From Candidatus Dadabacteria bacterium (lineage in GTDB: Bacteria; Desulfobacterota_D; UBA1144; Nemesobacterales; Nemesobacteraceae), in contig JAJDUA010000003.1 in the NCBI GenBank assembly GCA_022826905.1, positions 1-46,288 on the forward strand: a stretch of 46,288 nucleotides of DNA. Direction: 5' to 3'. The notes below the pieces were generated by a model. That model did no database searches, was not told where the DNA came from, and saw nothing but the letters and a program-made list of their open reading frames with translations. Below, in pieces: positions 1-46,288 of the stretch (position 1 is its first letter; each line of letters starts with the position of its first letter). A program made the translations under genes and the position numbers.

Positions 1-9
1 AGTGCATGG

Positions 10-80
10 GACATGGTGTTCCTCCTTCCATATTATGGATTTGGATAACCTGTAGTATACCTTGAAGGAGGCACCATGTC
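10..80. repeat. Inverted repeat at left edge
   Basis: An imperfect inverted repeat has arms at about 10-27 and 65-80. Left arm GACATGGTGTTCCTCCTT; right arm AAGGAGGCACCATGTC. The arms match apart from two extra bases in the left one and are separated by about 37 AT-rich bases. Each arm contains a Shine-Dalgarno-like AAGGAGG followed by an ATG pointing outward, so two divergent short reading frames start here. The plus-strand one stops after 15 codons, at about 123; the minus-strand one runs off the window. It may be an insertion-sequence end or a duplicated leader. The rest of the element is outside the window, so its nature is open. Confidence 0.45.
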
Positions 81-119
81 TTTTGTTTTATCCCTTCATC
101 TCAAAGAAAATCGCTCGCC

Positions 120-311
120 TTAAGAATTTTGCAAGAGGCTCTCAATAATAAAAAATAGCCCTATTGTAAATCCCAAAGCAGATAACCCTGTATAGAGCGT
201 TTTTGTATAATAGGCATATTCTGGAATCAAGTTTGGGATAAGATCAAAGACCACTGTACTATTTATGACAGTGAGCATAACAGCTAAAAAAACGATATTG
301 CAATAATCCAC
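120..311 (-). CDS. Possible small two-helix membrane protein
   Basis: This is a 63-codon reading frame with a GTG start. Its product would have two hydrophobic stretches (about residues 5-25 and 40-58) joined by a short polar loop, so it could be a small inner-membrane protein. I do not recognise the family. No convincing ribosome binding site lies upstream of the GTG, and the nearest ATG is out of frame. It could also be the C-terminal remnant of a longer membrane protein. The call rests only on hydrophobicity pattern and length, and it may be spurious. Confidence 0.22.
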   Translation of the reverse strand: MDYCNIVFLAVMLTVINSTVVFDLIPNLIPEYAYYTKTLYTGLSALGFTIGLFFIIESLLQNS

Positions 312-710
312 ATTCCAAACTTAGAAACTGTTGTGCACTCCCATAATAGTAAACGCAGCTACCACTAAAGAATTTCAGATAATTCTTTCATATGTAATAT
401 ACGTTCCCTTATACCAGTACCTTTTGTCAAAGCTTGAATCAAGCGGAAAGAACAAAGATCGGACTTAATTGAATTCACGGGTTATCTGACCGAGAGCTGC
501 CTAATTGTACCCGCGCCAAAGAGTGCCTTGTCAGGATATGCGCCTAGGTCAAACGCCGTGATAAATGGTGCTGGAATTCCCAGCAACTGCTGCAATCTTG
601 GACACTGGGGTTGCGTCTCCTGAAATATTCCGGTATTGTCTCCCGCGTTAGGACATTAAAGTTCCATCTTGATTGTCGTTCTATAGTCAGATAGATTGCT
701 ATTGGTGGAG
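312..710. other. Intergenic region, no gene seen
   Basis: About 400 bases lie between the doubtful small membrane ORF and the STAS gene. The first half is AT-rich and the second half is of mixed composition. A reading frame on the minus strand at 544-813 overlaps the start of the STAS gene and resembles nothing known. The promoter of the STAS gene should lie in the last 100-150 bases, but I see no clear -35/-10 pair. Confidence 0.4.
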
Positions 711-1070
711 ATGAGCATTCAAAATAACCAACTTGAGTTGCAGGCCGATCCCATTGAAGGGGTCCTGATAATAAGCGTAATTGGCCGAATTGATGGTATG
801 AACGCGCAGGCATTCCATCAAAACCTGGACAAGGAAATTGGCGGTTCTGACAATCCAGTAGTTCTGGATCTTGAAAAGCTGTCCTACATCAGTAGTGCGG
901 GGTTGCGTTCGATTCTGCTTATTGCAAAAACACTCCAAGGTAGAAAAACGAAATTCATGCTGTGTTCTCTACCCGGTCCCATAAAAGAAATCTTCGAGAT
1001 CGCGGGTTTTGACAAAATCATTAGTGTGCTCGAATCTCGTTCTGATGCTATAGCCGCAATCAAGGGTTAA
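711..1070 (+). CDS. STAS-domain anti-anti-sigma factor (SpoIIAA/RsbV type)
   Basis: A single STAS domain of about 119 residues. Proteins of this family bind an RsbW-type kinase when unphosphorylated and release its sigma factor or other partner; phosphorylation of a conserved serine blocks binding. The diagnostic stretch LDLEKLSYISSAGLRS is present and keeps the serine before A-G. I chose the ATG at 711, preceded by GGTGGAG, over the upstream TTG at 696 because the N-terminus then lines up with the paralogue at 18298. The gene is convergent with the histidine-kinase operon and ends 6 bases from it, which links it to the RsbW-like and PP2C proteins there. Target unknown. Confidence 0.9.
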   Translation: MSIQNNQLELQADPIEGVLIISVIGRIDGMNAQAFHQNLDKEIGGSDNPVVLDLEKLSYISSAGLRSILLIAKTLQGRKTKFMLCSLPGPIKEIFEIAGFDKIISVLESRSDAIAAIKG

Positions 1071-1076
1071 AACACA

Positions 1077-3302
1077 TTACGCAGAATCAGTTGCCGAATC
1101 CTCGTCCTCAGCCGATTCTTCAGAAGTATCAATTACTTGATTAGCCACGGGATCAAGCGGCAAGACAACAATCATATCTGTATACTCACCTTCCTCCGTT
1201 TCCACGCGAATCTCGCCACCGTGCTGTCGTATGATATCATTGGACATTGATAATCCCAGACCTGTACCTTGATCCGTGGGTTTAGTTGTATAGAACGGAT
1301 TAAAGATACGCTCCAATGCAGATTCGGGAATACCGGTTCCATTGTCACGAACATGTACTTCAATACGGTCGCCAACCAACTGCGTACTTAAACTAAGCGT
1401 TGGTTGGTAATCCTTCTTAGATTCATCGTCGGCAGCAGCCAGCATTTTCCGTTTTTCGTCCGCTGCATAGCAGGCATTAGTTACCAGATTTAGGAAAACC
1501 CGGCCAATGTCTTGCGGTTGTACCACGATCTCGCCTATATCTGGCGCATAGTCTTCCTGGATTTCTAGCTGGAATTCACTGTCGGTGGCGCGAGCACTAT
1601 GGAACGCAAGCAACGCATGTTCGTTAAGCAATATGTTGAGGTCAGTTGGTTGCCATTCCCCGCCACCACGACCCATTTTGAGCATGTCTGTTATAATTCG
1701 ATTCGCGCGAGTTCCGTGCTCGTGAATGCGCTTCAAATTTCCTGTCAAATCCTCGGCTACTTCGTCGACTAACTCAGAATCGTATTCCTCTTCCGTGTTC
1801 CCACTAGCTTCAATTTTGGCCAGTTCCTCAAGCAGTTCTTCCAACAACTCTTGAGAAACCTCTGAGAAGTTCATGATAAAGTTCATTGGATTTTTGATTT
1901 CATGTGCGACCCCGGCTGTCAACTGGCCAAGCGCAGCAAGTTTCTCCCGCATCACGATCTGGTCCTGCGCCCGTTTCAACTCTTCGTTAGTATGTGCGAG
2001 CTCCTCGTTCTTTTCTTGCAGTTGGCTAGCGAGCGTTTCTACAAGATTAAGGCGCTGTACTTCCAGTGCGTTATATCGGAACACCTCAAGCGCCTTGGCT
2101 AGTTGCGCGATTTCGTCATTGCCTCTGGTGTCCACGGTTATTTCCAGGTTGCCATCAGCCATTTCTTGCATCTGGCTCGATATCTTCTCCAGACGGCGAA
2201 TCAGGCGACGTTGTACAAGTAGCCACCCCAGCAAGATTGCACCACTTATACCAACAATATTGAAAGCCAGTAGAAACTTCGTGCTGGTAGTAGTTATTGC
2301 GGCCGCTTTGCTCGCCATCTCCCCTGCAGCCACGCTTGAATCATTTACGACACTTTCTACTCGCGCTACGATGTCAATTCCCAAAGCCTGATTCTCGAGA
2401 AGCAGGGCGGATAATTCATCGTCAACTGCAAGTTCCCGACTGCGCAGGTCGAATCCGTTGTTTTCCCTTCTGCCGAATGAGATCAGGTCTTCGAAAATCC
2501 CGGACAGCTGGTCATGAAGGTCGCCTCCATCCTGTTCGTATTTCTCAAGCGCATCAAGCGATCGGCTGGTGCTGCCGGCTGCGGCTTCAAACCGTTCTCG
2601 CAATGGCTGAAGCATGGCCGCCTCGGTCACTACAAACGTGGTTGCAAGCAACTGCGAAGCGACTACAGCCGCTTCGCGGAGTTCAAACAAGCGACGATAG
2701 ATCAGGAATTCCGGTTCGGAGAAATGAACCGAGCGGGGAGATTGTACCGCATCAAGAGACCGGTGTCCGGTCATTAGATAGAACATCTGATCGTCGATTT
2801 CGTTAATCATAATCGGCGTTATTTTACTTTGGATACCCTGAAGCTCGTCCCTAAGATTGAGACTGCTCTCGCGAAGGTCAAAACGTTCCCTGACAAGCAA
2901 TTTGATTCGCTCAATGTTCTGGATTATGGCGACCCCGTCAGATTGAATCTGCCGCGCTTGTTCGCTTTCTCCTTGATTTTCCATCATTACTGAGAGTTGT
3001 GTTTTAAATGCATCCGCCTGCAGGTCGACCGTCTTAACTACGGTACTGAACTGCTCAGGCGTGCTCGCAGTGAGTCGAGGAGCAGCGGCGACGAGCATGG
3101 CTGTCTGCTGGGCAATTGCAAACGCCGATGTCATCTCGGGTATGTTCTTTTCATTAACGTTTTGCTGAACCTTGCCAATTTGGCTGAGGAAGAAAAGAGC
3201 CATCAAACTGATGATGATGACGAGTACTACAGCACCTGCGTAACTTATATAAAGTTGCGTAGAAATTTGCGTAGAAATTCGGTTCCAGAGTTTTGAAAGC
3301 AT
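1077..3302 (-). CDS. Membrane sensor histidine kinase with HAMP domain
   Basis: A 741-residue histidine kinase. Transmembrane helices at about 21-41 and 343-363 enclose a 300-residue, mostly helical periplasmic sensor region. A HAMP domain (about 363-415) and a coiled linker follow. The phosphoacceptor is in GVAHEIKNPMNF (His467), and the ATP-binding domain has NLVTNACYAA, DNGTGIPE (653-660) and GTGLGLS (679-685). An acidic tail ends the protein. The layout resembles TorS-type sensors that read a periplasmic binding protein, and such a protein is encoded immediately upstream in the same operon. No receiver domain is attached; the likely output partner is the response-regulator phosphatase at the operon start. 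Ligand unknown. Confidence 0.92.
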   Translation of the reverse strand: MLSKLWNRISTQISTQLYISYAGAVVLVIIISLMALFFLSQIGKVQQNVNEKNIPEMTSAFAIAQQTAMLVAAAPRLTASTPEQFSTVVKTVDLQADAFKTQLSVMMENQGESEQARQIQSDGVAIIQNIERIKLLVRERFDLRESSLNLRDELQGIQSKITPIMINEIDDQMFYLMTGHRSLDAVQSPRSVHFSEPEFLIYRRLFELREAAVVASQLLATTFVVTEAAMLQPLRERFEAAAGSTSRSLDALEKYEQDGGDLHDQLSGIFEDLISFGRRENNGFDLRSRELAVDDELSALLLENQALGIDIVARVESVVNDSSVAAGEMASKAAAITTTSTKFLLAFNIVGISGAILLGWLLVQRRLIRRLEKISSQMQEMADGNLEITVDTRGNDEIAQLAKALEVFRYNALEVQRLNLVETLASQLQEKNEELAHTNEELKRAQDQIVMREKLAALGQLTAGVAHEIKNPMNFIMNFSEVSQELLEELLEELAKIEASGNTEEEYDSELVDEVAEDLTGNLKRIHEHGTRANRIITDMLKMGRGGGEWQPTDLNILLNEHALLAFHSARATDSEFQLEIQEDYAPDIGEIVVQPQDIGRVFLNLVTNACYAADEKRKMLAAADDESKKDYQPTLSLSTQLVGDRIEVHVRDNGTGIPESALERIFNPFYTTKPTDQGTGLGLSMSNDIIRQHGGEIRVETEEGEYTDMIVVLPLDPVANQVIDTSEESAEDEDSATDSA

Positions 3303-3342
3303 TCCGCTTATCTCAATATCTTTTGCATATGCAAAACGTCCG

Positions 3343-4542
3343 TCAGTATCGTCGTGTTAGAGACGTGAGAGGCCTGTACTGGCCATCAGGACCAATAATC
3401 GTCAAGAACACGCTGTCTGAACCTTGATTATCATTCTTGCTATATCGCAAGGTGAAGCCATCCAAATTAATGTTGTTGCCAGTCCGCAGCACCGCATCGA
3501 TGCAATCGCGGTTAATCTGTTTGCCGCAATTATCTACTACATAGATAGCCAAGCGCCCTGCTAAATATCCTTCATACGATATAAATCCGGGCTTTGCCGC
3601 CGGATCGTACGCCTTCAACGCAGTACGATAGGAAGCGGAAGCAGGCACCGTGTTTCCGGTTGGAAAAGGAACCACCTGCGTAACTAGAACTCCGGCCCCT
3701 TGATCACCCAGTTCGCTTGCCAAGGCATTACTGCCTACGAAAGAAAGTGTCATAAAAATGGAATTCATACCGATGTGGCGTGCCCACTTAATAAATGTCG
3801 CAGTTGGCTTGTAGGGACCAATAATAATCACGGCTTCCGGTCCGGTGGCACGTAAATCAAGAAGCGCCGTCTTTATCGCGACAGTATTGCGAGGAAATAT
3901 CCCCGTTCCGACAGTAGAAAGCTTGCGACGCTCAAGAGCAAGAAGGACTCCTCGCAACCCAGCGCGACCGAATGAATCATCCTGATAGAGAATGGCGACC
4001 CGATTAATTCCGAGATCAGTCGTCAACCGTTCTATCATCTCCTCGGTTTCCTGATAATACGAAGCCCGAAGATTGATTACTGTCCGGCGTGCGCTGCCGC
4101 GTAGGAATTCTGCACCGGTCATAGGCGCTATGTAAGGTACATCGTGTTCCTCCGCAACAGGTACGGCAGCTTTGGATGTAGGAGTACCAACTGCACCGAT
4201 GAGTGCGAAAACCCTCTCACCAATCAGTTGCTGAGTATTTACAATTGCCGCTTCCGGTTCGTATGCGTCGTCCATTGATCGCAGTTCCAGGCGACGTCCG
4301 TTAATGCCACCCCGGTCATTAACCTCTTTAAACGCGGAAAGAATTCCAGCTTGCATGCCTTTACCAAGTTCGCTGGCCGGCCCACTAAAGGCAGCCGACT
4401 GCCCAAAGACAATGCGATCACTGTATACGCCCGGCACGGCGTGTGTTTGTTGCTGGGCTTGCCCTGATGCTGCGGTTGCCAGTATTGCAACTATTGAAGC
4501 GGCAACCACTTTTTTGAGAGACAGTCTGCTTAGTAACCGCAT
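3343..4542 (-). CDS. Periplasmic binding protein, LivK/Peripla_BP_6 type
   Basis: A 399-residue secreted protein with a signal peptide (basic start, hydrophobic core near 11-25, AQA-like cleavage around residue 30). The mature part has the two-lobed type I binding-protein signatures seen in branched-chain amino acid and amide receptors: IVFGQSAAFSGPASELG, GMQAGILSAFKEVNDRGGINGR, and ALIGAVGTPTSKAAVPVAEE. No ABC permease or ATPase is nearby. It lies 4 bases after the RsbW-like gene and about 40 bases before the histidine kinase. I therefore infer that it is the sensory subunit of that kinase, as TorT is for TorS, rather than a transporter component. The ligand cannot be read from the sequence. 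Confidence 0.88.
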   Translation of the reverse strand: MRLLSRLSLKKVVAASIVAILATAASGQAQQQTHAVPGVYSDRIVFGQSAAFSGPASELGKGMQAGILSAFKEVNDRGGINGRRLELRSMDDAYEPEAAIVNTQQLIGERVFALIGAVGTPTSKAAVPVAEEHDVPYIAPMTGAEFLRGSARRTVINLRASYYQETEEMIERLTTDLGINRVAILYQDDSFGRAGLRGVLLALERRKLSTVGTGIFPRNTVAIKTALLDLRATGPEAVIIIGPYKPTATFIKWARHIGMNSIFMTLSFVGSNALASELGDQGAGVLVTQVVPFPTGNTVPASASYRTALKAYDPAAKPGFISYEGYLAGRLAIYVVDNCGKQINRDCIDAVLRTGNNINLDGFTLRYSKNDNQGSDSVFLTIIGPDGQYRPLTSLTRRY

Positions 4543-4546
4543 TTTG

Positions 4547-4963
4547 CTAAATCTTCTTGAACATAGTCAGATGGTTGCGATCATTGTTGCGTTGATAGCG
4601 CACCTCTGTCATCAGTTGCTTCGCCAGCATTATTCCTGCTCCACCAATACGGCGGTCTTCAAGCGAACTTTCGACATCAAGCTCCGGCGCGTCTTCCAGT
4701 GGATTAAAGGGATATCCATCATCCAGTATCTCAACAGTTATGGTTTCACCTTCTCTCGATAAGATGATTTCCACTTCATGTTCCTGGTCATCGTCATGCG
4801 CATAGCTTGCCACGTTAGTGAAAATCTCCTCCAGAGATAGTTGTGTGGGAAACAAAGCCTCGGAGGGGAGACCCTGCTGTTCAAAAAATTCTTCTAGCGT
4901 TGCCGTGATCGTTCGGATTTCTTCCATCCTATTGGGAACGATCAATGTACGTGAAACTTGCAT
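4547..4963 (-). CDS. RsbW/SpoIIAB-like anti-sigma serine kinase
   Basis: A 138-residue GHKL-type ATPase of the HATPase_c_2 class. It carries an N-box (LEEIFTNVASYA), a G1 box (DDGYPFNP) and a G2 box (RRIGGAGIMLAKQLM). Members phosphorylate STAS anti-anti-sigma proteins and sequester a sigma factor or another target. It sits between the receiver-PP2C phosphatase gene (18 bases upstream) and the binding-protein gene (4 bases downstream), so the three are very probably co-transcribed. The STAS proteins at 711 and 18298 are the obvious substrates. No sigma factor gene is adjacent, so the final target is open; it may not be a sigma factor. Confidence 0.9.
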   Translation of the reverse strand: MQVSRTLIVPNRMEEIRTITATLEEFFEQQGLPSEALFPTQLSLEEIFTNVASYAHDDDQEHEVEIILSREGETITVEILDDGYPFNPLEDAPELDVESSLEDRRIGGAGIMLAKQLMTEVRYQRNNDRNHLTMFKKI

Positions 4964-4981
4964 CCTAACTGCCTTTGCCCA

Positions 4982-6139
4982 TTATTTGGTTCGCAGAACA
5001 AGACAGGTTATATCGTCAGATTGCGGATTTTCACCAGCGAATTCTCTGACCTTATTGAACACCTCGTTCGTAACTTCTTCGGCGTCCTTGAAAGTACTGC
5101 CTTGGAGAATTTCGCAAAACCTGTCCATTTCGAATAATTCCTTATCTTCTTTTTCAGCTTCCACCACTCCGTCAGTGTAAAACACAATCATCGAATCCGG
5201 CTCAAGGGTGACTGTATTTCCCTGATATTTGAAATCCTGCATCACACCCAGAGCAACTCCGCCCGTTGACTCTAATAGCTCAGTTGTCAGATTCGGCCTG
5301 ACAATGACTGGTGGATTATGTCCGCCGTTTGCGTACACGAATTCTTTCGTTCTAGAATCGTAAATGCCATATAACAGGGTTACGAATGTCATGGCATCGT
5401 TTTCATCCGACAACATCGTATTCACCTGTTCCACCACGGCAGCCGGAGAATCGGAAATTGCCGCGCAAGCCTTCAGCAGTGTACGACTGGCCATCATGAA
5501 CATTGCTGCGGGTACTCCTTTGCCCGACACATCAGCTATTGCAACGCCAACCCGGCCATCGTTAAATTCATAAACATCGAAAAAGTCGCCACCTACGGAA
5601 AGAGCCGGAACCATACTTGCATAAAGATCAAATGCTTCAGAAGCCGGAAATGATTTTGGAAGAATATCCTGCTGCATCTTCCGTGCCACATCAAGCTCGT
5701 TCTGGAGAGCTACCAGTTTGTCACGGGCACTCAGTGCGTTACGCCAGAGAGTAAGGTTTTCAATCGTACGTTCGATTGTGGTCTTGAGGTCAGTGAAGTC
5801 TATCGGCTTGGTAACGAAGTCGAATGCCCCATGATTCATAGCAGTCCGTATATTCTCCATATCGCCGTATGCGGAGACCATTACGGCACGAATATCAGGG
5901 TCTACATCCGGTATCTGTGCCAGTAACGTCAATCCGTCCATGACGGGCATGTTGATATCAGACAGTACAATATCAAACCCGCTGTCTTTGCGCAGGAGTT
6001 CAAGGGCTTCCGCGCCGTTGTGCGCGAATTCGAATTCGTAACGACCTCGACGGATCTCACGGCGCATCCTCTGTAGCATGAGCTGTTCTAAATCTATTTC
6101 ATCATCGACAACCAGAATCCGGATTTTGCCATTGTCCAT
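4982..6139 (-). CDS. Response regulator fused to PP2C (SpoIIE/RsbU) phosphatase
   Basis: A 385-residue protein. The receiver domain (about 6-125) has acidic pocket VDDE at 11-14, phospho-acceptor Asp61 in LSDINMPVMDG and Lys111 in VTKPIDF. A helical linker (about 130-165) leads to a PP2C-type phosphatase (about 170-385) with metal-site motifs GGDFFDV, ADVSGKG, YANGGHNPP, YTDGVVEAE and QSDDITCLV. Phosphorylation of the receiver should switch on dephosphorylation of STAS-phosphate, which releases the partner held by the RsbW-like kinase. It is the first gene of the minus-strand operon that ends with the histidine kinase, its probable phosphodonor. Confidence 0.93.
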   Translation of the reverse strand: MDNGKIRILVVDDEIDLEQLMLQRMRREIRRGRYEFEFAHNGAEALELLRKDSGFDIVLSDINMPVMDGLTLLAQIPDVDPDIRAVMVSAYGDMENIRTAMNHGAFDFVTKPIDFTDLKTTIERTIENLTLWRNALSARDKLVALQNELDVARKMQQDILPKSFPASEAFDLYASMVPALSVGGDFFDVYEFNDGRVGVAIADVSGKGVPAAMFMMASRTLLKACAAISDSPAAVVEQVNTMLSDENDAMTFVTLLYGIYDSRTKEFVYANGGHNPPVIVRPNLTTELLESTGGVALGVMQDFKYQGNTVTLEPDSMIVFYTDGVVEAEKEDKELFEMDRFCEILQGSTFKDAEEVTNEVFNKVREFAGENPQSDDITCLVLRTK

Positions 6140-6516
6140 TTAGAACCTACCTTACCATTTAAAGCTGTTTTAAACTGGTAATTATATACCTGATTACACG
6201 AAGCTATGTATAGGTGATCATGTGCTTGACTTGGCAGGATATTTGATACGACTACTGTTCAGATCCGGATACTCCGGTTTTTTCTTAAGGTCTCAGTGCG
6301 GGACCATTCTTACGGACAGGCATGGTGGAAACAGTTCTTATCGTGCAGAGTCATCTTCTTATTGCTTTCCACTTCAAAAAACTTCAGACTCTCCCATAAG
6401 CCTCCGTACGCCGGATTTGAATATAACTTGTGTGGTTGGTACTCTATATATTCTGGTCGAGTCGGCGTGTGAACGTCCGGTTCTCTGGCAGACACCAAAT
6501 ACTCTGGAACCGTTTA
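6140..6516. other. Divergent intergenic region with operon promoters
   Basis: A gap of 377 bases lies between the divergent signalling operon (minus) and the TPR gene (plus). It must hold promoters for both. Only poor -35/-10 candidates are visible (for example TTGACT at 6224 without a clear -10), so I do not assign one. An in-frame upstream extension of the TPR gene is open here but lacks coding character. Confidence 0.4.
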
Positions 6517-7311
6517 ATGAACAGTCGGAACAGACACCGTTCAGTTAATCCAGTCTGGCTGCTTTTTTCCTGCTGTCTGGCTTTTGCGTACGTTCTGCTG
6601 CTGATCGGTGTTGCCCACGCACAAACCATCGGTGAGGCAAAGACGGCCTACGCGCAGGGACGATTCACCGAGGCGGCCCGGATCGGTGAGGGTCTCGGGA
6701 CTTCACAGGGGTTAGCATTATCCGCAAAATCGCTGTCGGTACACGCTCACTACATCGCCGCTAAAAGCGAAAACAAGGAGATCCTTGAGCGCGCCTTGAA
6801 GATGGCGAGAAAAGCGGTTCTCTCCGACCCCAGTAATGCGGATGCCCATCTGCAGTTGGCGCGTGTCATCGGACGGCGCGCGCAGACTGTTGGCGTAATC
6901 GAAGCAGCGGGCGAGGCCGAAAAAATACGCGAATCAACGGAAAACGCCCTTCGAATCAATCCCAAGTTGGCAGCGGCGCATATCAGCCTGGGAAGATGGC
7001 ATTCGGAATTGGTTGGCGCAATGGGTTCGTTTCTGGCCCGCAGCGTTTACGGCGCGCGGAAAAAAGATGCTATCTCCTCTTTCGAGAGGGCTCTTATCCT
7101 AGCTCCCAATGCGAAAGATGTGCTCCTGCAATACGCACTCGGCCTGCTGGCGCTGGATGATTACCAATACCGGGAGAAAGCACGGGACCTGCTGACGCGC
7201 TCCATCGGGTTGCCGGCCAAGGACGCTTACGAACGGATACTACACATAGAAGCAGTCGAGGCCCTCGATAGCCTCAATGAATCTGACGACGATGACGATG
7301 ACGACTACTGA
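6517..7311 (+). CDS. Secreted TPR-repeat protein with acidic tail
   Basis: A 264-residue protein that I start at ATG 6517, because this places a signal peptide at the N-terminus (hydrophobic core about 14-32, cleavage near AHA-Q). The mature part is alpha-helical with TPR-like repeats: residues of the type ALKMARKAVLSDPSNADAHLQLA and NALRINPKLAAAHISLGRWH. It ends in a run of aspartates (SDDDDDDDY). The arrangement resembles RMDN-like bacterial TPR proteins; a precise function is not known. Its position beside the sterol-type genes leaves open a role in periplasmic trafficking. The ribosome binding site (GGAA) is weak. Confidence 0.75.
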   Translation: MNSRNRHRSVNPVWLLFSCCLAFAYVLLLIGVAHAQTIGEAKTAYAQGRFTEAARIGEGLGTSQGLALSAKSLSVHAHYIAAKSENKEILERALKMARKAVLSDPSNADAHLQLARVIGRRAQTVGVIEAAGEAEKIRESTENALRINPKLAAAHISLGRWHSELVGAMGSFLARSVYGARKKDAISSFERALILAPNAKDVLLQYALGLLALDDYQYREKARDLLTRSIGLPAKDAYERILHIEAVEALDSLNESDDDDDDDY

Positions 7312-7352
7312 CGACTTGTTGCACCTCTGGGAACCGAGATGCCGGGACTGTC

Positions 7353-8708
7353 CTAAGCCTTTCTGAGGCGCCAGCCGTACATCATGCGTCCATAGAAATT
7401 AAACCACTTCCTTGCTTCGGAATCCTGAAACGGATACTCCGCTCCAAGTTGTCTTGCCGTAACGAGGCCGGAAACAAAACATGTCTCTTGACTGTTGATC
7501 AGAGTATGGGCGCCACAGTGCCAAGTTCTTTTCTTTCCCTGAACGAAACCGAACAGATTAACCAGAAAAGCTATGTGAAACACATCGTGTACGATATGCT
7601 GAAACCACCATTTTTTTACGATCTTTTCTTCGTTGATACGACTGATCGGGTTGTAGGTTACGAGGCATGGCTTGTCCGATTCCTTCGCCCAGGGCTGCTG
7701 GTTGTGCATGATGTAGGTGATTTCATAGTTGTCGGGTCTCACGCCGTACTGTTCAATGTGGTTGCTCCGGGTTTCGAGGGGGTTGACCTCGTTGTCCGGG
7801 AGAACCGAGGCATCCGAGTGGACAATGGTATGGTTGTGCAGTTCGCTCTCGTAACGAACCGAAGAAAGAAGAAAGCTCTCCAGCAAGGTCGGATTGTCCA
7901 GAATCATCAATGTCTGGTTTGCGTTGCACGCAAAGACCACATCATCAAATGTCTCCGTGGTTCCGTTCTCATCTTCAATGACCACACCTGATGAGTGCCG
8001 ATACACTTTCCTCACGGGCCTGCTAAGGTATATCCTGTCCCGAAATCCGGCGGACATTTCCTCGTATATACGCCGTGTACCCATATTCCATGTTTGCATT
8101 GGTGTTGCGGTTTCTATATCAAAAAACTCAAGATAACGGGCAAACAGGGACGCGGGCATGTCAAACACATTTGTTGCCATCAGGAAATTGACGAACATCG
8201 GCTTCAGAACCTTGTACCTGAAGTCTCCGGAGAATCTGCCCCAGTTAAGAACCGCGCCCATGCTGATGTAGTTAAATGGATTAAGGGCATTGAGCAATCG
8301 GGATCTGGAGTGGTTAAGTCGACCGAACCATTTGAGACGCTTCAGGAGTTTCTGGAACTTGGCAATCTCCGGTTCCAGCTGCCTCCTGATCTCCGAGTCG
8401 AAATCGTGGGCGTAGACCTCGCCACGGTACTTAACGCTGTAGTTGAATCTGGTGTCTAACAGATCAATGCCGTGTTGTCGCGTGAACAACACCATATGGT
8501 GGTATGCCGATGGAATGCACGCGGTAACGGAAATATCGAACGGGATGGAGGTTCCATTTTCTTGAGGCATGTCAGCTGTTATGGCATTGCCACCAAGCTG
8601 GGGCTGGGCTTCAAAAATCCGGAACTCGAACAGATCGGGGTGTCGGTGCAGAGCCCAAGCCACTCCCAACCCGGATACTCCACCGCCGATAATTGCAACT
8701 CTTCTCAT
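7353..8708 (-). CDS. COG2907-type NAD(P)/FAD-dependent oxidoreductase
   Basis: A flavoprotein of about 450 residues in the amine-oxidase/phytoene-desaturase superfamily. The N-terminal dinucleotide fold RRVAIIGGGVSGLGVAWAL is followed by the FAD-ribose acidic segment FRIFEAQPQLGGNA. The central part (YEEMSAGF, DVVFACNANQTLMIL) fits predicted NAD/FAD-binding proteins that often neighbour lipid-modifying methyltransferases. I prefer the ATG at 8708, which has GGAGAA upstream; an ATG at 8735 would add nine residues. It lies about 180 bases downstream of the P450 gene on the same strand. It may act as a desaturase or oxidase on the same lipid. Not a squalene epoxidase by motif. Substrate unknown. 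Confidence 0.85.
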   Translation of the reverse strand: MRRVAIIGGGVSGLGVAWALHRHPDLFEFRIFEAQPQLGGNAITADMPQENGTSIPFDISVTACIPSAYHHMVLFTRQHGIDLLDTRFNYSVKYRGEVYAHDFDSEIRRQLEPEIAKFQKLLKRLKWFGRLNHSRSRLLNALNPFNYISMGAVLNWGRFSGDFRYKVLKPMFVNFLMATNVFDMPASLFARYLEFFDIETATPMQTWNMGTRRIYEEMSAGFRDRIYLSRPVRKVYRHSSGVVIEDENGTTETFDDVVFACNANQTLMILDNPTLLESFLLSSVRYESELHNHTIVHSDASVLPDNEVNPLETRSNHIEQYGVRPDNYEITYIMHNQQPWAKESDKPCLVTYNPISRINEEKIVKKWWFQHIVHDVFHIAFLVNLFGFVQGKKRTWHCGAHTLINSQETCFVSGLVTARQLGAEYPFQDSEARKWFNFYGRMMYGWRLRKA

Positions 8709-8891
8709 TTTTTCAATGTTCTCCGTTTTATTCATAACCGGTATCAGGACCTCTTCGTACTTACTTATTATAGACCAAAGACATCAGGAGGAAATCCGAT
8801 GAGCACCGGTGTGCGCTGATTGGCCCAGAAAATATCCGTCCATGGAGTCTCGAAATGTTTGACAAATCCACACAGACCCCTGCGGGGCACA

Positions 8892-10913
8892 TCAGATGGG
8901 TAATTCGCGTTTCTGCTCGGCGACGTGAAATCTGAGCTTCTTGTTCGGTTTCATTGATGGAAACGCGGTGATCCCAAGTTTATAGTCTTCGGGGTATATG
9001 CGAAGAGTAAAGTAATGCGCTATGATCATCAGGTTGACGGCCATATGCAGGGTCATCCATCGGTTGCCAAGGCATGTGTGCGGACCCAGTCCGTACGGGG
9101 CGTATCCGGGTTTTTTATGCTCATTGCGGGGCGCCAAGTAGCGGTCGATATCAAATGAAAAAGGATCCGGGAAGGAATCTTCCATATAGTGCGGAGCGGT
9201 TTGCGCAATGTTTATTCTGGCCCCCTGCGGTATTTCGTAGCCCTCGACCGTGAAAGTATTCACGACGTCACGCATAGACATGGGAACAATCGGGTACACC
9301 CGAAGGCATTCATTGATGAAGCGATCGGTGACTTCCATATTGGCAGGAGTGAAGTCTTTGCCGGTTGGATCACTATCTGAAAACAGTGCGTCGGCTTCAC
9401 TTCGAATTTTTTCGTAAAGCTCAGGTTGTGATACCATGGCATAAAGGGCGAAGCTGAAGCCGTCACCCAGGTACATGCTGGCAAGCACCACTGCCGATAG
9501 AGCGAAACTCAGATTCGACTCGGGCATCAATAGCGGGTAGTTAGCATGGAGGCTTAGCAGATCATCCACAAAGTTTCGCGGACAACCGGCCCGTTGGGCT
9601 GCTGTATGGACACTTTGTACCCGCTCCATCAACGTGTCTATTGCCTTGGCCTTGCGTTTCATCCCCGGTGTTTTCAGCATGAATTTTGGCAGGATGCTTA
9701 AGAGATGGGTGCTGAGTGCCCGCTCCTTGTAGGCAATTATATCGTCCATGATATCCTGCGTATCAATACTCATGGATAAAGGTGACATCTGGCCGTTAAT
9801 CATTTTTCGGCACAGGTCCCTTGCGGGATAGCTTTCGCCCACTTTCCAATCTGCCATGTATTCGCGAGCCTTGCTGTAGACCACATCCAGCTGTTCTTCC
9901 AGTCTCCCGCGGGAGTAGGCTGGAGTCATGGTTTTTCGATATCGGAAGTGGTCTGCGCCATCGAGGGACGGTAATATGCCTACGGCCCCATACACTTTCT
10001 CAAAGTCTCCAAAGTAGCTTTTGGATGTCAGGTACTTCCGTCCGTGTCGACGTACCCAGCGGTTTATTTCTGGTCCGGAAAGAAAAATATTCGGCTTTGA
10101 GAAAGGAGGAGCAATCTCAAAAACTGGGCCGTACTGCTTTGTTAAATCTGCAAAAAGTGCCGGGAGGTTCCCAGTGCGAGCATGTGAGTTGAGCAGTAGC
10201 CGATAAAGTGGGATGCGCGGGATTTTTTTGCCAATATGGGAACTTGCGAGCAACGGATTATTGATGTTCTCTGCGACCGCGTCTGCCATTGAACGGCCGA
10301 TGAGGTCCATCCTGCAGATGAGCTTGATTCGCTCTTCTCCCTTTTTGTCGAGCTTGAACATGAGGGGAAAGATATCGCATGTTTCGATCAGGCAAATGAT
10401 GATAATATCTCGCGGATGTGGAATGTTGTCTGAAAAGATGTCTTTGCCGATTCTGGTTCTGATGAACTGACCTATGCTTGCATCTTCATCGGCGCCGTCT
10501 GCATCCGCGTATAGTTTGCCGGGCGCCACTGTCCAGAAATCACCCTGGTGATGTTCCAGAATTCCTAGGTCAACCAGATTCTCTAATGTCAGATCAGTGA
10601 TTGTTTCCGCATGTTTGATGAGCTTTTCAATCCAGTATTGGGCGTTGTGTTGGGCTGGCTCATCGACAATTTCCTTAAGCATTAGGTCCAAGCTTGGGTT
10701 GCCCGTTTCTGTTGGGTCCAGAAGGAGAAGTGACTCCACATCTGTGTCGACACGCGAAAGCAGGGAAAGTTCCGCGAGTGCCGCACCGATAACAGCACAG
10801 TTCATTTTGTGGGCGGCTATTTGGTAAAAGTAGCCGCTCTCCTCATCAAGGAGCATCAATATGAACTCGTCGAGCAAACTCAGTTGCTGGTTTTCAGCAG
10901 AATCATTTATCAA
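8892..10913 (-). CDS. GPP34 (GOLPH3-like) domain fused to cytochrome P450
   Basis: A 673-residue two-domain protein. Residues about 10-215 match the helical GPP34 fold of GOLPH3: SLLDEFILMLLDEESGYF, AVIGAALAELSLLSRVD, ENLVDLGILE. In eukaryotes this domain binds phosphoinositide membranes. Residues about 240-665 form a P450: K-helix E535-C-L-R538, meander region near 587-592, and haem loop YGLGPHTCLG with Cys614. The haem loop begins with Tyr where Phe is usual. The I-helix reads SMYLGDGFSFA, lacking the normal acid-Thr pair. Start is TTG 10913 with GAGGGAAG 8 bases upstream; the first in-frame ATG would cut into GPP34. Divergent from the sterol-reductase gene. Substrate inferred to be a sterol-like lipid. 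Confidence 0.88.
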   Translation of the reverse strand: MINDSAENQQLSLLDEFILMLLDEESGYFYQIAAHKMNCAVIGAALAELSLLSRVDTDVESLLLLDPTETGNPSLDLMLKEIVDEPAQHNAQYWIEKLIKHAETITDLTLENLVDLGILEHHQGDFWTVAPGKLYADADGADEDASIGQFIRTRIGKDIFSDNIPHPRDIIIICLIETCDIFPLMFKLDKKGEERIKLICRMDLIGRSMADAVAENINNPLLASSHIGKKIPRIPLYRLLLNSHARTGNLPALFADLTKQYGPVFEIAPPFSKPNIFLSGPEINRWVRRHGRKYLTSKSYFGDFEKVYGAVGILPSLDGADHFRYRKTMTPAYSRGRLEEQLDVVYSKAREYMADWKVGESYPARDLCRKMINGQMSPLSMSIDTQDIMDDIIAYKERALSTHLLSILPKFMLKTPGMKRKAKAIDTLMERVQSVHTAAQRAGCPRNFVDDLLSLHANYPLLMPESNLSFALSAVVLASMYLGDGFSFALYAMVSQPELYEKIRSEADALFSDSDPTGKDFTPANMEVTDRFINECLRVYPIVPMSMRDVVNTFTVEGYEIPQGARINIAQTAPHYMEDSFPDPFSFDIDRYLAPRNEHKKPGYAPYGLGPHTCLGNRWMTLHMAVNLMIIAHYFTLRIYPEDYKLGITAFPSMKPNKKLRFHVAEQKRELPI

Positions 10914-11195
10914 CCGTCGCTTCCCTCAATCTAAATGACGCGGTGGAGTAACGAGCACAGGAAATTGTAAGATCTTAACCCATAATTTATAATATCTTAA
11001 CTCTATATCTTGGTCGGGGTATAGTCAAATGGCGAGGCTTCAATACAGAGAACCTGAATTTCTAGGGAATCTGGACGCTGTTTCTATATGACTGATGTAA
11101 TATCCTTAACGTTACCTAAATTTAAGTAACGTGTGTTATTGATCTTTATCTATGCTCATAATTAACAACTTGCTTGAAAAAAAGGGGGTTCAGTT
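10914..11195. promoter_or_regulatory. Divergent promoter region, P450 / ERG4-24-like gene
   Basis: An AT-rich 282-base gap separates two divergently transcribed lipid-enzyme genes. It must carry both promoters. AT-rich stretches at 10980-11010 and 11090-11160 are candidates for -10 regions. The plus-strand gene has a clear ribosome binding site, AAAGGGGG, about 8 bases before ATG 11196. Confidence 0.6.
11109..11132. promoter_or_regulatory. 24-bp near-perfect palindrome, candidate operator
   Basis: The arms ACGTTAC and GTAACGT flank a TAAATTTA core, with only one mismatched base pair across the 24 bases. Size, symmetry and AT-rich core fit the binding site of a dimeric repressor such as a TetR- or GntR-type regulator. 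It lies 64 bases upstream of the ERG4/24-like start and about 195 bases from the P450 start, so one regulator could control both. No regulator gene is adjacent. Confidence 0.5.
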
Positions 11196-12335
11196 ATGAT
11201 TGAATGGCTTGGTATTGGTCACTTTTTCGAGCTTTCCCGGACGGAAGCGATTGCGGGCTTTTTCACCCCGCTGGTGATTTTCGTCGTGTTCTTTCTGGCG
11301 CAGCTTATACTGCCCGGGAAGCGGGTTCCCGGCTACGTAATTAACCCAAAGACCGGAGGACCCCGCAATTATCGACTAAACGGTCTTCTGGTGTTTGCGG
11401 TCGCGCTGGCTGTGTGGGCTTTTGAGCTCACCGGGATGCCGCGTGACTGGTTCTACCGGTCCACGATCTATGCCGTGGTCGGCGGAACGGTTTTCACCAC
11501 AATCTTTGCAGTCATAGCGGTCTTCAGCCAGCCGCAAGGCGAGATAAAGAACCCGCTTCTGGCGCTTTGGGACGGGCGGGCGCAGGAAATGTCGTTTTTC
11601 AACGAGCGCTTCGATGTAAAGATGTATTTCTATGTTGTCGGCGGAACGATGCTGGCGCTCAACGCCCTCTCCGGTGCCGCGTACAACTACGAACTCTTTG
11701 GCGAGAACTACAATCCGGGTGTTTTCCTGTATGCGGGGTTCTTCACATTCTACGTAATGGATTACTTTATCTTCGAGCGTGTCCAGCTGTATACCTACGA
11801 TCTGATTCATGAGGGTATCGGCTTCAAGATGTTCTGGGGAGGACTCGTGGTCTACGGATGGCTGTTCATTCTCCCGTTGTGGGGCATGGCCGTTTATCCG
11901 GATCCTGGATTCTCATCCGGTTGGACGTATGTCTGGCTCATAGGAACGCCTGCGCTGTTTCTGTTCGGGTGGGGCATCTCGCGCGGCGCCAACTTGCAGA
12001 AATACACATTCAAGCGATGGCCCGACCGCAAGTTTCTCGGACTCATCGAGCCTGAGTACATCCAGGCCGGAGACCGCAAGATACTGTGCAGCGGCCTGTG
12101 GGGTGTCGCCCGCCACTTTAACTATCTGGGTGAAGGCTTTCTTGGTCTTTCAATTGCCTTGGCATTCGGATACTTCACTAACCTCTGGGCGTGGACCTAC
12201 TTTATCTTCGTCGTAACGTTTTTTACCTTTCGTCAACGTTTTGACGATGCGTACTGTGCCGAGAAATACGGTGCCGAAAAGTGGGCGGAGTATCAGGCCC
12301 GGGTGAAGTACCGGATTTTTCCCGGGATTTATTGA
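11196..12335 (+). CDS. ERG4/ERG24-family sterol reductase-like membrane protein
   Basis: A 379-residue polytopic membrane protein with about nine hydrophobic segments. It carries the family signatures of eukaryotic sterol C-14/C-24(28) reductases and 7-dehydrocholesterol reductase: ERFDVKMYF (137-145), YDLIHEGIGFKMFWG (201-215), RGANLQKYTFKR (263-274), CSGLWGVARHFNYLGE (298-313), and a C-terminal WAEYQARVKYRIFPGIY. Those enzymes reduce sterol double bonds with NADPH in the membrane. The closest alternative, isoprenylcysteine methyltransferase-like proteins, shares the C-terminal fold but not the central LQKYTFKR and EGIGF motifs. Placement between a P450 and a sterol methyltransferase supports a sterol role. 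Which double bond it reduces cannot be told. Confidence 0.87.
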   Translation: MIEWLGIGHFFELSRTEAIAGFFTPLVIFVVFFLAQLILPGKRVPGYVINPKTGGPRNYRLNGLLVFAVALAVWAFELTGMPRDWFYRSTIYAVVGGTVFTTIFAVIAVFSQPQGEIKNPLLALWDGRAQEMSFFNERFDVKMYFYVVGGTMLALNALSGAAYNYELFGENYNPGVFLYAGFFTFYVMDYFIFERVQLYTYDLIHEGIGFKMFWGGLVVYGWLFILPLWGMAVYPDPGFSSGWTYVWLIGTPALFLFGWGISRGANLQKYTFKRWPDRKFLGLIEPEYIQAGDRKILCSGLWGVARHFNYLGEGFLGLSIALAFGYFTNLWAWTYFIFVVTFFTFRQRFDDAYCAEKYGAEKWAEYQARVKYRIFPGIY

Positions 12336-12423
12336 GAATTCCCTGCGGAGTTAACTCGGGGTAATTACGGCCGTCGCCGGACCGCATGGTGCTTGAGTTG
12401 AATCTGATTGCCAACTATATGGA

Positions 12424-13425
12424 TTAACCCGGTTTGCGTGCCTTGTGGTAGTACATTGGAGTAACAATCCCCAGACGTGCTGCGGCCACAAGGCTGTCGG
12501 CCACGATATTGACAATTTTCCGTGCCTCGGATGACCCCTTGGGTACGGCGCGTAGGCCTTCGAGAACGTGAAGGGCCGCCGAAAAGACCTTGCGGCCAAT
12601 GGCTGTTCTCGAAAAACTCCTCAGATTCAGGCTGCCCCCTTCTAGCGGTCCATACCAAGGCGTCCTGGGGTCCCCGTCCAGGGCGCGGTCACGCGCCTCG
12701 ATGAGTTCGAAACCGACTGCCCTTAGGCTGTCGTTCACCTCTTTGAATGAAGCGATTTCCGGAAGAGAGGAGAAATATTCATTCGCTTCCTTGAGTTCCC
12801 GATGCTCAGGATTTCCGTCGTCATAAAGCGGGGTCATACACACATCATACCCAGTGAAGACCGCACCGGGGCGCAATACACGGAATATCTCGGCATAGGC
12901 GGCGGCTTTATCCGGCGCATGACACATGGCCTCGATATGGTAAGCCGCGTCAAAGCTTCCGTCTTCCGCCGGTATATTCAGGAAGTCGCCATGCAGGAGA
13001 CTGCACAGATGTTCCAGACTGGCCTCTTGGTTATACACAGAGCACTTCCCGAGCTGATATTCGTTGATATTGAGGCCTACGATCGAAGCGCCGAACTTCT
13101 TTGCGAGGGCGCGTTGGGGTCCGCCCACGCCGCATCCGACATCAAGCACCTTCATGCCCGGCTTCAATCCCATGGCTTCACCAAGAAAATACTCATGGTT
13201 GGCAATGGATTCCTCAAAAGACACCCCCGGCTCCATCAATGCGAAGTGAATCGACTTCCCCCAGCCACGCTCGCAAAAATCTGTAACGAGGTTGTAAAAC
13301 GCCTTTACCGTGCTTGCGTACTCTTCCTTGCTCCGCCCCTGGCTTGTGTGGTACTTCGATAGCCTCTCCGCCGTGTTCTCCGGTCGAACTGCCTTCGAAA
13401 TTGTATTATGAAAGTCACCTGCCAT
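12424..13425 (-). CDS. Sterol C-24 methyltransferase-like protein (ERG6 family), copy 1
   Basis: A 333-residue SAM-dependent methyltransferase. It has the features of sterol 24-C-methyltransferases: FCERGWGKSIHFA (50-62), equivalent to the YExGWG sterol-binding region; SAM loop LDVGCGVGGP (94-103); EAMCHAP (165-171), equivalent to EATCHAP of ERG6; and GYDVCMTPLYD (192-202). The C-terminal PKGSSEARKI and GIVTPMYYHKARKP match the Sterol_MT_C domain. Such enzymes transfer methyl from SAM to the sterol side-chain C-24. The start ATG has AAAGGGA upstream. It is convergent with the sterol-reductase gene (88-base gap). The second copy at 16399 is about two thirds identical by eye. A cyclopropane-fatty-acid synthase is excluded by the C-terminal domain. 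Confidence 0.9.
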   Translation of the reverse strand: MAGDFHNTISKAVRPENTAERLSKYHTSQGRSKEEYASTVKAFYNLVTDFCERGWGKSIHFALMEPGVSFEESIANHEYFLGEAMGLKPGMKVLDVGCGVGGPQRALAKKFGASIVGLNINEYQLGKCSVYNQEASLEHLCSLLHGDFLNIPAEDGSFDAAYHIEAMCHAPDKAAAYAEIFRVLRPGAVFTGYDVCMTPLYDDGNPEHRELKEANEYFSSLPEIASFKEVNDSLRAVGFELIEARDRALDGDPRTPWYGPLEGGSLNLRSFSRTAIGRKVFSAALHVLEGLRAVPKGSSEARKIVNIVADSLVAAARLGIVTPMYYHKARKPG

Positions 13426-13887
13426 CTGCGTTTCCCTTTAACTTTTCTTCTGAATTTCCGCAAAATCTTATCCAGTCTCCGTCAATGGGTCAAAAATAGT
13501 CTATGGATCACCAAGCCCGCTTTTTTCAGAACTTCAATGAGGCATTTGGTCTGTAAGGGCTGGGTTTTTGGGGATTCAGGGAGTCGTAACAAGCCTGGGA
13601 CCGCCACACCATGACTCGTCAAAAGGGCATTCCACAAGCCAGGATCACTCGATTCGGGCAGAACTATCCAGTCCCTTCGGGGCTCATTACCGTCTTACTG
13701 AATCAATACAGAAACGCTGTCCCAAACAACAGGGAATCCATGGAGCAGTTCAGCGTGGTTATCCCGTCGGCTACTCAATCGGGAAGCAGCTTGCAATTAA
13801 AATTAGGCTCTTTATTCAGATTTTCTGAACTCATGAGAATAAAATCAGGAAGTCCCTTGAAACACCGCCTGCAGGTTTCCGGTAAAA
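13426..13887. other. Intergenic region without a supported gene
   Basis: About 460 bases lie between methyltransferase copy 1 and the terminator of the repeat-protein gene. Short plus-strand frames run through (13408-13614, 13568-13828, 13611-13925), but they overlap one another and none has a ribosome binding site or a recognisable product. It should contain the promoter of the minus-strand methyltransferase. Nothing else stands out. Confidence 0.45.
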
Positions 13888-13925
13888 CTAACCTGTCCTG
13901 CACCTCACAGTACCGGACAGGTTAG
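13888..13925 (-). terminator. Strong stem-loop, probable terminator of the 13949 gene
   Basis: A perfect 11-bp stem (CTAACCTGTCC / GGACAGGTTAG) encloses a 16-base loop. Read on the minus strand it lies 23 bases after the stop codon of the gene at 13949-14635 and is followed by TTTT. That is the layout of a Rho-independent terminator, although the T tract is short. Confidence 0.6.
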
Positions 13926-13948
13926 AAAATTGTTTTAGAAGACTCTTT

Positions 13949-14635
13949 TTACTGGCTCGCCTCAATATCCCGAAGCGCTTCGGCTACCTCAACCCAGCGA
14001 GTCCAGCCCCGGTTAGCGTACCCTTGCGCATCAGCCGCGGTCATGGGTTCAAGCGTTGAATCCGACACGGTTTCCCCGAACGCAAGCAATATCCGGTCCC
14101 AGCGGTCCGTGTGGGAGCTGTAAGACACATAACGTGAGTCATAACGCCATTCGTATATCTTTGCGATCAACTCCGCGTAGGTATCATCCTTTCCTCTTCC
14201 TTCCTCAAGACATTCGATAACTTCTGCCACTGGCTCCCATCGGTTTGCAGAGAACAGTGTTTCCATAAACCGCGCCTCAACTCCGCTCATTCCCCCAACA
14301 TTCCCGGCAAAGGCATCGAGTACCTTCTGCCAGCGTGCTACATGCTCATCACCGTTATGCGTTTCCTGAACATAGTTCTCCACATCCGGCTGCACTTCAT
14401 CCAGATCACAGTCTGCCAGTTGCTGGTCATTGTCGTCCTGAGACTGAATATCGTCCTGAGACGAGGAGCTGTAAAAAATGTCGTCAGACCCTAAGCCTAA
14501 GCTGGGTTGTCTTGTCACCGTGACTACTTGGGAAGAATTTCTCACATCGGGTCTGTATGCGAAACCTGGATTGCCTACATTCTGCCACCAACCCCCACCT
14601 CCACATTGCTCCTTCAGTATAGTCTGCTCACTCAA
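13949..14635 (-). CDS. Unknown protein with two W-x-V-L-x-A-F repeats
   Basis: A 228-residue reading frame. The N-terminal 90 residues are low-complexity, rich in Gly, Ser, Asp and Gln. The C-terminal part has two related repeats of about 50 residues, at 98-145 and 175-226. Both follow the plan RW-x(2)-(V/I)L-x-AF, a short acidic or Met-containing loop, then (W/RW)-x-(P/E)VAE; the second contains EPMTAADAQ and RWVEVAEALRDIE. Similar segments occur, to my recollection, near the C-termini of large bacterial surface proteins. The start is a TTG without a good ribosome binding site, so this may be a detached 3' remnant of a larger gene. Function unknown. Confidence 0.55.
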   Translation of the reverse strand: MSEQTILKEQCGGGGWWQNVGNPGFAYRPDVRNSSQVVTVTRQPSLGLGSDDIFYSSSSQDDIQSQDDNDQQLADCDLDEVQPDVENYVQETHNGDEHVARWQKVLDAFAGNVGGMSGVEARFMETLFSANRWEPVAEVIECLEEGRGKDDTYAELIAKIYEWRYDSRYVSYSSHTDRWDRILLAFGETVSDSTLEPMTAADAQGYANRGWTRWVEVAEALRDIEASQ

Positions 14636-14789
14636 CGCCTCTCTCGCGGGATGAGAACGATTATGCTTCTAGAATACCCAGCATCGCAAACGCCACTCAA
14701 TAAAACCCGACTTGAATATAAATCCGGTTCAAGCCCCGGAGCGCGAGAATTTAGGTTACTATATTCTTGAGCTAAAAGGCTGAAGCACC

Positions 14790-16133
14790 ATGTTGTTTAA
14801 AAAGACCCAGCCCCGGATTACAAGAGATCCGTTTGCCATGCCCGGTGAGAATGGCGGGAACATTGCGGCCTTCTTCCTCCCGGCGATTTTCGCGGCGGTG
14901 CTGGGAATAGTTGTTTCGTTGCTTCCGGCTGCGGCGTACCCAGTCGGGTTTGCCGACGGGATTGATATCTCCGGGCGCATCTCGACTGAGTCCTGGCTCT
15001 ATCCCCAGAGCGCCTCGTACACCGACCAGCGCTCGTATGCGGGCGGCCTCGCGCTTGAGACAACATTCCATATTGAGAACGAGGAAGGTACAAGCGTAAC
15101 GCTGACTCCCTTTTTGCGGTACGATGCCGGGGACCCGGAACGTACGCGCGCTGATTTCCGCGAGGCCTATCTTCTTATGTACGGTGATGTCGGCGAAGAC
15201 GAATGGGAATTGCGTCTGGGTATCGACCAGGTCTTCTGGGGAGTCGTGGAGTTGTATTCCCTAGTGGATATTATCAATCAGACCGACATTGCGGAACACC
15301 CGAACGAAAAGACAAAGATGGGTCAGCCGATGGCCCATTTCACCTGGTCGGGCGGCTGGGGGTCTCTTGAACTGTTCGCTGTTACATGGCACCGCACGCG
15401 CACCTATCCAGGCCGCCATGGCCGCCAGCGGTATGAGTTCATTGTGGACCAGGATCTGGTTTCATACGAATCCGGCGCGAAACGGTGGCATGTTGATCTT
15501 GCCAGCCGGTACAGCGGATTTTTCGGGCCGCTCGATATTGGCCTCAGCGTCTTCAACGGACTTGCCCGGGAGCCGAGTCTCCTGCCGAGACTGGTTGACT
15601 CCGGGCTGGTTCTGGCCCCACGTTACGAGGAGATTCGCCAGTTCGGCGTGGATGCCCAGCTTACCAGGGGCTACCTGCTTCTTAAGCTTGAAGCCATCTA
15701 CCGCGCCGGGGCGAAAAACAGCAGGTTCATTCAGGACCTCAACAATTTCGATGAAGAGAACTACACGGCTTTTATCCTGGGAAGCGAGTACACATTCTAT
15801 TCCATAATGGACTCAAACTCTGACCTGGTACTGTTTGCCGAATGGGCTCACGACGGACGGGGAAGGTGGGCAACCAATGCGTTCGCAAACGACCTGTTTC
15901 TTGCCGCGCGTCTCGGATTAAACGATCCTCAGAGCACCGAAATTGTCGTAAGCGTCCTCGGTTCCCTTGACAACAGCAGCCGCGTCGTCTCAGGCGAGTT
16001 CAAGCGCCGCCTCTGGGATAACTGGTTCCTGCATATTGAAACCTCGGCCTATCTGCAAATCGATGAAGATGACTTCATATACTACGTCCGGCGCGACGGT
16101 TATGTAAGAGTGAATCTCGACTACAATTTCTGA
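14790..16133 (+). CDS. Outer-membrane beta-barrel protein
   Basis: A 447-residue protein with an N-terminal hydrophobic signal (about residues 28-50, ending AAAYPVGFA). A long series of alternating amphipathic strands rich in Trp, Tyr and Gly follows, and the C-terminus ends in aromatic YNF, as in outer-membrane barrels. Repeated patterns such as WELRLGIDQVFWGVVE resemble the DUF1302/alginate-export-like porins that often accompany RND lipid exporters and LolA-like proteins. A LolA-like gene follows at 17427, after sterol-methyltransferase copy 2; the RND pump itself is missing here. An internal ATG at 14838 would still keep the signal. It may pass the modified lipid across or into the outer membrane; that is inference. 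Confidence 0.8.
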   Translation: MLFKKTQPRITRDPFAMPGENGGNIAAFFLPAIFAAVLGIVVSLLPAAAYPVGFADGIDISGRISTESWLYPQSASYTDQRSYAGGLALETTFHIENEEGTSVTLTPFLRYDAGDPERTRADFREAYLLMYGDVGEDEWELRLGIDQVFWGVVELYSLVDIINQTDIAEHPNEKTKMGQPMAHFTWSGGWGSLELFAVTWHRTRTYPGRHGRQRYEFIVDQDLVSYESGAKRWHVDLASRYSGFFGPLDIGLSVFNGLAREPSLLPRLVDSGLVLAPRYEEIRQFGVDAQLTRGYLLLKLEAIYRAGAKNSRFIQDLNNFDEENYTAFILGSEYTFYSIMDSNSDLVLFAEWAHDGRGRWATNAFANDLFLAARLGLNDPQSTEIVVSVLGSLDNSSRVVSGEFKRRLWDNWFLHIETSAYLQIDEDDFIYYVRRDGYVRVNLDYNF

Positions 16134-16144
16134 ATTCCGAAGAG

Positions 16145-16168
16145 AGCGGATTGTCTGTCTGCTTTTTT
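16145..16168 (+). terminator. Rho-independent terminator after barrel gene
   Basis: A 6-bp stem AGCGGA/TCTGCT (one G-U pair) with a 7-base loop is followed directly by a run of T. It lies 11 bases after the stop of the outer-membrane barrel gene and separates it from methyltransferase copy 2, which therefore probably has its own promoter in the 230-base gap. Confidence 0.6.
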
Positions 16169-16398
16169 AATATGCGTGTTGACCGGTTCGGGCAAAGTCG
16201 ATTTTTTTTCGCTTCCTGCGGGAATGTGTTACTATAAAAATCCCGGTTCCGTTACCTGCGGGTCGCTTTATCAGGTGTATGGGCGGAGAAGAATCCGTTG
16301 TCAACGCCCGTCGCGGGCCCGGGGCCACAGAGCTTTTTGGGAAACGCTCAACCGGTATCGGGACTGCGGGACAAGCAGCCTTAAGGAGGAAAACACAA

Positions 16399-17391
16399 AT
16401 GGCGGATGATCTGGATTCAAAGACTTCCAAGCCGGGAGACACGGCGGAGAGGGTTTCGAGGTATTACGGAACCCTTGGGCAGGGCGATGAAGAGTACGCC
16501 CGGAATGTAACGGCGTTTTACAACCTTATTACCGACTTCTGCGAGCGTGGCTGGGGGAAGTCGATTCACTTTGCGTCGATGAAGGGCGGGGAGTCTTTTG
16601 AGGAAGCCATCGCGCGCCATGAGTACTACCTGGGGGAGAACATCGGCATGAAGCCGGGCATGAAGGTGCTTGATGTCGGATGCGGCGTGGGTGGACCTCA
16701 GCGTTCCCTGGCAAAGAAGTTCGGCGCCTCGATAGTGGGTCTCAACATCAACCAGTATCAGCTCGGGAAATGCTCTGTGTATAACCAAGAGGCCGGTCTG
16801 GAACATCTATGCAGCCTGCTGCACGGCGATTTTCTCAACATTCCGGCGGAAGACGAGAGCTTTGACTCGGCTTACCATATCGAAGCCATATCTCATGCGC
16901 CGGATAAAGCCGCCGCTTTTGCCGAGGTATTCCGCGTATTGCGCCCCGGAGGGATCTTCGTCGGCTATGACTGCTGCATGACCCCGCTCTATGATGCCGG
17001 AAATCCTGAGCAGCGGGAACTCAAAGAAGAAATGATTTACAACAACGCTCTTCCGCAAATACCTTCATTCACTGAACTAACCGACAGCCTGCAGGCAGTC
17101 GGTTTCGAACTTCTCGATACGCATGACCGCGCGTTGGACTCTGACCCCGAGACGCCCTGGTATGGAGCACTTGAGGGAAACAGCCTCAGCATGAGAGGTT
17201 TTCCCAGAACGCCGCTTGGCCGCAAGGTTATCTCGGCGGTTCTGCGCGTCCTTGAAGGTATACGCGTCGCGCCCAGGGGTTCGCACGAGGTGCAGAGAGT
17301 TCTCAACATGGCGGCTGACAGTTTTCTGACCGCGGGACGTCTGGGGATTTTTACGCCCATGTACTACCACAAGGTACGCAAACCAGGTTAA
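16399..17391 (+). CDS. Sterol C-24 methyltransferase-like protein (ERG6 family), copy 2
   Basis: A 330-residue paralogue of the enzyme at 12424, with the same order of motifs: FCERGWGKSIHFA (48-60), LDVGCGVGGP (91-100), EAISHAP (162-168), GYDCCMTPLYD (189-199) and C-terminal GIFTPMYYHKVRKP. The cysteine of the ERG6 EATCHAP motif is replaced by Ser165 here. ATG 16399 is preceded by AAGGAGG at ideal spacing; a longer frame from 16279 is not supported. The gene runs into the LolA-like gene 35 bases downstream. Two SMTs in one locus suggest successive methylations (C-24 methyl, then ethyl), as plants do with SMT1 and SMT2, or different substrates. Inference only. Confidence 0.9.
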   Translation: MADDLDSKTSKPGDTAERVSRYYGTLGQGDEEYARNVTAFYNLITDFCERGWGKSIHFASMKGGESFEEAIARHEYYLGENIGMKPGMKVLDVGCGVGGPQRSLAKKFGASIVGLNINQYQLGKCSVYNQEAGLEHLCSLLHGDFLNIPAEDESFDSAYHIEAISHAPDKAAAFAEVFRVLRPGGIFVGYDCCMTPLYDAGNPEQRELKEEMIYNNALPQIPSFTELTDSLQAVGFELLDTHDRALDSDPETPWYGALEGNSLSMRGFPRTPLGRKVISAVLRVLEGIRVAPRGSHEVQRVLNMAADSFLTAGRLGIFTPMYYHKVRKPG

Positions 17392-17426
17392 TACGGTAAT
17401 CGGATTCCGAACAAAAGGAGGATCAA

Positions 17427-18248
17427 GTGAATTATTTCTCATTTCAGCGCACAGTGCTTGCGGTGCTTGGAAGTTTTCTCGCAATCTGTTTCTTTCCGGT
17501 TCAGTCGCATTCCGACCTATTGGAGGGTTCCGCCGAGGAAGCGGGTCTCAGGATAGCGACCGAATCTCGTGAGCGTCAGAAGGGTTTCGGCAATTTTACC
17601 GCGAACCTGACTATGACTCTGCGTAACAAGCAGGGCAAGGAAACCCTGCGTTCACTCCGCCTCAAGGTTATTGAAGTCCAGGGGGAAGGTGATCGGACCC
17701 TGTTTGTGTTTGACCACCCTCGGGACGTCAAGGGAACCGCTTTTCTTGTTCACGCCCGCAAGGACGGTCCGGACCAGCAGTGGCTCTATCTTCCGGCCCT
17801 TAAACGGGTGAAAAGTATAAGTTCCTCGAAACAGTCCGGCTCTTTTATGGGCAGCGAATTTTCCTACGAGGACATGGGAGCAGTCGAGATCGAGAAATTC
17901 ACTCACCGGTTTATTCGCAAAGAACCCTGCGGCGATCTTGAGTGCCTTGTTCTTGAACGCACCCCGAAAAGCGAGGATTCCGGATACTCCCGCCAGCTGG
18001 TCTGGTTTGACCGTGAGGAGCTTCGGGCAATTCAGATCCAGTACTTTGACCGAAGGGGTGAGCATCTGAAGACGATGGTCGTTGAGGGCTACGCAAAGTA
18101 CCTTGATCGATTCTGGCGGAGCAGCAAGTTGACGATGACAAACCTGCTTACGGGCAAAAGTACCGTGCTTCTGTGGTCAGATTACAAGTTCGGAACTGAC
18201 CTTGACGCCAAGGACTTTACCCGGACAGCACTTAAGCGGATACGGTAG
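17427..18248 (+). CDS. LolA-like periplasmic outer-membrane lipoprotein-sorting protein
   Basis: A 273-residue secreted protein (signal peptide about 1-31, cleavage near SHS-D). The mature part has the unclosed-barrel LolA/LppX-like pattern of the family often annotated as outer membrane lipoprotein-sorting protein: FTANLTMTLRNKQG, FVFDHPRDVKGTAFL, QWLYLPALKRVKSIS, GSFMGSEFSYEDMG. Members carry hydrophobic cargo across the periplasm and are usually next to RND/MMPL exporters. Here the neighbours are sterol methyltransferase copy 2 (35 bases upstream, probably one transcript) and an outer-membrane barrel, so sterol-like lipid is a plausible cargo. The start is GTG 17427 with AAGGAGG 6 bases before it. 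Confidence 0.85.
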   Translation: MNYFSFQRTVLAVLGSFLAICFFPVQSHSDLLEGSAEEAGLRIATESRERQKGFGNFTANLTMTLRNKQGKETLRSLRLKVIEVQGEGDRTLFVFDHPRDVKGTAFLVHARKDGPDQQWLYLPALKRVKSISSSKQSGSFMGSEFSYEDMGAVEIEKFTHRFIRKEPCGDLECLVLERTPKSEDSGYSRQLVWFDREELRAIQIQYFDRRGEHLKTMVVEGYAKYLDRFWRSSKLTMTNLLTGKSTVLLWSDYKFGTDLDAKDFTRTALKRIR

Positions 18249-18297
18249 AGAGAACTTTGGTGATTACATACTTGATTAACCTAGATCAGAGGTAAAC

Positions 18298-18648
18298 ATG
18301 AGCGACTCGAAAATTGAAATCCAAACCGAGCAGATCAAGGGAGTCCTTGTGATAAGCGTGTTCGGCGAGGTTCACGGTCTGGATGTACAGGAATTTCATA
18401 ACAAACTGTTGGATACGGTTACCGGTTTTGACAAAAAGGTGCTTCTCGACCTTGAGAAACTCTCCTACATCAATAGCGCGGGCTTGCGCTCAATACTGAT
18501 TGTCGCAAAGAAACTGCGGGACAGCAGAGCAAGGTTCGCTATATGCTGCCTGTCCGGATCCGTGAAAGGAATCTTTAAGATATCGGCTTTTGACAAGGTC
18601 ATTGACGTGTTCGAGTCTCGTTCTGAAGCCATAGAGGCGATAGAGTGA
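18298..18648 (+). CDS. STAS-domain anti-anti-sigma factor, second copy
   Basis: A 116-residue single STAS domain, clearly paralogous to the protein at 711. Both share the stretch LDLEKLSYI-x-SAGLRSIL and the C-terminal pattern FDKVI-x-V-(F/L)ESRSEAI. The phosphorylatable serine before A-G is kept. The start ATG has AGAGGT 5 bases upstream. It follows the LolA-like gene by about 50 bases and may be co-transcribed with the lipid genes. If it binds the RsbW-like kinase at 4547, the partner-switching module could respond to, or control, the sterol-type locus. No kinase or phosphatase is adjacent on this side. Confidence 0.9.
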   Translation: MSDSKIEIQTEQIKGVLVISVFGEVHGLDVQEFHNKLLDTVTGFDKKVLLDLEKLSYINSAGLRSILIVAKKLRDSRARFAICCLSGSVKGIFKISAFDKVIDVFESRSEAIEAIE

Positions 18649-18758
18649 AGGGACGCAAGCCGAAAACAGTCCCGCTTTAAAAATATACGTTTTTGCCTTT
18701 TGTAGAGTGGTGGTTTAGAATTCCCGGATACAAAAATCTTAAAGGGGAATCGCACACC

Positions 18759-19907
18759 ATGCTCGCCTCGGCTCTTACCCAAGAGCAACTCTTAATTAAA
18801 AATCTCGTCTTGGAGTTTGCCGAAAAAGAAGTCAAACCGATTGCCTCCGAGATTGACAAAACCAGCGCTTTTCCCGCAGAAATCGTGCGAAAACTGTTTA
18901 ACCTTGGCTTTATGGGTCATTTTATTGAGGAACGCTACGGTGGAAGCGGCCTCGATTGTCTCTCATACGCGATAGCCATTGAGGAACTGTCACGGGCCTG
19001 CGCTTCAACCGGAGCGATAGTTATGGCCCATAATTCCCTTGCGTGTGCTCCGATTATTGATTTCGGCACCGAGGAGCAGAAAGAAGAATACCTGCCGAGG
19101 ATGTGCCGGGGCGCCATAGGGTGCTTCGCTCTTAGCGAACCCGAGTCGGGCTCGGATGCGGCAGGCATAAAGACAAGCGCCGTGAGAGAAGGCGGGGTTT
19201 ACATCCTTAACGGAACGAAAAGCTGGGTTACAAACGGTCGCGAGGCGAAAGTCGCCGTGGTTTTCGCGAAGACCGATAAAACGAAACGAAGCAGCGGGGT
19301 CACGGCATTTATCGTCGATCTTGGCGCTCCCGGAATCTCTCTTGGAAAATCGGAAAGCAAGCTCGGAATAAGGGGAACGAGTACCTCCCAGATTGTTTTT
19401 GAGAACTGCGAGGTGCCGGCGAGCCGGGTCCTCGGCAAAGAGGGAGAGGGCTTTAAGGTCGCCATGAAAACGCTTGATGCGGGAAGAATAGGGGTCGCGG
19501 CCCAGGCAGTGGGGATAGCCCAAGCGGTTCTTGACTCCTCAACGCGGTATTCTCAGGAAAGGGAGGCTTTCGGCAAGAAGATCTCGGATTTTCAGGGGAT
19601 ACAGTTCATACTTGCCGACATGGAGACTAGGACCGAGGCCTCGAGGTTGCTTACCTACAAGGCGGCCTTGATGAAGGATCGCGGAGAAAAATACGCCAAG
19701 CACTCCTCCATGGCCAAGCTCTACGCTTCGGAGACCGCGATGTGGGTGGCGACCAAGGGTATTCAGGTGCACGGAGGAAACGGATATACGACCGACTATC
19801 CTGTGGAACGGCATTTCCGCGACGCCAAGATAACGGAGATATATGAAGGAACGTCTGAGATACAGAGGATCATTATCTCCAGGCAGGTTCTTTCCGGGTT
19901 GCTCTAA
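18759..19907 (+). CDS. bcd: Short-chain acyl-CoA dehydrogenase
   Basis: A 382-residue flavoprotein that oxidises acyl-CoA to 2-enoyl-CoA and passes electrons to ETF. Visible signatures: [15 protein letters not shown] for FAD and substrate binding, [41 protein letters not shown], and the C-terminal [10 protein letters not shown] with the catalytic-base Glu position of short-chain enzymes. I start at ATG 18759 with AAAGGGGAA upstream, not at the upstream ATG of the open frame. It heads a cluster with 3-hydroxyacyl-CoA dehydrogenase, crotonase and thiolase. Together they make the full C4 interconversion path between butyryl-CoA and acetyl-CoA. No ETF genes are in the window. The exact chain length is not certain. 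Confidence 0.92.
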
Positions 19908-19955
19908 GGTGTTATAATTCAGGGTTCATAACCAGTTATAAGCCGGGAGAAAAGC

Positions 19956-20822
19956 ATGTCCGAGTCAAACATAAACACTGTAGGTATCGTGGGGGCTGGC
20001 ACTATGGGTTCAGGCATAGCTGAGCTTGTCGCCTCAGCGGGGAAAAACGTCGTTCTTTTGGATATCGAAAAAGATATTGCAGAGGGTGCGGTCGCAAGAA
20101 TAGAAAAAAGTCTCGGCAGACTGGCGCGAAGGGGCAAAATCGACGATGAGCAGGTCACTCTGATCGTCTCGAGGATTCACCCGACCGAAGACTACGGTGA
20201 TTTCCGCGACGCGGATATAGTGATTGAGGCCGCAAGCGAGGATATGGATCTTAAAAAGGCGGTTTTCGCCAAGATCGAGGAGAACACCAGAGAAGACACA
20301 ATTATCGCAACTAACACATCAACCCTCTCGGTTACGGAGCTTGCCATGAACACCTCTAGGCCCGAAAAAGTTGTTGGAATGCACTTTTTTAATCCCGCAC
20401 CGATAATGAAACTGGTTGAAGTGATCAATACTGCCAAAACATCGACTGAGACCCTTGAGCAGACGATGGAATTCGCGAGGAGTCTTGATAAATATCCGAT
20501 TATGGCAAAAGACAGATCTGGATTCGTTGTGAACAGGATTCTGTTGCCGATGATAAACGAAGCAATTTTCATGCTTGATGAAGGCGTCGCCGCGGCGGCG
20601 GAGATCGATAACGCTATGAAACTGGGAGCGAATCATCCCATAGGGCCGCTTGCGCTTGCGGACCTTATAGGACTCGACGTCACCCTGAGCGTACTTGACG
20701 TTCTCTACACAGAATATGGAGACCCGAAGTTCAGACCCGCTCCGCTGCTTAAGGAAACGGTGAGGGCAGGAAATCTGGGCAGAAAGACGGGAAAAGGCTT
20801 TTTTGAATATGGCAGAAAATAA
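19956..20822 (+). CDS. hbd: 3-hydroxybutyryl-CoA dehydrogenase
   Basis: A 288-residue dehydrogenase for NAD(P)-linked interconversion of 3-hydroxyacyl-CoA and acetoacyl-CoA. The N-terminal Rossmann motif [18 protein letters not shown] and the family signature [17 protein letters not shown] are both present. The C-terminal domain has [18 protein letters not shown] and [16 protein letters not shown]. Length is standard for the single-function bacterial enzyme. A TGTTATAAT box at 19910-19918, in the gap after the acyl-CoA dehydrogenase, could be a -10 element, but co-transcription is equally likely. The crotonase gene starts 12 bases downstream after AAAGGAGG. Confidence 0.95.
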
Positions 20823-20833
20823 AGGAGGCATAA

Positions 20834-21616
20834 ATGTACAAGGATCTTCTGTTTGAAAGCACTGATGACGGCGTGGGAGTGTTGACGATTAACAAAGAGA
20901 GGTCTATGAATGTCCTCAATGGCGAAACCATACGACAGCTCAAAGACTTTGTGACCGAAAAGCTGCCGGCTGAGAATATTAAGGTGCTGGTTCTGACCGG
21001 GGCCGGAGGAAAGGCTTTTGTGGCCGGGGCCGACGTAAGACAGATGAGTCAGATGACAACGGACGACTTCAAGGATTACTGTGCCTTGGGAAGAGGGGCT
21101 TTTGACTATCTGGAGCAGGCATCTTTTCCGGTTATAGCCGCGATAAACGGATATGCCCTGGGAGGAGGGCTTGAGCTTGCGCTTGCATGCGATATAAGAG
21201 TCGCCTCCGAGAATGCCCGAGTGGGTTTTCCCGAAACCAAGCTCGGTCTCTTTCCCTGCTGGGGAGGAACCCAGAGATCAACCAAGCTTATAGGACCTGG
21301 AAAGACCAAGAAACTGATCTTTACCGGGGAGATGGTCACCGCTTCTGAAGCGCTTGCCCTCGGACTTGTGGATAAGGTGGTAGAGAAGGAAGAACTTATG
21401 GATGAGGTTATGAAAATAGCTCAGCAGATCGCGCGCAACAGTCCGCTTGCCGTCAGTTATGCCAAAAAAGCGATAAATCAAGGGTCCGAGACGGGACTTT
21501 CCGAAGGACTTGCGTACGAAATGGAAACGGGGTTTCAGTGCTTTGATTCCTATGACAGGGTTGAGGGAATGAGTGCGTTTGTTGAGAAGAGGACGGCTGA
21601 GTTCAAAGGAGAGTAG
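20834..21616 (+). CDS. crt: Enoyl-CoA hydratase (crotonase)
   Basis: A 260-residue crotonase-fold enzyme that hydrates 2-enoyl-CoA to 3-hydroxyacyl-CoA. The oxyanion-hole segments GADVRQM and INGYALGGGLELALACD are present. The catalytic-glutamate helices include PETKLGLFPCWGGTQR; the Cys-Trp in place of the common Gly-Phe is a small oddity. The start ATG has AAAGGAGG 6 bases upstream, and the gene stops 3 bases before the thiolase ATG, indicating tight coupling. In this operon it links the dehydrogenases on either side in C4 acyl-CoA metabolism. Confidence 0.94.
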   Translation: MYKDLLFESTDDGVGVLTINKERSMNVLNGETIRQLKDFVTEKLPAENIKVLVLTGAGGKAFVAGADVRQMSQMTTDDFKDYCALGRGAFDYLEQASFPVIAAINGYALGGGLELALACDIRVASENARVGFPETKLGLFPCWGGTQRSTKLIGPGKTKKLIFTGEMVTASEALALGLVDKVVEKEELMDEVMKIAQQIARNSPLAVSYAKKAINQGSETGLSEGLAYEMETGFQCFDSYDRVEGMSAFVEKRTAEFKGE

Positions 21617-21618
21617 CA

Positions 21619-22809
21619 ATGGAAAAGGTTGTGCTTTCAGAGCCCCTTAGAACCGCGATAGGGACGTTCGGTGGAATACTTAAGGATATCTCCGCGGTCG
21701 ATCTCGGGACGGCGGTCGTCAAGGAAATTATAAGCAGGACGTCTCTGCCGCCCGAACAGGTGGATGACTGTATAATGGGCAACATACTGGGAGCGGGACA
21801 AGGGCAGAACCCGGCGAGACAGGTATCGATTAATTCCGGGTTAAAGGCCGAAACCCCCGCGATTACCGTTAACAGGGTCTGTGGTTCCGGCCTTCAGTCC
21901 GTCGTAAATGCCGCCCAGGCCATAAAGTCTGGTGACTGCGAGTGTGTTGTGGCAGGAGGGATGGAAAGCATGAGCGTGGCTCCCTTCTATCTTCGGAAAG
22001 CCAGATGGGGATACAAGATGTCAACGCCTTCCGATGAGCTTGTGGACGGAATTCTGTGTGACGGGCTCATGGATGCGTTTAACGATTACCATATGGGCGT
22101 TACGGCGGAGAACCTTGCGGAAAAATATGAAATATCAAGAGAGCGCCAGGACGAGTTTGCTTACTCGAGCCAGATGAAAGCCAAAGCCGCGATGGAGAAC
22201 GGGAAATTCACCTCCCAGATAGTTCCGGTGCCTGTTCCCGGGCGAAGAGGCAGTTCCGTTCAGTTTGATACTGACGAGCACCCGAGGCCGGACGTTACGC
22301 TTGAGAATATCTCGAAATTAAGACCGGTTTTCAAAAAAAACGGCACGGTAACCGCGGCGAACTCATCGGGCATTAACGACGGAGCCGCTGCCTTGATCGT
22401 CACGTCTGAGAGCAAAGCGGAAAAACTGGGCCTGAATCCGCTTGCGTCGATTAAATCCTACGCGATTTCCGGTGTTGACCCTGCAATTATGGGAATCGGA
22501 CCGGTTCCCGCAATGCGCATGGCTCTTGACAAAGCCGGGCTCGGGATCGATGATATCGATCTGATTGAACTAAATGAGGCCTTCGCGGCACAGTCCCTCG
22601 CTGTACTGAGCGATTTTCCCATTGCGGAAGAGAAACTGAACATAAACGGCGGAGCCATAGCGCTCGGGCACCCTGTGGGGGCCACGGGGGCGGTACTGCT
22701 CGTAAAACTTCTTCATGAATTTGAAGATGTCCGCCCAGGCGGATGTGGAATGGTTTCTTTGTGCATGGGAGGCGGCATGGGTATAGCAATGATTGTCGAA
22801 AAAATGTAA
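21619..22809 (+). CDS. thlA: Acetyl-CoA C-acetyltransferase (thiolase)
   Basis: A 396-residue thiolase that condenses two acetyl-CoA or cleaves acetoacetyl-CoA. The nucleophilic cysteine lies in NRVCGSGLQSVVNA, the active-site histidine in GGAIALGHPVGATGA, and the second cysteine in SLCMGGGMGIA. The C-terminal NEAFAAQSLAVL segment is also standard. Length and spacing are normal for the biosynthetic/degradative bacterial enzyme. It is the last gene of the bcd-hbd-crt-thl cluster, with the start 3 bases after the crotonase stop and GGAGAGT upstream. Confidence 0.95.
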   Translation: MEKVVLSEPLRTAIGTFGGILKDISAVDLGTAVVKEIISRTSLPPEQVDDCIMGNILGAGQGQNPARQVSINSGLKAETPAITVNRVCGSGLQSVVNAAQAIKSGDCECVVAGGMESMSVAPFYLRKARWGYKMSTPSDELVDGILCDGLMDAFNDYHMGVTAENLAEKYEISRERQDEFAYSSQMKAKAAMENGKFTSQIVPVPVPGRRGSSVQFDTDEHPRPDVTLENISKLRPVFKKNGTVTAANSSGINDGAAALIVTSESKAEKLGLNPLASIKSYAISGVDPAIMGIGPVPAMRMALDKAGLGIDDIDLIELNEAFAAQSLAVLSDFPIAEEKLNINGGAIALGHPVGATGAVLLVKLLHEFEDVRPGGCGMVSLCMGGGMGIAMIVEKM

Positions 22810-22867
22810 ACTCAGACGTAAACGGCGGCTGTCTGAATGGGCGGATTATCTTAACCAATAGCCCGAT

Positions 22868-23278
22868 ATGAGCGAAAAAACCAAAATAGAGATCATGGAT
22901 GACGGTCCCCTGATTGTAAGCGACCTCAAGTTGCTTGAAGACGGGGAAGGGAACGGACTTGCGATAAAGAAGAAAATCGCTCTTTGCCGCTGCGGGGCTT
23001 CTGAGAACAAGCCGTTTTGTGACGGTTCGCACAAGGGGGTGGGATTTAGGAGCAGTCTTCCTCCTGCCGGGTCTTCTGTTCCCGCCAAGGAAGGGGACGT
23101 AGTTATAAGATCGCTTAAAAACGGCCCTTATGAGGTTTGCGGAGATATTGAACTCTGTGTTGAGGATGATTCGGCGCTCTCGGGAGATGACCCTTACTAT
23201 ATTTGCCGCTGCGGGGCTTCTGAGAACAAGCCGTTTTGCGACGGTTCGCACAAGCGGGTTGGTTTCACTGACAAATAA
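22868..23278 (+). CDS. Tandem CDGSH iron-sulfur domain protein
   Basis: A 136-residue protein with two CDGSH-type [2Fe-2S] sites. Each reads CRCGASENKPFCDGSHK, giving the Cys-x-Cys...Cys...His ligand set (about residues 41-56 and 114-129). The N-terminal part, with IEIMDDGPLIV, fits the bacterial family with a MitoNEET_N-like or DUF1271-like leader. Role: redox or Fe-S transfer protein of the cytoplasm; the partner is unknown. The two sites are almost identical in DNA as well as protein, which is unusual for old duplicated domains. A thioredoxin-like gene follows 27 bases downstream. Confidence 0.9.
   Translation: MSEKTKIEIMDDGPLIVSDLKLLEDGEGNGLAIKKKIALCRCGASENKPFCDGSHKGVGFRSSLPPAGSSVPAKEGDVVIRSLKNGPYEVCGDIELCVEDDSALSGDDPYYICRCGASENKPFCDGSHKRVGFTDK
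22983..23254 (+). repeat. Two 53-nt direct repeats encoding the CDGSH sites
   Basis: Copies lie at 22983-23035 and 23202-23254, in frame and 219 bases apart. They differ at one third-position base (T at 23020, C at 23239). The flanking parts of the two domains are not similar at this level. Confidence 0.85.
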
Positions 23279-23305
23279 CCTAAGAACCAGGAGAAGATAA
23301 AAAAT

Positions 23306-23860
23306 ATGGTTAAGACTCTATCGACGATGATTCCCTTGGGGAGTGAGGCTCCTGACTTTCGGTTGCCGGATGTCGTAAGCGGTGGCGAACTGTCGCTTGG
23401 CGATCTCAGGTCGGATGTTGCCACGGTGCTTATGTTTATATGCAATCACTGTCCTTACGTAAAGCATCTGCAGGATGGACTGGTGGAAGTTGCCGATGAG
23501 TATATTCCCAAGGGAGTTTCCTTCATAGCGATAAATTCAAACGACGTTGATAACTATCCTGATGATTCTCCCGAGAGAATGAAAGAAGTCGCGCAGGAGA
23601 AGGGATACTCATTTCCCTACCTGTTCGATGAGACGCAGGAAGTCGCCAGAGCCTATGATGCCGCCTGCACCCCCGACTTTTTCATTTATGACCGGGATCT
23701 GAAATGCATTTACAGGGGACAGTTTGACGACTCGAGACCCGGAAACGGAAAACCGGTTACAGGAAAGGATATGCGTATGGCACTCGACTCCATTATAGCG
23801 GGCCAGGCGATTGGATGGGAGCAGATTCCGAGCATTGGGTGCAACATAAAATGGAGATAG
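23306..23860 (+). CDS. Thioredoxin-fold (AhpC/TSA-like) protein
   Basis: A 184-residue peroxiredoxin/thioredoxin-fold protein. The segment [17 protein letters not shown] is the usual AhpC/TSA opening. The active-site region is [12 protein letters not shown], a Cys-x-x-Cys variant typical of a widespread but poorly characterised redoxin family. [25 protein letters not shown] matches the cis-Pro side. There is no signal peptide, so it is probably cytoplasmic. A start at the internal ATG (MIPLG, residue 8) is possible. It probably forms a redox pair or transcription unit with the double-CDGSH protein just upstream. Confidence 0.88.
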
Positions 23861-23969
23861 TGCGGCTTTCCCTGCCGCGTGGAACCACCCGGAAGAAAAA
23901 AAAGGACCGCCTCGGGTCCCCAATCCGAAACTTCATCCTTTTGTTCTGTGGTTGTTATCGCGCGTAACC

Positions 23970-25676
23970 ATGAAATCGAAGACAGACAAAGGTGTATCCC
24001 CGGAATCCGAGGATTTCATAAGGGCCAGAGTAAGAAGCGATCTTCAGGCCGGTATCGCAAAGCCCCTTACCCGGTTTCCGCCCGAGCCCAACGGCTATCT
24101 CCATATAGGTCATGCGAAATCCATATGTCTTAACTTCGGTATAGCCGAGGAATTCGGCGGAACATGCAACCTGCGCTTTGACGACACCAACCCCTCGAAG
24201 GAAGACATAAGATACGAAGAGGCCATCAAGGAAGACGTCAGATGGCTCGGGTTTGACTGGGGAGACAGTATCTATTACGCCTCTGATTATTTCGAGCAGC
24301 TCTATGAATATGCCCTGAGGCTGATAAGCGAGGGGAAAGCCTATGTGGACGACCTGAGCGCTGAGGAAATAAGAGAATACCGGGGAACGCTTTCGGAACC
24401 CGGCAGGGAAAGTCCTTCAAGGGAGAGATCCGTTGAGGAGAACCTGAAGCTTTTCCGGGCGATGAAAGACGGGGATTTCGACGATGGACAGTACGTGCTT
24501 CGGGCGAAAATAGACATGGCTTCAGGCAATATAAACATGCGCGACCCGGTCATGTACCGCATAATGAAGGAGTCTCACGCCCGTACCGGGGATGACTGGG
24601 CCATTTATCCAATGTATGACTGGGCCCATGGACAGAGCGACTCCATTGAGGGCATTACCCATTCGCTCTGCACCCTTGAGTTTGAGGACCACCGGCCTCT
24701 TTACGACTGGTTTATCGCCCAGCTCGGCATATATCATTCCCAGCAGATCGAGTTTGCGAGACTCAACCTCAGCTACACGGTTCTTAGCAAGAGAAACCTC
24801 ATGAAGCTGGTTTCCGAGGGATATGTAAGCGGGTGGGACGATCCTAGAATGCCCACGATCTCGGGGTTGCGCAGAAGAGGCTACACGCCTGAGTCGATAA
24901 GGGATTTCTGCCGGAAAATAGGTGTCACGAAACAGGACAGCGTGATAGACATGCAGCTTCTCGAGCACAGCGTAAGGGAATACCTTAACAAGAGGGTTCA
25001 GAGGGTTATGGCGGTGCTTGACCCGTTGAAAGTGGTAATAATTAATTATCCCGAAGGGACAGAAGAGGAACTCGAAGCAGTAAACAATCCGGAAGATCCT
25101 TCCATGGGGAAAAGAAAAGTCCCTTTCTCAAAAGAACTTTTTATTGAAAGGGATGATTTCATTGAGGACCCTCCTAAAAAGTTCTACAGGCTCTCCCCGG
25201 GTTCCGAAGTGCGCCTGCGTTACGCCTATATAGTGAGGTGCGTGGGTTTTGAGCGTGATCCGGCAACCGGAGAGGTGACCGAGGTTCACTGTGAATACGA
25301 CCCCGACACAAGAGGCGGAAGCGCGCCTGACGGGAGGAAGGTAAGAGGCACCATACACTGGGTGTGCGCGAAAAACGCCTCGAGGGTGACCGTAAGGCTC
25401 TACGACAGACTTTTCACCGTCCCAAACCCAATAGCTGACAAGCAGAGGGAATTCACCGAATTTCTAAATCCCGATTCCCTTAAGACACTAGAGAACTGCG
25501 CAGCCGAACCGGCTCTTGTGAATGTGCAAGATCCTTGGGGGATTAACTACCAGTTTGAGAGGAAAGGGTACTTTATACTTGATTCCGTGGATTCATCTCC
25601 CGGGGCTCCCGTTTTTAACAGAACAGTCTCCCTTAGGGATTCATGGAGCCGCCTGTCGGGAGGCAAAAAGGCCTGA
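23970..25676 (+). CDS. glnS: Glutaminyl-tRNA synthetase
   Basis: A class I aminoacyl-tRNA synthetase of 568 residues that charges tRNA-Gln with glutamine. The HIGH motif is in [17 protein letters not shown], followed by [13 protein letters not shown]; the KMSKS-like loop is [11 protein letters not shown]. GlnRS-specific catalytic and anticodon-binding domains follow ([16 protein letters not shown]-terminal beta-barrels to the end). ATG 23970 was chosen over an upstream TTG at 23952. Direct GlnRS, rather than the GatCAB amidation route, is found in eukaryotes and some bacterial groups. The crotonase-like gene begins 27 bases downstream. Confidence 0.96.
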
Positions 25677-25703
25677 TTCCGGCTTTCACGTGTATGGAAA
25701 AAC

Positions 25704-26489
25704 ATGGAAATTATGGGCTGGGAAATTGAAAAAATAGGTAACGTCGCGGTTGTGCACATGAACTCAAACCCGATGAACGTCATAGGCGAGAGTTTCTTCA
25801 GTGATCTTGACGAGGCTTTCACGATGCTTGAGAGCGATTACACGGAAAGCCCCGTGGTGCTTACCTCTTCTCAAAGGGCTTTTTCCGCGGGCCTTGATCT
25901 TAAATACCATCTTTCGCTTTTTGCCGCTGGGGACGAAGAGGATATCTGGCAGTGGTACAAGCGTTTTCGTGGGGCCTTGCTTCGGGTCTTTACTTATGAA
26001 AGACCTGTTGTGGCGGCGGTAAACGGTCATGCGATAGCAGGTGGGCTTATACTGGCGCTTTGCTGCGATTACAGGGTATGCGTTGATTCAGGAGCAAGAT
26101 ACGGTCTTAACGAAATCACCATAGGGTTTCCAATTCCTTCGGCGATAGCGCAGATCGTTCTTTACGTGCTGGGTACGGCAATCGCGCAGCAGGTAATGAC
26201 AACAGGTTTTCTTTACGAACCCCGCGACGCTGTCAGACTCGGCTTTTTCGATGAAAGTCGCGAAGCGGACAAGCTTCTTTCTTACTGCGTTGAGTTCGCG
26301 GGGCAATACGGTCCGTCACTTATTCCCGGTTACGCTTTCTCTAAAAGGGCTCTTCGCCGCGAGGTCGTGGCAAATATGGAAGGAGCTTGTGCCGAGGTAG
26401 ACAGGGAACTTCCGAGAATTCTGCGCAGCCCGGGGGTTTTGGAGAGCCTCGGTGCTCTGGTTGAAACTCTGGGGAAAAAGAAACAATGA
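25704..26489 (+). CDS. Enoyl-CoA hydratase/isomerase family protein
   Basis: A 261-residue crotonase-superfamily protein. The oxyanion-hole strands AFSAGLDLKYH and VNGHAIAGGLILALCCDYR are clear. The usual first catalytic Glu region reads GLNEITIGFPIPSA, which departs from true hydratases, so the reaction may be isomerisation or another crotonase chemistry. It is distinct from the hydratase at 20834. The start could also be the ATG at 25713. The gene overlaps nothing; the next gene begins 19 bases after it. Substrate unknown. Confidence 0.88.
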   Translation: MEIMGWEIEKIGNVAVVHMNSNPMNVIGESFFSDLDEAFTMLESDYTESPVVLTSSQRAFSAGLDLKYHLSLFAAGDEEDIWQWYKRFRGALLRVFTYERPVVAAVNGHAIAGGLILALCCDYRVCVDSGARYGLNEITIGFPIPSAIAQIVLYVLGTAIAQQVMTTGFLYEPRDAVRLGFFDESREADKLLSYCVEFAGQYGPSLIPGYAFSKRALRREVVANMEGACAEVDRELPRILRSPGVLESLGALVETLGKKKQ

Positions 26490-26508
26490 TAATTTTGCAG
26501 GGAGAACT

Positions 26509-26997
26509 TTGAAAGAAGTCACCGTAAGAAGAGCCACCGGCGACGATGCGGAGGGGATGGCCCTGATACTGAGAGAGATCGGCTGGTCTGAGAGAAGGAA
26601 CTCCCTTCCGATTGAGGAGGTGTCGTCTCCGATTCGGGATCTCATACTTCAAGCGGACGGAGATCCGGAAGGACACACCATGTACGTGGCCTGTGATTCC
26701 GGGGGAAGGGTTGTCGGGTTCACTACCGTTCACTGGGTACCGTTTGTTATGCTTGGAAACTATGAGGGCTATGTCTCGGATCTGTTTGTAAGTCCTTCGG
26801 CAAGCGGAATGGGGGCGGGGAGTCGCCTTATCGAGGCAGTTATGGAAGAGGGCAGAAAAAGGGATGTTTACCGTCTGATGGTGACCAACGGCAAGGACAA
26901 GCCGTCCTATCTGCGGGGCTTTTACAGAAAAAAGGGGTGGACGGAACGGCCGAAGGTTGCTAACTTTACCTACTACTACAAGGAGCCTTGGTCGTAG
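26509..26997 (+). CDS. GNAT-family N-acetyltransferase
   Basis: A GNAT protein of about 162 residues. The acetyl-CoA loop is VSDLFVSPSASGMGAGSRLIEAVMEEG, with the motif A signature split around SGMGAG. The C-terminal LRGFYRKKGWTERP is the usual beta5-alpha4 region. I start at TTG 26509, which has AGGGAG 4 bases upstream; the open frame extends upstream into the crotonase gene but without a ribosome binding site. The acceptor substrate (small molecule or protein N-terminus) cannot be told. Confidence 0.8.
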   Translation: MKEVTVRRATGDDAEGMALILREIGWSERRNSLPIEEVSSPIRDLILQADGDPEGHTMYVACDSGGRVVGFTTVHWVPFVMLGNYEGYVSDLFVSPSASGMGAGSRLIEAVMEEGRKRDVYRLMVTNGKDKPSYLRGFYRKKGWTERPKVANFTYYYKEPWS

Positions 26998-27046
26998 CCT
27001 TGTAGGTGGAAGCCATCAAAAACCCGGAAACGGACTTTAACCGAAA

Positions 27047-27913
27047 ATGGAAAAACAGGAAGAAGCAATTCTGCTGGTGCACTCCCCAGATCGTCCCGGT
27101 CTGGTTCACGCGGTCACAGACTTTATATTCAAATACAGAGGTAATATCCACGCGCTGCAGCATTGCGTTGATACGGCCGACATGGTGACCTTTATTCGGG
27201 CCAAGTGGGGGATGGACGGCTTTACTCTCTGCCGCGAGGAGACGGAGAAACTCTTCCGTGAGAATGTGGCGCGGAAATTCAACATGAAATTCGAGGTTTT
27301 CTTTACGGGAGACATGCCGCGCATGGCGGTTTTCGTTTCCAAACTTCCCCACTGTCTCTCGGACATAATTTACAGACTCCGCGCTAGGGAATGGAACGTT
27401 GAGATGCCTCTTGTGATAAGTAATCATCCGGATCTCAGGGATGTGGCAGGTCTTCATGGAGCGGATTTCTACGTGTTTGAAGACGTAAAGGACAATAGGG
27501 AAGAAGTGGAGGCAAGGCAACTTGAGCTTCTTCGCCGCTACGATGTCGATTTCATAGTGCTTGCAAGGTATATGCAGATTCTTACCGGGAATTTCGTATC
27601 GCATTACCCCCACCAAATAATCAATATTCACCATTCGTTTCTTCCTGCCTTTCCTGGTGCGCGCCCTTATCACTCCGCGTATGAAAGAGGGGTTAAAGTG
27701 GTCGGAGCAACTTGTCATTACGTAACTGAGCAACTCGATTCAGGACCCATAATAGAGCAGGATGTCATAAAGGTTAATTATGATGATTCGATAGACGACC
27801 TTATAAGAAAGGGGCAGGATCTTGAGAAGCTGGTTCTTTCAAACGCGATCTGGTCCCATATAAACCGGGAGATTCTGATTTACAAAGACAGGACAATCGT
27901 ATTCAATAAATAG
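27047..27913 (+). CDS. purU: Formyltetrahydrofolate deformylase
   Basis: A 288-residue enzyme that hydrolyses 10-formyl-THF to THF and formate, balancing one-carbon pools. An N-terminal ACT domain (about 5-80, HSPDRPGLVHAVTDFIF) binds a regulatory ligand in known members. The C-terminal formyltransferase fold carries NIHHSFLPAFPGARPY with the catalytic His, and QLDSGPIIEQD with the catalytic Asp. Length matches the family. The gene is in a co-directional run with GNAT and MoxR genes but has no functional tie to them that I can see. Confidence 0.95.
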   Translation: MEKQEEAILLVHSPDRPGLVHAVTDFIFKYRGNIHALQHCVDTADMVTFIRAKWGMDGFTLCREETEKLFRENVARKFNMKFEVFFTGDMPRMAVFVSKLPHCLSDIIYRLRAREWNVEMPLVISNHPDLRDVAGLHGADFYVFEDVKDNREEVEARQLELLRRYDVDFIVLARYMQILTGNFVSHYPHQIINIHHSFLPAFPGARPYHSAYERGVKVVGATCHYVTEQLDSGPIIEQDVIKVNYDDSIDDLIRKGQDLEKLVLSNAIWSHINREILIYKDRTIVFNK

Positions 27914-27949
27914 AGGGAGTTTTTGCGATTCCTCTCGGGTGGGTGAAAA

Positions 27950-28786
27950 ATGAAGTTCAAAGGCACAAACGATTACATAGCTACAAAAGACTTAGCCGTG
28001 GCCGTTAATGCGGCCATTACGCTTGAGCGTCCGCTCCTTGTTAAGGGCGAACCGGGAACGGGAAAGACTATGCTTGCGTTTGAGGTCGCAAAAGCTCTTG
28101 GAAAGTTCCTCATAACCTGGCACATAAAGTCCACCACAACTGCCCAGCAGGGTCTCTACGAATACGACGCCGTTGCCAGGCTTCGCGACTCTCAGCTCGG
28201 AGATGAGAGGGTGAACGATATCTCAAACTACATAAAGAAAGGAAAGCTGTGGGAGGCTTTTGAGAGTCCTGAGCAGGTAGTACTTCTGATTGACGAAATA
28301 GACAAGGCGGACATAGAGTTTCCAAACGATCTTCTTTTGGAACTAGACAGGATGGAGTTTTACTGCTACGAACTCAGAAAAACCGTAAGAGCGGTTAAAA
28401 GAGTCATAGTGATAATCACCTCAAATAACGAGAAAGAACTTCCGGATGCTTTTTTGAGAAGGTGCTTTTTTCACTACATAGCTTTTCCCGACCGCAATAC
28501 TCTTGAGAAAATAGTTAAGGTGCATTACCCCGATCTTGAGCGCAAGCTCATGGATAATGCGCTCACCCTCTTTTATTCCGTAAGGGAAATCGACGGTCTT
28601 AAGAAAAAACCCTCCACGAGCGAACTTATAGACTGGATAAAACTACTTGCGGCCGATCGCGTGGCCGCGGGCGAACTCCCGGGAGTGGATATTGAAGAGA
28701 GCCTTCCGCCTTACTCGGGTGCGCTTATCAAGAACGAGGCGGACTACGAGATGCTCGAGGCGATCAGGCGAAGATTCAGAAGGTAG
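27950..28786 (+). CDS. MoxR-family AAA+ ATPase
   Basis: A 278-residue AAA+ chaperone. Walker A is GEPGTGKTMLAFEVA and Walker B is LLIDEIDKADIEFPNDLL; sensor segments IITSNNEKELPDAFLRRCFF and a C-terminal lid follow. MoxR ATPases act with VWA-domain partners to remodel or mature protein complexes. The partner here is the next gene, 11 bases downstream. The pair resembles CoxD/CoxE of CO-dehydrogenase clusters, but no cox structural genes are near, so the client is unknown. Confidence 0.93.
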   Translation: MKFKGTNDYIATKDLAVAVNAAITLERPLLVKGEPGTGKTMLAFEVAKALGKFLITWHIKSTTTAQQGLYEYDAVARLRDSQLGDERVNDISNYIKKGKLWEAFESPEQVVLLIDEIDKADIEFPNDLLLELDRMEFYCYELRKTVRAVKRVIVIITSNNEKELPDAFLRRCFFHYIAFPDRNTLEKIVKVHYPDLERKLMDNALTLFYSVREIDGLKKKPSTSELIDWIKLLAADRVAAGELPGVDIEESLPPYSGALIKNEADYEMLEAIRRRFRR

Positions 28787-28797
28787 GGGATAAGTTC

Positions 28798-30012
28798 ATG
28801 TTCCTTGATTTTTTCCTGCTGCTTAAAAACGACGGATTTCCCGTCACCCTAAAAGAGTATCTTACTTTTCTCGAAGCTCTTGACCGCGACGTGATCGATT
28901 ACGACACGACCGACTTTTACTATCTTGCCCGTTGTGTGATGGTGAAGGACGAGCGGCACCTCGACAGGTTCGACAGGCTTTTTTCCGCTTACTTCAGGGG
29001 AGCTCAGCTTGCCGATACCGAGCAGTTTATGCAGATTCCGCTTGAGTGGCTGCGCAAAAACTTCGAGAATGTCCTCTCCGAAGAGGATAAGCGGATGATC
29101 CGTTCCATGGGCGGGCTTGAAGAATTAATGGATAGGCTGAGGGAGATTTTCGAGAGACAGGAAAAACGCCATCAAGGCGGAAGCAGATGGATAGGCACGG
29201 GCGGCGCTTCTCCCTACGGAGCGTATGGTTACAATCCCGCCGGTGTTCGAATAGGGCAGGACAGGGGCAGGCAGAGGCGAGCTGTCAAGGTGTGGGATAA
29301 AAGAGAGTTTCGCGATCTTGACGATTCGGTGGAATTAAACGTGAGGAACATGAAAATGGCCTTGAGAAAGCTTAGGGTTCTCACGAGAGAGGGGGTGGGG
29401 GAGGAGCTTGACATTGAGAAGACGATCGACAGGACTTCAAAAAATGCTGGGCTGCTTGACCTTGAATTTGTTCCCTCGCGCAAGAACAACGTCAAGGTTC
29501 TTATGTTCTTTGATGTCGGAGGTTCAATGGAAGATCATGTTGAGCTTTGCTCGAGACTTTTCTCTGCTGCCAAGCATGAGTTCAAGCACCTTGAATTCTA
29601 TTACTTTCACAACTGCATATACGAGGCCGTATGGAAAAACAATGCAAGACGCTTCAGCGAGAGGATTCCCACCTTCTCGGTGCTCAACAAATACAACGGC
29701 GATTACAAGTGCATTATAGTCGGTGACGCCTCCATGTCCCCATGGGAACTTGTCTATCCCAACGGAAGCGTTGAACACAATAACGATGAGCCGGGCCTTA
29801 TGTGGCTTAACAGGGTAAAGGCGAAATATCCTTTTACAGTGTGGCTTAATCCCGTGCCGCGAGATGAATGGAAGTGGACTGAAAGTATAGGCATGCTGAA
29901 CGATTTTTACGAGGGCAACATGTTTCCCCTTACGCTCTCGGGCATAAAGGATGCTATTCTGACTCTCAAGCGGCGCCCCGGCTACCACGGTGAGTCGAGA
30001 CTCCCGGCGTGA
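28798..30012 (+). CDS. CoxE-like VWA-domain protein
   Basis: A 404-residue partner of the MoxR ATPase. The N-terminal region FLDFFLLLKNDGFPVTLKEYL is typical of CoxE/VWA-CoxE proteins. The VWA domain has VLMFFDVGGSMEDHVEL; the metal-site motif is D-x-G-G-S instead of the common D-x-S-x-S, so metal binding may be altered. The C-terminal LNPVPRDEWKWTESIGML is also a family hallmark. The stop codon overlaps the GTG start of the PhzF-like gene by the GTGA tetranucleotide, so translation is coupled. Confidence 0.9.
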   Translation: MFLDFFLLLKNDGFPVTLKEYLTFLEALDRDVIDYDTTDFYYLARCVMVKDERHLDRFDRLFSAYFRGAQLADTEQFMQIPLEWLRKNFENVLSEEDKRMIRSMGGLEELMDRLREIFERQEKRHQGGSRWIGTGGASPYGAYGYNPAGVRIGQDRGRQRRAVKVWDKREFRDLDDSVELNVRNMKMALRKLRVLTREGVGEELDIEKTIDRTSKNAGLLDLEFVPSRKNNVKVLMFFDVGGSMEDHVELCSRLFSAAKHEFKHLEFYYFHNCIYEAVWKNNARRFSERIPTFSVLNKYNGDYKCIIVGDASMSPWELVYPNGSVEHNNDEPGLMWLNRVKAKYPFTVWLNPVPRDEWKWTESIGMLNDFYEGNMFPLTLSGIKDAILTLKRRPGYHGESRLPA

Positions 30013-30803
30013 TTAGGGTATACGCCGTTGATGCTTTTACCGACGGGCCGAATTCCGGGAATCCGGCTGCCGTGTGCATCCTTGAAAAAGAAATACCGGA
30101 TCGGACAAAACAAAAAATCGCTTCCCGGATAGATCTCCCGGAGACAGCTTTTTTGCTCAAGAGAAAAGGTGTCTTTGAACTCAGATGGTTTACTCCCAAG
30201 ATGGAAGTTGACCTTTGCGGACACGCTACCCTTGCAAGTGCTCATATCCTTTTCACTCTCGGCATACTTCCCGATATGGAAGATGCCGTGTTTTCTACAA
30301 AAAGCGGGGTTCTTACCGCGAGGAGAAAAGGCGATCTCATAGAGATGGATTTTCCCTCGGAGGATCCTTGGGAAGTTGAGATGCCGGAGGAGTTGCCTAT
30401 GGCGATTTCCCAGACCCCTCTCTACGTGGGCAGAAACCGTTTTGATTACATAGCTCTTTACGAGAGTGAAGATACGGTTAGAAGCGTTGTACCGGAACTT
30501 GCCCACATCAGGAGACTTGATTCCAGGGGATTTATAATAACGAGCGTCTCAAGTTCTCATCGCTACGATTTCGTATCGCGTTTTTTCGCTCCTAACGCCG
30601 GTATAGAGGAAGATCCAGTTACGGGGTCTGCTCATTGCTGTCTTTGTCCTTTCTGGAGCCGCAGGCTCGGGAAAAAAGAACTCACGGGCTATCAGGCGTC
30701 AGAAAGGGGCGGCCTTGTTCATACGAGGCTTCTTGAGGAAAGAGTTTTTTTGTCGGGGAAGGCGATTATTGAGGGAAGCTTCAAACTCAGTCCAGAGTCG
30801 TAA
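30009..30803 (+). CDS. PhzF-family isomerase-like protein
   Basis: A 264-residue member of the PhzF/diaminopimelate-epimerase fold family. Hallmarks are DAFTDGPNSGNPAAVCIL near the N-terminus, DLPETAFL with the catalytic Glu, DLCGHATLASAHILF, and AGIEEDPVTGSAHCCL in the C-terminal half. Members isomerise small molecules; most have unknown substrates, and there is no phenazine pathway here. The start is GTG 30009 overlapping the upstream stop. The region after its stop is 76 bases and leads into tRNA-Cys. Confidence 0.92.
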   Translation: MIRVYAVDAFTDGPNSGNPAAVCILEKEIPDRTKQKIASRIDLPETAFLLKRKGVFELRWFTPKMEVDLCGHATLASAHILFTLGILPDMEDAVFSTKSGVLTARRKGDLIEMDFPSEDPWEVEMPEELPMAISQTPLYVGRNRFDYIALYESEDTVRSVVPELAHIRRLDSRGFIITSVSSSHRYDFVSRFFAPNAGIEEDPVTGSAHCCLCPFWSRRLGKKELTGYQASERGGLVHTRLLEERVFLSGKAIIEGSFKLSPES

Positions 30804-30879
30804 GGGAAACTGTATATGCCGCTTTTCAGGATTCACAAAACTTTTTTTTTCGGTAAAATTCAGAGTTGAATATTACAGA

Positions 30880-30954
30880 GGCGGCGTAGCCAAGAGGTAA
30901 GGCAACGGTCTGCAAAACCGTCATACCCCGGTTCGATTCCGGGCGCCGCCTCCA
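30880..30954 (+). tRNA. tRNA-Cys (anticodon GCA)
   Basis: A complete cloverleaf. Acceptor GGCGGCG pairs with CGCCGCC, the anticodon stem ACGGT/ACCGT encloses CTGCAAA with anticodon GCA, and the T-arm CCCGG-TTCGATT-CCGGG is perfect. The 3' CCA is encoded (30952-30954). Confidence 0.97.
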
Positions 30955-30978
30955 GTTCTGAACTCCGTTCAGCGTAAT

Positions 30979-31063
30979 GCCCGGGTGGCGGAATTGGTAG
31001 ACGCAAGGGACTTAAAATCCCTCGGGAGTATCTCCCGTGCCGGTTCGAGTCCGGCCCTGGGCA
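30979..31063 (+). tRNA. tRNA-Leu (anticodon UAA)
   Basis: A class II tRNA of 85 bases with acceptor GCCCGGG/CCTGGGC (one G-T pair), anticodon stem AGGGA/TCCCT around CTTAAAA (anticodon TAA) and a long variable arm (CGGGAGTATCTCCCG). The T-arm is CCGG-TTCGAGT-CCGG. CCA is not encoded. It is 24 bases after tRNA-Cys, probably on the same transcript. Confidence 0.96.
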
Positions 31064-31164
31064 TTTTTCTAACAAATTCCGAAACAGGTGTGTTAAAATG
31101 GACGGTGTTATTTAATGGGTAGTGCTGGTTACGACGAACGGCTGATTTTAAGGAGGTTTTGGAG

Positions 31165-33576
31165 ATGAATTTTAGAACTCAGTTTAGTGCAGTTGTTTTT
31201 GCATTTGTTTTCTTGTTTGCCTTGGCTTTTTCCTTGGATGTGGTTGCGCAGGAAGGCCAGGATTCCGAATCCAAAAACAAGGGAAGTCTCAGTGCGTTAG
31301 AAGATGGCAGTTACACGCTTCGGAAAATGCTTGTGACCGCTACCAAGCGTGTTCAGCTTGCCCAAGACGTACCTTTTTCCCTGAATGTCCAGTCAGAAGA
31401 AGATATAAAACGCCTTAACACCACGAACCTGGAAGATCTTTCCCGTAACGTTGCCGGACTTTCCATACAGAACCTCGGACCGGGCCAAAGCGTAGTCACA
31501 ATCCGCGGCATTTCTTCCGGACAGATAGTGCGGGACCAGCCCGGCGTAAAGGAGCAAGTTGGCGTGTATCTTGACGAGACTCCTATATCACTGTCGCTTT
31601 TCACTCCTGACATCGATCTCTTCGATCTTAATCGTGTAGAGACCTTGAGAGGACCGCAGGGAACGCTCTTCGGATCAGGATCGATCGGCGGTACCGTTCG
31701 CTATATAACCAACCAGCCCCAGCTAGGCGTAAACGAAGTCAAAGTCGAAGTTGACGGAAATTATCTTGATGAAGGATCGGCGGGAGGCCATCTTAAAACT
31801 GCTCTCAATGTTCCCCTGGGTGAGGATGCGGCCGTTCGCCTGGTCGCTTACGGCACCAGATACGGCGGTTTCATCGATGCGCAAAAGGAAGGGGGTGTTC
31901 TTGATGAAGATGTAAACGACGGCACCCGTCACGGCGGACGTATTTCCCTTTTATGGGAGCCAACAGAAAGTTTGTCCATTACCCCGCGAGTTATATATCA
32001 GAACATTGATCTTGGAGGCTTTAACCGCGACGAGGTGTTTAACCTTTTTGCAAACCCCTATACTGTTCCCCCGACTCCGCTTGGTGATAGAGAGCAGTTC
32101 TTGCTGCTTGACGAGGCTTTTGAGGATGAAACTCTGATTTTTGACACCGTGGTGAATTGGAGCGTTGAAGACTTCTTTGACGTTACGTACTCTGTAAGCT
32201 ATATAAATCGCGATCTTCTTGTAAGTCGTGATGCGAGTGCCCTTACCGGTAGTGTGAGCGTGGACCTTGGATTTGCAGAGGATCAAGTGGCAAACCCATC
32301 CAATCTGCGTGACACTACCGACCTTGAACAGATAACCCATGAACTTCGCTTGAGTTCAGGCGATGACGGCGCATTTCAGTGGCTTGCAGGTGTCTTCTAC
32401 TCCGACGTGGAGCGTGATTATTCTCAGCGTTTGCCGACTCCAGGGTATGATGCGTTATTTATACCTTCGGCTGACACCAACTTCCCCGATGCAGTGGATT
32501 CGCCTTACAGTTCCGATTTGACCTATGATTTAAGGCAGATCGCGCTTTTCGGCGAGGCGACCTATAAGCTGCTTGACCGTCTTGGCTTGACGGCGGGTTT
32601 GCGCTGGTATGACTGGGAAGAGGACAAGACTTTCAGGTCCGGTGGAGGTTTCTCGAATGCCGATGCTCAGAATCAGGACATTACAGTTTCCTCCGACGGA
32701 TTCACGCCTAGGTTCATGGTGAGCTACGATGCTAATGATAACGTTACTGTGAATGCCCAGGTTTCCCGGGGATTTCGTCTCGGCGGAGTTAATGACCCGC
32801 TTAACCAGCTGCTTTGCAGAGATGCCTATGATACTTTCAGGGGGTATCAGGAGTTTGAGGATGAGACTCTCTGGAATTACGAGGTTGGGTTTAAGTCAGC
32901 CTTTGAGAGTGTTACATTCAACGGCTCGATTTTTTATACCGATATTGAGAATCTGGGTGTAAACGTTGATGCGGGACCCTGCTCTTCTAGGGTTACGATC
33001 AGCGTGCCTGAATCTCACACTACGGGAGCGGAGCTTGAACTGTCTATTCAACCGACAAGATCTTTGTTGCTTGCTTTTGCCGGAAGCTATTTAGAAGCAG
33101 AGTTTGATTCCACTATTAGGACGGCAGATGGGGATGCGGTTGAGGGGATAGAGGATGGTAACCGCATCCCTTCTGTTCCAGACTGGCAGCTCTCAGGGTC
33201 CGCCACTTACACTTTGCCGGGTATTCTGAGTGCCGGGGAAAGCTTTCTCTCGGCTTCATGGCAGTTTGTAGGCGACAGCATCACGCAATCAGGCGATCAG
33301 ATTCCCGGCAGGGGAATTTTTGAACATGGATTGTCCTATAGGGGTGCTTCTGCCGATGAGGCAACGGAAGTTGATCTGCTGCTTGATTCATACCACCTGT
33401 TTAACCTTTCTGCGGGCTTGGTATATGACAATATCGAGTTTACTGCTTACATAAAGAATATTACGGATGAAAACGTTAAGCTTTCGTTTGACCGCGAGCG
33501 GGGAGGAAGGGCGCGTCTTGCGTATAGGGTTGGCGATCCACGCACTTTCGGAATTGTAACGCGTATGCGTTTCTGA
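31165..33576 (+). CDS. TonB-dependent outer-membrane receptor
   Basis: An 803-residue receptor. The signal peptide ends at VVAQ (about residue 28). A TonB-box-like stretch KMLVTATK precedes the plug domain, which has LEDLSRNVAGLSIQNLGP and the hallmark LRGPQGTLFGSGSIGGTVRY. A 22-strand-type barrel follows and ends with TRMRF (C-terminal Phe). ATG 31165 has AAGGAGG 8 bases upstream. Such receptors import siderophores, vitamins, glycans or other scarce solutes; the ligand is not evident. It is monocistronic here, with tRNAs before it and an oppositely oriented operon after it. No tonB or exbBD genes are in the window. Confidence 0.95.
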   Translation: MNFRTQFSAVVFAFVFLFALAFSLDVVAQEGQDSESKNKGSLSALEDGSYTLRKMLVTATKRVQLAQDVPFSLNVQSEEDIKRLNTTNLEDLSRNVAGLSIQNLGPGQSVVTIRGISSGQIVRDQPGVKEQVGVYLDETPISLSLFTPDIDLFDLNRVETLRGPQGTLFGSGSIGGTVRYITNQPQLGVNEVKVEVDGNYLDEGSAGGHLKTALNVPLGEDAAVRLVAYGTRYGGFIDAQKEGGVLDEDVNDGTRHGGRISLLWEPTESLSITPRVIYQNIDLGGFNRDEVFNLFANPYTVPPTPLGDREQFLLLDEAFEDETLIFDTVVNWSVEDFFDVTYSVSYINRDLLVSRDASALTGSVSVDLGFAEDQVANPSNLRDTTDLEQITHELRLSSGDDGAFQWLAGVFYSDVERDYSQRLPTPGYDALFIPSADTNFPDAVDSPYSSDLTYDLRQIALFGEATYKLLDRLGLTAGLRWYDWEEDKTFRSGGGFSNADAQNQDITVSSDGFTPRFMVSYDANDNVTVNAQVSRGFRLGGVNDPLNQLLCRDAYDTFRGYQEFEDETLWNYEVGFKSAFESVTFNGSIFYTDIENLGVNVDAGPCSSRVTISVPESHTTGAELELSIQPTRSLLLAFAGSYLEAEFDSTIRTADGDAVEGIEDGNRIPSVPDWQLSGSATYTLPGILSAGESFLSASWQFVGDSITQSGDQIPGRGIFEHGLSYRGASADEATEVDLLLDSYHLFNLSAGLVYDNIEFTAYIKNITDENVKLSFDRERGGRARLAYRVGDPRTFGIVTRMRF

Positions 33577-33802
33577 TGAAGTTATATGGGTAGATCGGTT
33601 TAAAGAACAAGATTTTTAACTTGCAATTGTGGCATTTGATTCCATGATTGCAAGGTTATGTGACCGATACCAAGAAGAACATCTGACGTGCGGTCTTCAT
33701 GCGGATTGTGCAATTGTTGAATATAAGTGTGGAGCAGTTTTTCCAAATCGCACTTCGTGGGGTTGGCACGGCGGGTTGCTGTGCCATCAGGTTGATTGTT
33801 AT
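33577..33802. other. Convergent intergenic region, no gene supported
   Basis: The 226 bases lie between the TonB receptor (plus) and the small acidic gene (minus). A plus-strand frame at 33629-33949 runs through but is antisense to the acidic gene in its second half and has no ribosome binding site. No clear terminator hairpin is visible. Confidence 0.4.
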
Positions 33803-33994
33803 TCAGTGAAGTACTCTTCCCCTGTTGTCTTCACTCGTGATCTCTTCGGAGTCGTCATCATAGTAAAGGTAGTTCACTTCTTCGAAAAGCTCATCGAACT
33901 CATCGGCGAATTCATCCTCAAACTCATCATCCTCATCAAACATGTCTAACGGACAGTACAGGTTTTCATCGTCTTTTTTGATAAATTTGAGCAT
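33803..33994 (-). CDS. Small highly acidic protein of unknown function
   Basis: A 63-residue protein that begins MLKFIKKDDENLYC. Almost all of the remainder is Asp, Glu, Phe, Leu and Tyr, for example DEDDEFEDEFADEFDELFEE. I start at 33994 because GGAGG lies 6 bases upstream; the longer frame to 34027 adds 11 residues without a better site. It lies about 120 bases downstream of the HAD gene on the same strand and could be the last cistron of the rpoN-hprK operon or a separate gene. Strong acidity suggests binding of a basic partner, metal or ribosomal component, but I do not recognise a family. Confidence 0.65.
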   Translation of the reverse strand: MLKFIKKDDENLYCPLDMFDEDDEFEDEFADEFDELFEEVNYLYYDDDSEEITSEDNRGRVLH

Positions 33995-34115
33995 GGATAC
34001 CTCCGGCGGAAAAAATTTTCTATCCAAACACTACACCCCGTTTATCAAAAGTCAACAGCGCCGGGTTAAGGCTTGGTTAAGAGGTGCAGAGTCTTTATGT
34101 TTTGACATGTTTTCT

Positions 34116-34916
34116 TTACTGCGATTGCAGAAGAAAAGATACATCCTCAAGGACAAAATCGGGTTTTACCGAGCTGCTTTCAATATCGGTTTTCTTCGTA
34201 ACTCCGCTCAGAACAAGCGCCGTTCTGTAGCCTGACATCTTCCCTCCGGCGATATCGGTGCGCAGGCTGTCTCCGACCAAGAGGGTTTTTCCTGTCGGGG
34301 TTACCCCGCTTTCTCCTAAGAGATCAAACATGTATCTCTCGGGTTTTCCGGCTGTCAGTGCTTTTTTCCCCGAAGCGGCTTCCACTGAAGCGAGAAGGGC
34401 TCCTGTCGCGGGGGCCCGGCCGTGTTCGCAGGGATAGAAGTGGTCTCCGTTTGTGCCGATAAAGCCCGCACCGTTTCCAATCGCTATGGACGCGGCTTTT
34501 ATCTCCTCAAGGCTGAATCCGGGATGGCTTCCCACCACCACAAGGTCCGCGCCGTGCGAGTCATCCACGGAGAGTTCAACAAGCCCGGTCCTGCTCATCT
34601 CTTTTTTAAGGTAATCGCTTCCCGCTACAAAAACCGTCTTCCATCGCTCCGAGGGAAGTTTCTCCCTTATCAGAGAGACGGTTGCCATTGGGGATGTTAC
34701 AAATTCGCTTTCGTGGGAGCGAATTCCGAGTTCCCTGAGTTTCCGTGCGTAGTCCGAGGGAGAGCGCGAGGGGTTGTTGGTTACAAAACGTATCCCCTTT
34801 CTGTCCTTTCTCAGTGTTTCAAGCACCCTTGGGGAGTCGCCTATGGATTTTTCGCCTGAGTATATAACTCCGTCTAGGTCAAATACGAAATGATCAAACG
34901 AGTTCTGAAAATCCAT
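34116..34916 (-). CDS. HAD-superfamily phosphatase (NagD type)
   Basis: A 266-residue HAD phosphatase. Motif I is FVFDLDGVIYSG with the nucleophile Asp, motif II is FVTNNPSRSP, and motifs III/IV are GKPERYMF and LLVGDSLRTDIAGG. The C2-type cap between them places it in the NagD/phosphoglycolate-phosphatase-like group. Members dephosphorylate sugar phosphates, glycerol phosphate or nucleotides; the substrate here is unknown. It is the penultimate gene of the minus-strand run that starts with rpoN, with a gap of about 35 bases after the unknown gene at 34951. Confidence 0.9.
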   Translation of the reverse strand: MDFQNSFDHFVFDLDGVIYSGEKSIGDSPRVLETLRKDRKGIRFVTNNPSRSPSDYARKLRELGIRSHESEFVTSPMATVSLIREKLPSERWKTVFVAGSDYLKKEMSRTGLVELSVDDSHGADLVVVGSHPGFSLEEIKAASIAIGNGAGFIGTNGDHFYPCEHGRAPATGALLASVEAASGKKALTAGKPERYMFDLLGESGVTPTGKTLLVGDSLRTDIAGGKMSGYRTALVLSGVTKKTDIESSSVKPDFVLEDVSFLLQSQ

Positions 34917-34950
34917 AACCGGGACTGGGAATTTTACGGGGGAGGCTGTT

Positions 34951-35274
34951 CTATCCCCAGATATTCTTTTTAAGTTCTTCCTGAAGACTGGAGTCGTAGT
35001 TAGACTTCATTATCCTGATCAGTTTGTTTTCCCTGTCTTCAAAAAACTCAACTCCCATGAAGGTAAGCACGTCAAACGCAGCCCTTTTGTACCCTTCGTA
35101 AAACTCTTCTATCTCTCCCGAAGCCCTGACGGTCTTTGAATCAAGGTAAAGGGCTATTGCTGCGATTTCATCCTTTATCTCGGGGGATATCTCAATCTGG
35201 AACCCCTCAAGTTCGCCCTGAAGGAGATGATTCGTGTACATCTCGATTACGGCGTTAAGTGTGTGTACGTCCAT
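34951..35274 (-). CDS. Conserved-looking small helical protein, unknown
   Basis: A 107-residue protein I do not recognise. It is predicted to be mostly alpha-helical, with a start of MDVHTLNAVIEMYTNHLL and a charged C-terminus. It has no signal peptide or membrane segment. It is placed 23 bases after the mannose-type EIIA gene and 34 bases before the HAD gene in the same orientation, so it is probably part of the rpoN-ptsN-hprK-rapZ operon and may serve the PTS-Ntr regulatory branch. Confidence 0.75.
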   Translation of the reverse strand: MDVHTLNAVIEMYTNHLLQGELEGFQIEISPEIKDEIAAIALYLDSKTVRASGEIEEFYEGYKRAAFDVLTFMGVEFFEDRENKLIRIMKSNYDSSLQEELKKNIWG

Positions 35275-35297
35275 TTAATCGTCCTCTCCGGCGTATT

Positions 35298-35708
35298 CTA
35301 ACCGTTTTTACTAAGAAGTTCACTTGCCACTATTATGTTGTCTCTTCCCGCCTTGGCAGCAAGCTGCACTGCTTCTTTTAGAGTGGTTTTTTCCTCAACG
35401 GTGCCGAGTTTTAAAAGCATTGGCAGGTTCACCCCTGAAATGACCTCCATTTCGCCGCTTTCAAGGAACATCAGGCTTATGTTGGAAGGGGTTCCTCCGA
35501 ACATGTCAGTTACAAGCAGTATCCCATCTCCCTCGTCGACAGTATTGACTGAAGCCCTCACCTTTTTTTCAAAATCCTTGGAGTCTTTTGAGGCATCGAT
35601 CGAGACCGCGGTCATCTTGACCCTGGGTTCTTTGGGCAGAATGAAATTCACTGCCGATATAAGCTCCTTCGCGAGCTCTCCGTGCGTGACCACTACTATG
35701 GAAAACAT
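35298..35708 (-). CDS. PTS mannose-type EIIA domain protein
   Basis: A 136-residue single EIIA-Man domain. The phosphorylatable His9 is in IVVVTHGELAKELI. The segment GDGILLVTDMFGGTPSNISL is the family signature. No EIIB/C/D sugar permease genes follow, so it probably works as a regulatory phosphoryl acceptor together with EIIA-Ntr, HprK and RapZ encoded just upstream. It starts 7 bases after the rapZ stop. HPr and enzyme I are not in the window, although similar operons in other Gram-negative bacteria often continue with them. Confidence 0.92.
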   Translation of the reverse strand: MFSIVVVTHGELAKELISAVNFILPKEPRVKMTAVSIDASKDSKDFEKKVRASVNTVDEGDGILLVTDMFGGTPSNISLMFLESGEMEVISGVNLPMLLKLGTVEEKTTLKEAVQLAAKAGRDNIIVASELLSKNG

Positions 35709-35715
35709 AGGACTT

Positions 35716-36573
35716 TTATAGCTTATTTATATCCCTGTGTCTAATAATCGCGGAATATTCGGAAAGGCTTTCACCGAGAGCGTCAGCCATCACTACCGAG
35801 CGGTGCTTTCCTCCAGTACAGCCTATACCCAGAGTAAGATATGATTTTCTTTCCTCGGAATATTTCGGGATCAAAAAGCGCAGAAAAGGACACAATTTCT
35901 CCAAGAACTCCTGTGAAGCTTTGTCCGACATAACAAAGTCCACAACTTCGCTGGTGGTTCCGTCAAGATTCCTCAGGGATTCTGTAAAATGGGGGTTTTT
36001 CAGGAACCGAACGTCGAAAACCAGATCTGCGTCTTCAGGAATTCCGTACTTGTAGCCGAAAGAGAGAAGGGTAATAAGAGGGGTCTGCTTATCGGTTGCT
36101 CCGGCAGTCTTTGCTATGATCGCTTTTAGGTCGTGAACGCTGAAGGCACTTGTGTCTATGTGCTTGTCCGAGAGCTTCCGTATGTTTGCAAGGATCCGCT
36201 TTTCCTCTGATATCCCTTCGGGAAGGGGCTTCCCGCTCCCAAGCGGGTGAATTCTCCTTGTTTCCTTGTATCTTTTAACGATTGCCTCATCAGAGCATTC
36301 AAGGAACACGAGATCGACCCTTTCTGCCGATTCTCTTATCTTTTTCAGGACTTTTTCGAAATCATAAAGTGCGTCTTTTTCCGGTATCCGTATATCAATA
36401 ACTGCTACCGCTTTTTTTATCTGCGTAAGAGATTTTCCGCAAAGGTCGATAAAAGAGAAAAGAAGCTCGGGAGGCGTGTTATCGACGCAGAAAAACCCCA
36501 GATCTTCAAGTGCTTTCGCCGCCGTGGATTTCCCCGAACCGGAAAGTCCGCTCAGTATTATTATCCGTTCCAT
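35716..36573 (-). CDS. rapZ: RNase adapter RapZ / YvcJ-type P-loop protein
   Basis: A 285-residue protein. Walker A is GLSGSGKSTAAKAL (8-21). FFCVDNTPPELL and the C-terminal LGIGCTGGKHRSV are diagnostic of the RapZ family. In Escherichia coli RapZ steers RNase E to small RNAs that control glucosamine-6-phosphate synthase; in other bacteria it links nucleotide signals to envelope-precursor synthesis. The gene shares its first base with the end of hprK. Within this operon it belongs to the PTS-Ntr regulatory set. Confidence 0.95.
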   Translation of the reverse strand: MERIIILSGLSGSGKSTAAKALEDLGFFCVDNTPPELLFSFIDLCGKSLTQIKKAVAVIDIRIPEKDALYDFEKVLKKIRESAERVDLVFLECSDEAIVKRYKETRRIHPLGSGKPLPEGISEEKRILANIRKLSDKHIDTSAFSVHDLKAIIAKTAGATDKQTPLITLLSFGYKYGIPEDADLVFDVRFLKNPHFTESLRNLDGTTSEVVDFVMSDKASQEFLEKLCPFLRFLIPKYSEERKSYLTLGIGCTGGKHRSVVMADALGESLSEYSAIIRHRDINKL

Positions 36574-37511
36574 TATTCCCGAGTGCCGGATGGAATCTCG
36601 ATTTTCTTGCCGGTCTCCTTAAGTATCTGGTTTCGCACCGCCACGTCTATTACGGATGCCATGTTTCTTCCCGGACTCACGGGCAGCACGATGTACGGCA
36701 GCTCTATGTCGAGTATGGAATACGTTTTCATGTCCAAGCCTAGGCGATCGTATTCCGTTTCGGAATCCCACCGGTGAAGCTCTATAACCAGATCAATCTC
36801 TCTTTTTTCCATAACGCAAGTGGTTCCGAAAAGGTCCTTTATGTTCACTATGCCTATTCCCCTTACCTCCACAAGGTACCTTATGTTCTCGGGACCCACT
36901 CCGACGAGCGTCTGGGAACCTATTTTCCTTATTTCGACCACATCGTCTGCGATAAGTTTGGAGCCCTGTATTATAAGGTCGATTGCACATTCGCTTTTCC
37001 CGATTCCGCTTTTCCCGAGAATCAGGACTCCCGTATGATGCACGTCAAGAAGCACTCCATGAACTGTTATGCGGGTTGCGAATTCTTCGGCGAGCAGTTC
37101 ATTGAGAATGGTTATGAATTTCCCCGTGCCCAGGGTTGTGCTAAAAAGCGGCACACCTTTTTTTTCAAAATGATCGGTGAAGGATTTTCCCGAGCGAGCC
37201 CCTTTTGAGAGTATGAAGCAAGGAATATCGTTTGACAGAAGATTTGATATTATCTTTTCTCGGGTTCTGTCGGGAAACCCGTTTATATAGGAGATTTCCG
37301 TTCTGCCAAGCACTTGTATGTTTCCGTGCTCAAGTTCTATTTTCTCTTCTACCATCCTTAATCCTGGCTTCTTGGCGCTCGGTGAAATTATGCGTCTTTC
37401 AAAACCGTTTTCCCCGGAAATAAATTCAAGAAATAGCTTTTCTCCGAACTTCCCATAAAAGTCCTCGACCGAGAGGGAATTGCTGTTTTCAGAATCTTTC
37501 ATCTTCTTCAA
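36573..37511 (-). CDS. hprK: HPr kinase/phosphorylase
   Basis: A 312-residue bifunctional enzyme that phosphorylates and dephosphorylates a serine of HPr. The P-loop is GKSGIGKSECAIDL, preceded by VHHTGVLIL with the conserved His, and the C-terminal signature is EVRGIGIVNIKDLFG. The N-terminal DRTGG-like receptor domain is present. Its start overlaps the ptsN end by 23 bases; an alternative ATG nine bases in would still overlap. HPr itself is not in the window. Confidence 0.95.
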   Translation of the reverse strand: MKKMKDSENSNSLSVEDFYGKFGEKLFLEFISGENGFERRIISPSAKKPGLRMVEEKIELEHGNIQVLGRTEISYINGFPDRTREKIISNLLSNDIPCFILSKGARSGKSFTDHFEKKGVPLFSTTLGTGKFITILNELLAEEFATRITVHGVLLDVHHTGVLILGKSGIGKSECAIDLIIQGSKLIADDVVEIRKIGSQTLVGVGPENIRYLVEVRGIGIVNIKDLFGTTCVMEKREIDLVIELHRWDSETEYDRLGLDMKTYSILDIELPYIVLPVSPGRNMASVIDVAVRNQILKETGKKIEIPSGTRE

Positions 37512-37953
37512 TGAGCAGGTTATAAATATCGGAGGCCTCTTCTGACGCGATAAGTTTTGACCTCACATTGTTTTGCCCGAGTATTCTGGATATCCGCGCA
37601 AGCAGGGTTATCCGGGTTTCCGTGGGACAGTTCTCAGGGGTTATCAAAAGGGCGAAAAGATGGGTTTTTTCTCCGTCTAATGAGTCAAAGTCAACCCCCG
37701 CTTTGCTTCTGGCAAAAGCTATGGTTATATCCGGAATATCAAGGAGTTTTACGTGTGGAATCGCCACCCCGGAATCAATCGCGGTGCTGCATAGCCCCTC
37801 TCGTTCAACTAGGGTTTCGTTGAGCCTCTGTACGTTAAGCCTAGGGACGGCTTCTGCGACTTTTTCCGAAAGCTCTTGCAGCACGTCCGGCTTTGTCGTC
37901 GAAACGAGTTGGGGAAATACGGAATTTTTCTCCAGGCATTCAGAAATTCTCAC
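37489..37953 (-). CDS. ptsN: PTS EIIA-Ntr-like protein
   Basis: A 154-residue EIIA of the fructose/nitrogen family. The phosphorylatable His is in DSGVAIPHVKLLDI, followed by the usual FARSKAGVDFDSLDG and LFALLITPENCP. In proteobacteria EIIA-Ntr regulates potassium transport, nitrogen response and sigma-54-linked functions. It lies 16 bases downstream of the hpf gene and overlaps hprK at its 3' end. Confidence 0.93.
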   Translation of the reverse strand: MRISECLEKNSVFPQLVSTTKPDVLQELSEKVAEAVPRLNVQRLNETLVEREGLCSTAIDSGVAIPHVKLLDIPDITIAFARSKAGVDFDSLDGEKTHLFALLITPENCPTETRITLLARISRILGQNNVRSKLIASEEASDIYNLLIEEDERF

Positions 37954-37969
37954 TTTTCTTCTTCCGCAG

Positions 37970-38512
37970 TCACGGGGTAAGAAGCCCTACCTTTTTCGAG
38001 TCGGTCTTTTTGTAAACGACATTCATCTCAAGCGTTTCGCTGTTTCTAAAAGCCACGAAATTCTCTTCGGATGCGTCAAGTTGCAGCAGTGCCTCACCAA
38101 CACTCATTGGCTTGGGACTCAGATGCTGGTGATCTATCCTCAGGTTGTTTTCCGTCTCGGACCTCTGCACGCGTGCGGCGGAAGGAGTCTTCGAGACATT
38201 TCTTCTTCTCAGGCTCAACTGTTTGTCTGTCCTTCTGCGCAGCTGTTTTATGATCGTGTCAAAAAGTTTGTCTATGGCTGAGTGCATTTCGTCCGTTTCT
38301 ACCGAAGCGGCTGCTTTTAGAGGGCCTGAGCTGATTGTTATCTCCGCATTATTTCTGAGTTTCTCTGCTGAAAGAACTATCTTCGCTTCCGAGGGATTTC
38401 TCTCCGGGTCTATGTATCTCTGGAGCTTTGGCATTTTCTTCATTGCGTAGCGCTTTAAATGCTCCGACTTTCTTTTGTCGGGAATGTTTTTCGTGATGAT
38501 ATCGGTTTTCAT
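37970..38512 (-). CDS. hpf: Ribosome hibernation-promoting factor, long form
   Basis: A 180-residue protein. The N-terminal half is the HPF/RaiA ribosome-binding domain (IDPERNPSEAKIVLS, HSAIDKLFDTIIKQLRRR). A linker follows, and the C-terminal domain (MSVGEALLQLDASEENF, VYKKTDSKKVGLL) is the dimerisation unit that lets long HPFs make 100S ribosomes. The position directly after rpoN, with a 3-base gap, matches the classic rpoN-hpf order. Active in stationary phase or starvation. Confidence 0.95.
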   Translation of the reverse strand: MKTDIITKNIPDKRKSEHLKRYAMKKMPKLQRYIDPERNPSEAKIVLSAEKLRNNAEITISSGPLKAAASVETDEMHSAIDKLFDTIIKQLRRRTDKQLSLRRRNVSKTPSAARVQRSETENNLRIDHQHLSPKPMSVGEALLQLDASEENFVAFRNSETLEMNVVYKKTDSKKVGLLTP

Positions 38513-38515
38513 GGT

Positions 38516-39934
38516 TCAAACCTCCTTTGAGAGTCTTTTTGATGAATTGGGTATGCCAAGTATTTTCCTGTATTTTGCAACCGTTCTTCTCGCAACTTTT
38601 ATGTTTTTCATGGAAAGTATCCTGGATATATCTTCGTCCGAAAACGCACACTGGGCCGGCTCTTCATCAACTATTTCCCTGATCATTGATTTTATCTTTT
38701 CGAGTGAAACCTTTTGTCCGTTGGATGAGCGGACTCCTCTTGAGAAAAGCTTTTTAAGTTCTATCACTCCTTGGGGGCATTGTATGTATTTTCTGCTTGT
38801 TATCCGGCTCACGGTTGATTCATGAATGCCAACTGTATCGGCCACATCCTTTAGCTTCAGGGGTTTTATATAGGCGCTGCCATGATCGAAAAACTCCTTT
38901 TGCTCATCGACGATTTTCTCCATGACCTTGCGTGTTGTAGTCTCCCGCTCTTCAATACAACGGACGATTCTCTGGGCTACCTCGATTTTTTCCCGCAGAT
39001 AGTCCGTGGTTTCTCCCGTCAGGTTCGCCCGGTCGGCGAGAATCTTTCTGCAGTAGGAACTTATCCTGAGTTTCGGAAAGTTTCTGTTTGACTGCATCTG
39101 CAGGTCATCTCCCACCTTGTACACGTAGAAGTCAGGAACGATGTTTTTAGTCGTGTCTTTAGTGTAATAAGGCCGCCCGGGTTTTGGCTCAAGGGAAGTT
39201 GTTACGGCTTCGATTTCCAGTATCTCCTCCCTGCTTATGTCAAGTTCAGTGCAGATCTTGTTGTAATCTTTTCTGCCAAGATCGTCGATATGATTTTCTA
39301 TCATCCTAACAAGGGAACTTTCCCTTTTGTAACCGAGGTCCAGAGCTTGCGCGGAGAGACACTCGGAGAGGGAGCGGGAACCGACTCCGATGGGATCAAA
39401 CGTGGTGCGTATCTTCTCGGCTACCCGTATTATTTCCCCCATACTGTCATCTCCCGCCTCATACGAGCCTTCTACGTCAAGCAGTCTTGCTATTTCCTCA
39501 AGTTCGATTTCAATGTATCCGTCCTCGTTTATGTTCCCGATGATAAGCGAAGCTATCTGCTTTTGCCGTTCGCTGAAGTCGGTCATTGACAGCTGCCAGT
39601 TAAGGTGCTCAAACAGGGAATCCTGATTAGGAATCTGGTTTTCCCATGTGGTCTCCTCGCTTGTTTCCGCGGAGAACTCCTCGGGTGCCGGGTAGTCAGT
39701 TTCTGTCGGGCCGAGCTCGTTTAGAAGGGATTCTCCTGGATCTTCTTTCTCCGTTTCAGAAGATGAGTCTGGGTCTTCTTCCAGGGCGGGGTTTTCTATT
39801 AGCTGTTCCTCAAGGTATTGCCTGAGCTCAACTGTGTTCATCTGTACCAAGCTTAGAAAAAGCCTTAGATGCTGGGTGAGTATGAGCTTTTGCTTCTGTG
39901 CTACATTAGGTTTCTGCGAAAGACCGAATCCGCT
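38516..39934 (-). CDS. rpoN: RNA polymerase sigma-54 factor
   Basis: A 472-residue sigma-54. The N-terminal activator-interacting region is Gln/Leu-rich (LTQHLRLFLSLVQMNTVELRQYL). An acidic region II follows, then core-binding and HTH segments (VADTVGIHESTVSRITSRKY). The diagnostic RpoN box is ARRTVAKYRKIL near the C-terminus. I start at ATG 39934, giving MSGFGLSQKPN; the TTG-initiated extension to 39976 is less likely, although an AGGAG lies 12 bases before the ATG. It heads the operon of nitrogen-PTS genes. No enhancer-binding activator is in the window. Confidence 0.96.
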   Translation of the reverse strand, partial: SGFGLSQKPNVAQKQKLILTQHLRLFLSLVQMNTVELRQYLEEQLIENPALEEDPDSSSETEKEDPGESLLNELGPTETDYPAPEEFSAETSEETTWENQIPNQDSLFEHLNWQLSMTDFSERQKQIASLIIGNINEDGYIEIELEEIARLLDVEGSYEAGDDSMGEIIRVAEKIRTTFDPIGVGSRSLSECLSAQALDLGYKRESSLVRMIENHIDDLGRKDYNKICTELDISREEILEIEAVTTSLEPKPGRPYYTKDTTKNIVPDFYVYKVGDDLQMQSNRNFPKLRISSYCRKILADRANLTGETTDYLREKIEVAQRIVRCIEERETTTRKVMEKIVDEQKEFFDHGSAYIKPLKLKDVADTVGIHESTVSRITSRKYIQCPQGVIELKKLFSRGVRSSNGQKVSLEKIKSMIREIVDEEPAQCAFSDEDISRILSMKNIKVARRTVAKYRKILGIPNSSKRLSKEV

Positions 39935-40169
39935 CATCTGAGCCACTTCTCTCCTTTTTTCGTTCCGAACCTCCAAAACCTAGCTGTTTAAATTATAACA
40001 CACCATCTGATCCTGTATGGCATAAATGTCGGAGAGCCACATCAGGGGTCACTGCCAAGGGCAGGTGCCGGGGCATGGAAGAGAAGCGGCGGCGAAATGC
40101 CCTTCAGCCGTGATTGCCGCGGTCTGTATACAAAACCCGGATCCGGGGTCTGCCGGGCGACGGATCGTG

Positions 40170-41894
40170 TTATTCTCTGTACCACTCGTGGATGTTCCAC
40201 AGTTCGGAGTCCCAGCCGTTTGCCCGTACACCCTTCAGGCTGTTGCTGAAAGCCGACACGGAGGCGCGGTCGACCAGAGGAATAAGCACGTGGTTCTGAA
40301 TCAGCATGTCGTTTATCCGGATAACCAGTTTTTCACGGTCAGGACCGACAGGGGTCTGCTTCAGTTCCTCATAGAGGTTATCGTACTCCTGACTGGACCA
40401 GCGGGGTACGTTGCCGCCCCTCCAGTTGTTTTCTGAGCCTGGAATCTCTTCAGTCTGCCAGTTTGAGAGATAGCTCTGCGGGTCAACGGATCCTCCGCTG
40501 TTGGCATACATCTCAATGTCGGCATAAAATCTCCAGGCGTTGTCAGGACTGTCCGGATCGCTGTTGAAGAAGGTGCCCGCGTTAATGTTCTTTAACTCGG
40601 TTTCCACCCCTATTTCCCCCCACCATCCCTGGATAAGTTCCTGGGTACTCTGGCGAACCGAGTTGGTGGAAGTCTGATAAAGAATCTTAAGGCGGATTCC
40701 ATCCTTCTCCCGGATGCCGTCTGCGCCGGGTATCCATCCGGCTTCATCAAGCAGGTTCCTTGCTTGCTCAATATCCTGAGTCAGGCAGTCTTCGTTATTT
40801 GGTGAGGTGTACCGGGGAGGGGCCGGAATGACATTGCAGGTCACCTTGCCCGCGGCGCCATAAAGCTGCTCGACTATGTGCCGACGGTCAATGGCCAGGG
40901 AAAGGGCTTCGCGCACGACTGGGTCGGTCAGAAAAGGATGAGGGTTGTTGCCGCCATCCCACTCGGAGCGGCGACTTCCGAGAGATGGGTCGGGGTTGGT
41001 GAAGTTGATTACCAGATATTCAACAAGAGATGCGAAGGCGGGCTTTACTGTTCCCTTGCCGCCATCTTCCAGAGTTTTCAGTGTCTTGGGATCTACCTGC
41101 AGGTTCCAGCCGTAGTCCGCCTCGCCCGTTTCCAGAACGGCCCGCGCCGCGGTGACAGCGTCCCCGCCGCCTTTTATTCTCACTTTGGAAAACAGTCGGT
41201 CGGCTGCGCGGAAATGTTCGTTTTTCTCATAAACAATAGACGAGGTGATTCCTACTTCTGATTCGCTGACCGTGAAATCGGTGACTCTGTAAGGTCCCGT
41301 GCCGATGGGATGGAGGTTCTCCATGTCGCATTCCCGGGCCGCTTCACCTAAGCAGGCTGCAAACTGCGCTTTCTGAAGAACAGGGGAGGATGCCCCGACA
41401 AAGAGAGTGTATGGATAGATTGCGGGGGAGGTAAAGGAGATTCTGACGCTTAGGGGGGAACCCTCAACAGGGTCCACATTTCCTACGGGCACGGTACCGC
41501 ATACATCTTCTGTTGATGGCAGGGAGCACATGTATCTGTGGGTAAATATGATGTCTTCAACCGTAAGGGGGGTGCCGTCGGACCAGAGCACGCCTTCTTT
41601 GAGTTTCCAGGTTATGGTGGTCAGGTCCTCTGATACGCCGCCATTTTCCACGGTCGGAATTTCCTCGGCCAGACGAGGCACAAGGTTTCCTTCCTCATCA
41701 TAATTCGCCAGAGGTTCCAGAATCAGAGTGCTGCTGTCAACATCCTTGGTCCCATTGGCGAGATAAGGGTTCGATATAGTAGGGGCCTGCCAGAGAAGTA
41801 TAGTCAGGGCTTCATCCTCGTCATTTCCGCAGGAAATTACGAAGAGTCCTGCGATTATAATGACCAGGACGGGGAACATTTTTTTGTATTTCAT
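40170..41894 (-). CDS. Peptide/nickel-type ABC substrate-binding lipoprotein
   Basis: A 574-residue SBP_bac_5 family protein. The lipobox V-I-S-C lies at the end of a hydrophobic signal (about 5-21), so it is probably a lipoprotein. It has LAEEIPTVENGG, TWKLKEGVLWSDGTPLTVEDI and HPIGTGPYRVTDF, all family hallmarks; the C-terminal part follows the oligopeptide-receptor fold. I start at ATG 41894 (AGGAGAA upstream) because the signal peptide begins there. No permease or ATPase genes are beside it, so it is an orphan receptor here. The ligand may be peptide or metal complex. Confidence 0.9.
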   Translation of the reverse strand: MKYKKMFPVLVIIIAGLFVISCGNDEDEALTILLWQAPTISNPYLANGTKDVDSSTLILEPLANYDEEGNLVPRLAEEIPTVENGGVSEDLTTITWKLKEGVLWSDGTPLTVEDIIFTHRYMCSLPSTEDVCGTVPVGNVDPVEGSPLSVRISFTSPAIYPYTLFVGASSPVLQKAQFAACLGEAARECDMENLHPIGTGPYRVTDFTVSESEVGITSSIVYEKNEHFRAADRLFSKVRIKGGGDAVTAARAVLETGEADYGWNLQVDPKTLKTLEDGGKGTVKPAFASLVEYLVINFTNPDPSLGSRRSEWDGGNNPHPFLTDPVVREALSLAIDRRHIVEQLYGAAGKVTCNVIPAPPRYTSPNNEDCLTQDIEQARNLLDEAGWIPGADGIREKDGIRLKILYQTSTNSVRQSTQELIQGWWGEIGVETELKNINAGTFFNSDPDSPDNAWRFYADIEMYANSGGSVDPQSYLSNWQTEEIPGSENNWRGGNVPRWSSQEYDNLYEELKQTPVGPDREKLVIRINDMLIQNHVLIPLVDRASVSAFSNSLKGVRANGWDSELWNIHEWYRE

Positions 41895-42382
41895 CTGAAT
41901 TTCTCCTGAAAAGCTTAAAAGGCTGTTAATGTTTTTATAAAATTCCTGAGAAGCGGTCAAAACGCAACTGTTGCCGGAAGACCAGCCAATTTCATTATGG
42001 CAGTACCGGAGAAGTTTTGAGACTTAGGGAACCGCTGAGATTTTCAGGATAGCCCCTTGTAATTTCTTACATTTAAAGCTTTCCATTGAAGATGCGGCTG
42101 GATCCTTATGCGTTTCTGTAGAGTTAGATCGGATGTCAGAAGTGTCGCATCAATCTCCCCTTCTTCAAGTAACAGGTCAAGAAAAGCTTTTTCAGTATCG
42201 GTAAAAGGTAGAACAACTTATAGAGCATCTCTACACTCATCTACAAGTTACGTTCCATATTTTTCCGGTGAGTATCTTTCTTTTGATATATGGAGAGTGA
42301 GACTTAGTGTAGAGAGCACATTATATGACCGGTTTCTAAACACGTGAGTTGACCGGTTTAGTGCAAGTGGGCAATTAGATTT
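41895..42382. other. Intergenic region upstream of mobile-element cluster
   Basis: About 490 bases with no supported gene. A short plus-strand frame at 42108-42347 has no recognisable product. The stretch just before the transposase (about 42340-42380, with GTTGACCGGTTTAG) could contain one end of the insertion sequence, but no matching inverted repeat was found on the far side, probably because that side is lost. Confidence 0.4.
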
Positions 42383-42412
42383 ATCTCCTTTCATGGCAAG
42401 GAGGAAGGAGAT
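42383..42412 (+). promoter_or_regulatory. Hairpin covering the transposase start site
   Basis: ATCTCCTT at 42383-42390 is the exact complement of AAGGAGAT at 42405-42412. The right arm includes part of the ribosome binding site and the first two bases of the start codon of the transposase at 42411. A transcript from outside would fold this closed and lower translation, a known way insertion sequences limit transposase. Stem of 8 bp with a 14-base loop. Confidence 0.45.
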
Positions 42413-42782
42413 GGATCAGACGAGGTATCTTCAGATGGTGAGAACGAACCAGTTTGAGCGAGTATACCGGAGGTGGAAGGAGAAGAAGGTCGCTCAGGTG
42501 GAGGCAGCCAGACAGCTTGAGATGAGCGAGAGGACATTGCGCCGTTACGTTGTGCGTTACGAGAGCGAGGGGTTTTTGGGGCTTGCGGACAAGCGCTTGA
42601 ACAAGAGATCGCCTCGGCGGGCACCACAGCAAGAGGTGGAGGCAGTGGTGGCGCTGTACACAGAACGTTATTCCCGGCGCAACATAAGGCACTTCTACGA
42701 AGCTTACACAGAAGAGCATAGAGGCAAGCGCAGCTACATCTGGTTTCGGATGGGCAAAATATTTCTTACCCCGGAATTCCCA
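42411..42782 (+). pseudogene. Truncated transposase (ISNCY-like), N-terminal part
   Basis: About 124 codons of a transposase. The N-terminal helix-turn-helix (QVEAARQLEMSERTLRRYVVRY) is followed by the region GFLGLADKRLNKRSPRRAP and the start of the next domain (RNIRHFYEAYTEEH, SYIWFRM). The catalytic DDE domain is missing. ATG 42411 follows AAGGAGGAAGGAG. The frame runs into the group II intron and stops at 42806. Similarity to the family ends near 42750, before the intron border, so the transposase may have been broken before the intron arrived. The part after the intron (from 44742) does not resume a transposase that I can recognise. Confidence 0.75.
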
Positions 42783-43215
42783 GTGCGCCGTGGAAAGGCG
42801 CCATAACCCAGCGGGTGCGAAACCCGTCCGGCAACAGTTGCTCCGGCCGGAAGCAATCGGAGCAGTTTAGGGAGGTAACGACTTAGGCTGAAGCACTTCG
42901 AATAAAAGGGCTGCGGAAGGCAGTTCAGCGAACATGCGGGCCGCAACGTGAGTGAACGCCGAGCAGGCCTCGAAACGGGCAATGTGGAAGCCGACCCGCC
43001 TGGGATACGGGGGAGGCTGACATCGGTTGGGAAGAGAGCAGCGAGGGCACCGACCGGTTCCACCGGGGCAGTGGCGGCGGCACGTATGGAAGAGGGATAT
43101 GGCAGCAACACGGGAAGTTCCTGCGGTGGTCAGTGCAGACCAACCGGCAACCCGCGAGGGAGAGGCTGGGCCGCAGGGGTGGCGGATGGGCCCGCAGTAG
43201 TGAGGATATCGGGTA

Positions 43216-44613
43216 ATGCCGGTGGAGCGAAGGGGCCCTGCTTCGAGAGGGACGTATGAAGGAGGAAAGGATGTGGAGACTGTCGCGAGACTAGAAGCTC
43301 CGAAGAGGGTTCAGAGACTGCAGAGTACGTTACATGCGAAAGCGAAGGAAGACCCTGGCTTTCGGTTTTACTCACTGTGCGACAAGGTATGGCGCGGGGA
43401 TGTACTGTGGGTTGCCTGGCAGGAGGTACGCCGAAACGGCGGGGCCTGCGGGGTGGACGGACAGAGGGCGGAAGACATAGAAGCATATGGAGTAGAGCGA
43501 TGGCTTGGGGAACTGGCGAAGGAGCTTAAGGAAGGGACATACAGGCCGGAGGCGGTGCGTGAAGTCCTGATACCCAAGAAGCAGCGGGGCAAGTACAGGC
43601 CGTTGGGGATACCGTGTTACAGGGACCGGGTGGCGCAGACGGCGGCAATGCTGATACTGTCGCCGATATTTGAAGCGGACCTGGAACCGGAGCAGTATGC
43701 CTACAGGCCGGGACGGAGCGCGAATGACGCGGTAGCGCGTGCGCACCGGCTGCTCAGCGAAGGGCGGCGAGAGGTAGTGGATGCGGATTTGTCGAATTAC
43801 TTTGGCGAGATACCGCACAAGGAGCTGCTCAAATCCGTAGCCCGTCGAGTAAGCGACGGGAGAATGCTGGGGCTGATAAAGTCGTGGCTGGAGATGTCGG
43901 TAGAGCGGGATGACGGGGAAGGGGGTGGGCGTCGCACGAACCGTGCGAAGAAGCAGAGGAAGGGGACGCCGCAGGGGTCGCCGATATCGCCGTTGCTGAG
44001 CAACGTATACATGCGGCGCTTCATCCTGGGATGGAAGAAGCTGGGCTACGCCCGGCAATACGGGGCGGAAGTTGTGAACTATGCTGATGATTTCGTAGTA
44101 CTGGGGAAGGGGAAGGCCGAAGAGATGTACGAGGCTGTGGAGGGGATTATGAGGAAGCTGAAGCTGGTGATCAACAGGGAGAAGACCCGATGTTTACGGA
44201 GTCCGGAAGAACCTTTCGAGTTTCTGGGATACAGGATAGGAAGGAACTACCGACCGACAACGGGACAGGGCTACATAGGCACGCGACCGAGCAAGGGTAG
44301 TGTCCGGAGTGTATGCCGCAGGATAAGCGAGCTGACCGAAGCGAGGTACGGGGCGCTTGGAGAGGAGGAAGTAGTAGAGCGGCTTAACCGTGTAATAGAG
44401 GGATGGGGGAACTACTTCCGGCTGGGGCAGGTAAGTCCGGCGTACTCGGCTGTGGACAAGCACGCGAGCAGGCGGCTGCGCCAGTGGCTGTACCGCAAGC
44501 ACAAGATGAAGACCGGGAGATACGCACGATACCCGGATGAGAGGCTATGGGGAGAGAAGGGACTTATTCGTCTTGCAGTGCGAACGGGGAGTCATCCGTG
44601 GGCGAAGGCATGA
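43216..44613 (+). CDS. ltrA: Group II intron reverse transcriptase/maturase
   Basis: A 465-residue intron-encoded protein. The order is the N-terminal RT0-like region (RLQSTLHAKAKEDPGFRFYSL), fingers (VRRNGGACGVDG, LIPKKQRGKYRPLGIP), GTPQGSPISPLLSNVYM, the catalytic YADDFVVLGKG, thumb, and a maturase domain X (GWGNYFRLGQVSPAY). There is no HNH endonuclease domain, so it would rely on target-primed insertion without second-strand cleavage. The reading frame is uninterrupted. It sits inside the ribozyme, in domain IV, and is needed for splicing and retrohoming of the intron. Confidence 0.95.
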   Translation: MPVERRGPASRGTYEGGKDVETVARLEAPKRVQRLQSTLHAKAKEDPGFRFYSLCDKVWRGDVLWVAWQEVRRNGGACGVDGQRAEDIEAYGVERWLGELAKELKEGTYRPEAVREVLIPKKQRGKYRPLGIPCYRDRVAQTAAMLILSPIFEADLEPEQYAYRPGRSANDAVARAHRLLSEGRREVVDADLSNYFGEIPHKELLKSVARRVSDGRMLGLIKSWLEMSVERDDGEGGGRRTNRAKKQRKGTPQGSPISPLLSNVYMRRFILGWKKLGYARQYGAEVVNYADDFVVLGKGKAEEMYEAVEGIMRKLKLVINREKTRCLRSPEEPFEFLGYRIGRNYRPTTGQGYIGTRPSKGSVRSVCRRISELTEARYGALGEEEVVERLNRVIEGWGNYFRLGQVSPAYSAVDKHASRRLRQWLYRKHKMKTGRYARYPDERLWGEKGLIRLAVRTGSHPWAKA

Positions 44614-44623
44614 TCTCGTCGGA

Positions 44624-44656
44624 AAGCCGGATGCGGGAGAACCGCACGTCCGGTTT
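44624..44656 (+). ncRNA. Group II intron domain V (catalytic hairpin)
   Basis: A 33-base hairpin. The lower stem AAGCCGG/CCGGTTT contains the catalytic AGC triad and its G-U pair, a two-base bulge follows, and the upper stem is GCGG/CCGC with a GAGAA loop. It is 10 bases after the maturase stop codon, as expected. Confidence 0.85.
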
Positions 44657-44863
44657 GATGAGCGGGAAGAGGAAACACGGTTACGGGGTGGAATGAGGCA
44701 CCGGCATAGAGCGAAAGCCGCCGGAAACAGCCACTCCCCACGCCTAATACAAGGTGCGCCTCTTCTCGACTCTACCCAAAACCCTCGAAAAACTCCTGAT
44801 TCTCTTCAGAAACCCGGAATTTCACCTCAAGACCAAAAAGGTTCAGGCCAGGTTCTGGAGAAA

Positions 44864-44920
44864 AGAGGCGAAAGCGGTTTTGGATATGACCCGGTTTTCT
44901 ATGTTCCTCAGTTACGGAAG
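44864..44920 (+). pseudogene. Possible remnant of rdgB (dITP/XTP pyrophosphatase)
   Basis: In one frame about 19 codons read RGESGFGYDPVFYVPQLRK, which fits the strongly conserved centre of the RdgB/HAM1 family (GFGYDPVF-x-VP) that removes deaminated purine nucleotides. The upstream residues GQVLEK would also fit. A TGA stop follows at once, and I see no clear family sequence beyond it or a start before it. It is probably a decayed gene piece left next to the intron and transposase. A chance match cannot be excluded. A competing frame (44754-44999) covers the same bases without a recognisable product. Confidence 0.4.
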
Positions 44921-45006
44921 TGAGATTGCCTTTCCGCTGTATTCACTGAATGTAATGAAGAAAGGCAGGACATTGGTCCTGCTTGTCCGGGAACCGTAAA
45001 CACCAG

Positions 45007-45028
45007 CGGTCTGCAAATTTGCAGACCG
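45007..45028. promoter_or_regulatory. Perfect 22-bp palindrome
   Basis: CGGTCTGCAAA is followed directly by its exact reverse complement TTTGCAGACCG. With no loop and no T tract it looks more like a dimeric regulator site or a recombination site than a terminator. It lies 81 bases before the start of the large secreted protein at 45110. Confidence 0.5.
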
Positions 45029-45109
45029 ATCTTCCCTGATGTAGACTGTTTCTGTAATGAGATTTACAGTTTGCGAGGAGTTTATTTCTGCATCAGGAGG
45101 TATGACAAC

Positions 45110-46288
45110 ATGAGCAGCAGAGGTTTTCAGTCAGTTAAAGAGACACCGACCGTGGTTTCCGTGAGCAGCATTATAGGGGGGGGTATGTCCCCATTAGGCT
45201 GTTCAAGTTCACCGCCATGCAGTAATCCTTCCAGCAAGTCTTATCGGCAAGGCCTGAGAGGCCCTGCTTCCTTTCTTCAGTATTTATCTTTTTTTCGTAT
45301 TTCCCCTCATCACGTTTTTTCATCGGTCTTGTTCCTTCTGCTGTTCGCTTTTGCCGCCCCTGCCGCCGCGCAAACGACGCCCACGGCCAACGACGACGGT
45401 TCTTACTCGGTACCCTACGACTGGGCGCTTAAGCCTTCGGGTTTTTCCGGAGGCGAACGGTTCCGGTTGCTGTTCATAACCTCGACGCAGCGCGACGCAA
45501 CCGCAACGAGTATCGCCACCTACAACAGCTTTGTTCAAACCAGTGCCGCGGCGGGGCATTCGGCCATCAGACCCTACAGCGCGCAGTTCAAAGTGGTGGG
45601 CTCGACCTCTGCGGTAGATGCCCGCGACAACACCGGAACCACCGGGAGGGGCGTGCCCATCTACTGGCTCGGCGGGGACAAGCTCGCCGACGACTACCCG
45701 GATTTCTATGACGGCAGCTGGGACAGCTCCCGCTATACGCGGGAGGACGGCTTAGTCGGGGGAAACTCCTCCAGCATCGCCTGGACGGGGAGCAATTCGG
45801 ATGGCACCAAGCACAGTAATCCTCTTGGCCATGCACGATTTGTTATAGCGGGAAACGTCAGCCAAGATCCGCTGAATCAGGCCGGTGAGGTCTCGACGGC
45901 AAGTGATCACTTCTACGCCCTCTCGCCGGTATTCGTAGTGACACCACCCCCAGACGTATCCCTTTACCCCGCGGATGCGATCGGCCGTGAAGGCAGCACT
46001 GGCACGGCATCAGTGGAACTGCGCCTGAGTCGTGCGCTGGAATCGGGAGAGACCCTTACGGTTGACTTCAGCGTCAACTTTAATCTCTCACGCGTACGGG
46101 AATTTCAAAATGGCGTGTCGGTCACCCACACCTCCGGCAACCCGACAACGGGCACGGTGACGATCACCGGTCCGAACGCCCCGCAGAACATACGACTCTC
46201 GTTGACCCCCGCAAACAACACCGTGACCTCGGGCGTGAAGGTAGCCGAGTTCAAATTAACGGGCGTCTCGGGCGTGGCTGGTGCTGAA
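45110..46288 (+). CDS. Large secreted/surface protein, 5' part (runs off window)
   Basis: An open frame of 393 codons with no stop before the right edge. ATG 45110 has AGGAGG 9 bases upstream. An unusually long N-terminal extension of about 70 residues precedes a hydrophobic signal (about 72-87, cleavage near AAA-Q). The first mature domain (about 95-285) has WALKPSGFSGGERFRLLFI, YNSFVQTSAAAGH, GVPIYWLGG and FYDGSWDSS. From about 290 a Calx-beta/immunoglobulin-like strand pattern starts (REGSTGTASVELRLSRALESGE, VTITGPNAPQNIRLSLTP). Such multi-domain secreted proteins are common in host-associated marine bacteria, to my recollection; likely adhesion or calcium binding. Total length unknown. 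Confidence 0.82.
   Translation, partial: MSSRGFQSVKETPTVVSVSSIIGGGMSPLGCSSSPPCSNPSSKSYRQGLRGPASFLQYLSFFRISPHHVFSSVLFLLLFAFAAPAAAQTTPTANDDGSYSVPYDWALKPSGFSGGERFRLLFITSTQRDATATSIATYNSFVQTSAAAGHSAIRPYSAQFKVVGSTSAVDARDNTGTTGRGVPIYWLGGDKLADDYPDFYDGSWDSSRYTREDGLVGGNSSSIAWTGSNSDGTKHSNPLGHARFVIAGNVSQDPLNQAGEVSTASDHFYALSPVFVVTPPPDVSLYPADAIGREGSTGTASVELRLSRALESGETLTVDFSVNFNLSRVREFQNGVSVTHTSGNPTTGTVTITGPNAPQNIRLSLTPANNTVTSGVKVAEFKLTGVSGVAGAE

What the first reader, a model, noticed from the sequence alone, without database searches (positions are those of the whole stretch)
6517..18248. Candidate bacterial sterol side-chain/ring modification and trafficking locus
Seen: two ERG6-type methyltransferases with GWG, CHAP-type and C-terminal Sterol_MT motifs; an ERG4/ERG24-type reductase; a P450; a COG2907 FAD oxidoreductase; an outer-membrane barrel; a LolA-like periplasmic protein; and a secreted TPR protein. 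Known: C-24 methylation and sterol double-bond reduction are eukaryotic hallmarks. Bacterial sterol pathways are rare, and bacterial sterol methyltransferases are known from only a few uncultured lineages, as far as I recall. Inferred: this set tailors a sterol and moves it to the outer membrane. No squalene epoxidase or oxidosqualene cyclase is here, so the substrate could be scavenged from a host.
Basis: partly seen in the sequence, partly recalled or inferred. Interest (0 to 1): 0.92.

Follow-up and report, generated by a model that had tools for sequence, protein, structure and literature searches.

The report
Sponge bacterium's sterol-tailoring gene island
A bacterium related to known sponge symbionts carries a conserved block of genes that looks built to alter and move sterols it probably cannot make itself, which would make it a remodeller of its host's sterols if the enzymes prove active.

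Summary
The genes are there: two ERG6-type sterol methyltransferase (SMT) homologues, an ERG4/ERG24-type reductase, a P450, an FAD amine-oxidase-like enzyme, a LolA-like and a TPR protein.

The genome belongs with Candidatus Dadabacteria. Sterol_MT_C occurs in 12 of 13 genomes of its genus and 0 of 44 others of the phylum. No OSC/SHC domain was found in 57 genomes, no squalene/phytoene synthase in the 13 of the genus. Tailoring and trafficking of acquired, probably host, sterols is the best reading.

Bacterial SMTs, including one from a MAG without other sterol genes, are published (PMC10070321): a new variant of a known kind. Against certainty: both window SMTs have lost the conserved aromatics of sterol-binding Region I (YEYGWG to CERGWG), so product and even substrate are open. 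No activity was shown.

The parts
696..1070 (+). STAS-domain protein (anti-sigma-factor-antagonist type), left part of the conserved island
   Evidence: Pfam STAS 70 bits; 85-91% identical to 6 STAS genes of relatives, 66% to a second copy in L046 and 51% to the window's own second copy
1077..3302 (-). sensor histidine kinase (HAMP, HisKA, HATPase), conserved in the island
   Evidence: Pfam; synteny
3343..4542 (-). periplasmic binding protein, Peripla_BP_6 type
   Evidence: Pfam Peripla_BP_6 178.8 bits; synteny
4547..4963 (-). RsbW-like HATPase (anti-sigma kinase type; the name RsbW is by resemblance)
   Evidence: Pfam HATPase_c_2 95.1 bits; synteny
4982..6139 (-). receiver plus SpoIIE-type phosphatase
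   Evidence: Pfam Response_reg 87.9 and SpoIIE 186.5 bits; synteny
6517..7311 (+). secreted TPR protein (the ORF opens at 6430 GTG; true start uncertain)
   Evidence: TPR Pfam hits under cut-off; signal-peptide-like start by eye; 77-83% identical in relatives, 71% for one partial piece in L049
7353..8735 (-). FAD-dependent amine-oxidase-like oxidoreductase
   Evidence: Pfam Amino_oxidase 57.5 bits; best solved relative LkcE 84.5 bits; 90-94% identical in relatives, 97% for one partial piece
8892..10913 (-). GPP34 (GOLPH3-type) domain fused to a cytochrome P450; heme-Cys and ExxR motifs present, the usual AGxxT of the I helix absent (motif names recalled)
   Evidence: Pfam GPP34 at residues 13-215 and p450 at 234-651; best solved match a CYP51 (6mi0), 73.4 bits; found in 10 of 13 genus genomes at E <= 1e-20, 2 of these cut by a contig end
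11196..12335 (+). ERG4/ERG24-type sterol reductase homologue
   Evidence: Pfam 108.5 bits; delta-14 sterol reductase 4quv 119.5 bits, with RGANxQK, SGxWGxARHxNYxG and the DDAxC/KYG segment aligned
12424..13425 (-). SMT1, ERG6-type methyltransferase; Region I reads CERGWGKSIHF
   Evidence: Pfam Sterol_MT_C 52.1 bits; tree; motif table
13949..14635 (-). ORF of 228 aa without family, in the 1.36 kb between SMT1 and barrel that is about 0.25 kb in 6 of 7 relatives; may be an insert, possibly not a gene
   Evidence: no Pfam or NCBIfam hit; spacing in L002-L008
14790..16133 (+). predicted outer-membrane barrel protein (unconfirmed)
   Evidence: no Pfam or NCBIfam hit; model failed; 76-80% identical to 8 relatives
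16399..17391 (+). SMT2, second ERG6-type methyltransferase, 72% identical to SMT1 (the ORF opens at 16279; a start at 16399, MADDL, is more likely); Region I reads CERGWGKSIHF
   Evidence: Pfam Sterol_MT_C 65.4 bits; tree
17427..18248 (+). LolA-like periplasmic protein
   Evidence: Pfam LolA_like 201.8 bits; 84-87% identical in relatives
18298..18648 (+). second STAS protein, at the place where 4 relatives examined carry an MMPL/RND transporter
   Evidence: Pfam STAS 59.5 bits; L045, L047, L050 and L052 have a 789-791 aa protein of one cluster next to LolA, of which the L045 one was Pfam-tested as MMPL

Best explanation
A conserved gene island in one genus of Candidatus Dadabacteria (probably sponge-associated) that tailors and moves sterols the cell acquires and does not make. 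Proposed steps: (1) an exogenous sterol, most likely from the host, passes the envelope (barrel, LolA-like, TPR and MMPL/RND proteins; inferred); (2) the ERG6-type SMTs transfer methyl groups from SAM to the side-chain double bond (homology shown, activity inferred, product uncertain because Region I is altered); (3) the KshA-type Rieske oxygenase, the GPP34-P450 fusion, the FAD oxidoreductase and the ERG24-type reductase oxidise and reduce ring or side chain (families shown, reactions inferred); (4) the RND/LolA-like set places the product in the envelope or exports it (inferred). The neighbouring kinase, binding protein, RsbW-like, SpoIIE-phosphatase and STAS genes may regulate it (synteny shown, role inferred).
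For: Homology: Sterol_MT_C over cut-off in all three SMTs of the genome; 31 bacterial SMT rows are one side of a branch (98/91) against 3 recalled eukaryotic SMTs and 2 pieces of non-sterol methyltransferases. Linkage: SMT, ERG24, P450 fusion and Rieske all found in 8 of 13 genus genomes (transcribed), on one contig in 7 of those 8; in the window's genome they lie on two contigs. Restriction within the phylum: Sterol_MT_C 12 of 13 in the genus, 0 of 44 outside; KshA_C 10 of 13, 0 of 44; ERG4_ERG24 over cut-off 11 of 13, 0 of 44, with 3 weaker hits outside. No de novo route seen: SQHop_cyclase_C 0 of 57, SQS_PSY 0 of 13 in the genus and 7 of 44 outside, squalene epoxidase no hit in the own genome, the only one searched. 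dN/dS 0.08-0.26.
Against: Region I aromatics of SMT1 and SMT2 (Y81, Y83 and F89 in yeast numbering) are C, R and I, and SMT3 has M at 81, so sterol methylation is not assured. The best solved matches of SMT2 are non-sterol methyltransferases (MitM 90 bits), no solved protein listed there matching the C-terminal domain. The island's ERG24 homologue scores far below a second copy in G018 and G019 (106.9 against 226-232 bits). The P450 lacks the usual I-helix Thr (alignment). The transport families have many other uses; the Sterol-sensing hit is not diagnostic. Host association is inferred from bin names of relatives. The island is not universal in the genus: G023 (89% complete) has none of the four marker genes and G016 only SMT and Rieske. 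A KshA-type Rieske could point to degradation.
Confidence: 0.6

Rival explanations
1. SMT1 and SMT2 descend from sterol methyltransferases but now act on another lipid (isoprenoid or fatty acid), with the FAD enzyme, P450 and reductase tailoring that lipid.
For: Region I aromatics are lost in 11 of 11 genus SMT1 copies aligned and in the window's SMT2, while G020's SMT2 and 6 of 6 relatives from other bacteria (L009, L011-L015) keep YEYGWG or YEFGWG. FAD amine-oxidase-like genes next to methyltransferases are also known from fatty-acid modification (recalled, not tested).
Against: Sterol_MT_C, GWG, H90, PWY and TPM motifs are kept; non-sterol NCBIfam models are far under their cut-offs (best, sarcosine/dimethylglycine methyltransferase, 67-69 bits against 550); the neighbouring ERG24-type reductase and KshA-type Rieske belong to steroid-associated families.
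Confidence: 0.2
2. The island degrades host steroids for carbon: the Rieske protein is a 3-ketosteroid hydroxylase and the adjacent beta-oxidation genes remove the side chain.
For: KshA_C Pfam hit and best solved match KshA (81.7 bits); acyl-CoA dehydrogenase, hydroxyacyl-CoA dehydrogenase, enoyl-CoA hydratase and thiolase genes at 18693-22809, one of whose weaker matches is the EchA19 model (215.5 bits; its link to cholesterol breakdown is recalled).
Against: SMTs and ERG24-type reductases are tailoring enzymes of biosynthesis (established knowledge). EchA19 is under its cut-off of 400, and the models that do reach theirs are generic (acetyl-CoA C-acyltransferase, 3-hydroxybutyryl-CoA dehydrogenase, lists capped at 25 for two proteins). 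KstD and ring-cleavage genes were not searched.
Confidence: 0.1
3. The organism makes sterols de novo and the key genes are in the missing part of the genome or too divergent to be found.
For: The genome is 93% complete in 69 contigs. Sponge bacteria with ERG24-CYP51-LSS clusters are published (PMC9531527, passages).
Against: 0 of 57 genomes have SQHop_cyclase_C and 0 of 13 in the genus SQS_PSY, including G026, one contig of 1,590,246 bases though rated 91% complete; the control genomes rang in both searches (2 and 7 of 14).
Confidence: 0.05
4. Eukaryotic (sponge) contamination of the assembly.
For: SMTs and sterol reductases are typical of eukaryotes.
Against: Uninterrupted bacterial ORFs with the same bacterial neighbours in 7 loci from 7 named Dadabacteria MAGs; the bacterial SMTs stand apart from the three recalled eukaryotic ones.
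Confidence: 0.01

Closest known systems
Bacterial sterol methyltransferases of sponge symbionts, Chlamydiae and Sandaracinus MAGs (PMC10070321; parts 1-3 of 7 read, plus passages)
   Same: ERG6-type SMTs in uncultured, partly sponge-associated bacteria; one active SMT is from a Chlamydiae MAG without other sterol genes, discussed there as possible methylation of host sterols.
   Different: The word Dadabacteria is not in its main text. Here two close SMT genes and a third are linked to a Rieske oxygenase, a GPP34-P450 fusion and an RND/LolA-like set, and Region I is changed. I could not compare sequences with the tested proteins.
Clusters of steroid genes (ERG24-CYP51-LSS, often with SMT or FDFT1 beside them) in Ircinia symbionts (PMC9531527; passages)
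   Same: Sponge-associated bacteria with ERG24-type reductase and SMT close together.
   Different: Those clusters hold the cyclase and CYP51; here no cyclase is found and the P450 is not shown to be CYP51. Dadabacteria is not in its main text.
Sterol reductases of sponge-associated chlamydiae (PMC9666466; passages)
   Same: Sterol reductase genes in sponge-associated bacteria that are not known to make sterols.
   Different: No SMT, Rieske or P450 island is described in the passages seen.
BstA/BstB/BstC sterol transport proteins of Methylococcus capsulatus (PMC10942540; passages)
   Same: An RND-family inner-membrane protein with periplasmic partners proposed to move sterols.
   Different: The partners there are PhnD-type and TRAP/TPAT-type; here a LolA-like and a TPR protein. 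Homology to the Bst proteins was not tested.
Delta-14 sterol reductase 4quv (bacterial; organism recalled, not from a call)
   Same: Best solved relative of the reductase, 119.5 bits over residues 35-379.
   Different: Distant; a second copy in G019 is much closer (219.8 bits), so the island's enzyme may act on another double bond.

Membership tests
Sterol C-24 methyltransferase (SMT/ERG6) | SAM-binding motif LDVGCGxGGP | tested here: met
   SMT1 and SMT2 LDVGCGVGGPQR
Sterol C-24 methyltransferase (SMT/ERG6) | C-terminal Sterol_MT_C domain | tested here: met
   52.1, 65.4 and 61.1 bits for SMT1, SMT2, SMT3 against cut-off 21.7; 0 of 14 control genomes
Sterol C-24 methyltransferase (SMT/ERG6) | Region I aromatic segment Tyr81-Phe91 (YEYGWGxSFHF), described as directing the reaction (PMC5711494, passages) | tested here: not met
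   CERGWGKSIHF in SMT1 and SMT2, MVFGWGESLHF in SMT3 of this genome; therefore only homology to SMTs is claimed, not C-24 activity
Sterol C-24 methyltransferase (SMT/ERG6) | groups with SMTs and not with other methyltransferases | tested here: met
   phmmer scores and tree; only 2-3 partial non-sterol rows, and eukaryotic rows recalled from memory
Sterol C-24 methyltransferase (SMT/ERG6) | methylates a sterol side chain | not testable with these tools
   needs an enzyme assay
ERG4/ERG24 sterol reductase | family profile and conserved C-terminal motifs | tested here: met
   108.5 bits against 27; alignment with 4quv
ERG4/ERG24 sterol reductase | reduces a sterol double bond | not testable with these tools
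   needs an enzyme assay
CYP51 sterol 14-demethylase | close match to CYP51 and the I-helix AG(x)HT-type motif (motif recalled) | tested here: not met
   73.4 bits to 6mi0; the aligned I-helix stretch is ASMYLGDG; not filed as CYP51
De novo bacterial sterol cluster | oxidosqualene cyclase in the genome | tested here: not met
   no SQHop_cyclase_C hit, own genome and 57 of the phylum
KshA-type Rieske oxygenase | Rieske CxH...CxxH motif and KshA_C domain | tested here: met
   (gene on contig C51, outside the window)
Bst-type sterol transporter | homology to BstA, BstB, BstC | not tested
   no Bst sequences were fetched

The most novel reading that the evidence does not exclude
This genus of sponge-associated bacteria has become a dedicated remodeller of host sterols: without sterol synthesis of its own, it keeps up to four SMT-like genes, some with rebuilt sterol pockets, plus two kinds of oxygenase, makes unusual sponge sterols from host precursors and returns them to the host. 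Sterol fossils read as sponge markers could then be joint products of host and symbiont.
Probability: 0.25. Interest if true: 0.85.

Novelty: new variant of a known kind. Interest (0 to 1): 0.6.

Why it matters
Side-chain-alkylated sterols are used as biomarkers of early animals. A symbiont lineage that seems unable to make sterols but carries several SMT homologues, oxygenases and envelope transport genes would show that sponge sterol profiles can be edited by bacteria. The changed Region I offers natural variants for asking what sets the number and place of methylations, a question that PMC10070321 leaves open in its discussion. For the GPP34-P450 fusion, one search gave 30 papers; none of the 8 listed titles and abstract openings describes it.

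Tried and rejected
AlphaFold models of the GPP34-P450 fusion and of the barrel failed (mean pLDDT 32.9 and 30.9; 7 and 9 aligned sequences), so no fold search was run. The Sterol-sensing hit of the MMPL proteins was rejected as evidence of sterol binding: 17 of 57 phylum genomes in 6 genera and 5 of 14 control genomes have it. A first tree of 39 rows was set aside because its outgroup did not hold together; the second has 36 rows, without 2o57, L032_G022_C86_other and L074. Before both, pieces under 260 aa and the named loci L002-L008 and L010 were left out; most of those repeat a held genome's copy, but L004's SMT1 repeats none that I saw and is missing from the tree and motif table. The program warned of long branches (yeast ERG6 with the outgroup; L019/L020 with SMT3), the eukaryotic rows are not one clade, and the window's SMT2 sits in no starred set. 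Gene conversion between SMT1 and SMT2 was looked for: the window's SMT2 is most like its own SMT1 around alignment columns 160-220, without a clear breakpoint. Of 6 non-Dadabacteria genomes with SMTs, 2 have a cyclase hit and 4 none; their completeness is not told, so nothing is built on it. Literature: 'Dadabacteria' with 'sterol' gave 3 papers; in the one read in passages (PMC12648040) the two words are unconnected, the other two I saw as listings.
Full report
Between 6.4 and 18.2 kb the window encodes, in order, a secreted TPR protein, an FAD amine-oxidase-like enzyme, a P450, an ERG4/ERG24-type reductase, a first SMT, an unexplained ORF, a predicted barrel, a second SMT and a LolA-like protein. 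Both SMTs pass the Sterol_MT_C cut-off, a model that rings in 0 of 14 control genomes; they are 72% identical. The barrel is the weakest assignment: no family hit and a failed model.

The P450 protein has an N-terminal GPP34 domain. At E <= 1e-20 the protein matches 17 of 57 phylum genomes: 10 of 13 in the genus (8 full or nearly full length, 2 cut at a contig end) and 7 of 44 outside, where GPP34 and P450 hits are separate. The window starts at base 1 of its contig, and relatives show what lies beyond: a third SMT, a KshA-type Rieske oxygenase and an MMPL/RND transporter, which in this genome sit at the end of contig C51. That C51 and C13 are neighbours is inferred from the gene order in G020, G015 and G026. 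In the middle of the island lie genes for a histidine kinase, a periplasmic binding protein, an RsbW-like ATPase, a receiver-SpoIIE phosphatase and STAS proteins, kept in the relatives.

Whose genome it is. One scan of genome contigs confirmed 14 of 57 pattern matches: 8 loci of 7 MAGs titled Candidatus Dadabacteria, and 6 loci of Alpha- and Gammaproteobacteria or an unnamed bacterium. Sponge origin is inferred: bin names such as RHO, COS and APA resemble sponges sampled in PMC8163846, which counts 22 Dadabacteria MAGs including SBR1093 (passages); nothing I saw states the source of the window's own genome.

Distribution in 57 genomes of the phylum. Sterol_MT_C: 12 of 13 in the genus, 0 of 44 outside. 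ERG4_ERG24 over cut-off: 11 of 13 and 0 of 44, with 3 weaker hits outside. KshA_C: 10 of 13 and 0 of 44. SMT, ERG24, P450 fusion and Rieske together: 8 of 13 (transcribed), on one contig in 7 of the 8. Of these four, G023 has none and G016 only SMT and Rieske. The genus is one lineage, so this may be one acquisition; the Fisher value is not corrected for shared ancestry.

No synthesis from scratch seen. SQHop_cyclase_C: 0 of 57; SQS_PSY: 0 of 13 in the genus, 7 of 44 outside; both searches rang in control genomes (2 and 7 of 14). Squalene epoxidase was searched in the own genome only, without a hit. G026 is one contig of 1,590,246 bases, rated 91% complete.

Are they SMTs? SMT1 and SMT2 score 220-269 bits against recalled plant and yeast SMTs and 70-89 against pieces of three non-sterol methyltransferases. 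In the tree, 31 bacterial SMT rows are one side of a branch with support 98/91; SMT1 lies firmly with the genus copies, SMT2 next to them with 92/92, SMT3 in a separate subclade; the long-branch warnings are given under Tried and rejected. Against my reading: the best solved matches of SMT2 are non-sterol enzymes. Region I, reported to direct the reaction through its aromatic residues (PMC5711494, passages), reads CE[RQ]GWGxSIHF in 11 of 11 genus SMT1 copies aligned and CERGWGKSIHF in the window's SMT2, while YEYGWG or YEFGWG stands in 6 of 6 SMTs from other bacteria that cover the region, in G020's SMT2 and in the extra SMT of G017 and G025. This suggests altered specificity and leaves a non-sterol substrate open.

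The other enzymes. The reductase keeps the C-terminal motifs of a delta-14 sterol reductase but is distant from it; G018 and G019 carry a second, much closer copy. The P450 is not filed as CYP51. A different KshA-type Rieske protein (26-29% identical to the SMT3-linked one) is encoded directly before the SMT in 2 of the 6 non-Dadabacteria loci (L009, L011) and in G025, a second link between the two families. dN/dS is 0.08-0.26 for the ten genes tested.

Literature. SMT activity of bacterial proteins, including sponge symbionts and a Chlamydiae MAG without other sterol genes, is published (PMC10070321; parts 1-3 of 7). Steroid gene clusters in Ircinia symbionts are published (PMC9531527, passages). 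Searches (call numbers) showed no title or abstract opening about sterol genes of Dadabacteria; the library holds open-licence papers only.

Verdict. A real, conserved island of sterol-family enzymes and envelope transport genes in a bacterial genus in which no sterol synthesis was found; a new variant of a known kind, function unproven.

Noticed in passing
window 18298-18648: A second STAS protein sits where four relatives examined carry a 789-791 aa MMPL-type protein next to LolA.
   Followed up: partly
L006 and L045 (G026), beside the barrel gene: A 119-aa SMT remnant lies where G000 and G020 have SMT2, so SMT2 may be decaying in that species.
   Followed up: partly
L031 (G021) and L034 (G025): An SMT copy appears as two pieces in different frames (146 and 226 aa; 213 and 139 aa): a broken gene or an assembly error.
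   Followed up: no
L032 (G022, contig C86): An extra SMT-like ORF of 335 aa near SMT1 lacks the conserved C-terminal motif.
   Followed up: no
L055 (G025) and L053 (G017): A further SMT, 76% identical to SMT1 and with YEYGWG in Region I, follows a Rieske gene (a fragment of it in L053, at the contig start); in L053 a sulfotransferase and a short-chain dehydrogenase are close by.
   Followed up: partly
L058 (G018) and L059 (G019): A second ERG4/ERG24 protein scoring 226-232 bits; the L059 one is much closer to delta-14 sterol reductase than the island's copy.
   Followed up: partly
window 43216-44613 +: Group II intron reverse transcriptase/maturase.
   Followed up: no
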